From: Fusobacterium mortiferum
Lineage (GTDB): Bacteria; Fusobacteriota; Fusobacteriia; Fusobacteriales; Fusobacteriaceae
Direction of reading: 5' to 3'
Assembly: GCF_016900045.1 (NCBI RefSeq)
Contig: NZ_JACSNP010000009.1
Coordinates: forward strand, 1-64,000
Length of the DNA: 64,000 bases
The notes under the pieces were generated by a model. It saw only the letters and a program-made list of their open reading frames with translations, did no database searches and was not told where the DNA came from. How positions within the stretch are numbered: position 1 is the first letter of the stretch; the number at the start of each line of letters is the position of its first letter. Positions 1-64,000 of the stretch are shown in pieces. The position numbers and the translations under genes are program-made.

Positions 1-14
1 TTTGGCAACAAAAA

Positions 15-47
15 AAGACCTTCTTCAAATTTTTTGAAGAAAGTCTT
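15..47 (-). terminator. Intrinsic terminator after the minus-strand pair
   Basis: Arms AAGAC-TTCTTCAA and TTGAAGAA-GTCTT (one mismatch) close a 5-nt loop. On the minus strand the stem runs into a T tract (positions 16 to 11), so it ends transcription coming from the two genes at 142-3588. A shorter T run on the plus side could make it bidirectional. Nothing else is evident between here and position 142. Confidence 0.75.
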
Positions 48-141
48 AGTTTTTTAATTATAGACCTGAGTAGTTACAAACTTTCTAAGTTTGACCGACT
101 CTTTCTTTTTCATATAATTATCCTTGAGTTTTAATATTTTA

Positions 142-453
142 CTAAAAATCTTTCGTTATATCTTTGGCATAGTAATTTGGAAATTTTTCATTTAAAAATT
201 TTTCACCAAGTTGCTGAGTTTCTTTTAGATATCTTTTTATATTTTCATACTCTTCGGGAGCTTTAAATCCAGTTTCAACTATTTGAAAAAACTCGATATT
301 TTCTTTATTGATTATAGCTCCGTTAAATTCAAATTTTCCCTCATTCTTAAATGGAAGATATACAGTTTTTAAAATCTCCTCTTTAGTTGGAAGATTTAAA
401 ATCTTTTTTATATTCTCTTCATTTTTTAGTTTAAAAAATACATTGTAAAACAT
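142..453 (-). CDS. Small hypothetical protein (103 aa)
   Basis: I do not recognise this family. The protein is short, lysine- and glutamate-rich, with no signal peptide or membrane segment, so it is probably cytosolic. The ATG is preceded on the minus strand by a strong AGGGGGAA ribosome-binding site, which argues that it is a real gene. It lies 42 nt downstream of the large DUF4132-like gene with no terminator between, so the two are probably cotranscribed and end at the terminator at 15-47. A working partnership with the neighbour is possible but unsupported beyond position. Confidence 0.7.
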   Translation of the reverse strand: MFYNVFFKLKNEENIKKILNLPTKEEILKTVYLPFKNEGKFEFNGAIINKENIEFFQIVETGFKAPEEYENIKRYLKETQQLGEKFLNEKFPNYYAKDITKDF

Positions 454-495
454 ATTGTTCCCCCTTCTGTTTTAATTTGATTATATTTAATTTTT

Positions 496-3400
496 TTACA
501 TATCAAGAGTTGTTATCTCTTCTAGTACAAAATATATGAAGTTTAAAAATCTAGAATTAAGTTTTTCTGCTTCAATATTATCTTCAAAAATTGAGTTTAT
601 TTTAATCTCTTTAATAGCTCTAGATTTAGAGAAAAGAGAAAATGAGATTTCAACAAAGTTACGATTTATCTTATCTACTAGTATTAACTTATCTTCATTA
701 AACTCTGGAGAATACATTTCAGCAAAATAATCATTTAAAAGTGAATTTATTTTTTTCATAGTTAAAGATAATCCAATAAACTTCTTAATATTAATAGTTG
801 AAGTTTTAAAAATATTAAACTGTTGTGGTAAAAAAGCTTTAAAGTTTTTATTAATATTTTCTAAATTTTCTTCAATTTCACCAGAATAGAAAATTTTAAT
901 ATTTTCTATATTTGATAGAGGCTCTCCACTTTTAATATCTATAAATTTTTCTCCATCATAATAACAGTAATATTCTGTATTTTTAAATGTAGCTACCCAT
1001 AAGATGTTTTCAGCAATTACCTTTGTAAAATAAGAGCTTTCAATCTCATTTTTCCAACTTTCTAATGACCAAATTCTCTCTCCTATCATATTGTAGAACA
1101 TATATTTTTTTATTTCATATAGAAGAAACTCTTTTTTCTTTTTAAATCTTTTTATCTCTTTTTGATAAAAACTCACTCTATCCTCATCATCTTCAAATTT
1201 AGCTGAATATTTAGGAAGAGATTTTACCTCTTTATTATCTTGGTTAAAAATAGTAAGTTCTAACTCTTTATTCAATGCTAACTTTATTTTTCTTTTTCCA
1301 AAATTAAGAAATCTCTCTCCATTTTTATCAAAATTCATAGAAAAACTCATATTTGAGCTAAGTAAAAGAGTTGTCGTATTAAAATTTTTCTGTTCAACCA
1401 AAGATAAAGTTCTTCCTAATTCATTATGATGAATATCAGCTTTAATAAATTTTAATTCATTATTAAATTCCTCTCTTTTTATAGTGAAAAATAGAGAGAG
1501 TAAACTTCTAGTTAATTCAAGTTTTGGTTTAGTTATAATATCTTCTAGAAAATCAAATATTTTATCCATTCCATAATCATCAGCTGTAAGAAGGTATGTT
1601 CTTACAATGGAACTAGTGTGTACTGGTGAGTTATCCTTAACCCAAGTAGTAAAAAGAGAATCTAAACATCTATTCAAGTCATCTATATTTACAAATTCTC
1701 TAATAGTTTTTCCTATTTCAATATCTTCAAAATTGTTATTATTCATAGAAAGTGCTACATATAGTTTGATAACTCTTTCATCAACAAAATCATCAGAATT
1801 TTTCTTTCTTACCATAGAATAAGCTTCTGATTTAGGGTAGAAAATATCTTTTTTATAGTTGTCATAGATTGAAAATACATAATTTTCAAGTTGAGAATAG
1901 ATACTGAAATCCTTTCCTTTATTACTTTCCCAAACTTTTTTTAGAGCTTTAATATTTGCTAAAACTCTTTTATTTTTTGTTTTAGAAAGTTTTTCAACCT
2001 CTTCACTACACTCTTTCTCACTATCTTTTAGTATATCAAATATCTCTTCAAGAATAAATCCATCAGACGTAGACAGATATGAAAGTAGCTTAGTTACATC
2101 AAAGTTATAATCTGTTTGATAAGAAAGTCTTAAAACCTCATCAAGGGTATAATCTATGAATGTCTTTTTTTCAAGTAATTCGTAGAAAATATCTTCATTA
2201 TCCTTTAAAAATTTTGAAAATTGCTCTTCAGATAAGATATTTACAAAGTCAATAGTTCCACTAATTAGAAATTTTTTACTGATAGAGGTATTTTTAGACA
2301 AAATCTCCCATGGATTTTTATCATTATTTTTTAATCTTTCAAAATGAGCAACCATATTTATAAATTCATTTATGTCCCATTTATTATTCTCATAAAATTT
2401 AGAAAGTGTAGCTATATATTCCTCAACATCTGAATAAGTTAACATATATCCTAAAGTATTGATAAGCTCCACTCCAAGTTCTCTATCTTTTGTTTCTTCT
2501 AAGGTTTCAAGAAGAGTTTCTATTTCAGTTCTAAATTTACTGATAAAATTTATTTCTAAATCCTTAGATATAAAATTATTATTGATAAGTATTCCTAAGA
2601 TATAGGCTCCAAGCTCAATATTTTGTAAAAGCATTCTCTCTAGAACTTCAAGTGCTTTTTCATGGTTATCTAGTATAAATTTTCTCATAGGAGTTACTAT
2701 ATTGTACTCCTCACTTCCTCTATACAGATATACAAGTTTATAGATAAAAGGAAGCTTAGAGTTATTAACTAAGTTAAAATACTCGTTTTCATCTTCTGTT
2801 ACTAAATTTTCTATAGAATAAGAGAAAGTAAGTATTTCAAATAATCCAGAGATAGTTTTTCTATTCTCATTTTCAATATTTAATGTAAAGTAGATGTTTT
2901 TTAAGAAATGAATCAATTCTTCATCAAAATTTATAACATCAGTATCCTTTAAGCTATTTGCTAACTCAGTTGCATTAAAATCATAGTTTAAAATATTTTT
3001 TATTCTTTCACTTGAGTAGATTTCACAAAGAGAGTTTAATATGAAAGTTTCAACAGCAGATGCATCTTTTTCAGTTTCAAGGGTATATTTCAATTTTAAT
3101 ATTTTAGCAATAAGATATCTATTTTTTTTACTATTATCAGAAGATAGATAGTATTCTAAAAAACTTGGGAATTTTTTATTTACATCTTCGATCATAGAAT
3201 ATAGTATCTTTTCATCATTTACATTAGTGAAAGTGTACTCTAAATCTTTAGCTAAAAATTCATTATCTATCCCTAAACTTTTATATATAGTTGTTTTATT
3301 ACTAAAAGGGCAAGAAGATAATTCAGCTATTAATTTATCTGGGCAGTAAGTATATCCTAATGTAAACAATCTCTTAATGATATTACTATCTTCACTTTTT

Positions 3401-3588
3401 TTAAGAGTTTTATTTTTATTAAAAAGATCTAGCTCAGAAAAAAGAGTATGGTTATAAAATTTTATCTTATTTAACTCAGATTTAGAAAACTCTATATCTT
3501 CTTCATTAAATAAATAGTTCTCAATTTTTTGCTTGAGAGCTTTATTACAGCTACTTAATAAATATTTTGATATTTTATCTTTACTCAT
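496..3588 (-). CDS. Large DUF4132-like protein
   Basis: About 1030 residues, no signal peptide, mostly helical with repeat-like N-terminal two thirds. The C-terminal third contains the run G..FLNFGKRKI, then KSLPK, a lysine-rich helix, a conserved-looking W..E.W segment and ENILWVA, an order that resembles DUF4132 (the MolR-type family). Function is unknown and the assignment is from memory of the family pattern, so it is moderate. The open frame extends to an ATG at 3603, but GGAGGAG lies 5 nt before the ATG at 3588 and no ribosome-binding site precedes 3603, so I start at 3588. It is divergent from comM, and both promoters sit in the 130-nt gap. Confidence 0.7.
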   Translation of the reverse strand: MSKDKISKYLLSSCNKALKQKIENYLFNEEDIEFSKSELNKIKFYNHTLFSELDLFNKNKTLKKSEDSNIIKRLFTLGYTYCPDKLIAELSSCPFSNKTTIYKSLGIDNEFLAKDLEYTFTNVNDEKILYSMIEDVNKKFPSFLEYYLSSDNSKKNRYLIAKILKLKYTLETEKDASAVETFILNSLCEIYSSERIKNILNYDFNATELANSLKDTDVINFDEELIHFLKNIYFTLNIENENRKTISGLFEILTFSYSIENLVTEDENEYFNLVNNSKLPFIYKLVYLYRGSEEYNIVTPMRKFILDNHEKALEVLERMLLQNIELGAYILGILINNNFISKDLEINFISKFRTEIETLLETLEETKDRELGVELINTLGYMLTYSDVEEYIATLSKFYENNKWDINEFINMVAHFERLKNNDKNPWEILSKNTSISKKFLISGTIDFVNILSEEQFSKFLKDNEDIFYELLEKKTFIDYTLDEVLRLSYQTDYNFDVTKLLSYLSTSDGFILEEIFDILKDSEKECSEEVEKLSKTKNKRVLANIKALKKVWESNKGKDFSIYSQLENYVFSIYDNYKKDIFYPKSEAYSMVRKKNSDDFVDERVIKLYVALSMNNNNFEDIEIGKTIREFVNIDDLNRCLDSLFTTWVKDNSPVHTSSIVRTYLLTADDYGMDKIFDFLEDIITKPKLELTRSLLSLFFTIKREEFNNELKFIKADIHHNELGRTLSLVEQKNFNTTTLLLSSNMSFSMNFDKNGERFLNFGKRKIKLALNKELELTIFNQDNKEVKSLPKYSAKFEDDEDRVSFYQKEIKRFKKKKEFLLYEIKKYMFYNMIGERIWSLESWKNEIESSYFTKVIAENILWVATFKNTEYYCYYDGEKFIDIKSGEPLSNIENIKIFYSGEIEENLENINKNFKAFLPQQFNIFKTSTINIKKFIGLSLTMKKINSLLNDYFAEMYSPEFNEDKLILVDKINRNFVEISFSLFSKSRAIKEIKINSIFEDNIEAEKLNSRFLNFIYFVLEEITTLDM

Positions 3589-3620
3589 AGGCTCCTCCAT
3601 CATTGATTTTATTCACTACT

Positions 3621-3626
3621 ATTTTA
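3621..3626 (-). promoter_or_regulatory. Promoter -10 for the DUF4132-like gene
   Basis: On the minus strand the sequence reads TGTGGTAAAAT, an extended -10, 33 nt upstream of the ATG at 3588. No convincing -35 box is seen. Confidence 0.5.
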
Positions 3627-3650
3627 CCACATAATTTAAATATATCCTAA

Positions 3651-3678
3651 TTTCTTATTAGAATAAATGTGGTATAAT
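3651..3678 (+). promoter_or_regulatory. Promoter for comM/yifB
   Basis: TATAAT at 3673-3678 preceded by TGTGG gives an extended -10. A poor -35 (TTTCTT) lies 16 nt upstream. The start codon is 41 nt downstream, after a GGGGGA ribosome-binding site. Confidence 0.6.
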
Positions 3679-3718
3679 GATATAAAAGAGAAAAAATCTC
3701 TAAAGGGGGAATTAGACT

Positions 3719-5221
3719 ATGAATAAGAGGGTGTTAAGTTCTAGTTATATTGGAGTGGAGTCATTTTTAGTTGATGTGGAAGTGGATATAAGTAATGGAC
3801 TTCCAAATTTCTCAATAATAGGTTTAGGGGATACAGCAATTTCAGAGAGTAAGGATAGGATAAGAACAGCATTAAAAAATAGTGGGTTTAAATTAGAACC
3901 CAAAAAAATTATAGTAAATCTATCTCCAGCAGGAGTAAAGAAAGAGGGAGCTCATTTTGATTTACCTATTGCTGTGGGAATAATGATGACAATGGGATTT
4001 TTGAAAGATAGATATAGTATTTTGGATAACTATCTTTTTTTAGGGGAACTTTCACTAACTGGAGAGATAAAAAGAGTAAGAGGAGCATTAAATAGTGTAA
4101 TATTTGCAAAGGAAAAGGGATATAAGGGAGTTGTATTACCAATAGAGAACTATCAAGAGGCAATTTTGATAAAAGGAGTGGATATAATTCCAGTAAAAAA
4201 TCTTCAAGAAGTAGGAGAATTTATCTCTAAAAATATAGTGAAGAGTGTACAAGAGCAAATTCTTTTACCTAAGGAGGAGAGTGAATTAGATTTTTCTGAT
4301 GTAAAGGGACAAAGTATGGCAAAGAGAGCTTTAGAGATTGCTGCTGCTGGAAAGCATAACATAATTTTAATAGGAAGTCCTGGCTCTGGAAAAACCATGC
4401 TTTGTAAAAGAATTACAACAATACTACCACCTTTGAATGAACAAGAGATAATTGAAAGTACAAAAATATATAGTATAGCTGGAGAACTTTCAGAGGGAAG
4501 ACCAATAATAAACACCCCACCTTTTAGGGCTCCACACCATACAAGTACCCCTGTAGCTATAATAGGTGGGGGGAAAAAAGTTGTTCCTGGAGAGGTTAGT
4601 CTTGCTTCAGGAGGAGTGCTTTTTCTAGATGAATTGGCAGAGTTTCCAAGAAGTGTTTTAGAAAGTTTGAGACAGCCACTAGAAGATGGAGTTGTATCTA
4701 TATCAAGAGCTCAATATAGAGTTGAGTTTAAGACAGATTTTATCTTTATTGGAGCAAGTAATCCATGTCCATGTGGATTTTTACTAGATGATAATGGAAG
4801 ATGTAATTGTACTTCGACTGAGATAAATAAGTATATGAAAAAGATATCCGGTCCAATTATGGATAGAATAGATTTACATGTTGAAATGAGAAAGTTAACA
4901 GATGAAGAACTTATGAACTATAGTATAGGAGAGAGTTCTAATAGTATAAAAGCTAGGGTTATGAAAGCAAGAGGACTACAGAAAAGAAGATACGGAGAAG
5001 GAGTATATAACGGAACTATATCCCAAAAACAGATACAAAAATATTGTAAATTATCTGAGGAGAATAGAGAGTATTTTAAAAAAGTAATTCAAGTTATGGA
5101 AATTTCAGCAAGAGGATATGATAAAATCTTAAAGGTAGCTAGAACAATAGCTGACTTAGAGGGAAGTGAAAATATAGAAAAGGAACACTTGATGGAGGCT
5201 GTTTCTTTTAGAAATAAATAA
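3719..5221 (+). CDS. comM: YifB/ComM-family Mg-chelatase-like AAA+ ATPase
   Basis: Family members act as ring helicases; ComM promotes branch migration during natural transformation in Gram-negatives. The 500-residue length fits. The N-terminal ChlI-like domain (about 1-170) has the characteristic N-terminus and LSPAGVKKEGAHFDLPIA. The AAA+ core has Walker A GSPGSGKT at 219-226 and Walker B LFLDELAEF near 301-309. A CPCG/CNC cysteine cluster near 352-366 and a C-terminal Mg_chelatase_C region follow. It is transcribed alone from an extended -10 promoter and is followed by a weak hairpin. A comF homologue lies at 51.2 kb, so some DNA-uptake functions are present, but competence itself is not shown here. 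Confidence 0.93.
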   Translation: MNKRVLSSSYIGVESFLVDVEVDISNGLPNFSIIGLGDTAISESKDRIRTALKNSGFKLEPKKIIVNLSPAGVKKEGAHFDLPIAVGIMMTMGFLKDRYSILDNYLFLGELSLTGEIKRVRGALNSVIFAKEKGYKGVVLPIENYQEAILIKGVDIIPVKNLQEVGEFISKNIVKSVQEQILLPKEESELDFSDVKGQSMAKRALEIAAAGKHNIILIGSPGSGKTMLCKRITTILPPLNEQEIIESTKIYSIAGELSEGRPIINTPPFRAPHHTSTPVAIIGGGKKVVPGEVSLASGGVLFLDELAEFPRSVLESLRQPLEDGVVSISRAQYRVEFKTDFIFIGASNPCPCGFLLDDNGRCNCTSTEINKYMKKISGPIMDRIDLHVEMRKLTDEELMNYSIGESSNSIKARVMKARGLQKRRYGEGVYNGTISQKQIQKYCKLSEENREYFKKVIQVMEISARGYDKILKVARTIADLEGSENIEKEHLMEAVSFRNK

Positions 5222-5245
5222 AAAGTTAAAAAATATAACTTTTTT
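5221..5245 (+). terminator. Weak hairpin-T terminator after comM
   Basis: AAAAGTTA and TAACTTTT pair around a 7-nt loop and lead into a T run. The stem is AT-only, so termination may be partial. Confidence 0.5.
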
Positions 5246-5258
5246 CTCAAGATTATGG

Positions 5259-5264
5259 TATAAT
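5259..5264 (+). promoter_or_regulatory. Extended -10 promoter for hydG
   Basis: TTATGGTATAATAAG carries TATAAT with an upstream TGG; no good -35 box is seen. It is one of at least five TGGTATAAT-type sites in the window. Confidence 0.6.
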
Positions 5265-5308
5265 AAGAATTATTTACTTTAAAAGTCAATTTTTAATTGG
5301 AGGAGAAA

Positions 5309-6712
5309 ATGAGAGAGGAAAAATATGATATCAGTTTTCTAAATGAAGAAAAAATTAATAATATATTAAAATCTGCAACTGAAAAGGCTAAGGATAGAAA
5401 ATATGTAGAAGAGATAATCGAAAAAGCAGCCTTAGCAGAGGGAATAACAGCAGAGGAATCAGCAGTTCTTTTAAATATTGAAGATAAAGAGTTACTTAAA
5501 AAAATGTTTAAAGTAGCTAAGCAAATTAAAGAGAAAATATATGGTAAAAGAATAGTTATGTTTGCTCCACTGTATGTAAGTAACTATTGCGTAAATAATT
5601 GTGTTTACTGTGGATATCAACACTGTAATGAGGATTTAAATAGAAAAAAATTAACAAGAGAAGAGTTAGTAAATGAAGTAAAAGCTCTAGAGAAATTAGG
5701 TCATAAAAGAATCGTTTTAGAGGCTGGAGAGGATCCAATTAATTGCTCTTTAGACTATATATTACAATGTATTAAGGACATTTATTCAATCAAATTTGAA
5801 AATGGAAATATAAGAAGAATAAATATAAATATAGCAGCTACGACAGTGGAAAATTATAAAAAATTAAAGGAAGCTGAGATAGGGACATATACTTTATTCC
5901 AAGAGACATTCCATAAGCCAACTTATGAAAAATTACATCTTTCAGGTCCTAAGAAAGACTATTATTATCATACAACTGCTATGTTTAGAGCTAGAGAAGC
6001 TGGAATAGATGATGTAGGTATTGGGGTACTATATGGATTATATGAGCATAAATATGAGACAGTAGCAATGATATTGTATGCTAATGAGTTAGAGAGAGCT
6101 ACTGGAGTAGGACCACATACTATATCTGTGCCTAGATTAAGAGAGGCAAGTAATGTTACTCTTGAACAATATCCGCATCTTGTAAATGATGAGGAGTTTA
6201 AGAGATTAGTAGCTGTATTAAGATTGGCTGTTCCATATACAGGAATGATACTTTCAACAAGAGAAGAAGCTAACTTCAGAGATAAGGTTATTGAATTAGG
6301 AATCTCACAAGTAAGTACTGGTTCTTGTACAGGTGTAGGAGGATACTCTGAAGCCAATGAGAATACTGCTCAATTTGAAGTAGGAGATCATCGTTCTCCA
6401 ATGGAGATGTTAGAGAGTTTAATAAATAGTGGATATATCCCAAGTTACTGTACAGCTTGTTACCGTTCAGGAAGAACAGGAGACAGATTTATGGAGATAG
6501 CTAAGAGTGGAAAAATAAATGTTATGTGTGAGGCTAATGCCCTTATGACATTAAAAGAGTTCCTATTAGATTATGCAGATGAAGATCTTAAAAAATTAGG
6601 AAGTAAAGCAATATTAGAAGCTTTAGATAAGATGCCAGATGAGAATTTTAAAAATAAAATAAAGGGATTCTTGAAAGATATTGAGAATGGAGCTAGAGAT
6701 ATCTCTGTTTAA
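5309..6712 (+). CDS. hydG: [FeFe]-hydrogenase maturase HydG (radical SAM tyrosine lyase)
   Basis: HydG cleaves tyrosine to supply CO and cyanide ligands for the hydrogenase H-cluster. The radical-SAM motif C-x3-C-x2-C is visible as YCVNNCVYCGY near residue 95. The C-terminal auxiliary cluster motif C-x2-C-x22-C starts at SYCTACYRSGRTGDRF and ends at NVMC, which separates HydG from the related thiamine enzyme ThiH. Length (467 aa) fits. The ATG at 5309 follows GGAGGAG; an upstream in-frame TTG at 5297 lies inside that ribosome-binding site and is rejected. hydE, hydF and the hydrogenase are not in this window. A strong terminator follows. Confidence 0.95.
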   Translation: MREEKYDISFLNEEKINNILKSATEKAKDRKYVEEIIEKAALAEGITAEESAVLLNIEDKELLKKMFKVAKQIKEKIYGKRIVMFAPLYVSNYCVNNCVYCGYQHCNEDLNRKKLTREELVNEVKALEKLGHKRIVLEAGEDPINCSLDYILQCIKDIYSIKFENGNIRRININIAATTVENYKKLKEAEIGTYTLFQETFHKPTYEKLHLSGPKKDYYYHTTAMFRAREAGIDDVGIGVLYGLYEHKYETVAMILYANELERATGVGPHTISVPRLREASNVTLEQYPHLVNDEEFKRLVAVLRLAVPYTGMILSTREEANFRDKVIELGISQVSTGSCTGVGGYSEANENTAQFEVGDHRSPMEMLESLINSGYIPSYCTACYRSGRTGDRFMEIAKSGKINVMCEANALMTLKEFLLDYADEDLKKLGSKAILEALDKMPDENFKNKIKGFLKDIENGARDISV

Positions 6713-6730
6713 AAAATATATTTAAATAAA

Positions 6731-6770
6731 AAAACTGTTATACTTCTAAATTAAGAGTGTAACAGTTTTT
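6731..6770 (+). terminator. Intrinsic terminator after hydG
   Basis: AAAACTGTTA at 6731-6740 pairs with TAACAGTTTT at 6760-6769, extended by a few wobble pairs, and ends in T6. Confidence 0.85.
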
Positions 6771-6787
6771 TACATTATATAAATAAT

Positions 6788-6836
6788 GGGGCTATTGCAA
6801 ATTAATGATTAAAAATCATCAATTTGCAACAGTCCC
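6788..6836. repeat. Imperfect palindrome with 23-bp arms (IS-end or MITE-like)
   Basis: Arms at 6788-6810 and 6814-6836 match at 20 of 23 positions around an AAA loop. The outer ends read GGGGCTATTGCAAATT and, on the other strand, GGGACTGTTGCAAATT, like slightly different left and right terminal repeats of an insertion sequence lying back to back. The 3' arm adjoins a gene fragment lacking its front. It could also act as an RNA hairpin, but only four T residues follow. No transposase remains. Confidence 0.6.
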
Positions 6837-6838
6837 TT

Positions 6839-7024
6839 TTAAAAATATGTCTATTTTTATTGGGAGTATTGGTTGGAATAAGTAGAATATATCTTTTATA
6901 CCATTGGACATCTGATGTATTAAGCAGTATAATTTTATCATATTTTATTGTTCGTATAATTGATAAGAAATTGAAAATGGGAAAAAGTATGGTAGAATCT
7001 AATAAAGTAGAGAATAGATGTTAA
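6839..7024 (+). pseudogene. C-terminal remnant of a PAP2-family phosphatase
   Basis: About 60 codons stay open. They encode hydrophobic sequence with GISRIYLLYHWTSDV, the last PAP2 catalytic motif (S-R, then H and D), followed by a final membrane segment and a basic tail. A complete PAP2 enzyme needs about 170-250 residues including the first catalytic motif, and everything upstream is missing. The break coincides with the palindrome at 6788-6836. There is no ribosome-binding site or ATG, so I treat it as a truncated remnant. Confidence 0.75.
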
Positions 7025-7049
7025 AATAGTGGATAAGTGGTGGTAGGGA

Positions 7050-7288
7050 GTGAAAAAGATATCTAAGATGCTTTTAAAAAGTTATATGATCTTAGTTATG
7101 ATATTTACATTTTCTGATATAGTCATTTTTTTACAGTTGAAACTTATATAAAAAATAATTCTGCAGATGACCTATATGCTATCGATAGTTTTTTACAATA
7201 TTTTATAAATATTATTCTTGATTTTTATTTTGTAAAAATCAAAGTTATAAGTTATTCATTATCTTTTGAGTATAGAATATACAATTAA
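7050..7288 (+). pseudogene. Frameshifted, truncated membrane-protein remnant
   Basis: From GTG at 7050 a frame encodes KKISKMLLKSYMILVMIF and a hydrophobic segment ending FLQ, then meets a stop near 7150. Shifting the frame at about 7138 restores an open frame reading VETYIKNNSADDLYAIDSF and continuing to TAA at 7286-7288. The two halves look like one membrane-protein N-terminus joined by a 1-nt indel and then cut short. I do not identify the family; the N-terminus recalls multi-pass membrane enzymes. It follows the PAP2 remnant by 26 nt. Confidence 0.6.
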
Positions 7289-7300
7289 ATTAAGATGTGA

Positions 7301-7306
7301 TATAAT
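7301..7306 (+). promoter_or_regulatory. Extended -10 promoter for the first hybrid kinase
   Basis: GATGTGATATAATT carries TATAAT with TGA just upstream. The ATG at 7359 follows a GGGAG ribosome-binding site. Confidence 0.55.
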
Positions 7307-7358
7307 TTATATTAAAGTAGAAAAAATTAATATATAAATTTTTTAGGGAGTAGGAATT

Positions 7359-9872
7359 ATGAAGGAAAGATTGAAAAAGTATATTAGGAAAAGAGCAATA
7401 TTTGGTTTAACAATACTTTCATTTTTTATGATTCTATCTATTTTTTCACTATTAGTAGTGAAAGATAAAATTTTAGATAATATACAGCTAATGGGGAAAC
7501 AAATATCAGAACAATTATTAATAAAAGAGAATGAAAAAATTGGAAATTATGAGATGTTTGTTAGAACTGCAGGAATTTGGTTAAATGACCAAATAGAGAA
7601 ACACAAATCTGATGATGAGTTAAGAGAGTGGATGAAAGAATATACAGATTATATTAATCAGGAGTTAAATACTAAAAAAGTAGAAATCTATGCGGCTATA
7701 GATAAAAAAATTATAGGTGTTACTTATTGGAAAGGAAATGAACATTTTAATGTAGATGAAGCTGAGTGGTATAATTTGGCTATATTGGCTAACGGAAAAG
7801 TTATTTATACAGATACTTATAAAGATATCAGAACAGGAGAGTCGAGTTTTACAGTAGCTAAAAAAATAAATGAGAATGGAGATGTTTTAGCTGTAGATAT
7901 ATATTTAGACGAGTTATCAGAACCAGAATTTTATAAGGATTTACCTCTTAGAAGTTCATATTTTCTTTGTGATGCTAAGGGAAATATAGTTTATAGTATA
8001 CATAGAAGTAAAAATAGTGAAAATGAAATAAATAGATATATTCAAAAGGTAATATATGAGATATTAGATGGAAAACATGATGTAGCAGATTCTTTTACTA
8101 TTGATTTAGAAGGGAAAAAAAGAGGAGTGTATTACTCCTTATCAAAAAATGGATGGATATCTATATTAACAATACCGTATACCACTTTATTAATTGAAGT
8201 AGAGGAATTATATTACTTTTATATAGGAAGCTTCATATTACTTATATTAATAGGAATAGTGTCTTATTATAGAGAAGTTTGCTTGAATAAAAAAATAGAA
8301 GAAACTAATGAAGCTGTAAGAGTTTTAGGAAATTCATATTATGCTATTTATAGAATTGATTTTAAAAAAGAGAGATATTTTATGTTAAAGGGTTCTGGGT
8401 ATATGCAAGAACTATTATCTCGTTCGGGAAATTATCAAATTTTTATAGAAGCTTTAATCGAAGTAATAGAACCAGAAGCAAGGGAAGAATTTAGAAAAGG
8501 ATTTTCATTAGAAAGTATCAGAGATTTAGTTAAAAGAAGAGTAAAGGATTTTGGTGGGGATTTCAAAAGAAAATTTGGTTCAGAATATAAATGGGTAAAC
8601 GTAAGAGTTCTTTATGATGAAGCTTTAAGTATTAATGAAGTTATTTTATGTTTTAAAGAGATTAATGATGAGAAGAAGCAACAATTAGAACACACAGAAT
8701 TACTAAAAGATTCATTGAAAACAATGGAAAAAAATATGAAATCTAGAAATATATTTTTCTCAAATATGTCCCACGATATGAGAACTCCTTTAAACGGAAT
8801 AATTGGTTTATCTGAGTTGGCAAAATCTTATGTAGAAAGTCCAAGTGAAATATTAAAATATCTAGAAAAAATTAATAGTTCAAGTAAACAACTTTTAAAT
8901 CTAATAAATGATATTTTAGATTTGTCTAAAGCAGACTTCGGAAAATATAAATTGAATAGAGAGGAATTTTCTCTAAAAGAGAGTATAGAAGAGAGTCTAA
9001 TTCTTTTTGAAGTAGATGCTAAAAAAATGGAAAAAGATTTTGAAGTTATATATAAAATAGAAAATAATAGAGTTATTGGTGATTTTAATAAAATACGTCA
9101 AATTTTAAATAATATTATCTCAAATGCTTTTAAATATACAAGAGTTGGAGATAAAATAACTTTAACAGTAGAAGAGATAAAAAGAGAAAAGTATTCTAAT
9201 TTCCGTTTTGAAGTAAAAGATACCGGTTATGGAATGACTGAAGAATTTTTAGAAAGAATATTTCTTCCTTTTGAAAGAGAAACAAGATTTGGAGCTAAAG
9301 GTATAAAGGGAACTGGTCTAGGAATGCCGATTGTAAAAAATCTAGTTACACAATTAGAGGGAGAGATTGCTATAACAAGTGAAATAGAGAAGGGAACAAC
9401 AGTTTCTATAATTATTCCATTGGAGATTTCTAAAGAAAAAGTGGAAGTAAAAGTCAAAGAAGAGAACGGATTTGAAACTTCACTTGAAGGAAGAACAATA
9501 TTAATTGCTGAAGATAATGAGATTAATATGGAAATAGCTACAGAATTTTTACAAATGAAAGGATTAAATATAATACAAGCTTGGAATGGATTGGAGGCAG
9601 TTGAGAAATTTGAAGCTTCTAAAGTAGGAAGTATTGATGTTATACTAATGGATATGCAAATGCCAGAGTTAGATGGATGTGAAGCAGCTAAAAGAATTAG
9701 AAATCTAGGTAGAAGTGATGCTAAGAGTATTCCAATAGTGGCAGTAACAGCCAATGCTTTTCCTGAGGATATATCAGCAACAACTTTAGCAGGAATGAAT
9801 GGACATATATCTAAGCCGATAGATTTTAATATATTAGAGAAGAAATTGAAAGAATATTTAAAAAGAAAGTAA
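7359..9872 (+). CDS. Membrane hybrid histidine kinase (Cache-like sensor, PAS-like, HisKA, HATPase, REC)
   Basis: Residues 13-34 and about 285-304 are membrane segments around an extracytoplasmic Cache-like sensor of about 250 residues. A PAS-like linker (about 315-440) leads to HisKA with MSHDMRTPLNG, phospho-acceptor His near 472. The HATPase domain has an N box (IISNAFKYT), DTGYGM and GTGLGM. A C-terminal receiver starts near 715, with phospho-acceptor Asp near 765 in LMDMQMP. The next gene, 8 nt downstream, is a REC-HD-GYP protein, so a relay to c-di-GMP degradation is the natural reading. The signal is unknown. It forms the left border of the fibre island. Confidence 0.92.
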   Translation: MKERLKKYIRKRAIFGLTILSFFMILSIFSLLVVKDKILDNIQLMGKQISEQLLIKENEKIGNYEMFVRTAGIWLNDQIEKHKSDDELREWMKEYTDYINQELNTKKVEIYAAIDKKIIGVTYWKGNEHFNVDEAEWYNLAILANGKVIYTDTYKDIRTGESSFTVAKKINENGDVLAVDIYLDELSEPEFYKDLPLRSSYFLCDAKGNIVYSIHRSKNSENEINRYIQKVIYEILDGKHDVADSFTIDLEGKKRGVYYSLSKNGWISILTIPYTTLLIEVEELYYFYIGSFILLILIGIVSYYREVCLNKKIEETNEAVRVLGNSYYAIYRIDFKKERYFMLKGSGYMQELLSRSGNYQIFIEALIEVIEPEAREEFRKGFSLESIRDLVKRRVKDFGGDFKRKFGSEYKWVNVRVLYDEALSINEVILCFKEINDEKKQQLEHTELLKDSLKTMEKNMKSRNIFFSNMSHDMRTPLNGIIGLSELAKSYVESPSEILKYLEKINSSSKQLLNLINDILDLSKADFGKYKLNREEFSLKESIEESLILFEVDAKKMEKDFEVIYKIENNRVIGDFNKIRQILNNIISNAFKYTRVGDKITLTVEEIKREKYSNFRFEVKDTGYGMTEEFLERIFLPFERETRFGAKGIKGTGLGMPIVKNLVTQLEGEIAITSEIEKGTTVSIIIPLEISKEKVEVKVKEENGFETSLEGRTILIAEDNEINMEIATEFLQMKGLNIIQAWNGLEAVEKFEASKVGSIDVILMDMQMPELDGCEAAKRIRNLGRSDAKSIPIVAVTANAFPEDISATTLAGMNGHISKPIDFNILEKKLKEYLKRK

Positions 9873-9883
9873 AGGAGTAGATG

Positions 9884-10939
9884 ATGAATAATAGAGATAC
9901 GATTCTAATAGTTGATGACCAAGAAATCAATAGAGCAATATTAAGTCAAATTTTTATAGAGAAATATCAAATTGTAGAAGCTGAAAATGGAAAAGTGGCC
10001 TTAGAATATATAAAAAATAATAAAGAAAGAATAGTAGCGATATTATTGGATATAATAATGCCAGAAATGGATGGAATGGAGCTATTAAGAATTTTAAAAA
10101 AAGAAGAACTAGAAGAGAATATTCCTATTTTTTTAATAACAGCAGATACCTCTCAAGAGAAAATGAGAGAGGGATATGAATTAGGGGTAAATGATATTAT
10201 CGAAAAACCATTTGTTCCGTTTTTTCTAGAAAAAAGAATAAATAGTATTGTAGAATTATATAAAACAAAGGAAAGATTAAATAATATAGTTGAACATCAA
10301 GCTGAAATTATTGAGGAGAAAGTAAAGGATATAAAAATTTTGAGTAACACTATGCTTGAAACATTAGCCTTAGCTATTGAGTTTAGAAGTGGAGAGACAG
10401 GTCAACATGTACAAAATATAAGAAAGTTAACTTTTAAACTTTTAAGAAAATTAAAACAGGAAAATTATGAAGAATGTGTAAACTTAACAGATGAAGATAT
10501 AGAAAATATTACAAATGCTTCTATACTACACGATATAGGGAAAATAGCTATTCCAGATGCTATATTAAATAAACCAGGAAGATTTACTCCAGAAGAGTTT
10601 GAAATAATGAAAACTCATTCAGCAAGGGGAGGCGAGATAATAGAGAGGATACCATGTAAAGAAAAAAGACCACTATTTAGATATGCTTATGATATTTGTC
10701 GTCATCATCATGAGCGTTGGAATGGAAAGGGATATCCTGATGGTTTAGTTGGAAAAGAGAATAAAATTTGGGCTCAAGTAGTAGCTTTAGCAGATGTTTA
10801 TGATGCTTTAATAAGTAAGAGATGTTATAAGGATTCATATGAAAGACAGAAAGCTGTTGATATGATAGTGAATGGAGAGTGTGGAGAATTTAATCCAGAG
10901 TTGATAAAAGCTTTTATAGAGATAGAGAAAGAATTATAA
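9884..10939 (+). CDS. Response regulator with HD-GYP c-di-GMP phosphodiesterase domain (RpfG type)
   Basis: The receiver (1-125) carries the phospho-acceptor Asp near 56 in LLDIIMP and a C-terminal Lys in EKPF. A coiled linker leads to an HD-GYP domain with HDIGK (His near 216), HHHERWNGKGYP and LADVYDAL; all metal-binding positions I can see are present, so it should be active against c-di-GMP. The ribosome-binding site AAAGGAG is followed by two adjacent ATGs (9881 and 9884), and the second has better spacing. It is coupled to the upstream hybrid kinase. It should lower c-di-GMP and so act on the riboswitch that begins about 60 nt after its stop. Confidence 0.92.
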   Translation: MNNRDTILIVDDQEINRAILSQIFIEKYQIVEAENGKVALEYIKNNKERIVAILLDIIMPEMDGMELLRILKKEELEENIPIFLITADTSQEKMREGYELGVNDIIEKPFVPFFLEKRINSIVELYKTKERLNNIVEHQAEIIEEKVKDIKILSNTMLETLALAIEFRSGETGQHVQNIRKLTFKLLRKLKQENYEECVNLTDEDIENITNASILHDIGKIAIPDAILNKPGRFTPEEFEIMKTHSARGGEIIERIPCKEKRPLFRYAYDICRHHHERWNGKGYPDGLVGKENKIWAQVVALADVYDALISKRCYKDSYERQKAVDMIVNGECGEFNPELIKAFIEIEKEL

Positions 10940-10958
10940 AAAATATTAATATTTAAAA

Positions 10959-10987
10959 TTGCTTTTTTTAAAGTAATATAGTATAAT
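10959..10987 (+). promoter_or_regulatory. Promoter for the first riboswitch-controlled operon
   Basis: TTGCTT at 10959-10964, a 17-nt spacer and TATAAT at 10982-10987 place transcription start just before the aptamer at about 10999. Confidence 0.75.
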
Positions 10988-10998
10988 AAAAAAAAGAA

Positions 10999-11064
10999 AT
11001 GTGGCAAAATAACGGCAACGTTATGACGCAAAGCTATAGGGTCTTATGGAGACAGCCAGTTGCA
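10999..11064 (+). promoter_or_regulatory. c-di-GMP-I (GEMM-I) riboswitch aptamer 1
   Basis: The order of conserved elements matches the class: GGCAAAA at 11003, a stem ATAACG/CGTTAT capped by a GCAA tetraloop, GACGCAAAGCTATAGGG starting near 11025, a GTC/GAC stem, and AGCCAGTTGC ending at 11063. GCAA at 11004-11007 can pair with TTGC at 11060-11063 to close the aptamer. The following terminator reuses TGC of that closing strand, so the folds appear mutually exclusive. This predicts that ligand binding favours read-through (ON), which is inference. It sits upstream of the pilin/HD-GYP/usher operon. Confidence 0.92.
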
Positions 11065-11104
11065 ACTTAAAAGATATAAAAATCTTTCAAGTTGCATTTT
11101 TTTT
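11061..11104 (+). terminator. Riboswitch 1 expression-platform terminator
   Basis: TGCAACTT (11061-11068) pairs with AAGTTGCA (11089-11096), with AGAT/ATCT inside, followed by T8. The 5' arm overlaps the aptamer's closing strand by three bases. Confidence 0.85.
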
Positions 11105-11133
11105 AATCAAAATAAAAAGTTTAGGAGGATATT

Positions 11134-11595
11134 ATGAAAAAATTATTATTATTATTTGGAATTATGTCTAGCTTATTAATGGGAGAGAATGAAAAATCTG
11201 TAGATGTACAAGTTACAGCAAGGGTAATAAAACCTATTGAAGTTGTAAATAAAAAGGATGTAGAATTTGGAACTATTGTAGTTGGACAAGAGAATGTAAA
11301 AGCAAAGTCAAATGGTTCTATAACTTTTTCTGGAGAGGAAAAAATAAGAGTAAGTTGGAAAGCTGAAGATGGTCACGGATTTAATAAGATAAATGATCCG
11401 ATAGTGGTTACTATAGCTAATGGAGAAAATGAGATTAAGACACTAATATCAGCTGAAGAAGTTTCAAATGGAGTTTTAAACTTAAATGGTACTCAAGAAA
11501 CAATAGTGTTTAGTGGAAAAATAGATAAAGTACCAGAAGTGGCTCCAGGTAGTTATTCTGGAAACTTCACAGTAAGAGCAGAGTATATAGATTAA
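11134..11595 (+). CDS. Secreted pilin-like protein, DUF4402-like (paralogue 1)
   Basis: A signal peptide (about 1-17) precedes a beta-rich domain of about 135 residues. VQVTARVI, DVEFGTIVVGQ and the C-terminal PGSYSGNFTVRAEY recur, with changes, in the proteins at 20044 and 21523, so these three form one family. The pattern resembles DUF4402 fimbrial-type domains. The ATG follows GGAGGA and is the first gene behind c-di-GMP riboswitch 1. I infer a minor or adaptor pilin of the fibre. It lacks two segments found in its longer paralogues. Subunit function is inferred from chaperone and usher genes in the same operon. Confidence 0.75.
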   Translation: MKKLLLLFGIMSSLLMGENEKSVDVQVTARVIKPIEVVNKKDVEFGTIVVGQENVKAKSNGSITFSGEEKIRVSWKAEDGHGFNKINDPIVVTIANGENEIKTLISAEEVSNGVLNLNGTQETIVFSGKIDKVPEVAPGSYSGNFTVRAEYID

Positions 11596-11624
11596 TAAAA
11601 AAGAGAAATAGAGGGAGGATTGAG

Positions 11625-13730
11625 TTGCGAGTGAAAAGATTAGTATTTTATTTTTTCCTAATAACTAGTATAGTTTTTGGGGGAGAAGGGTTAAAGGTAG
11701 GGTATCCTTTAAATCTTACAGATATGTATTTTTACAAAGATTTAGAAAGTATTGCTTATAAAGGAATTTATAGTGATTTATTAAAGGATTTTAATAAAGA
11801 TAGTAAATATGATTTTGAGTATCAAGGTGGAAATGAAACAGGAGATTTAGTTTTAAGAGTAACACAAACTGAAGAAAATGGGAATTATAATTATATAGTT
11901 ACTCCATTTAGTTATAGAGCGGTTATGTTAGTAAATATGGATAGTATGTTTACTAAGGTAGATGATTTATATGGACTAACAGTAGGATATGTAAAAAATC
12001 AAAGAGGAATAGAAGCGATTGAAGGTAGAAATAAAGGAGTAGAGTTTTATAAGACTTCTTTTGAAAATGAAAATCAAGCAATATTAGCTTTAAAAAATAA
12101 AAAAGTAGATGCTATTGTTTTAAAAGATTGGAATGAAAGTAATCCATTAGAAAAGAATTTTAGAGTAATTAGTACTGTACTTACAAAGGAACAAATTGGA
12201 GTTAATAAAACAAAAGTTGATTTATATGAAAGTCTAAAAAAATATTTTGAAACTTTAAATGATACGACTCTTAACGAGATTGTTGATAAAAATAGAATAG
12301 CTTTTTATACATACCTTTTAAAAGATACTCCAGATTATAGTTTTATAAAGGAGAAATATAAGAGTTTAAAAATATCTTTACCAAAAGATAAATATTATTT
12401 ACCAATTTACTATGAAGAAAATGGAATATATAAAGGGTTATTATTTAATATCTTAGATGATATAGAAAAAATAGTAGGAATACCCTTTGAAGTTATAGCT
12501 GATAGAGAAAAAGCTGATATAAGAGGATTATATATAAGTAAGGAAACAGATGCAAATCTTGTAGCTACAAAACCTTACTATAAAACTGACATAGCTGTTG
12601 CAAGTACAAAAAAATCTTATTTGATGACAGAGATAAGCGATTTGGATAACTCAAAAGTTATAGTAGTTGAAAATCAAACTGTAGGAAAGTATGTAGAAGA
12701 TAGAACTGAGGGAGTAACTTTGGTGACAGCTCCTACAATTCAAGAGGGAGTAAATAAACTAATTGCTGGAGAGGGAGAATATATAGTTTCATATAGTAAC
12801 CCTTTAAGAGGGGTAATTTTAAATACCTTTGTTGATAAAAAGGTGGGAATTATAGGGAGAATTAATGAAAAATTTGGTATCTCTATGGGAGTAAAAGCAG
12901 ATGATGAAGCACTATTTAATATAATTAATACAATATTAAATAGTTATTCAGTAGAAGAAACAACATTAGAAACAAATAGAACAGCTCAAGTAATAATAAA
13001 AACAGACTATTCTATGGCTGCTAAAATTGGAATTCCATTAGCAATTATAGCTCTTATATTAGCAATAGCTTTAAGAAAGGCTGTAATTAATAAAAGAAAA
13101 GCAGAAAAAATAGGTAATACTTTATTAGAAACAATGGTAAAGGTAAATCAATTAAAACAAACAGAGTCAGGATTACATGCTAAAAGAATATCTCTTCATG
13201 CTGAAGTTTTAGGAGAGAAGTTAGGATTATCAAAAGATTTAATAGATGGAATGAAACAATATGCAATAATCCATGATATTGGAAAAGTTATTGTTCCAGC
13301 TGATATCTTAAATAAGAGTGGAAAGTTAACTCCAGAAGAGTTTGAAGTAATGAAAAAACACTCAGAGTTTGGATATGAGATTATAAAAGAACTTGAATTA
13401 GGTAAGATAGCAGAAAATGTAGCTAGATATCACCATGAAAAATGGAATGGAAAAGGATATCCATTAGGATTAAAAGGAGAAGAGATTCCATTAGAGGGAA
13501 GAGTAATAGGTATTTTAGATGTATATGATAGTATGAGAGAGGATAAAGTATATAAAAAAGGATTATCTCATCAAGAAGCGATTGAAATTATTAAAAATGA
13601 GAGCGGGGTAAGTTTTGATCCAAAAATAGTAAAAGTATTTTTAGAAAATGAAAAACTATTTGAAGATATCTATAACAAAACTTCTGGAAAAATAGATCTA
13701 GTAGAAGAGTACTATAGAATAATGAAATAA
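11625..13730 (+). CDS. Transmembrane c-di-GMP phosphodiesterase: tandem solute-binding-like sensors plus HD-GYP
   Basis: A signal peptide is followed by two periplasmic solute-binding-protein-3-like modules (about 22-225 and 235-455), a BvgS-like tandem flytrap layout. One membrane segment (about 468-486) leads to a cytoplasmic HD-GYP domain with HDIGK (His near 550), YHHEKWNGKGYP and LDVYDSM, apparently intact. It should degrade c-di-GMP in response to a periplasmic ligand. It sits inside the operon controlled by a c-di-GMP riboswitch, implying feedback. The start is a TTG at 11625, six bases after GGGAGG; a GTG two codons on is possible but worse spaced. Confidence 0.9.
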   Translation: MRVKRLVFYFFLITSIVFGGEGLKVGYPLNLTDMYFYKDLESIAYKGIYSDLLKDFNKDSKYDFEYQGGNETGDLVLRVTQTEENGNYNYIVTPFSYRAVMLVNMDSMFTKVDDLYGLTVGYVKNQRGIEAIEGRNKGVEFYKTSFENENQAILALKNKKVDAIVLKDWNESNPLEKNFRVISTVLTKEQIGVNKTKVDLYESLKKYFETLNDTTLNEIVDKNRIAFYTYLLKDTPDYSFIKEKYKSLKISLPKDKYYLPIYYEENGIYKGLLFNILDDIEKIVGIPFEVIADREKADIRGLYISKETDANLVATKPYYKTDIAVASTKKSYLMTEISDLDNSKVIVVENQTVGKYVEDRTEGVTLVTAPTIQEGVNKLIAGEGEYIVSYSNPLRGVILNTFVDKKVGIIGRINEKFGISMGVKADDEALFNIINTILNSYSVEETTLETNRTAQVIIKTDYSMAAKIGIPLAIIALILAIALRKAVINKRKAEKIGNTLLETMVKVNQLKQTESGLHAKRISLHAEVLGEKLGLSKDLIDGMKQYAIIHDIGKVIVPADILNKSGKLTPEEFEVMKKHSEFGYEIIKELELGKIAENVARYHHEKWNGKGYPLGLKGEEIPLEGRVIGILDVYDSMREDKVYKKGLSHQEAIEIIKNESGVSFDPKIVKVFLENEKLFEDIYNKTSGKIDLVEEYYRIMK

Positions 13731-13758
13731 ATGCAATAGGCAAAAAGAAGGTGAAGAC

Positions 13759-15189
13759 TTGAAAAATAAATTTTTGATTTTCTTATTTCTTGTTTGTTCT
13801 TCAATAGGTGTTTTGGGGGAAAATATTGGAAATATAAAAGAAGAGTTTTTTATAACAGAATATACAGAAGAAAGCTCAACTGAAAATCTAAAAATAGAAC
13901 AGGAATTGATGATACAGACTGTAGATCCTGTGAAATTAGCAGATAGTTATTCAAGAAGAGTAACAGGCTTAATTTATGATACTCTTTTTGTAAATAGTAA
14001 TGGAGAGATTGTTCCAAATTTAGTTGAAAGATATAATTGGCAAGAGGAAAATAAATTATTTATAAAACTTAAATCAGGAATAAGATTTCATGATGGAAGT
14101 GAGCTTACTTCTAAAGATATTGAGAATTCGTTAATGAGATTAAAGAAAGAGGGTACAGTATCAGAGATGTACAACTCTATTCTAGGAATAGAGATAGTAG
14201 ATAAGTATAGTTTTATAATTAATTTAAATATAAGAGATGGATTATTATTAAATGCTTTATCAAACTCTTTTTCAAGTATTGTAAAAGTGGATAATGGTAA
14301 ATTTTATGGAACAGGACCATATTCAATAGAAGTTTTTAATGAAGGTGTTTTAAAATTAAAGAATTTTGATAAATGCTTTGATAGAAATGAAAATATGTAT
14401 AAAGAGATAGAGATAAGATGGGATCTAAATCCTAATCAAAGAATCATAAAGTATACGAATGATATTAACAATTTTGTTTTTGATTTGTATAAAGAGGATA
14501 TAGAGAAGGCAGAGGATTATGATTTACTAAGTGATGAAACAGTAGTAGAGAAAAGTCCAATTTATGATACTTTAGGATTGATGTTTGGAAAAAAATATAC
14601 TATAGATGAGAGAGTAGCTATAGAGAGAGCTATATATCAAAATGTAGATGGTTTTTTCCCAGAAGATTTAGTTGAAGCAGAGCTTTCTAAGATTGATAAA
14701 AATTATAATTTAAATGAAGCTAAAAAATTAATTAGTGAAGTAGGTTTAAAATCTAAGAAAATAGATATAATGGTCTTAAATACTGAACATAATATGAAAA
14801 TTGCAAATTATGTTAAGAAAAATTTAGAAGACGCTGGAATGAAAGTAACTTTACTTCCTCATGGAATGATATCTTTTTATCAAAAACTTTATGCTAGAGA
14901 TTATGATACTGCAATATACAATATAAATATTAGTACAGTTTATCCAATATTAAGTTTGGAAAAAATACTGATCTATGATATAGGGGATAAGGAAACAGCG
15001 AATGCTTTACTTCCTTTTATTGAATTGATGAGAAAAGAAAAAAATCCTGAGAAAGTAAAAAAAATATTTGATAAGGTTTTATCTTTGGTTAATAAGAATA
15101 TGTTATATATTCCTATTGAACATAAGGAAACTTTCCAAATAGCTGAAGAAGAGAATATGAAAAGATTTCATAAGATAGTAGGATATTAA
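13759..15189 (+). CDS. Family 5 extracellular solute-binding protein (oligopeptide/dipeptide type)
   Basis: A signal peptide (about 1-20, no lipobox cysteine seen) precedes an SBP_bac_5 fold. Family-like stretches include QTVDPVKLADSYS, LIYDTLFV, the FHDGSELTSKDI region and GTGPYSI. At 476 residues it is slightly short for OppA/DppA proteins. No ABC permease or ATPase is nearby, so it may serve as a sensor or partner of the flytrap HD-GYP protein 28 nt upstream rather than as a transporter part; that is inference. It starts at TTG 13759 after GAAGGTG. It belongs to the riboswitch 1 operon. Confidence 0.85.
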   Translation: MKNKFLIFLFLVCSSIGVLGENIGNIKEEFFITEYTEESSTENLKIEQELMIQTVDPVKLADSYSRRVTGLIYDTLFVNSNGEIVPNLVERYNWQEENKLFIKLKSGIRFHDGSELTSKDIENSLMRLKKEGTVSEMYNSILGIEIVDKYSFIINLNIRDGLLLNALSNSFSSIVKVDNGKFYGTGPYSIEVFNEGVLKLKNFDKCFDRNENMYKEIEIRWDLNPNQRIIKYTNDINNFVFDLYKEDIEKAEDYDLLSDETVVEKSPIYDTLGLMFGKKYTIDERVAIERAIYQNVDGFFPEDLVEAELSKIDKNYNLNEAKKLISEVGLKSKKIDIMVLNTEHNMKIANYVKKNLEDAGMKVTLLPHGMISFYQKLYARDYDTAIYNINISTVYPILSLEKILIYDIGDKETANALLPFIELMRKEKNPEKVKKIFDKVLSLVNKNMLYIPIEHKETFQIAEEENMKRFHKIVGY

Positions 15190-15213
15190 TCAGATAAAAG
15201 GGGGAGAAGGGAA

Positions 15214-16032
15214 ATGAAAAGATTATATTGTATAATACTAAGCTTGATATTATTTTCTTTTTCTTATGGAGACAATGAGTATACAGCTTATATAAAAAGA
15301 GTTAACTCAATTGGTATTTTTATAGGAGATACAACACAAGGTGTAGAGTATAATTTTGATATATGTATTGAACCAAGAAATAATGGAAATGCTTTAGAAG
15401 ATGATTATTTTATTAAAGAAGATAAAGCAGAGAATAGCAAAATAATTATGACTCTAGATAAGATACAATTGCTTGAAGGAAGACCAAAATATTACTTTCC
15501 TATTAACAGTGATAATAAGTTAGATGAGATGAAATTGAAAGTGACTGGAAGAATAAATTTAAAAAATGGAATTGAGAATCTAGTTGGTACAGAGAGAATA
15601 AAAATTGGTGATATACAAGAAAAAAATCATAAAAGAGGAGTTTATTTAACATTTGACTATAGTATACTAAAAAAAGAGGATACAGTAAGTTTAAGAGTTG
15701 TAAGAGATATGGACTTAGGAGTAGCTGTAGCTGGATATCCATTAAGAAGTAGTAAACCAGCTATTGTAGAGATAAAAGGAATAAAAAGTAATGGAGCAAG
15801 AGTAGAAGTAGAAAAAGAAGTAGCAATCATAAATGAAGCTAAGAAAAGCTCTTTAAATGTAATGCTTGACGTAGAAAATTATAAAGCACGTCAAACTAGT
15901 GATAAATCAGTTATAGAGTTAAAACCAACAAATGATTCTGTAGAGATAAAAATAAATGGATATAGTAAAACAGAAAAAAATACGCCATCTGGAGTATATA
16001 AAGGAGCTTTTAAAGTGAGAGTGATTTACTGA
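15214..16032 (+). CDS. Secreted two-part protein with pilin-like C-terminus (tip-adhesin candidate)
   Basis: A signal peptide (about 1-19) is followed by an unrecognised beta-rich region (about 20-160) and a C-terminal part (about 160-272). The latter contains DLGVAVAG and ends SGVYKGAFKVRVIY, echoing the pilin-like paralogues in this operon. An N-terminal private domain joined to a C-terminal pilin-like domain is the usual plan of chaperone-usher tip adhesins. Its position just before the usher, with a 1-nt TGATG overlap, supports a subunit role. The sequence alone does not show binding activity. Confidence 0.65.
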   Translation: MKRLYCIILSLILFSFSYGDNEYTAYIKRVNSIGIFIGDTTQGVEYNFDICIEPRNNGNALEDDYFIKEDKAENSKIIMTLDKIQLLEGRPKYYFPINSDNKLDEMKLKVTGRINLKNGIENLVGTERIKIGDIQEKNHKRGVYLTFDYSILKKEDTVSLRVVRDMDLGVAVAGYPLRSSKPAIVEIKGIKSNGARVEVEKEVAIINEAKKSSLNVMLDVENYKARQTSDKSVIELKPTNDSVEIKINGYSKTEKNTPSGVYKGAFKVRVIY

Positions 16033-18662
16033 TGTGGAAACTAAAAAATAAGTTATCAATCATAGGGATAATTGTTTTTTTATTAGGAACTCAGACAGTG
16101 TATACTAAAAATACAGAGAAAGATATCGAGGATGTATATTTAGAGATAAGAGCTGAAAGATTAAATGATGATTTCTATATGATAAAGTATGATAATAGTA
16201 AAAATGAAGCATATATAGGGTTAAAATCATTTTTCTTCTTTTTACAATTATTTAGTTTAGATGTAAATACTCAAAACTATACAGTTAGTGGAATGATAAA
16301 CGGAAAAGATATATCTACAAGATTTACTCAAGATGAAGCCTTTGTAGATGAAAATGATGAGTTATATGTAAAAAGTAAAGCATTAATTGAAAAAATGGAT
16401 TTTGAGTATCTAACTTTAGACATGGAAACTTTAGTCTTAGATGTAAATCCTAATTTCGTATTACCTTATGAAGAGAAAGAGCAAGGAAGAGTAGAGAGAC
16501 TTAGATTAGAGGAAAGAAAAGTACTTGAGGGAGAGCAATTTGATTTAGAGATGAAAAGAAAATTGATTTCTCCAGGGATATTGAAGTTAAAGTATGACTT
16601 AAATGATGTAAAAAATAGTGATGATTATAACTTTAGTTATGAGTATGGTTCACAACTTCTATATGGTGAACTTTATGTATCTGGAGATATAAAGCCTGAA
16701 AGTGAATTAAATGAGATCAATTTAAAATATACTGATATTATAGAAGATAATGATTTAACAATAGGATATTTAGATACTACTTTTCCTAGTTTTGCAAGTT
16801 TAGAGTCAGATTTAATAGGGATAAGTTTGGATAACTACGATACATATTCACAAACAGAGAATGGAATAACAGTAATTAGAGGAGAAGCAGATGATGCGGA
16901 TTCGATAGAGTTATATAGAAATGGAATGTTAGTAGATTACTTAACTTCTCCACCAAGAAATTTTGAATTTAGATTGGCAGATGGAAGTACTAATGCAAGA
17001 TATTTATTAAAAATATATTATAAAAATGGTGGAATAGAGGAGAGATATGTATATTCTTTAAATGATATGGATGCTCTTGCAAAAGGAAAATGGAAGCCAG
17101 TTATTCAAATAGGAAAAACAAAAGAAAAAGGAGATTTTCAAGCATTAGTTAAGAGTTACTATGGGGTAACAGATAAGTTTACTCTAGGAGCAGGATATCT
17201 GAATTTAATTAACTCAGATGGAAGAAACTTGAAAATGATAGAGAATGACTTTATCTATAATACAAGACATCTGAATTATCCAACTTTAATTAACTTTACG
17301 AATTATTATGAAGTAGATAAGAATGAAGAGAGTTATAATTTAAGTATTAGTCAAAATATAAATGATTATGAACTAAAATTTACAGAGGAAAAGTATTCAC
17401 CATTTGTTGTAGGAGAAGAGGGAACAAAAAAATATGATTCGTTATCTTTGTACAAGCCTTTTGAATATAATTCATATGAAATAGGAGTGTCTAAAACTAC
17501 AGAGTTAATGAGATCCTTTAATACAAATGAGAGCATAGAAAATACTACAAAAGATATTTATGGTGCTTTCTATACATCCTATTTTAATCCATGGTCATTT
17601 TCTTTTAGAGTAACTAGAACTCTAAGTGGAGACTATAAATATATAACTTATGAACCAAGTATCTCTTATTCGGGTTGGGCACTTATAGTTTTAGATGCAG
17701 AAATAACAAAGTATGATGATTATAGTAAATATTTTGAATCATATGGATTAAGAGCAGATAAAAGAAGAGTAGAGATATTGAAAGATAGATTGTATATGGA
17801 TCTAGGTTTAGAAGCAAAATTTGTAAAGGGAGTTACTTCAGGAAATAAAGATAGCTTTGTTTATGGAATTACATTCAGTATGGATTTAGAAGATTATATC
17901 AATATAGATGTAAATAGCGATATAGAGGTTGCAGACAATGGAAAAAGTACTTCTACTACTGGTTTAACAGTAACTAAAGCAATAAATTTAGCAACTCCTT
18001 TAGCAAAAATGGATAATGATGTATCTGTTAATAACTATACAATTCAAGGAAAAGTTTTCTTAGATAGAAATGGAAATGGAGTATATGATAAGAAAATAGA
18101 TGTTCCTTTGGAGGGTGTTGGAGTTTTAATAAATAACCAAGAATTTTTAACAGATAAGTATGGAAACTATCTAGGAGATAATTCAATTATAGACGAGATA
18201 ATAACACTAGATGTAAATAGAAAAACAATAGATCCTATGTATAAAAATTCTAAGGGAACTATAAGAATAAAAGCACGTAACTCTAACTCTTTAAAGGTAG
18301 ATATTCCGATCGAAGTAGTATCAATGCTAACTGGAAATATTTGGAATACAGAAGACTTTACAGAGAGAGAGTTTACTCAAAATATTGTTATGTCAAGTAT
18401 TCAATTAGAAAAAGATGGAAAGGTTTATAAAGAGATAGACCCAGAGTTTGATGGATTATTCTTCTTTGACGATATTCCTCCTGGAAAATATAATATGAAA
18501 TTTATTTATTTAGGACAGGAAAATGTTAAGTTTTCACCTGAAAATATAGAGGTAAATGTAAAATTACAAGATCCAGATGAAGGAGAGTATTTTGAAGGTT
18601 TAGATACTAAGATGGTAAGAGAAGAAGAGGTAGAAAATACAGAGGATATTAATAATTATTAA
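16032..18662 (+). CDS. Divergent fimbrial usher-like outer-membrane protein
   Basis: 876 residues with a signal peptide (about 8-25). The N-terminal region (about 30-150), with ELYVKSKALIEKM and LVLDVNP, resembles the periplasmic domain of alternate (CS1/TcfC-type) ushers. A beta-barrel region follows, interrupted near 285-345 by a plug-like module (ELYRNGMLVDYL, YLLKIYYKNGGIEERYVYS). The C-terminal part (from about 672) has VFLDRNGNGVYDKK and an FFFDDIPPGKY motif, a Cna-B/carboxypeptidase-like fold common at usher ends. It would secrete and anchor the pilin-like subunits. It is too divergent for me to name the class confidently. Confidence 0.78.
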   Translation: MWKLKNKLSIIGIIVFLLGTQTVYTKNTEKDIEDVYLEIRAERLNDDFYMIKYDNSKNEAYIGLKSFFFFLQLFSLDVNTQNYTVSGMINGKDISTRFTQDEAFVDENDELYVKSKALIEKMDFEYLTLDMETLVLDVNPNFVLPYEEKEQGRVERLRLEERKVLEGEQFDLEMKRKLISPGILKLKYDLNDVKNSDDYNFSYEYGSQLLYGELYVSGDIKPESELNEINLKYTDIIEDNDLTIGYLDTTFPSFASLESDLIGISLDNYDTYSQTENGITVIRGEADDADSIELYRNGMLVDYLTSPPRNFEFRLADGSTNARYLLKIYYKNGGIEERYVYSLNDMDALAKGKWKPVIQIGKTKEKGDFQALVKSYYGVTDKFTLGAGYLNLINSDGRNLKMIENDFIYNTRHLNYPTLINFTNYYEVDKNEESYNLSISQNINDYELKFTEEKYSPFVVGEEGTKKYDSLSLYKPFEYNSYEIGVSKTTELMRSFNTNESIENTTKDIYGAFYTSYFNPWSFSFRVTRTLSGDYKYITYEPSISYSGWALIVLDAEITKYDDYSKYFESYGLRADKRRVEILKDRLYMDLGLEAKFVKGVTSGNKDSFVYGITFSMDLEDYINIDVNSDIEVADNGKSTSTTGLTVTKAINLATPLAKMDNDVSVNNYTIQGKVFLDRNGNGVYDKKIDVPLEGVGVLINNQEFLTDKYGNYLGDNSIIDEIITLDVNRKTIDPMYKNSKGTIRIKARNSNSLKVDIPIEVVSMLTGNIWNTEDFTEREFTQNIVMSSIQLEKDGKVYKEIDPEFDGLFFFDDIPPGKYNMKFIYLGQENVKFSPENIEVNVKLQDPDEGEYFEGLDTKMVREEEVENTEDINNY

Positions 18663-18677
18663 AAAGGAGTAATAACA

Positions 18678-19583
18678 TTGAAGAATTCAAATTTAGTGAA
18701 AATTTTTATGATTATGTTTCTATTTACCTGTTCTTATGCTGAAGTAAACAGAGTTGCAAAACTTAGTGATAAAACAGTAAAAAATAATGTAGTATATCTG
18801 AAAGGGGAGAAAACTCCCTTTTCGGGTAAAATACAAGATGGGGGAATAGAGCAAGAGTACAGAAATGGAATTAAAAATGGAATATTTAAAGGAAAAATTC
18901 AAATAGATGGAAAAGATTACCTATATGAAGGAAAATATGTTGAGGGGATCAAGGACGGAATTTGGACTTTAAAATATTTAAATGGCAAAAAAAGAGCTGT
19001 AGTTGAGTATAGTTATGATAAGCCAGTAAATAAATGGAAATACTACTATGAAAATGGGCAATTAGAAAGTGAAGAAACTTTTGATAAGAGTGGAGTACTT
19101 TCAGGAGATGTTGCAGTTTATGATGAAGAGGGAAATGTGTTGAAAAAAGCCAATTATTTGAATGGTTTTTTACAAGGAGAAGTAGTTTTTTATGAAAGTA
19201 AAGGGGTACTAGATACAGTAGCAAATTTTGATAAAGGAAAACTTAATGGAAAAGTAGAAGTTTTTTCGATAAATAGTTTACAATTAGAGGGAAATTATAA
19301 AGACAATAAAAGGGTATCAGTATGGAAACTTCATTATACAAGTGGTGATTTAAAGGTTACTGTTCCATATAGAAATGGATTAAAATCTGGAAAGTCTATT
19401 GTATATGATAGAGCAGGAGGAATAGTTCAAGTAAACTATTATAAAGATAACAATGAAGTTACAGCAGATGGAAAATTAATAAGAGAAGCAAAACTATTTA
19501 AGGATGGAATAGTAGAAAAATTTAAAAAGTTTAATGCTAATCTAAATAGCTTAAAGGTCAATAAAGCTTTATCAGAAGTTTAG
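18678..19583 (+). CDS. Secreted MORN-repeat (YwqK-like) protein
   Basis: A signal peptide (about 1-21) precedes about ten short repeats of the MORN_2 type, such as YENGQLESEETFD, YDEEGNVLKKANY and YKDNKRVSVWKLHY. Such repeats are often annotated YwqK-family antitoxin, but no toxin gene is adjacent. Here it lies between usher and chaperone in a fibre operon, so an envelope role such as assembly or anchoring is more likely; no function is shown. It starts at TTG 18678, eight bases after AAGGAG. Its stop codon touches the ribosome-binding site of the next gene, indicating translational coupling. Confidence 0.8.
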   Translation: MKNSNLVKIFMIMFLFTCSYAEVNRVAKLSDKTVKNNVVYLKGEKTPFSGKIQDGGIEQEYRNGIKNGIFKGKIQIDGKDYLYEGKYVEGIKDGIWTLKYLNGKKRAVVEYSYDKPVNKWKYYYENGQLESEETFDKSGVLSGDVAVYDEEGNVLKKANYLNGFLQGEVVFYESKGVLDTVANFDKGKLNGKVEVFSINSLQLEGNYKDNKRVSVWKLHYTSGDLKVTVPYRNGLKSGKSIVYDRAGGIVQVNYYKDNNEVTADGKLIREAKLFKDGIVEKFKKFNANLNSLKVNKALSEV

Positions 19584-19594
19584 TGGAGGAAATA

Positions 19595-20044
19595 ATGAAA
19601 AAAATAATACTTATATTTATCTTAGCAATATTCTCAACATTGAGCTATTCACTGAACTTCTCGATAGCTCCTACAAAATTTGAAGTAGATTTAAATAAAA
19701 GAGAGACACAAGAAGCTTTTATAATTAATAATACTTCTTCTCCTCTAAGAATAGAGGTATATTTAGATACACTTGAGGGATATGAAGAAAAAAATTTAAA
19801 CTCTAATATAGTAATTTTCCCTAAAAAAGTATCAGTGAGACCAGGGGGAAAACAGACAGTAAGATTTAGAGTTAAAGATACAGAGAACCTAAAAGATGGA
19901 GAATACAGAAGTTTATTAGTATTTAAAGAGATTCCAAAGGATGTAAAAACTACAGGAACTAATAAAAGTGATGAGATAATTACTGAATTTTCATTTATAA
20001 CTGAATTAGCGGTTAGAATAATAGGAGTAAAAGGAGAGAAGTAA
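19595..20044 (+). CDS. Half-length PapD-like periplasmic chaperone (N-terminal domain only)
   Basis: The signal peptide (about 1-19) is followed by one immunoglobulin-like domain with FSIAPTKFEVD, FIINNTSSPLRIEVY, PGGKQTVRFRVK and GEYRSLLVFKE, the subunit-binding first domain of pilus chaperones. It ends at 149 residues, just after that domain; the paralogue at 20586 continues for a second domain of about 90 residues. An in-frame GTG at 19583 is rejected because GGAGG lies between it and the ATG at 19595. The stop overlaps the next ATG by one base (TAATG). It may be a functional one-domain chaperone or an eroded duplicate. Confidence 0.82.
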   Translation: MKKIILIFILAIFSTLSYSLNFSIAPTKFEVDLNKRETQEAFIINNTSSPLRIEVYLDTLEGYEEKNLNSNIVIFPKKVSVRPGGKQTVRFRVKDTENLKDGEYRSLLVFKEIPKDVKTTGTNKSDEIITEFSFITELAVRIIGVKGEK

Positions 20045-20565
20045 TGAAGAAGATATTAAAAATATGCTCACTTCTATTTACTATTTCAACTTTATCCTTA
20101 GCTCTTGAAAGCTATGTAAGTACTACAGATGAAGAGGTTGAAGCAAGATTAAAGATAAGTGCTACAGTTGTTGAGGATGTAAGTGTAGAAACTCAAAGTG
20201 TTGAATTTGGAAGTGTAGTATCGGGAGTAGAGAGAAGTAATCCCAAAGTAGATGGGAAGATAAACATTACAGGAGAGATTGGAAGAGGGATAACTATTGC
20301 AATTAACCACAATGGAAATAGAATAGATATGGCAGATAATAGCAAACAGGTAGAATTGAAAAATTCTAAAGATGAGAAATTAGAAGGAATAAGTTATTAT
20401 CCAGAGTTTTCTAGTGGTATAGAGAAAAAGAAGATAACAGGAAATAAATTTATATTAAATAGTAGAACGGCTACTATGAATGTCGGTGGAAAATTAGTAG
20501 TTCCAAAAACAATAAATACAGGAAACTATACTACTAATATGGCAATAAGAGTTTACTATAATTAA
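20044..20565 (+). CDS. Secreted pilin-like protein, DUF4402-like (paralogue 2)
   Basis: 173 residues with a signal peptide (about 1-20). ISATVVEDVSVE, SVEFGSVVSG, a GKINITG strand and a closing INTGNYTTNMAIRVYY align with the proteins at 11134 and 21523. It sits between the half and full chaperone genes, coupled to the former by a 1-nt overlap, which supports a secreted-subunit role. The domain assignment to DUF4402 is by resemblance. It belongs to the riboswitch 1 transcript and does not have its own riboswitch, unlike paralogue 3. Confidence 0.75.
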   Translation: MKKILKICSLLFTISTLSLALESYVSTTDEEVEARLKISATVVEDVSVETQSVEFGSVVSGVERSNPKVDGKINITGEIGRGITIAINHNGNRIDMADNSKQVELKNSKDEKLEGISYYPEFSSGIEKKKITGNKFILNSRTATMNVGGKLVVPKTINTGNYTTNMAIRVYYN

Positions 20566-20585
20566 GAGAATAGAAGGAGAGACAC

Positions 20586-21332
20586 ATGAAAAAGTTAACA
20601 GCGAGTTTATTGTTTTTTATTTTAGGTGTTATGTCATACTCTTTAAACTTTACTGTTTATCCAACAAGATTTGAGGTAGATAGTAAGAAAGTAACTACTG
20701 AAGAGATGACAATTGTAAATAATACAAATGGTCCACTGAGAGTAGAGATATATCCAGAGGGGGATATAGAGTTTGGAGAAGAGTATAATTTGAATTCAAA
20801 TATTAAACTTTTCCCTAAGGCTGTAGCAGTAAAACCAGGAGGTAAGCAAGCTGTAAGATTTAGAGTAAAACCTGACACAAAAATGAAAGATGGAGAGTAC
20901 AGAAGTTATATTACATTTAAAGAGATACCTTATGATATAAAATCTACAGTTAGTGAGGAAAAGAAGGAAGCTGAAGGGGTAACAACAGGAATTAACTTTA
21001 TAACAGAGATATCAATACCAGTGTTTAGTATAGGAGAGAATAAGATAGTAAAGGGAGAGATGTCGAACTTTAAGTATCATTATGATGGCAAAGATATGGC
21101 ATTTTCTTTTGATACAAAGTCTGAAGGGAATACTGCTGTAATCTATAAATATAGCTTAAAAATAGATGGAGAGGAGCCTTTAGAGGGAATACTTGGTTAT
21201 AGCAAAAGAGATGGAGAAGGAAAGTTAGAAATAAGTATGGAACTTAAAGAGGGATTAAAAGGAAAGAGTGGAACATTGAGAATTTATGACCAAGTTAATA
21301 AAGAGTATTTTAACCAAAAAATAAAATTATAA
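20586..21332 (+). CDS. Full-length PapD-like periplasmic pilus chaperone
   Basis: 248 residues. The signal peptide (about 1-18) precedes the first immunoglobulin-like domain (about 20-145), with NFTVYPTRFEVD, IVNNTNGPLRVEIY, PGGKQAVRFRVK and GEYRSYITFKE. The second domain (about 150-248) ends in GTLRIYDQ. Domain 1 is close to the half-length protein at 19595, so these arose by duplication. Chaperones of this fold hold pilin subunits in the periplasm and hand them to the usher. It is the last gene before riboswitch 2. Only an A-rich stretch follows, with no obvious terminator. Confidence 0.88.
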   Translation: MKKLTASLLFFILGVMSYSLNFTVYPTRFEVDSKKVTTEEMTIVNNTNGPLRVEIYPEGDIEFGEEYNLNSNIKLFPKAVAVKPGGKQAVRFRVKPDTKMKDGEYRSYITFKEIPYDIKSTVSEEKKEAEGVTTGINFITEISIPVFSIGENKIVKGEMSNFKYHYDGKDMAFSFDTKSEGNTAVIYKYSLKIDGEEPLEGILGYSKRDGEGKLEISMELKEGLKGKSGTLRIYDQVNKEYFNQKIKL

Positions 21333-21348
21333 AAAAATAAAAAAAAGA

Positions 21349-21377
21349 TTGCAAAAATAAAAAAACAGGTGTATAAT
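21349..21377 (+). promoter_or_regulatory. Promoter for the second riboswitch transcript
   Basis: TTGCAA at 21349-21354, a 17-nt spacer and TATAAT at 21372-21377 lie just upstream of aptamer 2. The layout copies the promoter of riboswitch 1. Confidence 0.8.
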
Positions 21378-21400
21378 TAAAACATAAAGAAAGAAGAATA

Positions 21401-21466
21401 TTTGGCAAAGCAGTGGAAACGCTGTGACGCAAAGCTATAGGGCCTTCTAAAATGGCAGCCAGTTGC
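21401..21466 (+). promoter_or_regulatory. c-di-GMP-I (GEMM-I) riboswitch aptamer 2
   Basis: GGCAAAG, a CAGTG/CGCTG stem with the canonical GAAA tetraloop, GACGCAAAGCTATAGGG, a GCC/GGC stem and AGCCAGTTGC follow in order, sharing the core with aptamer 1. A hairpin terminator starts at the very next base. Unlike riboswitch 1, the terminator arm does not overlap the closing strand, so the switching direction cannot be read off. It controls the pilin-like gene at 21523. Confidence 0.92.
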
Positions 21467-21497
21467 AGGATAATTTAATTAAATTATCCTTTTTTTA
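21467..21497 (+). terminator. Riboswitch 2 expression-platform terminator
   Basis: AGGATAATTT and AAATTATCCT pair around an AATT loop and lead into T7. The stem abuts the aptamer. Confidence 0.85.
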
Positions 21498-21522
21498 TTA
21501 GAAAATTTTAGGAGGGATTTAT

Positions 21523-22020
21523 ATGAAAAAATTATTATTATTAGCAGGAATCTTAGTAGTTGGAGCAGCATCTTTTGCAGGAGGAGCTGATTGGAGTAGC
21601 AATTCAGTAGAAAAAGAATTACAAGTAACAGCAACTGTTATAGAGAATTTAAAAGTACAGACACATGATGTTGAATTTGGAAGAGTAGCAGCTGGAATGC
21701 AAGGTATACAACCAAAGAATAATGGAAAAATAGAAGTTGAAGGAGTAAAAGGAGCTAGTGTAAAAATAGAGTTGAGACATGGAGAAAATGAAGTGAAAAA
21801 AGGAGAAGAAATTGCTTTTGGGGAAAAAGGTTCGCCTATAGTAAGAACTCCTTTATATTATACTCCAGATTTTGAAGAAAAGGTAATAACTTTAAATGGA
21901 GATGGGTATGGAAGTGTTGATCTTCAAGGTAGTTTAAGAGTGCCAGAAAATACTCCAGTAGGAGATTATGCTGCAGTTTTAACTACTAAAGTTTATTATA
22001 CAGGGTTTGCTAATGAATAA
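21523..22020 (+). CDS. Secreted pilin-like protein, DUF4402-like (paralogue 3, candidate major subunit)
   Basis: 165 residues with a clear signal peptide ending near ASFAGG. The mature part has LQVTATVIENLKVQ, DVEFGRVAAGMQG, GKIEVEG and the closing TPVGDYAAVLTTKVYY, matching paralogues 1 and 2. It has its own consensus promoter, its own c-di-GMP riboswitch and a GGAGGG ribosome-binding site, followed by a terminator. A separate strong unit is what one expects for the most abundant fibre subunit, so I propose it as the major pilin; that is inference. Confidence 0.78.
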   Translation: MKKLLLLAGILVVGAASFAGGADWSSNSVEKELQVTATVIENLKVQTHDVEFGRVAAGMQGIQPKNNGKIEVEGVKGASVKIELRHGENEVKKGEEIAFGEKGSPIVRTPLYYTPDFEEKVITLNGDGYGSVDLQGSLRVPENTPVGDYAAVLTTKVYYTGFANE

Positions 22021-22050
22021 TTTAATAAAAGCATAATTAGAGATTATTAT

Positions 22051-22083
22051 ATACCCTAGTGGGAAACTACTAGGGTATTTTTT
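22051..22083 (+). terminator. Intrinsic terminator between the pilin-like gene and the porin gene
   Basis: ATACCCTAGT at 22051-22060 pairs with ACTAGGGTAT at 22069-22078, followed by T6. The porin gene begins only 15 nt later with no clear promoter, so some read-through is likely. Confidence 0.88.
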
Positions 22084-22097
22084 ATAGAGGGAGAGAA

Positions 22098-23177
22098 ATG
22101 AGAAAATTAGGATTATTATTAGGAACATTAGTACTAGGAGTATTAGCTTCAGCTAAGGAAATAAAGCAAGCTCCACCAGAGATATTAGTAGAAGAACCAG
22201 TAAAAGTTATAGAAAAAGAGATAATAGTATATAGAGACAGGGAAGTAGATAATAGCTTTAGACCTAATGGTGAGTTAAATCTTGAGTATAGATATTATGG
22301 AGATACAGAGGGACAAAATAAAAATAGTTGGAATGGGGATAATAATAATTATTCAAGAACTCAATTAGAAGGAGTTATAAATACAACTGAGAGTCAAAAG
22401 TTAGAGTTTAGAATAAGAGATTATAACAATTTAAATGAAGATGAGGTAGATAGACCTAATTATACAGAGACAAGGTTAAGATACTACTTTGATCATGGGG
22501 TATTGTCAGAAAGCAAAATTAATTTTACTTCAAGACTACACTATATGAAAAATGGGAATGATAACCATGATGAACAAGAGATAGAGTATCAAGCAAGATT
22601 TAATTTTGTAGATTACCTATTTAGCAATGAATATGTAAAACCTGTAGATCTAACAATAGCTCCATATTATAGATATACTTGGAATCAAAATAATAGTTCA
22701 GACTATGACAATGAGTTAGGGCTTTATTTTAACTTTCAATATGATTTACCATTTGGTTTTGGTACTCAACTAGAAGTAGATACATTTGGATTTCATTTTT
22801 ATGGAAATGATAAATATGGAAATGTAATTGATGAAGATGGCAAATATAGTGATAAAAATACAGATTTAGCTGTAAAATTTTATATTACTCAAAATACTAT
22901 ACTATATAGTAACGAGAACTTAGTGTTAGATTTTTTTGTTGAAGCTGGATATGACCCATATACATGGACAGCGAAACATGAGAAGGGAACTGATGCTACT
23001 ACTTACTCCTTAAAAGCAGATCCACAGCTAAGATTATTTTATAATGTAACTCCAGAGTATCAAGTTTATACTTTAATTGGAGCAGAGTATAGAAATTGGG
23101 ATATAACTACAGAATCCACAGCTAAAAATTGGAGATGGCAACCATTTATGGCTTTAGGATTTAATATGGTATTTTAA
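22098..23177 (+). CDS. FomA-family major outer-membrane porin
   Basis: 359 residues. A signal peptide (about 1-19) is followed by a short proline-rich, charged segment ending in IIVYRDREVDNSFRPNG, which is characteristic of fusobacterial FomA-type porins, then an all-beta barrel with alternating aromatic residues ending in GFNMVF, a terminal-Phe outer-membrane signature. FomA is a voltage-dependent porin and adhesin in Fusobacterium nucleatum. Here the gene follows the riboswitch-controlled pilin after a terminator, so it might be partly under c-di-GMP control. I give no symbol because Fusobacterium carries several paralogues. Confidence 0.9.
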   Translation: MRKLGLLLGTLVLGVLASAKEIKQAPPEILVEEPVKVIEKEIIVYRDREVDNSFRPNGELNLEYRYYGDTEGQNKNSWNGDNNNYSRTQLEGVINTTESQKLEFRIRDYNNLNEDEVDRPNYTETRLRYYFDHGVLSESKINFTSRLHYMKNGNDNHDEQEIEYQARFNFVDYLFSNEYVKPVDLTIAPYYRYTWNQNNSSDYDNELGLYFNFQYDLPFGFGTQLEVDTFGFHFYGNDKYGNVIDEDGKYSDKNTDLAVKFYITQNTILYSNENLVLDFFVEAGYDPYTWTAKHEKGTDATTYSLKADPQLRLFYNVTPEYQVYTLIGAEYRNWDITTESTAKNWRWQPFMALGFNMVF

Positions 23178-23190
23178 AAAATGGAAGTGT

Positions 23191-23223
23191 GTGCTGGTAG
23201 AGTCAGCTATCAGCACTTTTTTT
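23191..23223 (+). terminator. Intrinsic terminator after the porin gene
   Basis: GTGCTGGTAG at 23191-23200 pairs with CTATCAGCAC at 23207-23216 (one G-T pair), followed by T7. Confidence 0.9.
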
Positions 23224-23243
23224 ATTGCTAAAAACTATGCTCT

Positions 23244-23272
23244 TTGTTATACTTATAGTATATAGATATATA
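23244..23272 (+). promoter_or_regulatory. Promoter for the diguanylate cyclase gene
   Basis: TTGTTA, a 17-nt spacer and TATATA end 22 nt before the ATG at 23295. AAAGGGG serves as the ribosome-binding site. Confidence 0.5.
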
Positions 23273-23294
23273 GAATAAAAGGGGTTATTTAGTT

Positions 23295-25418
23295 ATGAAA
23301 AACAAATTTTTTGATATGAAAATAATGATAATAGGGATATTATTTACTATATTAATAGTTATCTTTCAAATACATAAACATAGGACAGTTGAAGAGAATC
23401 AAACTAAGAATGTGGGAATAATATTAACAAATAAATTAAAAGCTAAGATGGAAGTTTTAGAGGATGTAACAGAGTATTTGAAAGAATTTACTATAATAAG
23501 AAAGGGAAATTTATCACAAGAGGATTTTTATAAAATATCTAGATATTTATATTCACTTTATAAAGATAATGAAATTATGGGGATATTTTATTTAAAAGGT
23601 GGAAAAGTTGAATATATATATCCATTGAAAAGAAATGTAGGAACATTAGGTTTAGATATTTTTAAGGCTGAAGATAGGAAAGAAGATGCTTATTTAGCAA
23701 TGGAGAAAAAACAAGCAGTAGTATCTGGACCATATGACTTATACCAAGGTGGTAGAGGATTAATTATAAGAAATCCGATTTTTGTGAAAGAAGAGGATGG
23801 TAGTGATAAATTTATTGGGTTTAGTGTTGTTATTGCAAAATTTCCAGATTTTATAGATAGTATTGACTTAAATGAGATTTCAGATTATAACTATAAAATA
23901 ACTACATTTTCAAATGAAGAGGAAAAACTAATTGCTAAAAGTAAAGGTGAGATGACATCACCTAGAGTATTTACTGTAAACATTTTTAATAATAAGTGGA
24001 AAATAGCCTTAGAACCAATTAATTTTCTGGGGAAATTAGATGGAGTTTTGGTTGTGTTTGTGAGTTTGATTATTTTGACTCTAATACTATCAAATCTTTC
24101 ACATAGATATAAAGAAAATCGTATGTTACTTGAAGAGCTAGAATTAGAAAAGGAGTTATTTGTAGTAGCTTTAGAAAATAGTAATATGGTTATCTTTACA
24201 TATGATGATGAAACTGGAAAAATAATTTTTAGAAATAAAAGATATTTTATAGAGGAATATAGTAATTATACAGAGATATACCCTGAAATGTTAGAGGGAA
24301 GTCTAATTATAGAAGAGGGAAAAGAAAAACTTATAGAGATATTCTCGGCGATAAAAGGTGGAAGAAAGAGTGCTTCTTGCATAGTTAAAAAGAAAAATGA
24401 AAAATATGGATATATTTGGGAAAAAATAACACTGCTAAATCCCTTTGTTGATAAATATGGTATGAGAAAAATAATTGGAGTAGTTGAAAATATAACTGAT
24501 TCTAAAGAAAAAGAGTTAAAGTTAGAAAGAGAAAGACATTATAAGAATGCCTTGAATGAAGGTTCTGTATTTTATTTAGAGGGAAATATTACAGCAAATA
24601 GCATACTGTTATTAAATGTTGAAAATTTTGAAGAGAATAAAATAGAGTATGAGAGTTTCATAAAAAAATATATAAAAAATAATATTTATGAAGATGACCA
24701 AAAATGGCTAGAGAAAGCTTTAAGTATAGAAGGATGTAAAAAAAAATATTTTGAATATGGGAGTAAAGCTTTTACAGTAGAGTATCGTTGTCTTCATGAA
24801 GAGAGATATATTTGGGTAAGAGCAAATATTTATTTTACAGCGACTCCTAAAAATGATGAGTTGAATATTGTAATAGTAGTTAGAGATATAGATGAAGAGA
24901 AAAAAAGGGAGATGTCTTTAATAAATCAAGCAGAAAGAGATATGTTGACAGGATTATACAATAGAAGTGCTATAAAAAATAGAATAAATGATTTTTTCTC
25001 TCATGATGTAAGAAGTGGAGCATTCTTTATTTTAGATTTAGATAATTTCAAAAGTATAAATGATAACTACGGTCATCAATATGGAGATATTGTTTTAAAA
25101 GATACAGCAAAAATTTTAGTAAATAGTTTTAGAGAAGAGGATTTAGTAGCTAGATTAGGTGGAGATGAGTTTGTTGTTTTTATGAAGGATATTAAAAGTA
25201 GTGAAATTGCAGAAAGAAAAGCAAAATTATTAACTACCGCTTTGAAAAGAGTTTATAAAGAGCAAGGAAAAAAAATAGAGATAAGTGCTTCAATAGGAGT
25301 AGTAGTAACTTTCAATAGTAAGAAAGATTTTGAAACTCTTTATTTAGCTGCAGATGACTTAATGTATGATATAAAAAGAGAAAAGAAAGACGGATATAAG
25401 TTGGTTGTAAATTTTTAA
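23295..25418 (+). CDS. Membrane PAS-GGDEF diguanylate cyclase
   Basis: Two membrane segments (about 8-27 and 248-266) enclose an extracytoplasmic sensor of about 220 residues, Cache-like by size and layout. Two PAS-like modules follow (about 285-410 and 420-540). The GGDEF domain begins at DMLTGLYNR and has the intact GGDEF signature at about 622-626 and SIGV later. It should make c-di-GMP, the ligand of the two upstream riboswitches, and is the only cyclase in the island. The next gene, a hybrid kinase, starts 18 nt downstream, so both are probably cotranscribed. Confidence 0.92.
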   Translation: MKNKFFDMKIMIIGILFTILIVIFQIHKHRTVEENQTKNVGIILTNKLKAKMEVLEDVTEYLKEFTIIRKGNLSQEDFYKISRYLYSLYKDNEIMGIFYLKGGKVEYIYPLKRNVGTLGLDIFKAEDRKEDAYLAMEKKQAVVSGPYDLYQGGRGLIIRNPIFVKEEDGSDKFIGFSVVIAKFPDFIDSIDLNEISDYNYKITTFSNEEEKLIAKSKGEMTSPRVFTVNIFNNKWKIALEPINFLGKLDGVLVVFVSLIILTLILSNLSHRYKENRMLLEELELEKELFVVALENSNMVIFTYDDETGKIIFRNKRYFIEEYSNYTEIYPEMLEGSLIIEEGKEKLIEIFSAIKGGRKSASCIVKKKNEKYGYIWEKITLLNPFVDKYGMRKIIGVVENITDSKEKELKLERERHYKNALNEGSVFYLEGNITANSILLLNVENFEENKIEYESFIKKYIKNNIYEDDQKWLEKALSIEGCKKKYFEYGSKAFTVEYRCLHEERYIWVRANIYFTATPKNDELNIVIVVRDIDEEKKREMSLINQAERDMLTGLYNRSAIKNRINDFFSHDVRSGAFFILDLDNFKSINDNYGHQYGDIVLKDTAKILVNSFREEDLVARLGGDEFVVFMKDIKSSEIAERKAKLLTTALKRVYKEQGKKIEISASIGVVVTFNSKKDFETLYLAADDLMYDIKREKKDGYKLVVNF

Positions 25419-25436
25419 GGAAAGTTGGTGGAATAG

Positions 25437-27398
25437 ATGATAGATGAAAAAGTTATCCATGATATTTTGCAAGAGGCTGATATAGGAATATGGACAATAG
25501 AAATTGATAATAATAAATTACCAAGAATGTTTGCAAATGATACTATGCTAAAATTAATAGAGGCAAATAAAAATGATACTCCAGAAATAGTTTATAAAAA
25601 ATGGTTTGAGAATATAGAAAAGGATGACTATCAGTTAGTAAATAATGCTGTAGAAGAGATAGTAAAAGTTGGAAAAGCTGAAATAAGTTATTCTTGGCAA
25701 AGTCCTAAACGAGGAAAAACATATGTAAGATGTGGAGGAAGTTTAGATTCTAAATATAGTAAAGGTATTAGGATATCAGGGTATCATCAGGATATTACAG
25801 AACTAGCTTTAGTAAAAAAAGAAAAAGAATGGTTAGAGAAATTAAACATTGATATAACAAACTCCTTAGGAATACTTTATGATGGAATATATCGTATTGA
25901 TTTAGAGAAAAGAGATATTAGTATATTAAAATCTATTTTTTCTAAAAAGAAAATAGAAAAAAAATTAAGTTATGAAGAGTTTTTAGAAATATTGGAAAAG
26001 CATTTTGAAGGTGAGGAGATAGAACAACTAAAGGATGATTTTTTAATAAAGAATTTGAAGAAAATTTTAACTCAAAAAGAGAGTGTAAAGATAAGAGAGA
26101 TAAAGAATAAAAATAATTGGTATGAGTATACAATATTTTTTAAAAAAGAGAGTGAAGAAAATAGATACTTAATAATAACATTAAAAGATATAACTGATAG
26201 AAAAAGTAAAGAGGAAGAGAATACAAGAAATTTGAAAGAAGCTTATGAGGCAGCTAAGCAAGCTAACATATCAAAAACTAGTTTTTTATCAAGAATGTCT
26301 CATGATATAAGAACTCCAATAAATGCCATAATAGGAATGGTAGGAATAGCTAAAAGAAATTTAGAAGATAGAGATAAAGTAGACGGATGTTTAACAAAGA
26401 TTTTAAAGGCAAGTAATATTTTGTTGGAGTTAATAAATCAAGTTCTAGATATGAGTAAAATAGAGAATGAAAATTATATAGAAAAAATAGAAACTTTTAA
26501 TTTAAAAAATCTAACAAATGAATTAAGTCAAATTTACTGTGAATTGGCTAAGAAGAAAAAGCAAGATTATAGTTTAAGATATGAAAACTTAAAAAATGAG
26601 TATGTAAAATCGAATATTGTATCTTTGCAGAGGATTTTTACTAATGTTGTTTCAAATGCAATAAAATATACACCAAAAGGTGGTAAAATAGAAATAGTAG
26701 TAAAAGAATTAAAAAATGAAAAAGAGGATAGGAAAAGCTATCAGTTAGAAGTTAAAGATAATGGAATAGGAATATCAAAGGAATTTTTAAAAAAAATTTA
26801 CGAACCTTTTAGTAGAGAAAAAAGTTCAGAAATAGGAACAGGATTAGGAATGTCTATAGTGCATAACTTAGTTTCAATACTAAATGGAAATATAGAAATA
26901 GATAGCGAGTTAGGTAAAGGAACAACCGTATATGTGACTTTAGAGCTTGAAATAGAGAGAAAAAAAGAAGAAAAAAGAGAAGAGATAGAAGCTGAAGAAG
27001 AGAGATTGGAAGAGCTGAACCTTAAAGGTAAAAAAATATTACTCGTAGAGGATAATGAGTTAAATTGTGAGATTGCTTATGAGCTTTTAAGTCTTACAGG
27101 AGCAGAAGTAAAAATAGCAGAAAACGGTACAAAAGCAGTAGAAATTTTTAAAAATTCTAAAATAGGAGAGTTTGATATTATATTTATGGATATTCAAATG
27201 CCTATAATGGATGGTTATATGGCTACTAAAAATATAAGAGAGCTTGATAGAGAAGATGCAAGGAGTATAGTAATAGTTGCTATGTCAGCAAATACTTTTT
27301 CAGATGATATTCAAAAAGCAAGATATTATGGTATGAATGATCATATTCCAAAACCTATCGATATAAAAAAAATAATTAATATTTTAAAAGCAATATAG
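25437..27398 (+). CDS. Cytoplasmic PAS hybrid histidine kinase
   Basis: No membrane segment is seen. Two PAS-like regions (about 1-125 and 135-265) precede HisKA with MSHDIRTPINA (phospho-acceptor His near 289), then HATPase with VVSNAIKYT, DNGIGI and GTGLGMSI. A glutamate-rich linker leads to a receiver domain starting near LVEDNE and carrying Asp near 585 in FMDIQMP. It resembles the hybrid kinase at 7359 in its kinase-receiver half, so the island is bracketed by related kinases. No output protein is adjacent, and the partner could be the REC-HD-GYP protein at 9884. A terminator follows. Confidence 0.92.
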   Translation: MIDEKVIHDILQEADIGIWTIEIDNNKLPRMFANDTMLKLIEANKNDTPEIVYKKWFENIEKDDYQLVNNAVEEIVKVGKAEISYSWQSPKRGKTYVRCGGSLDSKYSKGIRISGYHQDITELALVKKEKEWLEKLNIDITNSLGILYDGIYRIDLEKRDISILKSIFSKKKIEKKLSYEEFLEILEKHFEGEEIEQLKDDFLIKNLKKILTQKESVKIREIKNKNNWYEYTIFFKKESEENRYLIITLKDITDRKSKEEENTRNLKEAYEAAKQANISKTSFLSRMSHDIRTPINAIIGMVGIAKRNLEDRDKVDGCLTKILKASNILLELINQVLDMSKIENENYIEKIETFNLKNLTNELSQIYCELAKKKKQDYSLRYENLKNEYVKSNIVSLQRIFTNVVSNAIKYTPKGGKIEIVVKELKNEKEDRKSYQLEVKDNGIGISKEFLKKIYEPFSREKSSEIGTGLGMSIVHNLVSILNGNIEIDSELGKGTTVYVTLELEIERKKEEKREEIEAEEERLEELNLKGKKILLVEDNELNCEIAYELLSLTGAEVKIAENGTKAVEIFKNSKIGEFDIIFMDIQMPIMDGYMATKNIRELDREDARSIVIVAMSANTFSDDIQKARYYGMNDHIPKPIDIKKIINILKAI

Positions 27399-27415
27399 AT
27401 AAAATATATAGAGTA

Positions 27416-27456
27416 GGACTTTTACAATTTAGAAGAGGTAAAGGTCCTTATTTTTT
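27416..27456 (+). terminator. Intrinsic terminator closing the c-di-GMP island
   Basis: GGACTTTTAC at 27416-27425 pairs with GTAAAGGTCC at 27438-27447 (one G-T pair), followed by a T-rich run. Confidence 0.85.
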
Positions 27457-27475
27457 ATAAAAAATAAAAAAAAAC

Positions 27476-27504
27476 TTGACAAAAAGAAAAAAATATTATA
27501 TATT
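27476..27504 (+). promoter_or_regulatory. Heat-shock operon promoter
   Basis: A perfect -35 TTGACA at 27476-27481, a 17-nt spacer and TATATT at 27499-27504 lie immediately upstream of the CIRCE operator. Confidence 0.85.
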
Positions 27505-27517
27505 TACATTATAAGAA

Positions 27518-27544
27518 TTAGCACTCTTGATAAATGAGTGCTAA
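27518..27544 (+). promoter_or_regulatory. CIRCE operator (HrcA-binding site)
   Basis: TTAGCACTC, nine bases and GAGTGCTAA form a perfect CIRCE inverted repeat. HrcA bound here would block the promoter that ends 14 nt upstream. It is the only CIRCE copy I find in the window. Confidence 0.97.
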
Positions 27545-27560
27545 CAAAAAGGTGGTAAAA

Positions 27561-28589
27561 ATGTCTATAACAGAGAGAGAAAAACTCGTATTAAACGCTA
27601 TAGTAAACTATTACCTCAATTTTGGTGATACTATAGGTTCTAGGACATTGGTAAAAAAATATGGTATTGATCTTTCCTCAGCAACTATTAGAAATGTAAT
27701 GGCTGATTTAGAAGATATGGGATTTATAGCAAAAACTCATACCTCTTCTGGAAGAATTCCTACTGATAAGGGATATAAATACTATCTTGATGAACTTTTA
27801 AAAATAGAGAAACTTACGAAACAGGAGAAAGAAAATATTGAACTTTCTTATGAGAATCGTGTAAATGAATTGGATATGTTATTACAACATACATCTTCAC
27901 TTCTTTCAAAGTTGACTACATATGCTGGAATAGCAATGGGGCCAGCTATAATAATAGAGAAGGTAAAAAAAGTTGAGCTAGTACATATAGATGATTATAT
28001 GATAATAAGTATAATCGTTTTAGAAAATAGAACTGTAAAAACTAAAAAGGTAATACTGACAAATCCAATAACTAAAGATGAGTTAGCTGAGCTTACTGAA
28101 GAGATAAATGAGAGATTGAAAGTTGAAGATTTAAGTTCAACAGAGATTGAAAATTTTATATTAGGTAAGAAGAAAATTATTCCTAAGGTAGCACAGCATT
28201 ATGAGGATGATGGGAAGCTATTTATTAATAATGTACCAAGTATATTTAGAGATAAAAATGTAAATGAAGTTTCAGAAGCATTGGAACTATTTAATCAAAG
28301 AAAAGATATCAGAGGAATATTTGAGCATATAATAAATACAAGAAATACTACAAATGGAAGAGTAGAGGTAGTATTTGGAGATGAGCTAGGAATAAAGGAA
28401 CTAGAGGATTATAGCTTTGTATATTCAACATATAGCATTGGAGATTCACAAGGGGTAATCGGAGTAATAGGACCTAAGAGAATGGCTTATTCGAAGACAA
28501 TGGGACTTATAAAATATGTAACTCAAGAGGTAAATAAGGTAATAAATCAAAATCAGATTGAGAGAAAGGATGAAATTGATGAAAGATAA
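27561..28589 (+). CDS. hrcA: Heat-inducible transcription repressor HrcA
   Basis: HrcA represses class I heat-shock genes by binding CIRCE. The N-terminal winged helix contains LNFGDTIGSRTL and the recognition region SSATIRNVMADLEDMG; HTSSGRIPTDKGYKYY follows. The length (342 aa) is normal. An in-frame ATG at 27534 lies inside the CIRCE element and has no ribosome-binding site, whereas AAGGTGG precedes the ATG at 27561. The gene heads the order hrcA-grpE-dnaK-epimerase-dnaJ and is autoregulated through the operator just upstream. Its 3' end overlaps the start of grpE. Confidence 0.97.
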   Translation: MSITEREKLVLNAIVNYYLNFGDTIGSRTLVKKYGIDLSSATIRNVMADLEDMGFIAKTHTSSGRIPTDKGYKYYLDELLKIEKLTKQEKENIELSYENRVNELDMLLQHTSSLLSKLTTYAGIAMGPAIIIEKVKKVELVHIDDYMIISIIVLENRTVKTKKVILTNPITKDELAELTEEINERLKVEDLSSTEIENFILGKKKIIPKVAQHYEDDGKLFINNVPSIFRDKNVNEVSEALELFNQRKDIRGIFEHIINTRNTTNGRVEVVFGDELGIKELEDYSFVYSTYSIGDSQGVIGVIGPKRMAYSKTMGLIKYVTQEVNKVINQNQIERKDEIDER

Positions 28590-29169
28590 AATAAAAGAGA
28601 TGTTTGGAAAAAAAGAAGAAGATAAAAAAGAGTGTGGATGTGGACCTGAATGTGAGTGCTCTTGTAAAGATGAGAAAGTAGAAGAGCCAAAGCAAGAGGA
28701 TATATTAGCACAAAAAGATGAAGAAATAGGAAAATTAAAGGCTGAAGTAGAGGATTGGAAACAATCATACTTAAGAAAGCAAGCTGAATTCCAAAACTTT
28801 ACAAAGAGAAAAGAAAAAGAGATGGAAGAGCTTAGAAAGTTTGCTTCTGAAAAGATAATAACTAAACTTTTAGATGGACTAGATAACTTAGAGAGAGCTA
28901 TAGCAGCTTCATCAGCAACTAAAGACTTTGATGGACTAGTAAAAGGAGTAGATATGATACTGGGACAATTAAAAGGAATTATGGAATCTGAGGGAGTAGA
29001 GGCTATAAAGTCAGAAGGAAAGTATGACCCTATGTATCATCATGCCGTAATGGTAGAGGATAACCCAGAGTTTGAAGATGATCACATTGTATTAGAGTTA
29101 CAAAAAGGATATACAATGAAGGGAAAAGTAATCAGACCATCGATGGTTAAAGTTTGTAAAAAAGGATAA
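28579..29169 (+). CDS. grpE: Nucleotide-exchange factor GrpE with cysteine-rich N-terminus
   Basis: GrpE releases ADP from DnaK. The long helix with EVEDWKQSYLRKQAEFQNF and the beta domain ending KGYTMKGKVIRPSMVKV are typical. The N-terminal tail is odd: five cysteines fall within eleven residues (CGCGPECECSC), a possible metal-binding or redox site. The ATG at 28579 has AAAGGA at good spacing; it lies within the last codons of hrcA (11-nt overlap), implying translational coupling. Upstream in-frame starts at 28558 and 28570 have no suitable ribosome-binding site. Confidence 0.95.
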   Translation: MKDKIKEMFGKKEEDKKECGCGPECECSCKDEKVEEPKQEDILAQKDEEIGKLKAEVEDWKQSYLRKQAEFQNFTKRKEKEMEELRKFASEKIITKLLDGLDNLERAIAASSATKDFDGLVKGVDMILGQLKGIMESEGVEAIKSEGKYDPMYHHAVMVEDNPEFEDDHIVLELQKGYTMKGKVIRPSMVKVCKKG

Positions 29170-29204
29170 TTAAATCGTAGTAAATAAAGTTTTAATATAG
29201 ATAG

Positions 29205-31046
<1,842 letters not shown>

Positions 31047-31077
31047 TATAGATAAAAAGTTCTAATGAAAGTATAGA

Positions 31078-31124
31078 AGGGGAGAAGGGGTTATACCCCT
31101 CTTCCCTTATCTTATAATTATAAG
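31078..31124 (+). other. Hairpin-rich dnaK-epimerase intergenic spacer
   Basis: An imperfect G-rich/C-rich hairpin (GGGG at 31087-31090 with CCCC at 31096-31099, extended) is followed by the palindrome CTTATAATTATAAG at 31111-31124. There is no clean T tract, so this may be an attenuator or RNA-processing site lowering expression of the downstream genes. Confidence 0.4.
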
Positions 31125-31136
31125 GGAGAATAGAAT

Positions 31137-32009
31137 ATGGAGATAAGATTAAATAATGGTTTATTAGAAGTTAGATTAGAAAGTTTTGGTGCAGAATTAG
31201 TAGGGCTTAAAGATTTAAAAAATGGTAGAGAGTATATGTGGCAAAAGGATCCAAGGTTCTGGGCTAAATGTTCTCCTATACTATTTCCTTTTGTTGGAGC
31301 TTTGAAAGAGAACAGATATTTTTATGAAGGAAAAGAGTACCAAGTAAAAACAAGACATGGATTTGCAAGAGATTATGAGTTTAAAGTAAATCATCAAGAT
31401 GAAAAAAGTGTTGAGTTTCTATTTGAAAGTAATGATGAAACACTAAAAATTTATCCTTTTAATTTTAAACTTTATTTAAAATATATCCTAGAGGGAAAAA
31501 AGCTTAAGATGGAGTATAGAGTTGAAAATTTAGGAGATAAAAAAATGTATTTCTCTTTAGGAGCACACCCAGCATTTGCACTACCAGTAGGTGATGGGAT
31601 AGACTATTCTGATTACTATATAGAGTTTGAAAAAGAGGAGAGTGGAGAGATAAAAATAGTAAATAATGCACTAGTTGACTCTCAAAAAACAGAAAAAGCT
31701 TTTGATGGTAAAAAAATAGTTTTAACAAAAGAGAGATTCAAAAATGATGCTTTAATAATAGAGAATCCTAACTCTTCAAAAGTAAATCTTAAAAATGATA
31801 AAACTAACTACAATGTAAGTTTTACATATAAAGGATTTACGTATATGGCTTTCTGGAATATGGTAGGAGCTGAGTATGTTTGTTTAGAGCCTTGGTGTGG
31901 AATATCTGATTATGATAATTGTAGTGGTAATATAGAAGAGAAAAAAGGTATTGAAGTAATTGATGTTGGAGAAAAATTTATAAGAAATATAGATATAGAA
32001 ATTCTATAA
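31137..32009 (+). CDS. Aldose 1-epimerase family protein (LacX-like)
   Basis: A galactose-mutarotase-like protein of 290 residues. Family features include an N-terminal LRLESFGAELVGL-type strand, YMWQKDPRFWAKCSPILFPFVG, KTRHGFARDYEF (catalytic His region), LGAHPAFALP and CLEPWCG with the C-terminal Glu. The relatives act on hexoses or hexose phosphates; the substrate is unknown. It lies between dnaK and dnaJ, an unusual place for a sugar enzyme, and a separate extended -10 follows it for dnaJ. It may be heat-shock coexpressed through read-through. Confidence 0.85.
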   Translation: MEIRLNNGLLEVRLESFGAELVGLKDLKNGREYMWQKDPRFWAKCSPILFPFVGALKENRYFYEGKEYQVKTRHGFARDYEFKVNHQDEKSVEFLFESNDETLKIYPFNFKLYLKYILEGKKLKMEYRVENLGDKKMYFSLGAHPAFALPVGDGIDYSDYYIEFEKEESGEIKIVNNALVDSQKTEKAFDGKKIVLTKERFKNDALIIENPNSSKVNLKNDKTNYNVSFTYKGFTYMAFWNMVGAEYVCLEPWCGISDYDNCSGNIEEKKGIEVIDVGEKFIRNIDIEIL

Positions 32010-32024
32010 ATTTAAAATCTATGA

Positions 32025-32030
32025 TATAAT
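32025..32030 (+). promoter_or_regulatory. Extended -10 promoter for dnaJ
   Basis: CTATGATATAATAAAA contains TATAAT preceded by TGA, 45 nt before the dnaJ start. It would allow dnaJ expression apart from the CIRCE-controlled transcript. Confidence 0.55.
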
Positions 32031-32074
32031 AAAAAAAGAGTGTAAAATTATTGTTGAAGGAGAGAGAATATTAA

Positions 32075-33253
32075 ATGGCAGATAAAAGAGATTACTATGA
32101 AGTCCTAGGAATATCTAAAGGAGCTTCAGAAGATGAAATAAAAAAAGCATATAGAAAAGCAGCCATGAAATACCACCCTGATAAGTTCAGTAATGCAAGT
32201 GAAAAAGAGAAAAAAGAAGCTGAAGAAAAATTTAAAGAGGTAAATGAAGCTTATCAAGTTTTATCAGATGCACAAAAGAAAGCTCAATATGATCAATTTG
32301 GACATGCGGCCTTTGAGCAAGGAGCTGGAGGGTTCGGTGGTGGATTCGGTGGCTTTGGTGGAGCTGGAGGATTTGAAGATATATTCAGTTCATTCTTCGG
32401 TGGAGGAGGTTCTGGATTTGGTGGATTCGGTGGTGGATTTGGAGGTTCATCAAGAAGAAGTTATGTAGAGCCAGGAAGAGACTTAAGATACCAAGTTGAG
32501 ATAACACTTGAAGAGGTAGCAACAGGAGTAGAAAAAACTCTGAAATATAAGAGAAATGGAAAGTGTAAAAGTTGTGATGGAACAGGTGCAGAATCTGGAA
32601 GTGCAATGAAAACTTGTCCAAAATGTAATGGAAGAGGTTATGTAGAGGTAACTCAAAGAACAATCTTAGGTAATATGGTAAGTCAAATGGAATGTGATGA
32701 GTGCCATGGAAAAGGAAAAGTACCTGAGAAAAAATGTAAATCTTGTGGTGGAACTGGAATAGCAAAAGAGACAGTTGAAAAGAAAGTAAGAATACCAGCG
32801 GGAATAGAGAATGGACAAAAATTAAGACTTGATGGTATGGGAGAAGCTAGTGAATCTGGTGGACCAAATGGAGATTTATATGTGATAGTAAAAGTTAAAG
32901 ACCATGCAATCTTTGAAAGAGATGAAATGGATATTATGTGTGAAATCCCTATTAAATTTACAACAGCTGCTCTAGGTGGAGAGGTAGAAGTACCTACTTT
33001 AAAAGGTAAGAAAACAATAAAAATACCAGCAGGAACTCAAACAGGTAAGAGCTTTAGAATGAGAGGAGAGGGATTACCAGCATTGAGAGGATCTATGGTA
33101 GGAGATGAAATTGTAAAAGTTGTTGTAGAAACTCCAATAGATTTAAATGAAAAACAAAGAGAATTACTAAGAGCCTTTGAAGATAGCTTAAAAGATAAAA
33201 ACTATACGAAGCATAAAACATGGTTAGATAAAGTAAAAGCATTTTTTAAATAG
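32075..33253 (+). CDS. dnaJ: Co-chaperone DnaJ (Hsp40)
   Basis: 392 residues. The J domain (1-70) has the HPD motif in YHPDKF. A long glycine/phenylalanine region (about 85-130) follows, then the zinc-finger domain with four CxxCxGxG units ([32 protein letters not shown]) and the C-terminal substrate-binding domain. It stimulates DnaK ATPase and delivers clients. It is type I DnaJ with all expected parts. It lies downstream of the epimerase gene and is followed by a separate promoter for yajC. Confidence 0.97.
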
Positions 33254-33254
33254 T

Positions 33255-33283
33255 TTGAAAAATAAAAGTTTTTATGCTATACT
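33255..33283 (+). promoter_or_regulatory. Promoter for yajC
   Basis: TTGAAA, a 17-nt spacer and TATACT preceded by TGC, 36 nt before the ATG at 33319. Confidence 0.75.
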
Positions 33284-33318
33284 AAAGAGAAGAAAAATTT
33301 GGTTAGAGGGGGATAACA

Positions 33319-33591
33319 ATGGAACAATTACTAGGTAAATACGGTGGAATGATACTTACTTTTGCTATATGGATAGCAGTATTCTATTTTCTATTAATAT
33401 TACCAAATAAAAAGAAACAAAAGAAACAACAAGAGATGTTAGACTCTATAAAAGAAGGATCTGAAATTATTACTGTTGGAGGAATAAAGGGAACAGTAGT
33501 AGCAGTATTAGGAGATTATGTAGAAGTAAGAGTAGATAAAGGTGTAAAAATAACTTTTAGAAAAACTGCTATATCAACAGTATTACAATAA
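33319..33591 (+). CDS. yajC: Preprotein translocase accessory subunit YajC
   Basis: 90 residues with one N-terminal membrane segment (about 10-28, ILTFAIWIAVFYFLLIL), followed by PNKKKQKKQQEML and a small domain with SEIITVGGIKGTVV, the YajC signature. YajC joins SecDF and the SecYEG channel in the inner membrane. secD and secF are not adjacent here. A GGGGGAT-type ribosome-binding site precedes the ATG. A strong terminator follows, so it forms its own transcript. Confidence 0.93.
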   Translation: MEQLLGKYGGMILTFAIWIAVFYFLLILPNKKKQKKQQEMLDSIKEGSEIITVGGIKGTVVAVLGDYVEVRVDKGVKITFRKTAISTVLQ

Positions 33592-33610
33592 TAGTTAAAG
33601 AAATTTTAAG

Positions 33611-33645
33611 GAGGGTTTAAGGGACAATTCCCTACCCTCTTTTTT
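33611..33645 (+). terminator. Intrinsic terminator after yajC
   Basis: GAGGGT pairs with ACCCTC and AGGGA with TCCCT inside; T6 follows. The next gene starts 23 nt later and has no clear promoter, so some read-through is likely. Confidence 0.85.
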
Positions 33646-33667
33646 CATGATAGAGATGGAGAGATTG

Positions 33668-34675
33668 ATGAAAAAATTTTTTATATTATTTCTGATTATA
33701 ACAAGTTTCTGTTTTGGAGGAACAATAAGCTCTGTAAGTAAAAGTGGAAGTAAGCTTACTTTTAATTTTACTAGGAGTAATAAATCAGCTTACCAAATAA
33801 ACTATGATTCATACAATAGATTGATATTTGTGGAATTTCCAGGAAGTAATCTATCAACAAAAATTAATGATAAGAATTACTCATCAAAGTATGTTGAAGA
33901 GTTTTCTACTATTGATTATGGGGGTTCAGTAGGTTTCTTCATAAAACTTAATAAAAATATATCCTATTCAACATCTTTTAGCGGTAATGATTTTGTTTTT
34001 ACATTTAATGATAAGAGTGCTAAAAAACAATATACAATAGCTATTGATGCTGGACATGGAGGAAAAGACCCTGGAGCTATTGGATTCAATAAGTACTATG
34101 AAAAGAATATTGCCCTAGCTGTAGCAAAATATTTAAGAGATGATTTGAAAAAGGATTTTAATATAGTAATGACTAGGGACAGTGATGTGTTCGTAACACT
34201 TGGAGAGAGACCAAGGATAGCTAATAGGGCTAAAGCTGATATGTTTATAAGTATACATGTGAACTCGGCAGTAAAAAATACTTTATCAGGTATGGAGGTA
34301 TTCTATTTCTCTAAAAAATCATCTCCTTATGCTGAAAGAATAGCTGCATTTGAAAACAGTGTTGGGGATAAATATGGAGAGAAAACTAGTAATATAGTAC
34401 AGATAATGGGAGAATTAGCTTACAAGAAAAATCAAGAAATATCTATAGGATTTGCTAAAAAAACATCTGCTGCTTTAGCTAAAGGATTGGGAATGAAAGA
34501 TAGAGGAATTCATGGGGCAAACTTTGCTGTTCTAAGAGGTTTTAACGGACCTGGAGTGCTTGTGGAGTTGGGATTTATTAACAATAAAGATGATATTAAT
34601 AAATTGATTAATGCAAACTCTCAAAAAAAGATGGCCCAAGAGATAGCTAAGATGGTAAGAGAGAATTTCTATTAA
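33668..34675 (+). CDS. N-acetylmuramoyl-L-alanine amidase (Amidase_3, AmiC-like)
   Basis: The signal peptide (about 1-17) leads into a beta-rich AMIN-like N-terminal region (about 20-120), then a zinc amidase domain with AIDAGHGGKDPGA (zinc His), a Glu in YYEKNI, SIHVN (zinc His) and VLVELGFINN (catalytic Glu). It cuts the amide bond between muramic acid and the stem peptide, usually during cell separation. The in-frame ATG at 33647 lies next to the yajC terminator; GGAGAG before the ATG at 33668 and the signal peptide there decide the start. It starts an operon with the GerMN protein. Confidence 0.9.
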   Translation: MKKFFILFLIITSFCFGGTISSVSKSGSKLTFNFTRSNKSAYQINYDSYNRLIFVEFPGSNLSTKINDKNYSSKYVEEFSTIDYGGSVGFFIKLNKNISYSTSFSGNDFVFTFNDKSAKKQYTIAIDAGHGGKDPGAIGFNKYYEKNIALAVAKYLRDDLKKDFNIVMTRDSDVFVTLGERPRIANRAKADMFISIHVNSAVKNTLSGMEVFYFSKKSSPYAERIAAFENSVGDKYGEKTSNIVQIMGELAYKKNQEISIGFAKKTSAALAKGLGMKDRGIHGANFAVLRGFNGPGVLVELGFINNKDDINKLINANSQKKMAQEIAKMVRENFY

Positions 34676-34693
34676 TATTAAAGAGGTGTAGAG

Positions 34694-35233
34694 TTGAATA
34701 AAAAAATATTGGTAGTAGTTGGAATAATATGGGGATTGGTAGTAGTAACTGGAATAGCATATTTTCAAATGAAAAAATCTTCTGAACAAATAAATATAGT
34801 TGAACTGGATAAAAAAGAGAATATGGTAGTTGAAGAGGGAAAAGTAGAGAAGATAACTCTTTATACACTTTCTGATAAGGGAGATAGGTTGATAAAAAAA
34901 GAGGACGAGATTCCACAATATATAAAACCAAAGGATAAAATAAGAAAAATTACACAGCTTAGCATAGAAAATTTATGGAAAAATAAAGTGTTGAAAACTT
35001 CTCAAGTGGAGATAGGAAATATCTTTATAACTGGAGATATGGCATATATAGATATAGATGCTAATATGTTAGAGTTAAAATCTGAAAATAGAAAAAATTT
35101 ATTGGCAATATACTCAATAGTAAATAGTGTTACAGAGATAGGAAATATACAAAAAATTAAATTTTTAATAGATGGAAGAGAGGAAGAAGAGGGAAGTTTC
35201 TCAAAAGTCTATACTAGAAATACAAATATTTAA
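34694..35233 (+). CDS. Membrane-anchored GerMN-domain protein
   Basis: 179 residues with one N-terminal membrane anchor (about 5-25) and a C-terminal domain resembling GerMN, with AYIDIDANMLEL, IYSIVNSVTEIG and IKFLIDGRE. GerMN domains occur in spore-envelope proteins but also in cell-wall proteins of non-sporeformers; here the amidase gene 18 nt upstream suggests a peptidoglycan role. The start is a TTG at 34694 after AGAGGTG. Function is inferred from context only. Confidence 0.75.
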   Translation: MNKKILVVVGIIWGLVVVTGIAYFQMKKSSEQINIVELDKKENMVVEEGKVEKITLYTLSDKGDRLIKKEDEIPQYIKPKDKIRKITQLSIENLWKNKVLKTSQVEIGNIFITGDMAYIDIDANMLELKSENRKNLLAIYSIVNSVTEIGNIQKIKFLIDGREEEEGSFSKVYTRNTNI

Positions 35234-35259
35234 TAATTTGGTGTGGTTATTAAGAATAA

Positions 35260-35347
35260 AGAGCAAGTATAGCTTGGAGTACTAAAAACACAAATTTATT
35301 TTGTTTAAAAGTTGTGTTTTTTACATTCTCCTTTGCTTATTTGCTCT
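35260..35347 (+). other. Long nested imperfect hairpin containing a terminator
   Basis: AGAGCAA (35260) pairs with TTGCTCT (35341), GGAG (35276) with CTCC (35328), and AAAAACACAA (35284-35293) with TTGTGTTTTT (35312-35321). The inner stem plus T run is a plausible terminator for the amidase operon; the outer pairs make an unusually long, about 88-nt dyad. It may be a structured RNA end or a small mobile palindrome. Confidence 0.55.
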
Positions 35348-35388
35348 ATTTTTATATAAGAGTACACTTTATTTTTGAATAAATATGG

Positions 35389-35394
35389 TATAAT
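35389..35394 (+). promoter_or_regulatory. Extended -10 promoter for yqeK-rnr
   Basis: AAATATGGTATAATTAG has TATAAT with TGG upstream and no recognisable -35 box. Confidence 0.65.
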
Positions 35395-35424
35395 TAGAAA
35401 AAGAGAGTGTTTTTAGGAGGGGAA

Positions 35425-35991
35425 ATGTTAGAGAAATTAAGAGAAGTTGTAAAGTCAAGAGTTACTCAGAAAAGATATATACATACCTTAGGAGTAGAGG
35501 AGAAAGCTGTAGAATTAGCTAATAAATATGGTGTTGATGAAGAGAAAGCTAGAGTGGCAGCAATACTACATGATATTGCTAAAAGTGTAGATGTAGATAG
35601 CTTAGAAGAGGTATGTAGAAAATATTTTTCAGATGAGTTATCTGAAGAGGATATAAAGATAACAGAGATACTACATGGTTTTGTAGGATATATGATAGCT
35701 AGAGATGAGTTAAAAATAGAGGATGAAGAGATATTAGAAGCTATAAAATATCATACTATAGGAAAAAAAGGATTATCAAAACTTGGTAGAGTGATATATA
35801 TAGCTGATGGGATAGAAAAAAATAGAGATTATCCAAATGTGGATAAGATAAGAGAGATAACAGATAGAGATTTAGATGAGGGAATCATCTATGAGATAGA
35901 TAGAAAGATAGAGTATTTAGATAGTTGTGGAGGAAAAATACATAAAAATACTTTAGAGATGAGAGATTGGTTAAAGAGCCTAAGGAGGTAA
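35425..35991 (+). CDS. yqeK: YqeK-like HD-domain diadenosine tetraphosphatase
   Basis: HD hydrolase of 188 residues. The pattern RYIHTLGVE, ILHDIAK, EILHG and YHTIG with LGRVIYIADGIE matches YqeK, which symmetrically splits Ap4A in bacteria lacking ApaH. AGGAGGGG before the ATG at 35425 decides the start; the upstream in-frame GTG at 35407 lies before that site. Its stop is two bases before the rnr start, and its last codons contain the rnr ribosome-binding site, so the two genes are translationally coupled. Confidence 0.88.
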   Translation: MLEKLREVVKSRVTQKRYIHTLGVEEKAVELANKYGVDEEKARVAAILHDIAKSVDVDSLEEVCRKYFSDELSEEDIKITEILHGFVGYMIARDELKIEDEEILEAIKYHTIGKKGLSKLGRVIYIADGIEKNRDYPNVDKIREITDRDLDEGIIYEIDRKIEYLDSCGGKIHKNTLEMRDWLKSLRR

Positions 35992-35993
35992 AT

Positions 35994-38126
35994 ATGAAGA
36001 TAGAAAAAGAGTTAGAAAAATTAAAAGAGATATTTAAAAATACAAAGGGAAAGGGTTTAAAATTAGATGAGATAACTAAGTTATTAGGTTGGTCTCCAAA
36101 GTTTAAAAAGGAGAATAGAGATATAATAGAGAAATGGGTAAGTGATGGTGAACTTATCAAAAATAATAGAGGTAAATACAATCTTCCAGAAACTCAAGGA
36201 TATATTAAAGGGGTATTTAGTATAATTAAAGATAGATTTGCCTTTGTTGATACTGAAGATGAGGGAATTTTCATTCCTAAAAGTGGTTTTAATGGAGCTC
36301 TTGATGGAGATACAGTTTTTGTAAGACTGACAGCTGGAATGAAGGGAGATAGAAAAAAAGAGGGAGAAGTAGTAAGGGTAATAAGTAGGGATAAGGATAT
36401 AGTTATTGGAATATTCCAAAAAAATAAAAATTTTGGATTTGTAACTCCTACTCACTCTTTTGGAAGAGATATCTATATCCCAGCTATTAGAATGAAAAAT
36501 GCTGAAAATAATCAACTAGTAGTAGTAAGAATAACTTTCTGGGGAGATAATGAGAGAAAACCAGAGGGAGAGATAGTAGAGATACTAGGAAATCCATATG
36601 ATACTAAAAATATGATAGAAGCATTGATTATTAGAGAGGGAATGTCTGAAAGCTTTCCACCAGAAGCGATGGCAGAAGCTAGAAGTATACCTGTAGAGAT
36701 AGGTAAGAAGGAGTTAGAAGGAAGAAGAGATTTAAGACACCTACCAATTATAACAATAGATGGTGATGATGCTAAAGACTTAGATGATGCTGTCTATGTA
36801 GAAAAATTAAAAAATGGAAACTATAAACTAATCGTAAGTATAGCTGATGTTTCTCACTATATTCCAGAAGGATCTGCATTGGATAGAGAAGCGTATAAAA
36901 GAGGGAACTCGGTATATTTAGTAGATAGAGTGTTACCAATGTTTCCAAAGGAGATATCAAACGGAATATGTTCTTTAAATCCTAATGAGGATAAACTGAC
37001 TTTTACTTGTGAGATGGAGATAGACCAAAGGGGAAAAGTTGTAGACTCTGATACATATAAATCAGTGATAAAAACTGTCTATAGAATGACATATAACAAT
37101 GTTAATAAGATGATAGCTGGAGATGAAGAGGCTTTAAAAACTTATGCTCCTATAAAAGATATGGTTATGGATATGTTAGAACTTTCTAAAATAATTAGAG
37201 AGGTAAAATATAAAAGAGGAAGTATAGATTTTGATATTCCAGAAATAAAACTTGTGTTGGATGAAAAGGGAAAAGTTGAGTATATAAAGAGTAGAGATAG
37301 AGGAGAATCAGAAAGAATCATAGAGGATTTTATGATAGCAGCCAATGAAACAGTAGCAGAAAAGCTATTTTGGTTAGAGATTCCATCTGTATATAGAACT
37401 CACGAAAAACCAGATATGGAAAGAATAAAAAATCTAAATGAAACTTTAGCTAAGTTTAAGTACAGAATACACTCTTTAGAGGAGATACATCCAAAGCAAT
37501 TCCAAAAAATAATAGAGGATTCTAAAGAGAGAGGAATTAATCTATTAGTACATAAGATGATATTAATGGCATTAAAACAAGCTAAATACACAGTTGAAAA
37601 CTATGGACACTTTGGACTGGCTTCTGGGTACTACACTCATTTTACATCTCCAATAAGAAGATATGCAGATTTGACTGTTCATAGAATATTAAACTCTGTA
37701 TTACATGGTTATCCAAATAAGAAAACTATAATGAGAAATATGGAAGAATTACCAGTAACATGTGCACACATATCTAAAACAGAGAGAGCAGCAATGAAAA
37801 TCGAAGATGAAAGTGTTAAAATAAAATTAGTTGAATATATGATGGATAAGGTTGGAGAAGAGTATGAAGCAACAATAGTAGGATTTAGTAATAAGAGAGT
37901 ATTCTTTGAAACTGAAGATTATGTAGAGTGTTTCTGGGATGTTGTTTCAGCTAAACACTATTATGAGTTTGATGATAGAGAGTATGTGATGAGAGATACT
38001 GATACTGGTAAATTCTATAGTATAGGTGATAGATATAAGGTAACTTTAGTAAGAGCAAGCTTAGCTGAATTAGAGATTGAAGTAGTACCAAATTTTGTAA
38101 TGGATGAAGGGCTTATATTAAAATAA
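35994..38126 (+). CDS. rnr: Ribonuclease R
   Basis: 3'-5' exoribonuclease of 710 residues able to degrade structured RNA. An N-terminal winged-helix region (about 5-60) and cold-shock domains (about 65-220) precede the RNB catalytic domain with the metal-binding aspartates in DGDDAKDLDDAVYV. SGYYTHFTSPIRRYADL and a C-terminal S1 domain (about 620-705) complete it. AAGGAGGT before the ATG at 35994 is a near-perfect ribosome-binding site, so the upstream in-frame TTG at 35967 is rejected. It is coupled to yqeK and followed 22 nt later by a small unknown gene. Confidence 0.95.
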   Translation: MKIEKELEKLKEIFKNTKGKGLKLDEITKLLGWSPKFKKENRDIIEKWVSDGELIKNNRGKYNLPETQGYIKGVFSIIKDRFAFVDTEDEGIFIPKSGFNGALDGDTVFVRLTAGMKGDRKKEGEVVRVISRDKDIVIGIFQKNKNFGFVTPTHSFGRDIYIPAIRMKNAENNQLVVVRITFWGDNERKPEGEIVEILGNPYDTKNMIEALIIREGMSESFPPEAMAEARSIPVEIGKKELEGRRDLRHLPIITIDGDDAKDLDDAVYVEKLKNGNYKLIVSIADVSHYIPEGSALDREAYKRGNSVYLVDRVLPMFPKEISNGICSLNPNEDKLTFTCEMEIDQRGKVVDSDTYKSVIKTVYRMTYNNVNKMIAGDEEALKTYAPIKDMVMDMLELSKIIREVKYKRGSIDFDIPEIKLVLDEKGKVEYIKSRDRGESERIIEDFMIAANETVAEKLFWLEIPSVYRTHEKPDMERIKNLNETLAKFKYRIHSLEEIHPKQFQKIIEDSKERGINLLVHKMILMALKQAKYTVENYGHFGLASGYYTHFTSPIRRYADLTVHRILNSVLHGYPNKKTIMRNMEELPVTCAHISKTERAAMKIEDESVKIKLVEYMMDKVGEEYEATIVGFSNKRVFFETEDYVECFWDVVSAKHYYEFDDREYVMRDTDTGKFYSIGDRYKVTLVRASLAELEIEVVPNFVMDEGLILK

Positions 38127-38147
38127 TAAAAATAGAGGTGGGATAAA

Positions 38148-38408
38148 ATGAGATTAAGAGAGTTATTAATGGAAGAGGGAAAAAATATTATAAGTATGAT
38201 AATTGAGAGTGAGGATATGACATATTCGAGCTCAAATATCTCAAAACTAGATTTAATTCCTGTTGGAGTAGGAAATTACACACTTGTTTTAAATGAGGTT
38301 ATATTTGATTTTTCTGACGAGGATTTAGATAAAGAGGGAATTTTAAAAAATGGGATCCTATATTTTGAGCTAGAGAAAGCGAAGATAGAGGTTGGAATGA
38401 GATATTAA
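38148..38408 (+). CDS. Small hypothetical protein (86 aa)
   Basis: I do not recognise this family. It is acidic with no signal peptide or membrane segment and has an alternating hydrophobic middle (NYTLVLNEVIFDF). The ATG follows AGGTGGG at good spacing, and the gene lies 22 nt after rnr, so it is probably cotranscribed. An AT-only hairpin (38412-38438) after it may be a weak terminator. RNA-related function is only a guess from position. Confidence 0.65.
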   Translation: MRLRELLMEEGKNIISMIIESEDMTYSSSNISKLDLIPVGVGNYTLVLNEVIFDFSDEDLDKEGILKNGILYFELEKAKIEVGMRY

Positions 38409-38514
38409 ATCAAAAGTTAAAGATTTTAACTCAACTTTTACAAAAAATTAATATTTATTTAACAGATAACTTTTATTATTAACTTAGTAACTTTAGTGCA
38501 AATTGGAGGAAAAA

Positions 38515-38958
38515 TGTTAAAGAAAATATTAATTTTGATAATGGTGTTGGGAAATTTTGCTTTATTTACCATATATAGGAAATTACGGAATGATTCCTCA
38601 AACTTTATCAGCTAAGGAAGAGGGAGGAGATGGAGATCCTTTAGATGTAATTTTATTGGGAGAAACTGTACAAAGAGGAAGTTTGGTGGAAGGTAAAATT
38701 ATTGGCGTTATGTTAATGAAAGATAATGGAGAAACAGATGATAAATTAATAGCTGTAGCTAAAGATTCTGTATTTGAAAGTATTAATTCAATAGAAGACT
38801 TAAATAAAGAGTTTCCAGGAGTACTAACAATTTTACAAACATGGTTTACTAATTATAAAGGACCAAATGAAGATATGAGAGTTATAGGATTTTCAGGAGA
38901 AAAGGAAGCTAATAAAATACTTAATTCTGCAATGAAAGAGTATAAAAAATATAACTAA
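38515..38958 (+). pseudogene. Secreted-type inorganic pyrophosphatase, internally deleted and frameshifted
   Basis: GGAGGAAAA precedes an ATG at 38515 that opens a signal peptide (MLKKILILIMVLGNFALF). That frame then reads through a few codons and stops at about 38613. In a second frame, from about 38560, a family I pyrophosphatase continues with YLPYIGNYGMIPQT, GGDGDPLDVILLG, KDDKLIAV-like sequence and LQTWFTNYKG. The roughly 50-60 residues that should lie between, including the N-terminal Lys/Glu active-site residues, are missing. The second frame has a TAA just upstream and no start of its own with a ribosome-binding site. The likely cause is a deletion whose ends joined out of frame. Confidence 0.8.
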
Positions 38959-39036
38959 AATATATTAATTAGGGTGTATAATAATTAACAAAATTAATTA
39001 CAATACACCCTTTTATAATACTAAATTCAATGTAAA

Positions 39037-39585
39037 TTATCTATTTTTATCCTCATAAAACACAGGGATTTTATCCTCTTCTGCCACTTCTTTCTTAAGT
39101 ATATATCTAGTTTTATAGTCTTTAAATAGTTTAAAGAAAGTTCCACTTAAAGATAGAATAACAGCGATATTTATAAAAGTAGGAATAGCAGTTGTAAAAT
39201 CTGCAAATAGCCATACTGTAGCCCCAGGCATTCCTATTGTTGTAGCCATTACTACCATTATAAACCCAGGAACAGGGTAAAAAATTCTATAAAATTTTAA
39301 GATACTATCTTTTAATTTTGGAGATAATTTCATAAGATGTCTTAAGATAATCTCATAATAAGCATACCATCCAGAAGATGTAGTTACTCCAAATAGAAAA
39401 ATTCCAACAGCGATAAATATTTTACTAGCTGATCCCATACCAGTTTCAAATGCACTTAAAGTAAGAGTTGCTCCAGTAGCTCCACTATTCCAAACACCAG
39501 TGATAACAATAACTAAACAAGTTAAAGTACAAACAACCATAGTATCTACAAATACTTCAAAAGCTCCCCAAAGACCTTGTTTTAT
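39037..39585 (-). pseudogene. C-terminal fragment of an AgcS-type sodium:alanine symporter
   Basis: About 180 codons encode the end of an amino acid carrier: KQGLWGAFEVFVDT followed by four or five membrane segments, including FLFGVTTSSGWYAYYE, and a charged tail. Full AgcS proteins have about 450-500 residues, so more than half is missing. The fragment has no ribosome-binding site or start; the sequence joins at about 39585 to the front of an unrelated gene. The transport function must be lost. Confidence 0.85.
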
Positions 39586-39709
39586 AAGTAGGACCTCCAC
39601 TTTCTATAATAGATTTTGAATAGTCGATACTGACAGTAGTTTTATGGTAGTTTCTAAGATCATCTTCTATTTCATAAGCTGATGTTATACCTATTATAGG
39701 TTTTTTCAT
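39586..39709 (-). pseudogene. N-terminal fragment of a class I glutamine amidotransferase-like (peptidase C26) gene
   Basis: A perfect GGAGGAAAG ribosome-binding site precedes an ATG at 39709. The open frame starts KKPIIGITSAYE and continues to SIIESGGPTY, the start of gamma-glutamyl-GABA-hydrolase-like proteins. After about 42 codons it runs into AgcS sequence in the wrong frame and soon stops. Only the front of a roughly 240-residue enzyme survives. Together with the AgcS fragment it marks one deletion event. Confidence 0.75.
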
Positions 39710-39851
39710 ATAAATCTTTCCTCCTTTTTTGTATTTTTTTTCCAAAATATTATAATAATAAAAATAATTTATTTTTTTTATTATAATATAAATACAAAAG
39801 AGAGCAAGTATTAAATTAGAAAAAGTTTATTAAAATGTAACTATTTTTTAT

Positions 39852-39880
39852 TTGAAAAATGTAGAAAAAACTGGTAAAAT
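39852..39880 (+). promoter_or_regulatory. Promoter for miaB
   Basis: TTGAAA, a 17-nt spacer and TAAAAT preceded by TGG lie 69 nt before the GTG start. The remaining 39710-39850 stretch is very AT-rich and I see nothing else in it. Confidence 0.7.
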
Positions 39881-39948
39881 GATAAGATGAGTTATTTTGT
39901 CAAAAATCAAAAAAGACTAAAAAAATGTTATTAATAGGAGGAAAAATA

Positions 39949-41259
39949 GTGAAAAAAGCTTCAATCATAACTTATGGTTGTCAAATGAACGTAAATGAAA
40001 GTGCAAAAATAAAAAAGATGTTCCAAAATATGGGATATGAAATTACTGATAATATAGAAGAATCTGACGTTACTTTTTTAAATACATGTACAGTAAGAGA
40101 GGGAGCAGCAACTCAAATCTATGGTAAATTAGGAGAGTTAAAGCACATAAAAGAAAATAAAGGTATGATAATAGGGGTAACTGGATGTTTTGCTCAAGAG
40201 CAAGGTGTTGAATTAGTAAAAAAATTCCCACAAATAGATATTGTTATGGGAAACCAAAATATAGGAAGAATACCGCAAGCTATAGATGATATAGAGCATG
40301 GAGTAGATAAGCATCTTGTTTTCACAGACTGTGAAGATGATCTACCACCTAGATTAGATGCTGATTTCGAATCTAAGAAAACAGCTTCAATCTCAATAAC
40401 TTATGGATGTAATAACTTCTGTGCATATTGTATAGTACCATATGTTAGAGGAAGAGAGAGATCAGTTCCTATGGAAGAGATCTTACATGATGTAAGACAG
40501 TATGTAGCTAAAGGATATAAAGAGATAATATTACTTGGACAAAACGTAAACTCTTATGGAAAAGAGTTCACAAATGGAGATAATTTTGCAAGATTACTAG
40601 AGGAGATTTGTAAAGTAGAGGGAGACTTTATAGTTAGATTTGTTTCTCCACACCCTAGAGATTTCACAGATGAAGTAATTGATGTAATTGCTAAAAATGA
40701 AAAGATAGCAAGATCATTACACCTTCCATTACAAGCTGGATCATCAACTATATTAAAAGCTATGAATAGAGGATATACTAAAGAGCAATATATAGCTTTA
40801 GCTAACAAAATAAAAGAAAGAATACCAGGAGTAGCCCTTACAGCAGATATTATAGTTGGATTCCCTGGAGAAACAGAAGAGGATTTCCAAGATACATTAG
40901 ATGTAGTAAGAGAAATTCAATTTGACAACAGTTTCATGTTTATGTACTCTATAAGAAAGGGAACAAGAGCAGCTACTATGGAAAATCAAATAGATGAGGC
41001 TATAAAGAAGGATAGACTTCAAAGATTAATAGATGTACAAACAGCATGCTCATTAGCAGAGAGTAAAACATATGTCGGAAAAACTGTAAGAGTGTTAGTA
41101 GAGGGAGAAAGTAAGAAAAACAAAGATGTATTAAGTGGAAGAACTTCTACTAACAAGATAGTTCTATTTAAGGGAGATAAAGCTTTAGAAGGAACTTTCG
41201 TAAATGTAAAGATAAATGATTGTAAAACATGGACTTTATATGGAGAGATTGTAGAGTAA
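39949..41259 (+). CDS. miaB: tRNA-2-methylthio-N6-dimethylallyladenosine synthase MiaB
   Basis: Radical-SAM methylthiotransferase of 436 residues acting on A37 of tRNAs. The N-terminal UPF0004 domain has [17 protein letters not shown] and GVTGCFAQ (three cluster cysteines); the radical-SAM motif is [17 protein letters not shown]; a TRAM domain ends the protein. I choose the GTG at 39949, eight bases after AGGAGGA; the upstream ATG at 39925 precedes that site. Its start, [13 protein letters not shown], fits the family. rho follows 25 nt later in the same direction. Confidence 0.95.
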
Positions 41260-41284
41260 AATATTATTTAATATTGAGGTGGAT

Positions 41285-42532
41285 ATGGATAGATTGGATA
41301 AGTTTCTTTTAAAGGAGCTTTTAGAGATAGCAAAACAGCTAGGGTTAACAATAAAATCTGGAATAAAGAAAAATGAGATAAAAGAGTTAATTGAAAAGGA
41401 TATCGAAAGTAAAGAGGGAACTGACATAGCATGGGGAGTTTTAGAAGTTCTCCCAGATGGATATGGATTTTTGAGAGGAACGAGTGTAGAAAAGGATATA
41501 TATGTTTCAGCTTCACAAGTAAGAAAATTCAAATTAAGAACTGAAGATAGAGTCGTAGGAGAGGTAAGAGAACCTTCTGGAGATGAGAAAAACTATGCTT
41601 TAAAAAAGGTTTTACTAGTTAATGACGGAACTTTAGAAGCAGCTGAATCTAGAGTACCTTTTGAAGAGCTTATTCCAGCATATCCAACAGAGAAATTTAC
41701 TTTAGAAACAGATAGTAAAAATATATCAGGAAGAATAATAGATCTAATAGCACCAATAGGGAGAGGGCAAAGAGCTCTTATAATAGCTCCACCAAAAGCT
41801 GGAAAAACTATGTTGATAAGTAGTCTTGCAAACTCAATAATGCAGACTAGTAAAGATGTAGAGGTATGGATTTTATTAATAGATGAGAGACCAGAAGAGG
41901 TTACAGATATAAAAGAGACTGTAATTGGGGCACAGGTATTTGCTTCTACCTTTGATGAGGATCCTAAAAATCATATTAAAGTAACCGAAAGTATCTTAGA
42001 AAGAGCTAAAAGAAAAGTAGAAAATGGCGAGAATATAGTTATTTTAATGGATTCGTTGACAAGGCTTGCAAGAGCTTACAATATAGTGATACCATCTAGT
42101 GGAAAATTAATATCTGGAGGTATAGATCCGACAGCTTTATATTATCCTAAAAACTTTTTCGGAACTGCTAGAAATATTAGAGGGGGAGGAAGTTTAACTA
42201 TAATTGCTACTGTTCTTGTAGATACAGGTAGTAAGATGGACGATATAATTTATGAAGAGTTTAAATCCACAGGAAACTGTGATATCCACTTAGATAGAAA
42301 TTTAGCAGAACTTAGATTGTTTCCAGCAATAGATATTCAGCGTTCTGGAACTAGAAAAGAGGATCTATTAATTCCTAAAAAAGAGTTAGAAGCAATTTGG
42401 AAGATAAGAAGACATCTTTCAAAATTTGATAAAGCTGAAAGTTTAAAAAGATTAGTAGATACATTAAAAAGTACTCAAAGTAATAAAAGTATGCTAGAAC
42501 AGTTTGAAAAAGGGGTAAAGGATGAGAAATAA
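41285..42532 (+). CDS. rho: Transcription termination factor Rho
   Basis: Hexameric RNA helicase of 415 residues. The N-terminal helical domain is short; the cold-shock RNA-binding domain includes [11 protein letters not shown] and [12 protein letters not shown]. The ATPase core has [18 protein letters not shown] (Walker A), [12 protein letters not shown] and [15 protein letters not shown], with the Q/R-loop region downstream. The ATG at 41285 follows GAGGTGG; the GTG at 41279 overlaps that site and is rejected. It overlaps the next gene by 11 nt. Confidence 0.97.
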
Positions 42533-43508
42533 GATAGTTGTACTTATAATATTAATCATAACTTTCTATGTTGGTATGTTAGTTGGAACTCCTTTTAAAA
42601 CTGAAGTAGTAGATTTGAAGCAATTTACAGATTATTATGAAGAGGGAGCAGTAGAAACTGGAGGTTGGGAGGTTCAAGCTGATAACTTCTATACTTTTAC
42701 TAGAGAATATTCAGTATTCGGAAGTAAAGGAACAGTAACTCCAGTAGATGAAAATAAAATTCCAGAAAAAAAAGTTTATGTAGTCCAAAAAGGTGATACA
42801 TTATCAGAAATAGCGGAAGCCCATGGAATGGGACTGAGTGTTCTTATGGCAAATAACCCAGGAGTATCTGCAAATAATTTAAAAGTTGGACAAAAGCTTA
42901 CAGTGTTAACAGGAAATGGAATTTTCTATAAAGTTGGAAAAGGGGATTCTTTAAATAAGATAGCAGAGCTATTCAAAGTTAATATAGATGAAGTGAAGAA
43001 AATAAATAATTTAACTTCAAATACAGTTCAAGTTGGAGATACGCTGTATATAAAAAATCCTAATGTAACAAAATATCTAGGAACAACAAGTCCTACTGTT
43101 GATAATAGAAGTAGCTTAGGGTTTATAATGCCAATTAAGTATACAGGGTTAACAAGTCCTCAAGGAAATAGATTCCATCCAGTTTTAAAGAGATATATTT
43201 ATCATGCTGGAGCTGACTTAAGAGCTCATTTTGTACCTCTTTATGCTTCAAAAGAGGGAAAAGTAACCTTTGCTGGAACTATGAATGGTTATGGTAAGAT
43301 AATAATTATTCAACATAGTGGAGGATATGAAACTAGATATGGACATCTAGATAAAATTGGAGTTAGAAAAGGACAGTATGTAAAAACTGGAGAGTTAATA
43401 GGAAAAACTGGACAAAGTGGAAGGGTAACAGGACCACATCTTCACTTTGAGCTTAGAAAAAATGGAAAGGCTTTAAATCCAATGAAATATATGCCAAAAA
43501 CAAAATAA
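42522..43508 (+). CDS. LysM-containing M23 peptidase (NlpD/EnvC-like)
   Basis: 328 residues with one N-terminal membrane segment or signal anchor (about 4-22). Two LysM modules follow (about 86-130, [15 protein letters not shown]; about 137-183, [15 protein letters not shown]), then an M23 domain with HAGADLRA (zinc His and Asp), [11 protein letters not shown] and HLHFEL. The zinc-binding residues seem intact, so it may cut peptidoglycan cross-links itself rather than only activating amidases. Its ATG lies inside the end of rho, after AAAGG, and ispG follows 12 nt later. Confidence 0.92.
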
Positions 43509-43520
43509 AGAGGGATAATT

Positions 43521-44588
43521 ATGAGTAGAGTAGTAAAAGTGGGTAACCTTTTAATAGGTGGAGGAAATCCAGTTGTAATACAATCGATGACAAATACAAC
43601 AACAAGTAATGTAGAGGCTACAGTTGCACAAATTAAGAAATTAGAATCTGCTGGATGCCAAATGGTGAGAATGACAATTAATAATGAAGAGGCAGCTAAG
43701 GCAATAGGGGAGATTAAGAAAAGAGTAAATATTCCTCTATGTGCAGATATTCATTTTGATTACAAATTAGCTCTACTGGCAATAGAAAATGGAATAGATA
43801 AACTTAGAATTAATCCTGGAAATATAGGTTCTGATGAAAATATTAAAGCTGTTGTAGAAAAAGCGAAAGAAAGAAATATTCCAATAAGAATAGGTGTAAA
43901 CTCAGGTTCAATTGAGAAACATATACTTGAAAAATATGGAAAACCAACTGCTGATGGAATGGTAGAAAGTGCAATGTATCATATAAATCTATTGGAAAAA
44001 AATGGATTTGAAGATATAGTAATCTCACTAAAGGCAAGTAATGTTAAGATGATGGTAGACGCGTATAGAAAAATAAGCAAATTAGTAGATTATCCATTAC
44101 ATTTGGGAGTAACAGAGGCTGGAACAGCTTTTCAAGGAACTGTAAAATCTGCAATAGGAATAGGATCATTATTAGTAGATGGAATAGGAGATACAATAAG
44201 AGTTTCTCTTACTGAAGATCCAGTAGAAGAGATAAAAGTTGCTAAGGAAATACTTAAGGTTTTAGGACTTATAGATGCTGGAGTTGAGATTGTATCATGC
44301 CCAACTTGTGGTAGAACAGAGATAGATTTGATAGGGTTAGCTAAAAAAGTTGAAAAAGAGTTTGAAAACGAGAAGAGAAAGATTAAGATAGCTGTAATGG
44401 GGTGTGTTGTAAATGGACCTGGAGAAGCTAGAGAAGCAGACTACGGTGTAGCTGGAGGAAAAGGTGTAGGAGTTCTTTTCAAAAAAGGACAGGTAGTTAA
44501 GAAAGTAGATGAATCTGAAATATTAATTGAGTTAAAAAAGTTAATAATGGAGGATATGGAAAATGAAGATATGGAGAGTAATAATTAG
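43521..44588 (+). CDS. ispG: 4-hydroxy-3-methylbut-2-enyl diphosphate synthase IspG (GcpE)
   Basis: Iron-sulfur enzyme of the MEP isoprenoid pathway; 355 residues. Starts with [21 protein letters not shown], typical of the family, with an alpha/beta barrel including [10 protein letters not shown]. The C-terminal cluster domain has [12 protein letters not shown] and [11 protein letters not shown], giving the three cluster cysteines. GAGGGAT precedes the ATG. The last pathway enzyme, ispH, is at 59.5 kb. Its final 26 nt overlap the lipoprotein gene, so the two are translationally coupled. Confidence 0.97.
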
Positions 44589-44976
44589 TGTACTTTTTAT
44601 TCTTTTAACAGCGTGTACATCTATTAGAAGTAATGAAAATATCTCTTTAGATAAGATAGCTGGAAGAAAAAAAGTGGTTATAAATTATGATAGAGGAAGA
44701 TATAACAGTGTAAAATTAGATAATATTGTTATTGATTCAGGAAGAGAGTATTATGTAAAAGAGGGAGCGTACACTCTTTCATACATAGAAGAAACATTCT
44801 TAAATGGATATATAGATCTTTCTTGGCAAGGAAGTAAGGGAAGAGCTGGAGATAGCAGTAGAAAAATTCCAACAAATAAAGTGGTAGAGATCCAAGAGGA
44901 CACAGAGATAAACTTAAAGAATCACACAGTTCAAATTAATTTCTCTGGAAGTATAAATTCTAATAAGAAGTTTTAA
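44563..44976 (+). CDS. Small predicted lipoprotein
   Basis: 137 residues with a lipoprotein signal: basic start, hydrophobic core and lipobox LLTAC, lipidated Cys at about 18. The mature part is beta-rich and unrecognised, with a PEGA-like middle ([27 protein letters not shown]). GGAGG lies before the ATG within the ispG coding sequence. It stands immediately upstream of the ECF sigma gene, whose candidate promoter starts at this gene's end. Function unknown. Confidence 0.8.
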
Positions 44977-44999
44977 ACTTTTTTTAATAGAATGACGTC
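44975..44999 (+). promoter_or_regulatory. Candidate ECF-sigma autoregulatory promoter
   Basis: AAAC at 44975-44978 and CGTC at 44996-44999 are separated by 17 nt, matching the AAC / CGTC pattern of many ECF (SigW/SigX-like) promoters. It lies 35 nt before the ATG of the ECF sigma gene, the usual place for autoregulation. Confidence 0.5.
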
Positions 45000-45033
45000 T
45001 AAATGATATAAAAAAATGTGAGGGTAGAAATTA

Positions 45034-45483
45034 ATGGACTTTGATGAGATTTTCGAGGAGTATTTTGATAGGATATATTACAAAGTTTTAGGGGTAGTAA
45101 AAAATCCTGAAGATGCTGAAGACATATCTCAGGAAGTTTTTATGAGTGTCTATAGAAACTTAAAGAGCTTTCGTTCTGAAAGTAATATATATACTTGGAT
45201 ATACAAGATTGCAATTAATAAGATTTATGATTTTTTTAGAAAAAGAAAGATAGAGTTAGATATTAATGAGGAGATATTGATGTTAGAGGATAATAGCAAT
45301 ATTGAGACATCAATTTTTTTAGAGGAAAAATTGAAATTAATATCACCTAAAGAGAGAGAGATCGTAATACTGAAAGATATATATGGATATAAGTTAAAAG
45401 AGATAGCAGATATGAAAAATATCAATATCTCAACAATAAAATCTATATATTATAAGGCAATCAAGGATATGGGAGGAAATTGA
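45034..45483 (+). CDS. ECF-family RNA polymerase sigma factor
   Basis: 149 residues with only regions 2 and 4. Region 2 has YYKVLGVVKNPEDAEDISQE and a tryptophan-containing TWIYKIAINK; region 4 has LISPKEREIVILKDIYG and LKEIADMKNINISTIKS, a helix-turn-helix. It should redirect RNA polymerase to envelope-stress-type promoters. The next two genes encode a small single-pass membrane protein and a Spy-like periplasmic protein, a typical sigma / anti-sigma / effector arrangement. A likely autoregulated promoter is described separately. Confidence 0.93.
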   Translation: MDFDEIFEEYFDRIYYKVLGVVKNPEDAEDISQEVFMSVYRNLKSFRSESNIYTWIYKIAINKIYDFFRKRKIELDINEEILMLEDNSNIETSIFLEEKLKLISPKEREIVILKDIYGYKLKEIADMKNINISTIKSIYYKAIKDMGGN

Positions 45484-45484
45484 T

Positions 45485-45805
45485 ATGGTATCACCAAAAG
45501 ATAGGGTAAAAGCTAATATATATAAAGAGTTGTTTGAGCAGGAGAAAAGAAAAAATAAAAGAAAATCACTATTTTCAGTTTCACTATTTTTTCTAGGAAT
45601 TTTTACAAGCTCGACTTATCAAATGTTAATTAGTGAGACGCCTATAGAATCAACTTTAAATTATGCTATAAATAAAACTACAAATAAGGTAAGTTATGGA
45701 AAGAGTGATTTATCTTTAGAGCATTTCTTTAATCCAAACTTTTTTGATGATAAAAAAATAGAGATAGATACTGATGAATTATTTGGATTAGATACGCAGA
45801 TATAG
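45485..45805 (+). CDS. Small single-pass membrane protein (anti-sigma candidate)
   Basis: 106 residues with a charged cytosolic N-terminus (about 1-28), one membrane segment (about 29-47, FSVSLFFLGIFTSSTYQML) and an acidic periplasmic tail. It begins one base after the sigma gene's stop, using GGGAGG for translation, so it is coupled to the sigma factor. Topology and position fit an anti-sigma factor, but it lacks a recognisable zinc-binding (ZAS) motif, so this is inference. Confidence 0.75.
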   Translation: MVSPKDRVKANIYKELFEQEKRKNKRKSLFSVSLFFLGIFTSSTYQMLISETPIESTLNYAINKTTNKVSYGKSDLSLEHFFNPNFFDDKKIEIDTDELFGLDTQI

Positions 45806-45817
45806 TGGAGGACATCA

Positions 45818-46219
45818 ATGAAAAAGATTATTTATTTCCTTGTAATAGTACTATGCTCAACAACAATAATTGCATCAGAAGGTTTAGGAATAGTTTCAGA
45901 TGAGGATTTTTTAAAGGTAGGAGTAACATCTGAAAATGTAGAAAAAGCTAAGATGATGGTAAATAGAGTTAGCACTAATTATAAGATGTTAATACTTGAG
46001 AAAAAACAACTAGAGTTAGAAGTGAATAAGTATGTGTTAGAGGGACCAGAGGCTAACCTTGAAAAGATAGATGCTATATTTGATAAAATAGGAGCAATAG
46101 AGGCAAGTATTTTAAAAGATAGAATAAGAAGTCAGATAGAGATGCAAAAATATATTACTCAAGAACAATATTTAAAAGCTAGAGATATAGCTATAAAGAG
46201 ATTAAATACTCCAAAATAA
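45818..46219 (+). CDS. Periplasmic Spy/CpxP-like protein
   Basis: 133 residues with a signal peptide (about 1-19) and an all-helical mature part. Two long helices with IRSQIEMQKYITQEQYLKAR near the end resemble the LTxxQ-type motif of Spy/CpxP/ZraP proteins, which act as periplasmic chaperones or metal/stress sensors. It is the third gene of the ECF operon and could be the sensor that the membrane protein reads. A strong terminator follows. Confidence 0.7.
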   Translation: MKKIIYFLVIVLCSTTIIASEGLGIVSDEDFLKVGVTSENVEKAKMMVNRVSTNYKMLILEKKQLELEVNKYVLEGPEANLEKIDAIFDKIGAIEASILKDRIRSQIEMQKYITQEQYLKARDIAIKRLNTPK

Positions 46220-46223
46220 GAGA

Positions 46224-46260
46224 GAGGGTGTTATAAACTAAAAGTTTGTAATACCCTCTT
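46224..46260. terminator. Bidirectional terminator between the ECF operon and aroA
   Basis: A 16-bp stem (46224-46239 with 46243-46258, few mismatches) starting GAGGGTGTTA is flanked by T-rich sequence on both strands. It separates convergent genes. Confidence 0.85.
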
Positions 46261-46269
46261 TTGTATCAA

Positions 46270-47535
46270 CTAGAATATCTCCAGTTTAATATTTAGGCTT
46301 TTCAAATCTTCAAAAAAATTAGGATAGGATTTTGAAATTGCTTCAGCTCCATCAATAATTAAAGGTTTATCAAGTATTGTTGCAAAAATAGCAAGACTCA
46401 TAACAATCCTATGGTCTTTATGCCCAAAAACTTCATTACAGCTAGTATAATTTCTTTTTCCTGTGATATAAATACTATCTTGATCAGAGTTTATATCTAC
46501 TCCCAATTTTTTAAGCTCCACTTCCATAGCTTCTATTCTATCACTCTCTTTATATCTCAATCTATGAGCATTGTATATCTTAAAACTTCCATTACCATAT
46601 GCAGATAATACAGTTAGAATAGGACCAAGATCAGGACAATTTTCAAGGTTAATATTATAGCTTTGTGGAATACCATTAAAAAATCTATATCCATTTTCAA
46701 GGATTTCCACATCAATATGACATTTTTTTAAAATATCAACTATCTCTTTATCCCCCTGTTTAGATTTTGTATTCAATCCTTTACAAGTCAGATCGTTATT
46801 AATAGCACCCAATACTGCAAAAAAACCAAGTTGAGAAAAATCACCTTCTACATAGTAATCAGTTGGAGTGTAGTGTTGGTTTCCTTTAATAAAAATAGTC
46901 AACTCATCTAAAAATTCAATCTCTATTCCAAATCTATTTAACATTTCAATAGTTAAATCAATATATGACTTTGATTCAAAGGGAGGAATAATTTTAATAG
47001 TAGAATCTTCCTCAAGAAGTGGAAGAGTAAATAGCAATCCACTTATGAATTGAGAGCTAATATCTCCTCTAATAGTATAGTTTGTAGCTTTTAGTTTACC
47101 AGATATCTCAATTTTTTCATTATCTTGAAGGTATAAAAGATTTTGACTTTTGAATATCTCTTCATATATTTTTTGTGGACGTTGGAGCAGTCTATTTCTA
47201 CCTCTAAACTCAATTTTTTGATTAGTAAGTGAAAATATAGGAATGAAAAATCTAAGGGTAGAACCAGATTCATTACACTCTATAATATTTTCCTTTAAAT
47301 TAGAAAAATTTTTAACTCCTTCAATATAGAGAGTATTATTATCTTCGGTTATAATAGCTCCAAGTTTTCTCATTCCTTGAATAGTAGCAATGATATCATC
47401 AGAGTAAGCTATATTTTCAATTTTACTTTTACCATTTGCAAGAGAGGCACAGATAATAGCTCTATGTGCCATACTTTTTGAAGGTGGAAGAGTAACTTCA
47501 CCAGAACATTTTGACGGATATATTTTAACTTTCAT
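46270..47535 (-). CDS. aroA: 3-phosphoshikimate 1-carboxyvinyltransferase AroA (EPSP synthase)
   Basis: Shikimate-pathway enzyme joining PEP to shikimate-3-phosphate; 421 residues, normal length. PPSKSMAHRAIICASLA near the N-terminus, ECNESGSTLRFFIP, and the C-terminal RLRYKESDRIEAM and GHKDHRIVMSLAIF are family signatures. AAGGAG precedes the ATG on the minus strand. It stands alone: no other shikimate gene is in the window. It is convergent with the ECF operon and divergent from brnQ. Confidence 0.96.
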   Translation of the reverse strand: MKVKIYPSKCSGEVTLPPSKSMAHRAIICASLANGKSKIENIAYSDDIIATIQGMRKLGAIITEDNNTLYIEGVKNFSNLKENIIECNESGSTLRFFIPIFSLTNQKIEFRGRNRLLQRPQKIYEEIFKSQNLLYLQDNEKIEISGKLKATNYTIRGDISSQFISGLLFTLPLLEEDSTIKIIPPFESKSYIDLTIEMLNRFGIEIEFLDELTIFIKGNQHYTPTDYYVEGDFSQLGFFAVLGAINNDLTCKGLNTKSKQGDKEIVDILKKCHIDVEILENGYRFFNGIPQSYNINLENCPDLGPILTVLSAYGNGSFKIYNAHRLRYKESDRIEAMEVELKKLGVDINSDQDSIYITGKRNYTSCNEVFGHKDHRIVMSLAIFATILDKPLIIDGAEAISKSYPNFFEDLKSLNIKLEIF

Positions 47536-47626
47536 AATAACTCCTTAATTTTTTTCTATATTTTACAACTTTTTCTCTTAAAATAATAGTCTTGAAAAAT
47601 AAATTTAGGAAATATAAATATATGAT

Positions 47627-47655
47627 TTGACGTATTTTATAAAAAATGGTATAAT
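47627..47655 (+). promoter_or_regulatory. Strong promoter for brnQ
   Basis: TTGACG at 47627-47632, a 17-nt spacer and TATAAT at 47650-47655 with TGG just upstream make it one of the best promoters in the window. It leaves a 76-nt leader. Confidence 0.85.
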
Positions 47656-47731
47656 TTATAAGTCGTTTATGTCTAAAAAAATAGTATAAAATATATTTAT
47701 GGGGATAGAACATTAAAAACTGAATAAGGGA

Positions 47732-49021
47732 GTGAGAACAATTTATAAGAGCAAGGATATTATTTTAACAGGATTTGCACTATTTGCAATGTTATTTGGA
47801 GCAGGAAACTTAATATTTCCACCAACTGTAGGATATATAGTAGGAGATAACTGGAAATTAGCAGCTTTTGGTTTTTGTATTACTGGAATTGGTTTTCCAT
47901 TAATGGGAATAATAGCTTCAGGTTTTGCTGGTACAGAACTGGATCACTTTTCAGATAAAGTATCACCACTATTTAGTAGAGTTTTTAATACTGTCTTAAT
48001 TTTAGCAATAGGACCATTTTTAGCTATACCAAGAACTGGAGCAACAGCTTATGAAGTAATGGTACTTCCACATTTAAATGGAGATAGTTCAATATTAAAA
48101 TATCTATTTCTAGCAATTTATTTTGGAGTTGTTTTACTATTTTCTTTGAGAGAGAGTGAAGTAATAGATAGAATAGGGAAAATTTTAACTCCAATTCTTT
48201 TAATAGTTTTAGCTATTATAATATTTAAAGGGGTATCTACTCCGATAGGAGAGGTAATAGCAACAGGAACGACAAATAATTTTAGATATGGATTCTATAA
48301 TGGATATCAGACAATGGATACTCTTGCAGCTATTATATTTGCAAGTATAATTTTAAAAACTATAACTGGAAAAAATAAGGATTTAGGAAGAAAAGAGCAA
48401 TTAGTATTTTTATTAAAAGCTAGTGGTATAGCGGTATTAGGATTAGCAATAGTATATGGAGGACTTTTATATATAGGTGCAACTTCAACAGCTGTATTAG
48501 AAAATAGAGGAACAACTCAGCTTTTAAATGATATTATAGCAAGACTTTTAGGAAAAACTGGAAATATTCTTCTAGGTATCTGTGTTGCTGGAGCATGTCT
48601 TACTACTGCAATAGGGCTTACAGCTACAGTTGGAGATTATTTTAGTTCAATATTAAAAATTAAATATGAAAAAATAGTTATTATTAATGTTTTAGTAAGT
48701 TTTATTTTTGCTAGTTTTGGTGTTGATTTAATAGTTCAGATAGCAGCTCCAATATTAACTTTTATATATCCAATAGCTATTGTTCTTATAGTTTTAAACT
48801 TCTTTAAAAAATATTTAGGAAGTAAAGGGGTATTTATAGGGTGTGTAATAGGAGCTGGATTGATAGGAGCAGTTGAAACTTTACAAATGTTAGGAGCATG
48901 TCCAGCTACAATAGCAACTCTATATACAAAGCTACCTTTCCAAGATTATGGATTAGCTTGGATATTACCAAGTATAGTATTTGGAGTAGTATTTAGAGTG
49001 ATAGAGAAGATAAGAAAGTAA
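47732..49021 (+). CDS. brnQ: Branched-chain amino acid:cation symporter BrnQ (LIVCS family)
   Basis: About 429 residues with twelve hydrophobic segments. The N-terminus has FALFAMLFGAGNLIFPP, then GFPLMG and AIPRTGATAYEV, all LIVCS signatures. It imports leucine, isoleucine or valine with sodium or protons. The start is uncertain: GTG 47732 directly abuts AAGGGA, leaving no spacing, while the in-frame ATT at 47741 lies eight bases after GGGAG; the next ATG falls within the first membrane segment. I keep GTG. A hairpin terminator follows. Confidence 0.93.
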   Translation: MRTIYKSKDIILTGFALFAMLFGAGNLIFPPTVGYIVGDNWKLAAFGFCITGIGFPLMGIIASGFAGTELDHFSDKVSPLFSRVFNTVLILAIGPFLAIPRTGATAYEVMVLPHLNGDSSILKYLFLAIYFGVVLLFSLRESEVIDRIGKILTPILLIVLAIIIFKGVSTPIGEVIATGTTNNFRYGFYNGYQTMDTLAAIIFASIILKTITGKNKDLGRKEQLVFLLKASGIAVLGLAIVYGGLLYIGATSTAVLENRGTTQLLNDIIARLLGKTGNILLGICVAGACLTTAIGLTATVGDYFSSILKIKYEKIVIINVLVSFIFASFGVDLIVQIAAPILTFIYPIAIVLIVLNFFKKYLGSKGVFIGCVIGAGLIGAVETLQMLGACPATIATLYTKLPFQDYGLAWILPSIVFGVVFRVIEKIRK

Positions 49022-49037
49022 AATAATTTAATTATAT

Positions 49038-49078
49038 AAAGGGAAAAAGCCTACTAATAGTAGATTTTTTCCTTTTTA
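49038..49078 (+). terminator. Intrinsic terminator after brnQ
   Basis: AAAGGGAAAAA and TTTTTTCCTTTT arms with an inner CTACT/AGTAG stem, ending T-rich. Likely effective in both directions. Confidence 0.75.
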
Positions 49079-49108
49079 TATTTATATACAAAATATTTTC
49101 TAGTATGG

Positions 49109-49114
49109 TATAAT
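49109..49114 (+). promoter_or_regulatory. Extended -10 promoter for the rluD cluster
   Basis: TAGTATGGTATAATATAG has TATAAT with TGG upstream and no -35 box, 33 nt before the ATG at 49147. Confidence 0.65.
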
Positions 49115-49146
49115 ATAGTGAATAGAGAATGTATAGGAGAAAAATA

Positions 49147-50103
49147 ATGGATATAAAGGAAACATTAACAGTATATGCTAATGAAGATGATAAGGGTAAA
49201 AGAATAGATAAATTTTTAAATGAGTTGATAGATGATGCAACTAGATCATATATCCAGAAGATAATAGATAATGGATTAGTAGAGATACAGGGAAAAAAGA
49301 TTACAAAGAGTGGAAATAAATTAAAGGGAACGGAAACGATTGTTGTAAATATTCCAGAGGATGAGGTGTTAGATTTAATACCAGAAGATATACCACTAGA
49401 TATAATTTATGAGGATAGTGATATAGTGGTAATTAATAAATCACCTAATTTAGTGGTACATCCAGCCCATGGAAATTATACAGGAACACTTGTGAATGCT
49501 CTTTTATATCATATAAAGGATCTATCTACAATAAATGGAGTGATAAGACCAGGTATAGTTCATAGATTGGATAAGGATACAAGTGGAGTAATAGTAGTAG
49601 CGAAAAATGATGAGGCTCATGGAAAACTTTCAGAGATGTTTAAAGAGAAAACTTTAGAAAAAACCTATGTTTGTATAACAAAGGGAATATTTAAGGAAAA
49701 AAGTGGAAAAGTAGAAACTTTAATAGGAAGAGATCCTAGAGATAGAAAGAAGATGGCGGTAGTAAATGAGAATGGAAAGATAGCTATCTCAAATTATGAA
49801 GTTTTAGATGAGGGAAAAAATCACTCTTTAGTTAAGGTAAGAATAGAAACTGGAAGAACTCATCAAATAAGAGTTCATATGAAACATCTTAATCACCCAA
49901 TAATGGGAGATACAACCTATGGAAATGGGAGCGAAGGAGCAGAGAGACAGATGCTACATGCTTACAGTTTAAAATTTACACATCCTACAAAAAATATTGA
50001 GATGAGGGTAATTGCTCCATTACCTGAAGATTTTAAAAAAGCTTCAAAACATGTGGGAATAGATATATCTAAGATAGAAAGTGAGATAAAAGATGGAGAG
50101 TAA
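49147..50103 (+). CDS. rluD: RluD-type ribosomal large-subunit pseudouridine synthase
   Basis: 318 residues. The S4-like RNA-binding domain (about 12-70) precedes the RluA/RluD catalytic domain, with the catalytic Asp in GIVHRLDKDTSGV, and ETGRTHQIRVHMKHL further on. RluD relatives modify helix 69 of 23S rRNA; exact target among RluA/C/D types cannot be settled here. AGGAG precedes the ATG at 49147; the upstream ATG at 49129 lies before that site. It overlaps rnhB by 11 nt and heads a cluster of five tightly packed genes. Confidence 0.92.
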   Translation: MDIKETLTVYANEDDKGKRIDKFLNELIDDATRSYIQKIIDNGLVEIQGKKITKSGNKLKGTETIVVNIPEDEVLDLIPEDIPLDIIYEDSDIVVINKSPNLVVHPAHGNYTGTLVNALLYHIKDLSTINGVIRPGIVHRLDKDTSGVIVVAKNDEAHGKLSEMFKEKTLEKTYVCITKGIFKEKSGKVETLIGRDPRDRKKMAVVNENGKIAISNYEVLDEGKNHSLVKVRIETGRTHQIRVHMKHLNHPIMGDTTYGNGSEGAERQMLHAYSLKFTHPTKNIEMRVIAPLPEDFKKASKHVGIDISKIESEIKDGE

Positions 50104-50713
50104 TTTACTTTATCAATTTGATTTAGAAAAAGGAACAGAGATAATAGGAGTAGATGAAGCTGGAAGAGGACCTCTTGCTGGGAGTGTCGTAGCAGCAGCA
50201 GTAAAATTAAAAAAATATTCAGAAGAACTTCAGGAGATAAATGATTCTAAGAAACTTACTGAGAAAAAAAGAGAGAAACTTTTCGATATTATTATGGAAA
50301 ATTTTGAGGTAGGTATAGGAATAGCTTCAGCTCAAGAGATAGATGAGATAAATATATTGAATGCAACTTTCTTAGCTATGAGAAGAGCTATAGAGGAGTT
50401 AGGAAAAAAGAGTAGTACAGATGTTCTGATACTTGTAGATGGAAATTTTAAAATAAGGGAGTATAATGGAGAGCAGGAACCGGTGATAAAAGGGGATGCG
50501 AAGAGTTTATCTATAGCAGCAGCTTCTATAGTTGCAAAGGTAACAAGAGATAGGATGTTAGTTGAAGAGGGAAAAGAGTATCCAGAATACCACTTTGAAA
50601 AACATAAAGGATATGGAACAAAGGCTCATAGAGAAGCTCTTTTAAAGTATGGACCAACATCTATTCACAGAAAGACATTTTTAACAAAAATATTGGGAGA
50701 AAATGCAAAATAA
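50093..50713 (+). CDS. rnhB: Ribonuclease HII
   Basis: Removes RNA from RNA-DNA hybrids; 206 residues. The active-site motif is GVDEAGRGPLAG near 20-30, and other carboxylates lie in DGN and AASIVAKVTRDR. HKGYGTKAHREAL completes the family signature. The ATG overlaps the end of rluD, and the stop overlaps the yraN start by 11 nt, implying coupled translation across the cluster. Confidence 0.96.
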   Translation: MESNLLYQFDLEKGTEIIGVDEAGRGPLAGSVVAAAVKLKKYSEELQEINDSKKLTEKKREKLFDIIMENFEVGIGIASAQEIDEINILNATFLAMRRAIEELGKKSSTDVLILVDGNFKIREYNGEQEPVIKGDAKSLSIAAASIVAKVTRDRMLVEEGKEYPEYHFEKHKGYGTKAHREALLKYGPTSIHRKTFLTKILGENAK

Positions 50714-51065
50714 TAGAAGTATTGGAGATAGGTATGAGGAATTAGCTACAAAGTTACTTATCTCAAGAGGATATGAGATACTAGAGAGAAATTATAGAGT
50801 TAAAGCTGGTGAGATAGATATAATTGCAAGGATAGAGGATACGATAGTATTTGTAGAGGTAAAGTATAGAAAAGATAGTAAATTTGGTTATGGAATAGAG
50901 GCAGTTGATTATAGAAAGATTAGAAGAATATATAAAGCTGCCGAAATTTATCTGACTTTGAATAGAAAATTATCATCTAAGATTAGATTTGATTGTATAA
51001 GTTTTTTAGGGAAAAAAATATCTTGGACAAAAAATTTAACATGGGGTGATGAAATTGGATTTTAA
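50703..51065 (+). CDS. YraN-family (UPF0102) endonuclease-like protein
   Basis: 120 residues with the restriction-endonuclease-like core: GDRYEELATKLL near the start, then GEIDIIAR and VFVEVKYRKD, with the D-ExK catalytic pattern. The family usually sits next to rnhB, as here, and its cellular role is poorly defined, probably in DNA processing or uptake. It overlaps both neighbours slightly. Confidence 0.92.
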   Translation: MQNNRSIGDRYEELATKLLISRGYEILERNYRVKAGEIDIIARIEDTIVFVEVKYRKDSKFGYGIEAVDYRKIRRIYKAAEIYLTLNRKLSSKIRFDCISFLGKKISWTKNLTWGDEIGF

Positions 51066-51258
51066 ATGTGTAAAATGTGGATGTGAAAAATATCAAGTAA
51101 AAACAACAGTTATTCCAGAAAAAAGCCCTGGTTTAAAGCTAGAGTTTGGAACTTATTATATAAAAACCTGCCTTAACTGTGGATATACAGAGATGTATTC
51201 TGCAAAGATAGTGAATATGGAGAAAAATGATAAGAAAAAACCTTGTCCAGAGTATTAA
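51049..51258 (+). CDS. Small zinc-ribbon protein
   Basis: 69 residues with two CxxC knuckles (CVKCGCEKY and TCLNCGYTEM) forming a zinc ribbon of the nucleic-acid-binding type. An in-frame GTG at 51046 sits next to the ATG at 51049; GGGGTG before the ATG favours 51049. It overlaps yraN by 17 nt and the next gene by 32 nt, so it is part of the coupled cluster. Function unknown. Confidence 0.85.
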   Translation: MKLDFKCVKCGCEKYQVKTTVIPEKSPGLKLEFGTYYIKTCLNCGYTEMYSAKIVNMEKNDKKKPCPEY

Positions 51259-51868
51259 AAATCTGGTTTTTTCTCAAAGATGTCCAATATGTAAAAAAAT
51301 TTCCCAAGATAGCAGTTATATTTGTGAAGAGTGTTATTTTACTCTAAGAAAAAAGGGTAAGATAAAAAATATTGAAAATTATTACTATTTGTATTATTAT
51401 AACGATGAGATAAAGAGATTAATAGCTGATTTTAAATTAAAAAATAGAAAGAGTTTAGGAAAAGAGATATCCTCTATTATTAAGAGCCCTTTAACAGATC
51501 TTATTTTAGAGAAGGAAATTGATATGGTATTACCTGTTCCTATAAGTAAAGAACGGGAGAAAGAGAGAGGCTTTAATCAAGTAGAGGAGTTACTTGATAA
51601 TTGTGGTGTAAAGTATCAGAAGATAGAGAGAGAAAAAAATACTAAACATATGTATGAGTTACTCAATAGTGGAAGTAGAAAGGAAAATATCTACAATGCC
51701 TTTAGAAATAGAGGATTAGATATAGAGGGAAAGAATATACTGATTGTAGATGATATTGTAACAACAGGAAGTACAATAAAAGAGATGGTAAAGGAGATAA
51801 AGAAGGTTGGAACTCCCAATAATATATATGTTTTCTCTTTAGCTGTTTCAAAAATTTTTAAGCCATAG
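51227..51868 (+). CDS. ComF-family phosphoribosyltransferase-like protein
   Basis: 213 residues. An N-terminal four-cysteine knuckle (CPICKK and CEEC) precedes a phosphoribosyltransferase-like domain with LPVPISKEREKERGFNQ and the PRPP-binding loop ILIVDDIVTTGST. ComFC homologues support DNA uptake in competent bacteria; the comM/yifB gene at 3.7 kb is another such gene. It begins inside the zinc-ribbon gene. Whether this organism is transformable is not shown. Confidence 0.92.
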   Translation: MIRKNLVQSIKNLVFSQRCPICKKISQDSSYICEECYFTLRKKGKIKNIENYYYLYYYNDEIKRLIADFKLKNRKSLGKEISSIIKSPLTDLILEKEIDMVLPVPISKEREKERGFNQVEELLDNCGVKYQKIEREKNTKHMYELLNSGSRKENIYNAFRNRGLDIEGKNILIVDDIVTTGSTIKEMVKEIKKVGTPNNIYVFSLAVSKIFKP

Positions 51869-51881
51869 ATTAGGAGAGAAG

Positions 51882-52502
51882 ATGGAGTTATATATAGATA
51901 ATAAAAAGGTAGAGTTAAAGCAAAAAAGATTTAAAAGCTTTGGACGAATGATAAATGAGATAACAAAACGACTGACTCAAGATAATAAAGTTCCATATAA
52001 GTTTTATATAAACGGGGAAAAATTGAAAGATAATACTGTTGTAAATTTAAAAGATTTGAAATTAGTAGAAGTAATAACTAAAACAGAGGGAGAGATGTTG
52101 CTAGACTCAATAATGAGAGCTAAGGAACAGATTGATATATTTTTCTCAATTTTTGATTCTGAAGATGACGAAGAGGAGAATTCTGGAAAAACAGCAGTAA
52201 TGGTGAGTGAGATAGAGATAGTAGAGAGAGGAATATTTTTAAGATGGTTCTATAATCTATTATTACTTATAAAAGCTAGTGGAGATTTAGATTTTGTATA
52301 TAGTGATTTTGATGAATATATAGCTGAGTTTGAACGTGAGATGGAACAAGCTGAAAAAGCTTATGATGCCCATGACTATGAAACATTTGTAGAGATGCTA
52401 GAATTTTCTATAGGAGATCTACTACAGGACTTCTATGAAAATGCTGAAAATTACTATAGTGATATTTTAGAAGAGGAAAATCGTAAAAGATTGCTCAATT
52501 AA
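51882..52502 (+). CDS. Hypothetical protein (206 aa)
   Basis: Not recognised. The N-terminal part (1-75) is beta-rich and looks like a small ubiquitin-like fold (LYIDNKKVELKQKRF; FYINGEKLKDNTVVNLKDL). The remainder is helical, acidic and aromatic, ending in a charged tail (DILEEENRKRLLN). No signal peptide or membrane segment. It follows comF by 13 nt with AGGAGAG as ribosome-binding site, so it is cotranscribed with the rluD-comF cluster. Confidence 0.75.
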   Translation: MELYIDNKKVELKQKRFKSFGRMINEITKRLTQDNKVPYKFYINGEKLKDNTVVNLKDLKLVEVITKTEGEMLLDSIMRAKEQIDIFFSIFDSEDDEEENSGKTAVMVSEIEIVERGIFLRWFYNLLLLIKASGDLDFVYSDFDEYIAEFEREMEQAEKAYDAHDYETFVEMLEFSIGDLLQDFYENAENYYSDILEEENRKRLLN

Positions 52503-52528
52503 GAGTTAGTTACTGACCAATGTAATAG

Positions 52529-52557
52529 TTGAAAATTGCTAAGCTCTATGATAAGAT
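52529..52557 (+). promoter_or_regulatory. Promoter for tpiA-gpmI
   Basis: TTGAAA, a 17-nt spacer and TAAGAT preceded by TGA, 41 nt before the tpiA ATG. Confidence 0.65.
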
Positions 52558-52597
52558 GTAAAATAAGAGTAAATATAATTATAATGGAGGAAATTTC

Positions 52598-53350
52598 ATG
52601 AGAACAAATGTAATAGCTGGAAACTGGAAAATGAATAAAACAAATGCAGAAGCTGTAGAAATGCTTACTGAATTAAAAGGATTAGTAAAAGATGTAGAAG
52701 GAGTAAAAATAGTAATAGGAGCTCCATTCACAGCTTTATCAGATGCTGTAAAAGCAGTAGAAGGAAGTAATGTAGAGATAGCTGCTGAAAACGTATATCC
52801 AAAATCATCAGGAGCTTATACTGGAGAAGTTTCTCCTACAATGTTAAAAGCAATAGGAGTAAAATATGTAATCTTAGGACACTCAGAAAGAAGAGAGTAC
52901 TTCTGTGAAACAGATGCATTTATCAACGAGAAAGTAAAGGCTGTACTTGCAGCTGGAATGACTCCTATCCTATGTGTTGGAGAAAAATTAGAAGATAGAG
53001 AAGCTGGAAGAACTGCTCAAGTAAATGAAACTCAAGTAAGAGAAGGATTAAAAGATATAACAGCTGAAGAAGCTAAAAATATAATCATAGCTTATGAGCC
53101 AGTATGGGCAATAGGAACAGGAAAAACTGCTACTCCAGAAATGGCACAAGAAACTCACAAAGAGATTAGAGATGTATTAAGATCTATGTTTGGTGCTGTA
53201 GCTGAAGAGATGGTAATCCAATATGGAGGATCAATGAAACCTGAAAATGCTGCTGAATTATTAGCTCAAGCTGATATCGATGGTGGATTAATAGGAGGAG
53301 CTTCATTAGAAGCAGCTTCATTTGCTAAAATAGTTTTAGCTGCTAAATAG
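52598..53350 (+). CDS. tpiA: Triosephosphate isomerase
   Basis: Interconverts dihydroxyacetone phosphate and glyceraldehyde 3-phosphate; 250 residues. AGNWKMNKT carries the active-site Lys, GHSERR the His, and AYEPVWAIGTGKTATP the catalytic Glu and loop 6. YGGSMKPENA and GGLIGGASL bind phosphate. It shares an operon with gpmI, 24 nt downstream. The codon bias resembles dnaK, as expected for a highly expressed glycolytic enzyme. Confidence 0.98.
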   Translation: MRTNVIAGNWKMNKTNAEAVEMLTELKGLVKDVEGVKIVIGAPFTALSDAVKAVEGSNVEIAAENVYPKSSGAYTGEVSPTMLKAIGVKYVILGHSERREYFCETDAFINEKVKAVLAAGMTPILCVGEKLEDREAGRTAQVNETQVREGLKDITAEEAKNIIIAYEPVWAIGTGKTATPEMAQETHKEIRDVLRSMFGAVAEEMVIQYGGSMKPENAAELLAQADIDGGLIGGASLEAASFAKIVLAAK

Positions 53351-53374
53351 TTAAATTTTAGGAGGAGTAAAATA

Positions 53375-54892
53375 ATGAAAAAACCAGTAATGTTAATGAT
53401 ATTAGATGGTTGGGGAATAAACAAAAATGCAGATCAAAAAAATGCTATAACTGCTGCTAACCCAGAAACATTTAATAGACTTATGAAAGAGTATCCTCAT
53501 TCAGAATTACAAGCTTCTGGAGAGGCAGTAGGATTACCAGAAGGACAAATGGGTAACTCTGAAGTAGGACACTTAAATATAGGATCTGGAAGAATAATAT
53601 ATCAACCATTAGTAGAAATTTCAAAAGATATTAAAGAGGGAACAATATATGAAAACCCAGTATTAAAAGAGGCTTTTGAATATGCAGTAGCTAATGGGAA
53701 ACCAGTTCACTTTGGTGGACTTCTATCAAATGGTGGAGTACACTCTCATATAGATCACCTATTTGGACTTTTAGCTATGGCTAAAAAATATGGAGTAAAA
53801 GCTTATGTACACGCTTTCCTAGATGGAAGAGATACAGCTCCACAATCAGCTAAAGGATTTATAGAAGAGTTAGAAGCTAAGATGAAAGAGTTAGGAGAGG
53901 GATCAATAGCTACTCTTTCTGGAAGATACTATGCTATGGACAGAGATAAGAACTGGGATAGAGTAAAATTAGCTTATGATGCTATGGTTTTAGGAGTAGG
54001 AAATAAAGCTAATTCAGCAATCGAAGCTATAGATGCGTCATATGCAGAAGGAAAAACAGATGAATTTGTTGTTCCAACAGTTGTAGATGCTAATGGTTTA
54101 ATAAAAGCTGGAGATGTATTTATCAATTTTAACTTCAGACCTGATAGAGCAAGAGAGATAACAAGAGCTTTAAATGATAAAGAGTTTACAGGATTTGAAA
54201 GAGAATACCTAGGATTAAAATTCTACTGTATGCGTCAATATGATGCGACAATAGATGCTCCAGTTGTATATGGAGAAAAAGATATCACAAATACATTTGG
54301 AGAAGTTTTAGCAAAAGCTGGAATGAAACAATTAAGAACTGCTGAAACTGAAAAATATGCTCACGTAACTTTTTTCTTTAATGGAGGAAAAGAGGAGCAA
54401 TTTGCTGGAGAGGATAGAAAATTAGTTGCATCTCCAAAAGTAGCAACTTATGATTTACAACCAGAAATGTCAGCTTGTGGAGTAACAGAAGAGCTAATGG
54501 AAGCTTTAAACTCTGGAGAGTATGATGTTATAATAGTAAACTATGCTAACCCAGATATGGTAGGACATACAGGAGTATTTGATGCTGCAGTAGCTGCTGT
54601 TAAGAAAGTAGATAAGTGTATTGCTAAGGTTTCTGAAAAAGTTTTAGAACTAGGAGGAACTTTATTAATTACAGCTGACCATGGAAACGTAGAGTTAATG
54701 GAAGATCCAGAAACTCATATTCCATTCACAGCTCACACTACAAACAACGTACCATTTATCTTAGTTTCTAACGAATACAAAAATGCTAAGTTAAAAGATG
54801 GAAAATTATCTGATATAGCTCCAACTATGTTAGATATCTTAGGACTTGCTAAGCCAGAAGAGATGAATGGAAAATCTTTATTAGTAAAATAG
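53375..54892 (+). CDS. gpmI: 2,3-bisphosphoglycerate-independent phosphoglycerate mutase
   Basis: Interconverts 3- and 2-phosphoglycerate, using manganese; 505 residues. LMILDGWGIN at the N-terminus and GQMGNSEVGHLNIGSGR include the nucleophilic Ser. DGRDTAP, NFRPDRAREITRAL and TADHGNVE supply other metal and substrate ligands. AGGAGG precedes the ATG. It is the second and last gene of the tpiA operon, ending at a strong terminator. Confidence 0.98.
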   Translation: MKKPVMLMILDGWGINKNADQKNAITAANPETFNRLMKEYPHSELQASGEAVGLPEGQMGNSEVGHLNIGSGRIIYQPLVEISKDIKEGTIYENPVLKEAFEYAVANGKPVHFGGLLSNGGVHSHIDHLFGLLAMAKKYGVKAYVHAFLDGRDTAPQSAKGFIEELEAKMKELGEGSIATLSGRYYAMDRDKNWDRVKLAYDAMVLGVGNKANSAIEAIDASYAEGKTDEFVVPTVVDANGLIKAGDVFINFNFRPDRAREITRALNDKEFTGFEREYLGLKFYCMRQYDATIDAPVVYGEKDITNTFGEVLAKAGMKQLRTAETEKYAHVTFFFNGGKEEQFAGEDRKLVASPKVATYDLQPEMSACGVTEELMEALNSGEYDVIIVNYANPDMVGHTGVFDAAVAAVKKVDKCIAKVSEKVLELGGTLLITADHGNVELMEDPETHIPFTAHTTNNVPFILVSNEYKNAKLKDGKLSDIAPTMLDILGLAKPEEMNGKSLLVK

Positions 54893-54950
54893 TGATGTAA
54901 AAAGTTTTACCAAATAATATTGGTAAAAAATAGATAGCTTTTATATATAG

Positions 54951-54980
54951 CTCCAGTGGGGTTTCCGCTGGAGTTATTTT
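54951..54980 (+). terminator. Intrinsic terminator after gpmI
   Basis: CTCCAGTGG at 54951-54959 pairs with CCGCTGGAG at 54965-54973, followed by a T-rich run. A weaker AT stem (54905-54928) precedes it. Confidence 0.85.
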
Positions 54981-55067
54981 GTTATTAAAAACTTATTAAA
55001 TTTTTTATTTAAATATATATTGAAAATTTTTATTAAATATTAGAATTTTATTGAAAAATAAAAAGAT

Positions 55068-55090
55068 GTTAGTACCTTTAAGGTACTAAC
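55068..55090 (-). terminator. Palindromic terminator after the glutamine synthetase gene
   Basis: GTTAGTACCT and AGGTACTAAC form a perfect 10-bp stem with a 3-nt loop; on the minus strand a T-rich run follows. Confidence 0.8.
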
Positions 55091-55115
55091 ACCAGAAATT
55101 CTCTTTTTTATTTTT

Positions 55116-57230
55116 TTATAATCTAAATAGTAAGTCATAGTAAGTAGGGATAGGCCAAACTGTTTTATCAACTAGAAGTTCTAAAGAGTCTACAACAACT
55201 CTCATTTGATTAAGTAGAGGTACTAAATTACTATTGTAGAAGCAAGCTCTTTCATAATCATCAGTTATCATAGTGGCAGTTCTTAAACCTTCATTTAATT
55301 CAGTAATACAATTTTTTAATTTGTTTTTGAAGTTGATAACTTTTATTAAATGTTCCTTATCAAATTGGATATACTCTTCTTCTTTTAAGGCTTCTCTAAC
55401 ACTATTGATCATTTGAGAGATGTTAGTTACATATTTTATTATACATGGATATATCTCATTTCTAGCCATTCTAATAGCGGTAGAGATCTCTATATTAGTT
55501 TGCTTATTATATCTTTCACTATATACTTTAAATCTTGAATAAAGTTCATTTCTAGATAAAACTCCGTTTCTTTCAAAAAGGTCAATAGTCTCCTCTCTGA
55601 TAAAAACAGGGATACCTTCTACAGTATTTTTTAAATTAGAAAGACCAAGTTCTTTAGCTCTATCTATCCAAGAACTCTCATATCCATTTCCATTGAATAT
55701 AATTTTTTTATGTAAATTATATTTCTCTTTTATTAATTTGATTATATATTTATTAATATTTTTTGTAGGATCAGTTTTTTCAAGAATATCAGCATACTCT
55801 CCTAATATATCAGCTACGATAGTATTAATTATAAATACAGGAGTTGAAGCTGAGGCACTAGATCCAGGCATTCTAAATTCAAATTTGTTTCCTGTGAAAG
55901 CAAATGGAGAAGTTCTATTTCTATCAGATAGATCTCTAGGAATTTTAGGAATACGAACTCCAATATCTATAGTATCTTTAATATCATTTGATTCTAAGAA
56001 AGAGGCATTTCCTATATTTTCAAATAATTCTTGTAACTGTTCACCTAAGAATATAGAGATAACAGCAGGAGGAGCCTCATGTCCACCAAGTCTATGGTCA
56101 TTTCCAGGTGTAGCTGTACAAGCTCTTAAGACATCAGCATATCTATCAATTCCTTCAACTACAGCCATTGTATAAAGTAGGAATTGTAGATTATCTGGAG
56201 TTAGATTATCTGGATCATAAAGATTAATTCCAGAATCAGTAGCAAGAGACCAGTTACAATGTTTTCCAGAACCGTTTACACCTTGGAAAGGTTTTTCATG
56301 TAATAGTGCAGCTAGTCCATGTCTATTTGCCACTTTTTTAATAGTATCCATAGCTAGGTGGTTTTGATCTACAGATACATTTGCTGATGTAAACATTAAA
56401 GCTATTTCAAATTGGTTAGGGGCTACTTCATTGTGTTTAGTTTTAGCCATAACTCCAAGCTTCCAAAGTTCAGCATCTAGCTCAGACATAAATATCTCTA
56501 CTCTCTCTTTTATAGTACCGTAGTAGTGATCATTCATCTCTTGACCTTTTGGAGGAAGATTTCCAAATAGTGTTCTTCCAGCTAGGGCTAAATCTTGTCT
56601 TTTATCCCAAAACTCTTTTTCAACAAGGAAATACTCTTGTTCAACTCCAAGGGTAACATTGATATGTTTAGTATCAAAATCTCCAAGAAGTTTTTGAATT
56701 CTTAAAGCTTGGTTTTCAATTGATTTGATTGATCTTAAAAGTGGAACTTTTTTATCAAGAGCTTCTCCATTATATCCAACAAGTGCAGTAGGAATATAAA
56801 GAGATTTAGTTACTCCTTCTCCTTTAATAAACATTGGAGAACTAGTATCCCAAGCAGTATATCCACGAGCTTCAAACGTAGATCTTAATCCACCATTAGG
56901 GAAAGAAGAGGTATCGGCTTCACCTTTAATTAGATCTTTTCCAGAAAATTGAGACATTATAGTCCCTTCAGAAGTGACAGAAATGAAAGATTCGTGCTTT
57001 TCAGCAGTAAGTTCAGTAAGAGGTTGGAACCAGTGAGTAAAGTGAGTAGCTCCCTTTTCAGTAGCCCAGCTTTTTACAGCGTTGGCAATAACATCAGCAA
57101 CTTCAAGAGACATTTCGGCCTCACCAGATTGCACAGCCTTGAATTTTTTAAAAATAGAACTAGGGACTCTACTCTTTAATTCAAGTTCTGAAAAATAATT
57201 TACTCCAAAGACGTCTAACATAGTGTTCAT
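55116..57230 (-). CDS. glnN: Type III glutamine synthetase
   Basis: Makes glutamine from glutamate, ammonia and ATP. 704 residues, far longer than type I enzymes (about 450) and normal for GSIII. The GSIII-specific N-terminal domain includes THFTHWFQPLT and a glycine-rich GLRSTFEARGYTAWD. The catalytic part has GVEQEYFLV, KHNEVAPNQFEIA, NGSGKHCNWSL and GNDHRLGGHEAPPA, followed by EFRMPGSSAS. AAGGAGGA precedes the ATG. It is monocistronic, with a long AT-rich upstream gap containing a 13-bp inverted repeat. Confidence 0.97.
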   Translation of the reverse strand: MNTMLDVFGVNYFSELELKSRVPSSIFKKFKAVQSGEAEMSLEVADVIANAVKSWATEKGATHFTHWFQPLTELTAEKHESFISVTSEGTIMSQFSGKDLIKGEADTSSFPNGGLRSTFEARGYTAWDTSSPMFIKGEGVTKSLYIPTALVGYNGEALDKKVPLLRSIKSIENQALRIQKLLGDFDTKHINVTLGVEQEYFLVEKEFWDKRQDLALAGRTLFGNLPPKGQEMNDHYYGTIKERVEIFMSELDAELWKLGVMAKTKHNEVAPNQFEIALMFTSANVSVDQNHLAMDTIKKVANRHGLAALLHEKPFQGVNGSGKHCNWSLATDSGINLYDPDNLTPDNLQFLLYTMAVVEGIDRYADVLRACTATPGNDHRLGGHEAPPAVISIFLGEQLQELFENIGNASFLESNDIKDTIDIGVRIPKIPRDLSDRNRTSPFAFTGNKFEFRMPGSSASASTPVFIINTIVADILGEYADILEKTDPTKNINKYIIKLIKEKYNLHKKIIFNGNGYESSWIDRAKELGLSNLKNTVEGIPVFIREETIDLFERNGVLSRNELYSRFKVYSERYNKQTNIEISTAIRMARNEIYPCIIKYVTNISQMINSVREALKEEEYIQFDKEHLIKVINFKNKLKNCITELNEGLRTATMITDDYERACFYNSNLVPLLNQMRVVVDSLELLVDKTVWPIPTYYDLLFRL

Positions 57231-57325
57231 TTAAGAAATCCTCCTTATGAAATATAGATTAAATAAAAAATTCAGTACTATAATCATATATAACTTAAAA
57301 AATAAATACGATTTTTATTCATGAA

Positions 57326-57374
57326 ATTGATTATATTAATAGAGATTTTAACATATGTTCATAATATAATCAAT
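57326..57374. promoter_or_regulatory. 13-bp perfect inverted repeat between glnN and ptsI
   Basis: ATTGATTATATTA at 57326-57338 and its complement TAATATAATCAAT at 57362-57374, with 23 nt between, lie in the divergent gap. The arms and spacing suggest an operator or looped site, though AT-rich sequence makes chance repeats likelier. Confidence 0.4.
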
Positions 57375-57408
57375 GATTTTTTTAAAAACTTTTTATATAA
57401 TTAAAAAA

Positions 57409-57437
57409 TTGAAAAAAATTACAAAATAAGATATAAT
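57409..57437 (+). promoter_or_regulatory. Promoter for ptsI
   Basis: TTGAAA at 57409-57414, a 17-nt spacer and TATAAT at 57432-57437, 43 nt before the ATG at 57480. Confidence 0.8.
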
Positions 57438-57479
57438 TTTATAGAGTATAGGAATAGGGAAGAAGGGGTGGATTTTTTA

Positions 57480-59213
57480 ATGGAGAGATTACTAGGAAAG
57501 TGTGTATATGAAGGGATAGTAATAGGTGAAACATATCTAGATATAGACACTAATTTGCAGAATGAAAAGGAAAATATCCCCTTTGAAGATATTGATAAAG
57601 AGATTTTAAGATTAGAAATAGGAATACAAAGAGCAATTTCAGATTTAAGAGGATTGAAAATTGATTTAAAGGGAAAAGTAGATGAGAAAGAATTAGAGAT
57701 AATAGAGGCTCATACCCTACTTTTAGAGGATCCTATGTATATTGCTGATATCAAAAAGATGATAAGAAAAGAGCAAAAAAAATCTGAATATGCAGTAAAA
57801 GATGTAACAGAAAAATTTGTAAGACTTTTTGAGAATATTGATAGTCCAATATATAAGCAGAGAGGATTGGATATAAAGGATGTATGTAACAGACTTATTG
57901 AAACTTTAAAAAGTGAGAATGAAGACTATAAAGTTTTTGATGAAAAGATACTTATAACTAAAGAGATATATCCTACAGAGTTATTGAAACTTCATAGAGA
58001 AGGAATAAATTTAAAAGGAATTATAATGGAGTATGGAGGAGAAACTTCACATCTAGCAATATTGGCAAAGGCTCTTAAGATACCTACTCTTATGGGAGTG
58101 AATGATGTATTCAATCACAATTGGAAAGAGAGAATTATACTTGATACTACTGAAGAAAATATGTGTGTAATAACTGATCCAACAGAGGAGCAGATAGCTG
58201 AGTATGATAAAAAAAGGAAAAAGTTTTTACGAAAGTTAGATTTAATAAAAAGAGGTGCTCATCTTCCAAGTATTACAAAGGATGGAATCGATATAAAGCT
58301 TTACTTAAATTTAGGAGATGGAGAGCAGGATAAGGAGAATGAGATTTCAAGAGAGTTAGTTGAAGGGGTAGGTTTACTTAGAACAGAGTTAATCTATATG
58401 AAAAATCAAAATTTTCCAACAGAGGAGCAACAGATAGAGAAGTATGCTCAAATTTTAAATGGCTTTTCAAAGGAGCAACCAATAATAATTAGAACATTAG
58501 ATATTGGAGCTGATAAGCAACTTTCATATTTTAAAGTAACAGAGGAGGCTAATCCATTCTTAGGATTAAGAGGAATAAGATTTTGCTTAAAATATAGAGA
58601 GATTTTCGAAACACAGTTGAGAGCAATATTAAGATTATCTGAAGAGAGAAATATTAAAATAATGTATCCTATGATAACTACATTAAATGAGATGAGAGAA
58701 GCTAATAAAATATTAGAAAAAGTAAAAGAGGATTTAAGAAAAGAAAATATAAAGTTCAATGAAAATATAGAAGTTGGAATAATGGTAGAGGTTCCATCAG
58801 TTATAATGATGGCAGAAGCTTTTGCTAAAGAGGTGGATTTTTTCAGTGTAGGAAGCAATGACTTAACTCAATATATATTAGCAACAGATAGATTGTCAGA
58901 GACTGTAGGAGAGTTATATAGTTCATATAATCCAGCTGTTTTAAGAGCAATATACCATATAAAGAAAGCAGTAGATAAATATGGTAAAAAGATATCTGTT
59001 TGTGGAGAGATGGCTGGAGATTTAAAAGGCTTAGTAGCTCTTTTAAGTTTGGGAATAAAGGATCTAAGTATGGTAGAATCTTCAATTTTAGCAGCTAAAT
59101 CACTAGTGAGAAATTTAAATTATAAAGAGTTAGAGGAGATAAGAGAGAGAATTTTAACAGAAGAAACCCCAGAAGGTGTAAAAGAGCTATTAAAAAATTA
59201 TATAAATTATTAA
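57480..59213 (+). CDS. ptsI: PTS Enzyme I
   Basis: PEP-protein phosphotransferase, the entry point of PTS sugar uptake. About 577 residues. The N-terminal domain contains GGETSHLAILAKAL with the phospho-His, and the PEP-binding barrel has GVGLLRTELIYM, TLDIGADKQ, GLRGIRFCL and FSVGSNDLTQYILA plus a C-terminal active-site Cys in VCGEMAGD. The in-frame GTG at 57468 overlaps GAAGGGG; the ATG at 57480 (MERLLGK) fits the family start. ptsH follows 17 nt later. Confidence 0.96.
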   Translation: MERLLGKCVYEGIVIGETYLDIDTNLQNEKENIPFEDIDKEILRLEIGIQRAISDLRGLKIDLKGKVDEKELEIIEAHTLLLEDPMYIADIKKMIRKEQKKSEYAVKDVTEKFVRLFENIDSPIYKQRGLDIKDVCNRLIETLKSENEDYKVFDEKILITKEIYPTELLKLHREGINLKGIIMEYGGETSHLAILAKALKIPTLMGVNDVFNHNWKERIILDTTEENMCVITDPTEEQIAEYDKKRKKFLRKLDLIKRGAHLPSITKDGIDIKLYLNLGDGEQDKENEISRELVEGVGLLRTELIYMKNQNFPTEEQQIEKYAQILNGFSKEQPIIIRTLDIGADKQLSYFKVTEEANPFLGLRGIRFCLKYREIFETQLRAILRLSEERNIKIMYPMITTLNEMREANKILEKVKEDLRKENIKFNENIEVGIMVEVPSVIMMAEAFAKEVDFFSVGSNDLTQYILATDRLSETVGELYSSYNPAVLRAIYHIKKAVDKYGKKISVCGEMAGDLKGLVALLSLGIKDLSMVESSILAAKSLVRNLNYKELEEIRERILTEETPEGVKELLKNYINY

Positions 59214-59230
59214 AATTAGGAGATATAGAT

Positions 59231-59500
59231 ATGAAAAGTAGAATAGTAGAGATAAAGAATAAAGCTGGTCTTCATGCAAGACCATCATCACTGTTTGTTC
59301 AATTAGTTACAGGATTTGATTCTGATATTACAGTAAAATGTGATGATGAGGAGATAAATGGAAAGAGCATAATGGGACTTATGTTATTAGCAGCAGAGCA
59401 AGGAAGAAAGCTTGAACTTATAGCTGATGGTCCAGATGAAGATGAGATGCTAGATGCTCTAGTAGATTTAATTGAAGTTAAAAAATTTAATGAGGAATAG
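59231..59500 (+). CDS. ptsH: Phosphocarrier protein HPr
   Basis: 89 residues. The active-site His is in KAGLHARPSS near residue 15, and the regulatory Ser region is present as GKSIMGLMLLAAEQG near 46. HPr takes phosphate from Enzyme I and passes it to sugar-specific enzymes. The gene order ptsI-ptsH is the reverse of the common order. No HPr kinase is seen in the window. The stop lies two bases before the ispH start. Confidence 0.95.
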   Translation: MKSRIVEIKNKAGLHARPSSLFVQLVTGFDSDITVKCDDEEINGKSIMGLMLLAAEQGRKLELIADGPDEDEMLDALVDLIEVKKFNEE

Positions 59501-59502
59501 TT

Positions 59503-60372
59503 ATGGAGATTATAAGAGCAAAACATATGGGATTTTGTTTTGGAGTTGCTGGAGCTATTAAAATGTGCTATAAAGTTTCTAGTGATGAAAAAAACAGAGG
59601 AAAAAGAATATATATTTTAGGTATGTTAGTTCATAATGAACATGTAGTGAGTGAGCTTTCTAAGCAAGGGTTTAAAATTGTTGAAGAGAAGGATATTTTA
59701 GCTGGAAAAGATGAGTTACACAAGGGAGATGTTGTAATAATAAGAGCTCATGGGACATCAGAGAAAATTTTCCAACTTTTAAAAGAAAAAGAGGTAGAGA
59801 TTTATGATGCTACTTGTGTTTTTGTAACTCAGATAAGAAAAACTCTTGTAGATATGGAGAGTCAAGGATATGATATAATATTTATAGGTGATAAGGAGCA
59901 TCCAGAGGTAAAGGGAATAATATCTTTTGGAAAGAGAGTATCTGTTTGTAATGATTTAGAGGAATTAAAAAATTTGGAAATAGATCCTCAAAGAGAGTAT
60001 TGCTTACTTACTCAAACAACTTTAAATAAAAAAAAGTTAGAAAAAATAAAAAGTTATTTGGAAAATACACATCAAAATGTTAAAATATTAGATAAGGTAT
60101 GTGGAGCTACTCAAGTTAGACAAGAAGCAGTAGAAGAGTTAGCTAAACAGGTGGATATACTTATAGTTATCGGTGGAAAAACAAGTTCAAATACAAAAAA
60201 GCTATATGATATATCAATGAGTTTTAATCCTAATACATATCTGATTCAAGATGAAACTGACTTAAAAGATGAGTGGTTTGAAGGAAAGAGTAAGATAGGT
60301 ATTACAGCGGGAGCCTCAACACCAGAAGAAATAGTAATTAAAATAGAAAATCAAATAAGGGGGATTCATTAA
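59503..60372 (+). CDS. ispH: 4-hydroxy-3-methylbut-2-enyl diphosphate reductase IspH (LytB)
   Basis: Final MEP-pathway enzyme giving IPP and DMAPP; 289 residues. Three cluster cysteines are in MGFCFGV, DATCVFV and DKVCGATQVRQ; RAHGTS, HPEVKGI, GGKTSSNT and TAGASTPE are also conserved. It begins two bases after ptsH. Its stop overlaps the rpsA start by one base (TAATG). In some Clostridia IspH and S1 are fused into one protein, so this one-base junction may be the unfused counterpart. Confidence 0.96.
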   Translation: MEIIRAKHMGFCFGVAGAIKMCYKVSSDEKNRGKRIYILGMLVHNEHVVSELSKQGFKIVEEKDILAGKDELHKGDVVIIRAHGTSEKIFQLLKEKEVEIYDATCVFVTQIRKTLVDMESQGYDIIFIGDKEHPEVKGIISFGKRVSVCNDLEELKNLEIDPQREYCLLTQTTLNKKKLEKIKSYLENTHQNVKILDKVCGATQVRQEAVEELAKQVDILIVIGGKTSSNTKKLYDISMSFNPNTYLIQDETDLKDEWFEGKSKIGITAGASTPEEIVIKIENQIRGIH

Positions 60373-61994
60373 TGTATAACAACGAAAATTATGATGAATT
60401 TGAAGCTCTGTTAAATGAGTACTTACCAGCAGAGGAAAAAACAAAGGTAAGAGCAAAAGGAGTAATTGCACAAAGAGATAGAAACTTTGCTTATCTTGAT
60501 GTACAAGGACAACCAACAAGTGTTAGAGTTAGAAATGAAGAGCTTTTAGACTATAATATAGGTGATGAAGTAGAGATTCTTTTAGTTGGAGAAACTGAGG
60601 ATGGAGAGTTCATTATCGGTTCTAGAAGAAGAATTGATATGGAAAATAGTTTAAAAAGAATAGAGGAAGCTTTTGAAAATAAAGAAATCCTTACAGGAAA
60701 AATAGTTAAAAGAATAAAAGGTGGATATATAGTTGAAGCTTTATTCCATCAAGGATTTTTACCAAATTCTTTATCAGAGATTAATATGAATGAAGGAGAT
60801 AACTTCATCGGTAAAGAAGTTCAAGTTATGATAAAGGATATTCAAGTAGAGAAGGATAAGAAAACTAAAAAAATAACTTTTTCAAGAAAGGATATCACTC
60901 TTCAAAAAGAGGAGCAAGAGTTTTCTCAATTAAAAGTAGGAGATGTAGTTAAAGCTAAAGTAACTGATATTTTAGACTTTGGATTATTAGTTAAAATTGG
61001 ACATTTAAAAGGATTTGTTCACATCTCTGAAATCTCTTGGAAAAAATTAGAAAAATTAACTAATGAGTTTAAAAAGGGAGATATAATAGAGGGAGTAGTA
61101 ATCTCTTTAGAAGCTGAAAAGAAAAATGTTAAACTATCTATAAAAGCTCTAACTAGAAATCCTTGGGAAGTTATTGCAGAAACTGTAGGAGTAGACTCTG
61201 TAGTTGATGGAAAAGTAACAAAATTACTTCCATATGGTGCATTTGTAGAGATAGCTGATGGAGTAGAGGGACTTGTTCATATGTCTGATTTTACTTGGAA
61301 TAAGAAAAAAGTAAATCTTGGAGAGTTTGTACAAGTTGGAGATAATATAAAAGTAAGAGTACTTGAATTTGTACCAGCTGAAAGAAAATTAAAACTAGGA
61401 ATAAAACAACTATGTGAAAATCCATGGGATTCAGCTAAAGAGAGATTTGCAGTTGGAAAAGAGTTAACTGCAAAGGTTTTAGAGATAAAACCATTTGGAT
61501 TATTTGCAGAGGTTGAACCAGGAGTAGATGTATTTATTCACCAATCAGATTATAACTGGCAAGGTGAAGTTAATAAAAAATTCTCAGTAGGGGATACAAT
61601 TAACTTTAAAGTTATCGAATTAAATATGGATGATAACAAAATAAAGGGAAGTATAAAAGCATTAACTAAGAGTCCTTGGGAAGTAGCTTTAGAAAACTAT
61701 AAAGTGGGACAAACAGTTGAAAAAGAGATAAAAAATATAATGGATTTTGGATTATTCTTAAATCTATCTAAAGGAGTAGATGGATTTGTTCCAACTCAAA
61801 TGGCATCAAAAGATTTCATAAAAAATCTAAAAGATAAGTTTAAAGTAGGAGATATCGTAAAGGCTCAAATAGTTGAGATAGATAAAGAGAAACAAAGAAT
61901 AAAACTATCTATTAAAAAGATAGAGCAAGAGGAAGAGAGAAGAGAAAATCAAGAACTTCTTTCTAAATATGGAACTTCTTCTACTGAAGAGTAA
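60372..61994 (+). CDS. rpsA: 30S ribosomal protein S1
   Basis: 540 residues with six S1 RNA-binding domains, at about 24-85, 105-175, 190-260, 275-345, 360-430 and 445-515. The later repeats share the GFVHISEISW, GLVHMSDFTW and VFIHQSDYNW type motif and a common KALTRNPWEV or KALTKSPWEV linker. It helps the ribosome bind mRNA. Its ATG overlaps the ispH stop, so the pair is translationally coupled; it is the last gene of ptsI-ptsH-ispH-rpsA. Confidence 0.95.
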   Translation: MYNNENYDEFEALLNEYLPAEEKTKVRAKGVIAQRDRNFAYLDVQGQPTSVRVRNEELLDYNIGDEVEILLVGETEDGEFIIGSRRRIDMENSLKRIEEAFENKEILTGKIVKRIKGGYIVEALFHQGFLPNSLSEINMNEGDNFIGKEVQVMIKDIQVEKDKKTKKITFSRKDITLQKEEQEFSQLKVGDVVKAKVTDILDFGLLVKIGHLKGFVHISEISWKKLEKLTNEFKKGDIIEGVVISLEAEKKNVKLSIKALTRNPWEVIAETVGVDSVVDGKVTKLLPYGAFVEIADGVEGLVHMSDFTWNKKKVNLGEFVQVGDNIKVRVLEFVPAERKLKLGIKQLCENPWDSAKERFAVGKELTAKVLEIKPFGLFAEVEPGVDVFIHQSDYNWQGEVNKKFSVGDTINFKVIELNMDDNKIKGSIKALTKSPWEVALENYKVGQTVEKEIKNIMDFGLFLNLSKGVDGFVPTQMASKDFIKNLKDKFKVGDIVKAQIVEIDKEKQRIKLSIKKIEQEEERRENQELLSKYGTSSTEE

Positions 61995-62010
61995 TAGATA
62001 ATCAGATAAT

Positions 62011-62054
62011 TGAGGGATTGTGGAAGATTAAACTTCTAGATCCCTCATTTTTTC
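62011..62054 (+). terminator. Intrinsic terminator after rpsA
   Basis: TGAGGGAT at 62011-62018 pairs with ATCCCTCA at 62040-62047, with GGAAG/CTTC inside, followed by T6. I see nothing further between 62055 and 62200. Confidence 0.88.
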
Positions 62055-62200
62055 TTAATAAATTATAGAAATTTTTATATGTAAAGAATTTTAAAAAATA
62101 TTATACAAAAAACTTTTAATTGCCATAAGATAGACACATAAAAGAGGTATACTTAAAACATAATAAATCTTTCCCCAAGATATTTTAATATAGATTAGTA

Positions 62201-62240
62201 AAAACAACAGAGTTATCAAGTTCTCTGTTGTTTTTATTTT
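62201..62240. terminator. Bidirectional terminator at the YqeC/MobA gene end
   Basis: AAAACAACAGAG and CTCTGTTGTTTT pair around a 10-nt loop, with T runs on both strands. It mainly serves the minus-strand gene ending at 62248. Confidence 0.85.
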
Positions 62241-62247
62241 TTGTATT

Positions 62248-63534
62248 TTATTTATGTAAAGATTTGATAAGGTTATACTCTTCAGGAGTATCTATATCTA
62301 AAAATTCAAATTTATTAGGAAACTCTACAAAGGAGATAAGAGGTGAATTTTTAATAACCTCTTTTCCTCCTACATCACCAGTAAGCTTAAGTAGTTCTTT
62401 CTTTTTGTTATTAGGAAAAAATACTGGGGAGAATCTTTCCCCTTCAGCTCTAGGAATAGTGATATATTTATATTTTAGAAAGTTGAAGTATATTTTTAAA
62501 AGAGTATCTCTAGTTAGAAGTGGTTGATCTCCAGTAAAAAAAGCAACACCTTCACCAGTAGTATTACTAACTCCCAATTTTATACTCTCACTCTGTCCCA
62601 GGTGAGCTAATTTATTTTCTAAATATTGATAGTTATATTTTTTAGATAAATTTTCTACCCACTCCTCTCTCCCACAAACATATATATTATAGAATGGAAT
62701 ATATGAGAGTTTTTCAAAAGTATAATCCAGTAAGGTTGTATCTTGATATGGTAGTTTTAATTTATTTTCTCCCATTCTACGTGAATATCCAGATGCCATT
62801 ACAATAGCATCTGTAGGAGAATATTTAAAAAATGTACCTTCTTTTATTGAACCTAATATTAGCTTATAGGATAGATTTTTTTTGTATAAAAGGTTACAAA
62901 CTTCTAAAGCAGTTGAAAATTTATTTAGATAATTATCTCCATCAATTCCATTAAAGAATATATATTTATTACTAGAAGATGAATTTTTGAAAAAATCTCC
63001 CTTAGAAATATAATCAACTAAAAATTCTTTATCTACAATCATATTGATAAAATTTTTAAATTTTTCTTTAAAAATTTCAAATCGATGAATATTGGATTCG
63101 TTCAATTTTAAATTCAAGATATCTAAATTAACTACTCCAATTACCTTATTAGAAAAAGATGGAATACAAGGTTCTGTATCATTCCAAGCTTTTATCTTTA
63201 GTTCTTTAGCTCCATCTCCTTCAATTAAAATATAGTCAAATTTTTCTTTTAAATCAAATATTTTTTCATAGGAAAGAGAGTATAATTTACTATTTTCTAT
63301 TCTTTCTCCATAGATAATGATATTTTTATTATTTCCCTTAATTTTACTATCTGATGTTATTAATTCTTCAAAATTATCAGGATGTGGAACATAAATTTTA
63401 GTAGTTGTAGTAACAAGAACTCTACCTAGAGAGGCCAGTTCTCTAGCTAAAGAAAACATTAAAGAGGTTTTCCCACCAGCCCCTGTAATAGTTATAATGT
63501 CCCCTTTTTTTATATCAAATTCTTTTAGTAACAT
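62248..63534 (-). CDS. Fusion of YqeC-like P-loop protein and MobA/MocA-like nucleotidyltransferase
   Basis: 428 residues. The N-terminal half (about 1-235) is YqeC-like: the P-loop GAGGKTSLM near 18-26, VTTTTKIYVP and DYILIEGDGA. YqeC accompanies selenium-dependent molybdenum hydroxylases. The C-terminal half (about 240-428) is a MocA/MobA-type transferase beginning AIVMASGYSRRMGENKLKLPY, with GDQPLL and a C-terminal DIDTPEEY, typical of molybdopterin cytidylyltransferases. Both parts look intact. The fused protein suggests late maturation of a molybdenum cofactor, but no molybdoenzyme is in the window. Confidence 0.85.
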   Translation of the reverse strand: MLLKEFDIKKGDIITITGAGGKTSLMFSLARELASLGRVLVTTTTKIYVPHPDNFEELITSDSKIKGNNKNIIIYGERIENSKLYSLSYEKIFDLKEKFDYILIEGDGAKELKIKAWNDTEPCIPSFSNKVIGVVNLDILNLKLNESNIHRFEIFKEKFKNFINMIVDKEFLVDYISKGDFFKNSSSSNKYIFFNGIDGDNYLNKFSTALEVCNLLYKKNLSYKLILGSIKEGTFFKYSPTDAIVMASGYSRRMGENKLKLPYQDTTLLDYTFEKLSYIPFYNIYVCGREEWVENLSKKYNYQYLENKLAHLGQSESIKLGVSNTTGEGVAFFTGDQPLLTRDTLLKIYFNFLKYKYITIPRAEGERFSPVFFPNNKKKELLKLTGDVGGKEVIKNSPLISFVEFPNKFEFLDIDTPEEYNLIKSLHK

Positions 63535-63595
63535 ATTTTCACCTCACTTTTTTTATATTTTAAAATAAAATTTATTTAAAGTCTATAAAAAATAA

Positions 63596-63640
63596 AATGA
63601 GAAAACTTTACAATAGTTATTACAGTAAAATTTTCTCATT
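63596..63640 (-). terminator. Intrinsic terminator after metQ
   Basis: AATGAGAAAACTTTAC pairs with GTAAAATTTTCTCATT (one mismatch) around a 13-nt loop; on the minus strand a T-rich run follows. Confidence 0.8.
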
Positions 63641-63664
63641 ATAATCTAATTTTTAATTAATTAT

Positions 63665-64000
63665 TTATTTCCAAGCAGGGATATACCCACCTTTAAATGT
63701 TTCAAGAATATAATTTTTTATCTTATCACTTTGGAAAGTTTTAATAAGAATTTTGATATCCTCTCTATTCTCATCTTCAGCTCTTACAGCAAAAATATTA
63801 ACATATGGAGATTTAGAAGCATCTTCTAATAAAATAGCATCCTTTGTAGGAATAAAACCAGCTTCTAGAGCATAACCTCCATTGATGATAGCAGCAGCAA
63901 CATCAGGTAAAACTCTTGGAAGTTGAGGAGCTTCTATTAGCTTAAACTTTAATTTTTTAGGATTTTCTACAATATCAAACTCTGTTGCTAAAAGATTAGT
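63665..64000 (-). CDS. metQ: MetQ-type methionine-binding lipoprotein, C-terminal part
   Basis: Only the last 111 residues are in the window; the 5' end runs past position 64000. The sequence contains KLIEAPQLPRVLPDVAAAIINGGYA, in which ProArgxLPDVxxAxINxxYA is a family signature, then AGFIPTKDA and the closing LETFKGGYIPAW. These are NlpA/MetQ proteins that deliver methionine to the MetNI ABC transporter, whose genes would be expected upstream on this strand, outside the window. Translated by hand from the minus strand. Confidence 0.9.
   Translation of the reverse strand, partial: TNLLATEFDIVENPKKLKFKLIEAPQLPRVLPDVAAAIINGGYALEAGFIPTKDAILLEDASKSPYVNIFAVRAEDENREDIKILIKTFQSDKIKNYILETFKGGYIPAWK

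Follow-up and report, generated by a model that had tools for sequence, protein, structure and literature searches.

The locus described here lies in a 64,000-nt stretch of Fusobacterium mortiferum DNA (contig NZ_JACSNP010000009.1, positions 1 to 64,000), hereafter the window. It combines a predicted chaperone-usher pilus gene set with two riboswitches, RS1 and RS2, and genes for the turnover of c-di-GMP. Its features are as follows.

7359..9872, +, hybrid sensor histidine kinase HK1 (Pfam HisKA, HATPase_c, Response_reg and a weak dCache), 8 nt before the response regulator gene
9881..10939, +, response regulator with an HD-GYP phosphodiesterase domain (Pfam Response_reg and HD_5; HDIGK and HHERWNGKGYP)
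10959..10987, +, putative RS1 promoter, TTGCTT-N17-TATAAT, read directly from the sequence
10993..11067, +, RS1 aptamer, full-length RF01051 match (56.3 bits, E 2.5e-8)
11061..11104, +, RS1 terminator (hairpin 11061-11096, -14.6 kcal/mol, U tract)
11134..11595, +, probable pilin subunit A, 153 aa (sub-threshold DUF4402 match, E 1.7e-4; pilin family alignment)
11625..13730, +, solute-binding/transmembrane/HD-GYP protein, 701 aa (SBP_bac_3 1.4e-6, HD_5 6.6e-31; HDIGK and HHEKWNGKGYP)
13759..15189, +, periplasmic family 5 substrate-binding protein (SBP_bac_5 1.1e-24), without adjacent transporter genes
15214..16032, +, two-part subunit of 272 aa (sub-threshold DUF4402 match, E 6.4e-5, at residues 179-272; place beside the usher conserved)
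16032..18662, +, predicted outer-membrane usher, 876 aa (AlphaFold model, Foldseek FimD/PapC, family profile PapC)
18678..19583, +, MORN_2-repeat protein with a signal-like N terminus (MORN_2 1.1e-12); its place between the usher and chaperone genes is conserved
19583..20044, +, PapD-type chaperone, N-terminal domain only (PapD_N 28.5 bits, cut-off 23; family alignment)
20044..20565, +, pilin subunit B, 173 aa (DUF4402 25.6 bits, cut-off 25.2)
20586..21332, +, two-domain PapD-type chaperone, 248 aa (assigned through its family; no Pfam match of its own)
21349..21377, +, putative RS2 promoter, TTGCAA-N17-TATAAT, from the promoter scan
21394..21470, +, RS2 aptamer, full-length RF01051 match (59.6 bits, E 4e-9)
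21467..21496, +, RS2 terminator (hairpin 21467-21490, -8.8 kcal/mol, U tract)
21523..22020, +, pilin subunit C, 165 aa, by modelled fold (AlphaFold 2, pLDDT 85.2)
22051..22083, +, strong intrinsic terminator after pilin C (hairpin 22051-22078, -18.9 kcal/mol)
22098..23177, +, FomA major outer-membrane porin (NCBIfam equivalog NF049909, 396.5 bits, cut-off 350)
23295..25418, +, CHASE-GGDEF diguanylate cyclase (REED-x5-GGDEF motif)
25437..27398, +, hybrid sensor histidine kinase HK2, 18 nt downstream of the cyclase gene

A preliminary description of this DNA had proposed that two c-di-GMP-I aptamers with a common core, each with an N17 promoter upstream and a terminator hairpin downstream, lead an operon of about 10 kb and a single pilin-like gene, and our analysis recovered all of these elements. 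In the covariance search both aptamers scored well above the curated cut-off of RF01051 (c-di-GMP-I, GEMM-I; 35 bits), and a genome-wide search of the source assembly (99.95% complete, 283 contigs) found c-di-GMP-I riboswitches at these two places only. The core GACGCAAAGCTATAGGG is common to RS1 and RS2 and occurs exactly twice; two matches with up to three mismatches were obtained in 0 of 100 shuffles. The RS1 promoter is absent from the scan list because its -35 element is weak. Promoter-like matches are not commoner in the sequence than in shuffles, so the location of the two putative promoters directly 5′ of the aptamers is the stronger argument for them. Both aptamers keep a G at the discriminating position, which we take to be an A in cGAMP sensors, and both are predicted to bind c-di-GMP.

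RS1 leads nine ORFs separated by gaps of -1 to 29 nt and reaching to 21332 (approximately 10.2 kb), and RS2 leads one pilin gene closed by the strong terminator; the two riboswitches would control the expression of these units. The preliminary description had also placed a FomA-type porin alongside this set. The identity of the porin stood, whereas its placement did not, the gene lying outside 10,959-22,083 and behind the terminator. We considered FomA as part of the RS2 unit and left this unproven, as the strong terminator sits 20 nt before the start codon; with no room there for a separate promoter, FomA must rely on read-through or an unseen start, and its coupling to RS2 is at most loose.

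The operon had been taken to hold a complete usher, chaperone and pilin set on family resemblance, and structure prediction, fold search and family profiles now argue for each of the three. Single-sequence searches of PDB and Pfam with the usher gave nothing useful, and the window protein has no Pfam Usher match of its own; family profile and fold were needed. The AlphaFold 2 model (pLDDT 80.6) has 24 barrel strands by manual count, a plug-like small domain inserted after strand 6, an N-terminal domain and C-terminal beta domains. In a Foldseek search with this model, FimD/PapC structures fill the first 18 places among the PDB matches (E 2.5e-21), at 10-13% identity and with TM-scores of approximately 0.4 over the whole chain. 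PapC is also the best PDB match of the family profile (E 0.0016, covering the plug together with a portion of the barrel), and 3 of 27 usher relatives match Pfam Usher (best 2.2e-6). By its modelled fold the 876-aa gene product belongs to the outer-membrane ushers.

Among the chaperones, 16 of 22 aligned family members match PapD_N, the product of the 19583 gene itself scoring above cut-off, and a PDB profile search found no relatives. The window chaperone at 19583-20044 (153 aa) and one in the usher locus L095 (13230-13673, 147 aa) consist of the N domain only, and we know of no single-domain chaperones of this PapD N-terminal kind; a relative in L084, 50% identical to them, has 247 aa. Another pilus gene lies directly 3′ of both single-domain chaperones.

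In the pilin family, DUF4402 is matched by 18 of 25 members and SCPU by 5 of 25, with individual Pfam scores near or below cut-offs; the members were hand-picked and their hit coverage checked, an iterative search having drawn in chaperones via shared signal peptides. A PDB profile search found no PDB pilin. The model of pilin C points to an Ig-like pilus subunit fold, its top Foldseek matches being FimG, the PapG pilin domain and Caf1 (probability score 1.00, E only approximately 1e-3). The N-terminal extension of the pilin consensus has an alternating hydrophobic pattern (AxVxVxAxV), making it a candidate for donor-strand exchange. The 272-aa subunit is likely to be the tip adhesin, its C-terminal half being pilin-like, as in tip adhesins. 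Pilin C is likely to be the major subunit, its separate RS2 unit suggesting that it is made in excess.

Some chaperone-usher systems make coats (Caf1), and the several different subunits, the two-part subunit and the MORN_2 protein in the operon could likewise fit an usher whose product is not a thin pilus but a coat resembling a capsule, or pilin-like adhesins in short polymers at the surface. We consider such a product unlikely, since the combination of chaperone, usher and pilin-type subunits argues for a polymer; it would in any case still be chaperone-usher export, with the product altered and the control unaffected.

The arrangement of the terminators bears on the direction in which the riboswitches would act. 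The 5′ arm of the RS1 terminator, UGCAACUU (11061-11068), contains C11063, which by alignment is the equivalent of the ligand-pairing C, and this C is taken up by the terminator in RS1 and in most of the 28 aptamers compared. Since the ligand-pairing C and the bases beside it are part of the RS1 terminator, a complete aptamer and a complete terminator are mutually exclusive. In the pilM ON switch the terminator likewise sequesters the ligand-pairing C75 (PMC9262584). The RS2 terminator begins at 21467, one base past the equivalent C21466, so that the register of the terminator relative to this C is -2 in RS1 and +1 in RS2. In RS2 a possible P1 helix pairs UAUUU (21399-21403) with GGAUA (21468-21472); its 3′ strand overlaps the 5′ arm of the terminator, with which the helix would compete. 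Folding of the full-length RNAs favoured the terminator state in both cases, and therefore the ligand must act during transcription (kinetic switching). From this analysis RS1 is probably an ON switch, which would turn the pilus on with c-di-GMP. RS2 is probably an ON switch as well, its direction being less certain because its terminator starts one base after the ligand-pairing C.

The reverse direction, in which c-di-GMP would increase termination and shut the pilus off, would resemble the C. difficile flagella class-I switches, which are OFF (PMC11477304), and the RS2 terminator can indeed coexist with the aptamer core in folding. Such a direction is improbable given the mutual exclusion of aptamer and terminator in RS1, in which most relatives are alike, and given that no competing antiterminator was seen in the RS2 folds. 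The different registers could alternatively mean that RS1 is ON and RS2 OFF, in which case subunit composition would shift with c-di-GMP. This too is improbable, as the possible P1 of RS2 still overlaps the terminator arm and the downstream riboswitches in relatives mostly have the terminator layout of RS1.

A set of 98 Fusobacteriota genomes, including Fusobacterium, Cetobacterium and other Fusobacteriaceae, was searched for the usher family and for c-di-GMP-I riboswitches. Of two scans of the relatives' contigs, the first returned no matches and the second found ten relatives only; riboswitch positions were taken from Rfam coordinates, because many escaped a regular expression written for the aptamer core. 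Ushers were found in 37 of the 98 genomes, all in the family of the window, and c-di-GMP-I riboswitches also in 37. A same-strand riboswitch lies within -10 to +12 kb of 30 of the 87 usher matches, against approximately 1.2 expected from random riboswitch placement, a figure that takes related genomes as separate and so overstates their independence. Riboswitches stand 4.3-5.2 kb before orthologous ushers, often with a second 4.3-5.4 kb after, and the core order across genera is riboswitch, (pilin), HD-GYP, family 5 binding protein, tip subunit, usher, MORN, chaperone. The riboswitch-usher arrangement is thus conserved in Fusobacteriaceae. The family 5 binding protein (13759-15189) keeps its position beside the solute-binding HD-GYP gene and perhaps delivers a ligand to that sensor. 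In one usher locus (L080, 2441-15628) there are four c-di-GMP-I riboswitches, three of which each precede their own pilin-chaperone pair, which suggests that these pairs are subunit cassettes.

Downstream genes were mapped for approximately 107 riboswitches. Pilin, chaperone or usher genes, often lone pilin genes, follow about half of these, and others precede GGDEF or HD-GYP genes, small MarR-type regulators or other surface proteins. In one genus a conserved riboswitch lies 5′ of a gene of approximately 97 aa (L102, L107, L108, L112, L116, L119, L125, L128 and L138), apparently a MarR-type regulator. No c-di-GMP-II riboswitch scored above cut-off across Fusobacteriota; sub-threshold matches (approximately 10 near-identical ones per genome; G009, G010 and G006, and L089 and L090 near 12-16 kb), at least one of them near an apparent rRNA operon, are probably spurious.

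In the source genome domain searches found one GGDEF gene, at 23295, and no EAL, PilZ or MshEN domain. The cyclase has an intact RLGGDEF motif with an RxxD inhibitory site and is by motif a diguanylate cyclase; it retains the aspartate that is presumably the residue altered in cGAMP-making cyclases. There are three HD-GYP genes, of which the two in the window have intact HD and GYP motifs, as predicted for active phosphodiesterases; the third, in usher locus L095, is altered (HDIGL for HDxGK, GYL for GYP). The protein encoded at 11625..13730 has periplasmic solute-binding domains, one transmembrane helix (hydrophobic segment near 462) and a cytoplasmic HD-GYP domain. All motif-intact recognised turnover enzymes and both riboswitches thus lie within approximately 20 kb. 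The HD-GYP gene of the operon, the lone cyclase beside it and the conservation in the family, none of them named in the preliminary description, are the most telling features of the locus. With no EAL, PilZ or MshEN domain found, the recognised c-di-GMP readers are limited to the two riboswitches, the search having covered known domains, so that readers of other kinds would escape it.

Across 61 genomes of the family, riboswitch and GGDEF gene occur together in 37, the GGDEF gene by itself in 7 and neither in 17, and no genome has the riboswitch only (Fisher p 6e-10, counting the genomes as independent with kinship uncorrected). Within genera g1, g3, g5 and g11 the two vary in concert. Of the seven usher-bearing genomes without a riboswitch, six also lack GGDEF. 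Usher loci without a riboswitch exist, two of them intact in the window's own genome (L094 and L095), and the HD-GYP gene is also missing in L094 and in its counterpart L097, from a cyclase-less genome. In the single-cyclase species G029 and G035 the cyclase lies within approximately 2 kb of a riboswitch, and in G036 the two are on different contigs. These data led us to two linked proposals: that one cyclase, two intact phosphodiesterases, two riboswitches as the only effectors and one chaperone-usher pilus form a single-purpose circuit, and that across the family the riboswitches are gained and lost together with the cyclase, whereas usher loci are retained in the absence of riboswitches. 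Taken jointly, we judge these proposals to be evenly poised between right and wrong. That the ligand is cGAMP instead of c-di-GMP is very improbable: some GEMM-I aptamers, pilM among them, do sense cGAMP (PMC9262584), but the G in both aptamers, the tracking of riboswitches with GGDEF genes and the retained aspartate of the cyclase all speak against it.

We consider it likely that the locus encodes a chaperone-usher pilus together with a c-di-GMP circuit of its own, which may work as follows. The CHASE-GGDEF cyclase would make c-di-GMP, and two HD-GYP phosphodiesterases, a phosphorelay-fed response regulator and the protein with periplasmic solute-binding domains, would degrade it. Each riboswitch would bind c-di-GMP during transcription, and the folded aptamer would deny the terminator its 5′ arm, allowing RNA polymerase to read on. 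Read-through at RS1 would yield the usher, the chaperones, minor pilins, the likely tip subunit and one phosphodiesterase; an ON switch that drives a phosphodiesterase would constitute negative feedback, and the RxxD site of the cyclase may provide a second. RS2 would yield one pilin from its own terminated unit, possibly in the high amount needed for a major subunit.

In C. difficile, c-di-GMP also raises pilus transcripts through a riboswitch, but there a c-di-GMP-II riboswitch serves a type IV pilus operon with no chaperone or usher, and the class-I switches are OFF (PMC11477304). Geobacter pilM, a GEMM-I riboswitch of the same aptamer superfamily and with the same mode of termination as RS1, differs in being a cGAMP sensor that serves other pilus genes and not a chaperone-usher set (PMC9262584). 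The FimD/PapC pili are alike in usher barrel, plug, C-terminal domains, PapD-type chaperones and pilin fold, whereas the window system differs in its low usher identity, its DUF4402/SCPU-type subunits, its solute-binding, HD-GYP and MORN genes and its riboswitch control. With archaic (Csu-type, sigma clade) pili the comparison was drawn from subunit families: the SCPU family, matched by 5 of 25 pilins, is common to both, and most pilins of the window's family match DUF4402 better. All parts are of known kinds, and their wiring was not found in the searchable literature: in openly accessible published papers we found no report pairing a class-I riboswitch with a chaperone-usher pilus, and no Fusobacteriaceae paper on chaperone-usher pili or their control by c-di-GMP riboswitches.

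Networks of c-di-GMP usually have many enzymes and targets, which makes it difficult to match particular enzymes to particular targets. If this genome indeed has a single cyclase and RNA-only effectors, its input, output and feedback could each be tested on its own. If our reading is true, this would be the first coupling of class-I riboswitches to chaperone-usher pili in the literature searched, and the Fusobacteriaceae would gain a regulated adhesion device.

Follow-up and report, generated by a model that had tools for sequence, protein, structure and literature searches.

A class I c-di-GMP riboswitch and a flytrap-HD-GYP protein in one fibre operon of Fusobacterium mortiferum: a probable self-limiting output module

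What becomes of a c-di-GMP signal when the operon that it controls also encodes an enzyme predicted to degrade it? The question is raised by a locus of Fusobacterium mortiferum at which a protein with two tandem flytraps, a membrane helix (TM) and an HD-GYP domain is encoded in an operon behind a c-di-GMP riboswitch. A preliminary description of this DNA had pointed out that such wiring would give negative feedback if c-di-GMP turned the operon on and a double-negative loop if it turned the operon off. We think it probable that the locus is a self-limiting c-di-GMP output module, in which an ON riboswitch drives the fibre operon together with a sensor phosphodiesterase. The synthase, both intact phosphodiesterases and both riboswitches (RS1 and RS2) all lie in one 18-kb stretch, at 7.4-25.4 kb of the window, by which we mean the whole DNA analysed (64,000 nucleotides). 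The features, in window positions, are as follows.

7359..9872, + strand: hybrid histidine kinase with a dCache-like periplasmic part, HisKA, HATPase and receiver; a separate upstream transcription unit
9881..10939, + strand: response regulator-HD-GYP protein, metal and catalytic residues intact; the genome's second intact phosphodiesterase
10959..10987, + strand: probable RS1 promoter (TTGCTT, 17 nt, TATAAT), read directly from the sequence
10993..11067, + strand: c-di-GMP-I riboswitch aptamer RS1, 56.3 bits; G at the ligand position (column 11), C92 present
11061..11104, + strand: RS1 terminator, stem TGCAACTT...AAGTTGCA (11061-11096), then T8
11134..11595, + strand: DUF4402-like pilin, operon gene 1 (E 1.7e-4, under the curated cut-off)
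11625..13730, + strand: tandem-flytrap-TM-HD-GYP protein, operon gene 2, 701 aa
13759..15189, + strand: SBP_bac_5 (peptide/nickel-type) periplasmic binding protein (SBP5)
15214..16032, + strand: DUF4402-containing fibre subunit (E 6.4e-5, slightly under the cut-off)
16032..18662, + strand: putative usher-like protein, 876 aa, without a family match
18678..19583, + strand: MORN_2 repeat protein, kept in the operon across relatives
19583..20044, + strand: PapD_N chaperone (28.5 bits, cut-off 23)
20044..20565, + strand: DUF4402 pilin (25.6 bits, cut-off 25.2)
20586..21332, + strand: second chaperone-like protein, resembling the chaperones of relatives, without a family match
21394..21470, + strand: c-di-GMP-I riboswitch aptamer RS2, 59.6 bits; terminator stem 21467-21490
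21523..22020, + strand: pilin read from RS2, with a strong terminator behind it at 22051-22078
22098..23177, + strand: FomA-type porin
23295..25418, + strand: CHASE-GGDEF diguanylate cyclase, GGDEF motif and RxxD I-site readable

RS1, like RS2, scores well above the RF01051 gathering cut-off of 35 (E 2.5e-8 for RS1), so that riboswitch 1 of the preliminary description is real. Its aptamer starts 6 nt past the end of the TATAAT box of the probable promoter, which is missing from the promoter scan list because its -35 element matches at only 3/6 positions. The fibre operon spans 11134-21332, and the flytrap-HD-GYP gene is indeed its second gene, separated from the pilin by a 29-nt gap in which the scan placed no terminator. 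The label "fibre" for this operon needs a small qualification: it is backed by DUF4402/SCPU-like pilins and by the protein at 19583-20044, a PapD-like chaperone as expected of a chaperone-usher operon, and at 16032-18662 no usher family of Pfam or NCBIfam was matched. The term chaperone-usher-like is thus drawn from synteny and size; an AlphaFold2 model of the usher-like protein from a two-row alignment (mean pLDDT 35.3) was too poor to use. The MORN-repeat gene sits between the usher-like and chaperone genes and is kept there in eight orthologous loci. RS2 (21394-22078) appears to drive a one-gene pilin transcript apart from the phosphodiesterase operon.

How general is this wiring? The search set comprised 61 genomes, namely our own and 60 relatives, Cetobacterium among them, which together with the FomA-type porin points to the Fusobacteriaceae; the flytrap-HD-GYP protein was matched in 28/61 and RF01051 in 20/61. 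Orthologs at 38-43% identity occur in G001, G002, G003, G005, G008, G013, G026 and G036, and all eight genomes share the gene order riboswitch, (pilin), flytrap-HD-GYP, SBP5, ..., usher-like, MORN, chaperone. In G035 a further, ninth ortholog (35% identity) lies on a contig of 3981 bases that carries no riboswitch. The wiring from riboswitch 1 through the pilin and the sensor phosphodiesterase to the remainder of the fibre operon is therefore supported in the window and conserved in relatives.

Conservation also bears on whether the flytrap-HD-GYP gene is largely expressed from its own promoter, such that co-transcription from RS1 would matter little. Promoter-like sites precede the gene in G002 and G003, where, as in G001 and G008, the gap between pilin and enzyme is longer and AT-rich, and the 109 promoter-like matches in 7000-24000 (101.2 expected) are indistinguishable from chance. 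Against this reading stand the short, terminator-free gap in the window and the loci of G013, G026 and G036, in which the phosphodiesterase gene is gene 1, directly behind the riboswitch and 44-52 nt past the aptamer. An own promoter had been raised in the preliminary description as a counter-argument; no promoter-like site stands out, and with the gene first after the riboswitch in three relatives we consider this explanation quite unlikely.

Beyond the orthologous loci, the linkage was assessed for near-full-length flytrap-HD-GYP proteins, defined as rows that begin at or before query residue 196 (n=23). Matches consisting of flytrap fragments only were dropped (G010, G032, G021, G047 and one each of G002, G003, G008 and G014), as were two short HD-GYP fragments of G038 from the association test. 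A same-strand riboswitch lies within 1 kb upstream of 12/23 of these proteins and is absent by the same test for the other 11, G035 among them; only 2/99 domain-only HD-GYP matches have a riboswitch within 3 kb. Fisher's test gives 7.8e-9 for this comparison and 2.9e-5 when it is confined to riboswitch-bearing genomes (12/23 vs 2/40), values that overstate what is a strong case, since orthologous loci share descent and are not independent. Relatives of the whole flytrap-HD-GYP protein, at 27-29% identity, are also present in the gammaproteobacterium Aliivibrio (L006, L007, L008).

Is the enzyme likely to act on c-di-GMP? The open reading frame at 11625-13730 is intact and starts with TTG; the same GGGAGGA (11613-11619) also precedes an in-frame GTG at 11631. 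A signal peptide and a single membrane helix before the output domain can be read from the sequence. Pfam places HD_5 at residues 510-668 (E 6.6e-31) and SBP_bac_3 at residues 259-445 (E 1.4e-6); the first flytrap is weak by sequence, its half scanned alone giving Phosphonate-bd at 0.0022 and SBP_bac_3 at 0.023, and the second half scanned alone gives SBP_bac_3 at 3.5e-4. In the AlphaFold2 model (mean pLDDT 74.7, pTM 0.51) a pair of flytraps, one long helix and the HD-GYP domain can be made out. The model's top Foldseek matches include the periplasmic tandem flytraps of BvgS (4q0c) and EvgS (9ilw) and the entry 5gzs ("Structure of VC protein"), which we take to be CdgH of Vibrio cholerae, and the HD-GYP structures 4mcw (Z 21.1) and 4r8z (Z 20.9) match it as well. 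The tandem flytrap-TM-HD-GYP architecture proposed earlier is confirmed.

The nearest solved sequence is 4mcw (E 1.3e-40), and alignment to it gives the metal and catalytic residues as E514, H518, H550, D551, K554, H579, H603, H604, G611-Y612-P613 and D632, mapped by way of the PmGH residue numbers. Every tested residue of the HD-GYP pattern E/H/H/D/H/H/H/D, the catalytic K and GYP is intact, the E standing four residues before the first His. The pattern of metal ligands is that of PmGH (4mcw/4mdz/4me4), an HD-GYP phosphodiesterase with a tri-nuclear metal centre whose N-terminal part differs. An inactive HD-GYP domain was the other objection foreseen in the preliminary description; with all these residues present, the window protein would be expected to degrade c-di-GMP.

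It is possible that the HD-GYP protein instead acts mainly on the fibre machinery, as its receptor or scaffold, the flytraps and SBP5 sensing the envelope state or fibre subunits, with a minor effect on c-di-GMP. Two comparisons lend this some weight. The congener G010, in which no GGDEF, EAL, HD-GYP (HD_5) or RF01051 match was found, encodes a 481-aa flytrap-flytrap-TM protein that ends after the membrane helix (L105:1492-2937); SBP5 comes next and pilin-like genes adjoin. The sensing half and SBP5 thus persist there without c-di-GMP, and the HD-GYP half is absent along with it, a pattern that fits feedback and equally hints at a second task of the periplasmic pair in fibre biology. The second is the paralogue in our own genome (L158:8956-11079, G000:C272), which lies beside a second fibre operon with SBP5 behind it and no RF01051 match. 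It keeps the fold, and its HD-GYP domain is degenerate: the E514 position is taken by R, HDIGL stands where HDIGK is expected, and GYP lacks its proline. That the copy without a riboswitch is the degenerate one also speaks for feedback. A homologue of SBP5 is found behind the flytrap-TM gene in all three settings, namely the orthologous loci, the paralogue and G010. A mainly structural role is nevertheless rather unlikely, as HD, K, HH and the final metal D are conserved in all 12 aligned riboswitch-linked copies (the first metal position being E in 6 and D in 6, and GYP reading GYG in 2), and the flytrap-HD-GYP protein is the sole HD-GYP protein of G001, G003, G005 and G008, all four of which have EAL proteins. 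Intact sites are also found in flytrap proteins without a linked riboswitch (L156, L157 and L160 with E; L154 and L155 with D), so intactness is not confined to the riboswitch-linked copies.

The sign of the proposed feedback depends on the direction of RS1. The 5' arm of the RS1 terminator takes in the last P2 base of the aptamer and C92 (11063; Vc2 numbering), the stem beginning two bases before it. The terminator therefore needs the aptamer's 3' strand and cannot fully coexist with the ligand-bound aptamer, which predicts that RS1 is an ON switch. The terminator stem of RS2 starts one base past C92 (21466), which it abuts and does not include, and its predicted ON direction is less clear. 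When RS1 was folded freely, the enforced aptamer lay 2.1 kcal/mol above the minimum, a gap such that ligand-free energies do not prove switching.

To place RS1 in its family, 74 riboswitches were examined (72 in relatives and our own two), of which 58 are of a short-stem type and 16, which fall outside the ON test, of a long-stem type. Terminator sharing was scored at every T-run, with shuffled sequences and swapped tails as controls. C92 falls inside the terminator in 46/58 short-stem riboswitches (mean of the shuffles, 24.3), and a 5/5 fit between an aptamer tail and the terminator of the same riboswitch is seen in 33/58, compared with 412/2508 tests with the tails of other riboswitches. Nine of the 58 scored "no" or "none"; these counts are given as called, although by eye at least two of the nine, G026:C49:55326 and G036:C57:3929, have a shared stem and were called wrongly because a longer fold further downstream was preferred. 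The 12 enzyme-linked riboswitches comprise nine short-stem ones (C92 "in" for eight, abutting for one) and three of the long-stem type. Several long-stem riboswitches have, past the aptamer, a terminator-like hairpin around a Shine-Dalgarno sequence and start codon; in G014 and G033 (e.g., G014:C14:25181) the hairpin behind the c-di-GMP-I aptamer encloses those of the flytrap-HD-GYP gene itself.

According to PMC9262584, the Geobacter pilM riboswitch, an ON switch for cGAMP, has an aptamer and terminator that are mutually exclusive and have the A strand in common, much as a strand is shared in RS1, and the OFF switch Cd1 differs from it; ligand and controlled genes differ from those here. If RS1 were an OFF switch, c-di-GMP would terminate the operon, and the double-negative loop might respond in a sharp, two-state manner. 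PMC11477304 describes the class I riboswitches of C. difficile as OFF switches, and in an illustrative model with arbitrary parameters a rise in synthesis from 0.5 to 1 made the OFF loop jump from 0.16 to 9.41 and moved the ON loop in a damped way from 0.72 to 1.22, with no bistability for either. An OFF switch, however, needs a separate terminator and antiterminator, none of which is seen in RS1, whose terminator uses the aptamer's 3' strand; terminators that do so are common in the family and match that strand in sequence. An OFF direction is accordingly unlikely. The preliminary description did not settle the direction; ON is favoured both by structure and by comparison, and with RS1 predicted ON the loop would be one of negative feedback, not double-negative.

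Another question is whether the ligand is c-di-GMP at all. The ligand would be decided by whether column 11 holds G or A, a change from G to A being linked to cGAMP binding. Two riboswitches linked to the same enzyme in relatives (G008:C1:2669408 and G005:C20:32245) have A in place of G at this ligand-contacting position. RS1 and RS2 both have G, and the sole GGDEF protein looks ordinary at the residue that marks cGAMP synthases. Although PMC7266159 documents cGAMP-sensing variants among RF01051-like RNAs, it is very improbable that 3',3'-cGAMP is the ligand here.

The module belongs to a sparse c-di-GMP network. Our genome (2.04 Mb, 99.95% complete, 283 contigs) holds one GGDEF protein, that at 23295..25418, which we infer to make c-di-GMP, three HD-GYP proteins (one degenerate) and two RF01051 matches; searches of it for EAL, PilZ and MshEN found none of each, and receptors of other kinds may be present. 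It gave no match to the c-di-GMP-II riboswitch either, in a search in which no positive control rang. Within the genus, GGDEF proteins occur in 7/11 genomes and RF01051 in the same seven; G007, which lacks them, is only 71% complete. In L153 (G004:C3, ~3875-5992), from a congener with one GGDEF protein, the only two RF01051 matches lie just downstream of the GGDEF gene and precede hydrolase-like and outer-membrane-protein-like genes.

How might such a module work? The CHASE-GGDEF protein would supply c-di-GMP, and c-di-GMP-I riboswitches stand before the fibre operon (RS1) and before one further pilin (RS2). Binding of c-di-GMP would hold the 3' strand of the aptamer away from the terminator and allow read-through, a step that is clear for RS1 and less so for RS2. 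The second gene of the RS1 transcript would then yield a membrane-anchored sensor that has a pair of flytraps in the periplasm and whose HD-GYP domain is intact, and, if the enzyme hydrolyses c-di-GMP, expression of the operon would lower its own activating messenger. The strength of this brake may be set by the flytraps, and probably also by the co-encoded family-5 binding protein. That a periplasmic ligand is tied to fibre expression, as the preliminary description held, is plausible on the modelled architecture, and the usual Arg clamp of flytraps seems absent from the window protein, as judged by reading its pockets by eye. More speculatively, the locus could be a complete and near stand-alone circuit with one synthase, a fibre as output and a sensor phosphodiesterase as brake, RNA being the sole known kind of receptor found, in which the flytraps and SBP5 may read fibre assembly (e.g., peptides of unassembled subunits) and so meter fibre by fibre status; this extension is rather doubtful.

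The component parts are of known kinds. As described in PMC5431781, CdgH of V. cholerae likewise places two tandem periplasmic flytraps before a c-di-GMP enzyme, but it is a tandem PBPb-TM-GGDEF protein that makes c-di-GMP, where the window protein carries HD-GYP; its R109, which holds the amino-acid carboxylate, appears by eye to be replaced in the window protein. The sensor kinases BvgS and EvgS have the same tandem flytrap periplasmic part and a kinase output in place of HD-GYP. In C. difficile, a c-di-GMP riboswitch also turns on a pilus operon, that of the type IV pili (pilA1; PMC6366702), but the riboswitch is of class II, whereas the arrangement here pairs an aptamer of class I with a chaperone-usher-like fibre and places a phosphodiesterase within the operon. 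The built-in negative feedback proposed here resembles that of trigger phosphodiesterases, which, according to PMC5052742, are both enzyme and receptor; here the RNA would sense and the enzyme would be its product. PMC7266159 relates that many associated genes concern the messenger's production, degradation or signalling networks, and papers disagree on how common such riboswitch-enzyme wiring is. Among the titles and opening lines of abstracts in the open-licence full-text literature, no c-di-GMP riboswitch fibre circuit was described for Fusobacteria. What appears new is the combination of a class I riboswitch predicted to be ON, a sensor phosphodiesterase in the same operon, a fibre output and one synthase.

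The coupling to one sensor phosphodiesterase has been kept across genera along with the fibre operon. Counting the one synthase found, two degrading enzymes that are intact and a pair of riboswitches, the c-di-GMP network of this genome would be unusually small for a natural one. Its input, its RNA receptor, its output and its feedback can each be removed singly, which opens a direct test of how a system with riboswitches as its known receptors restrains its output.
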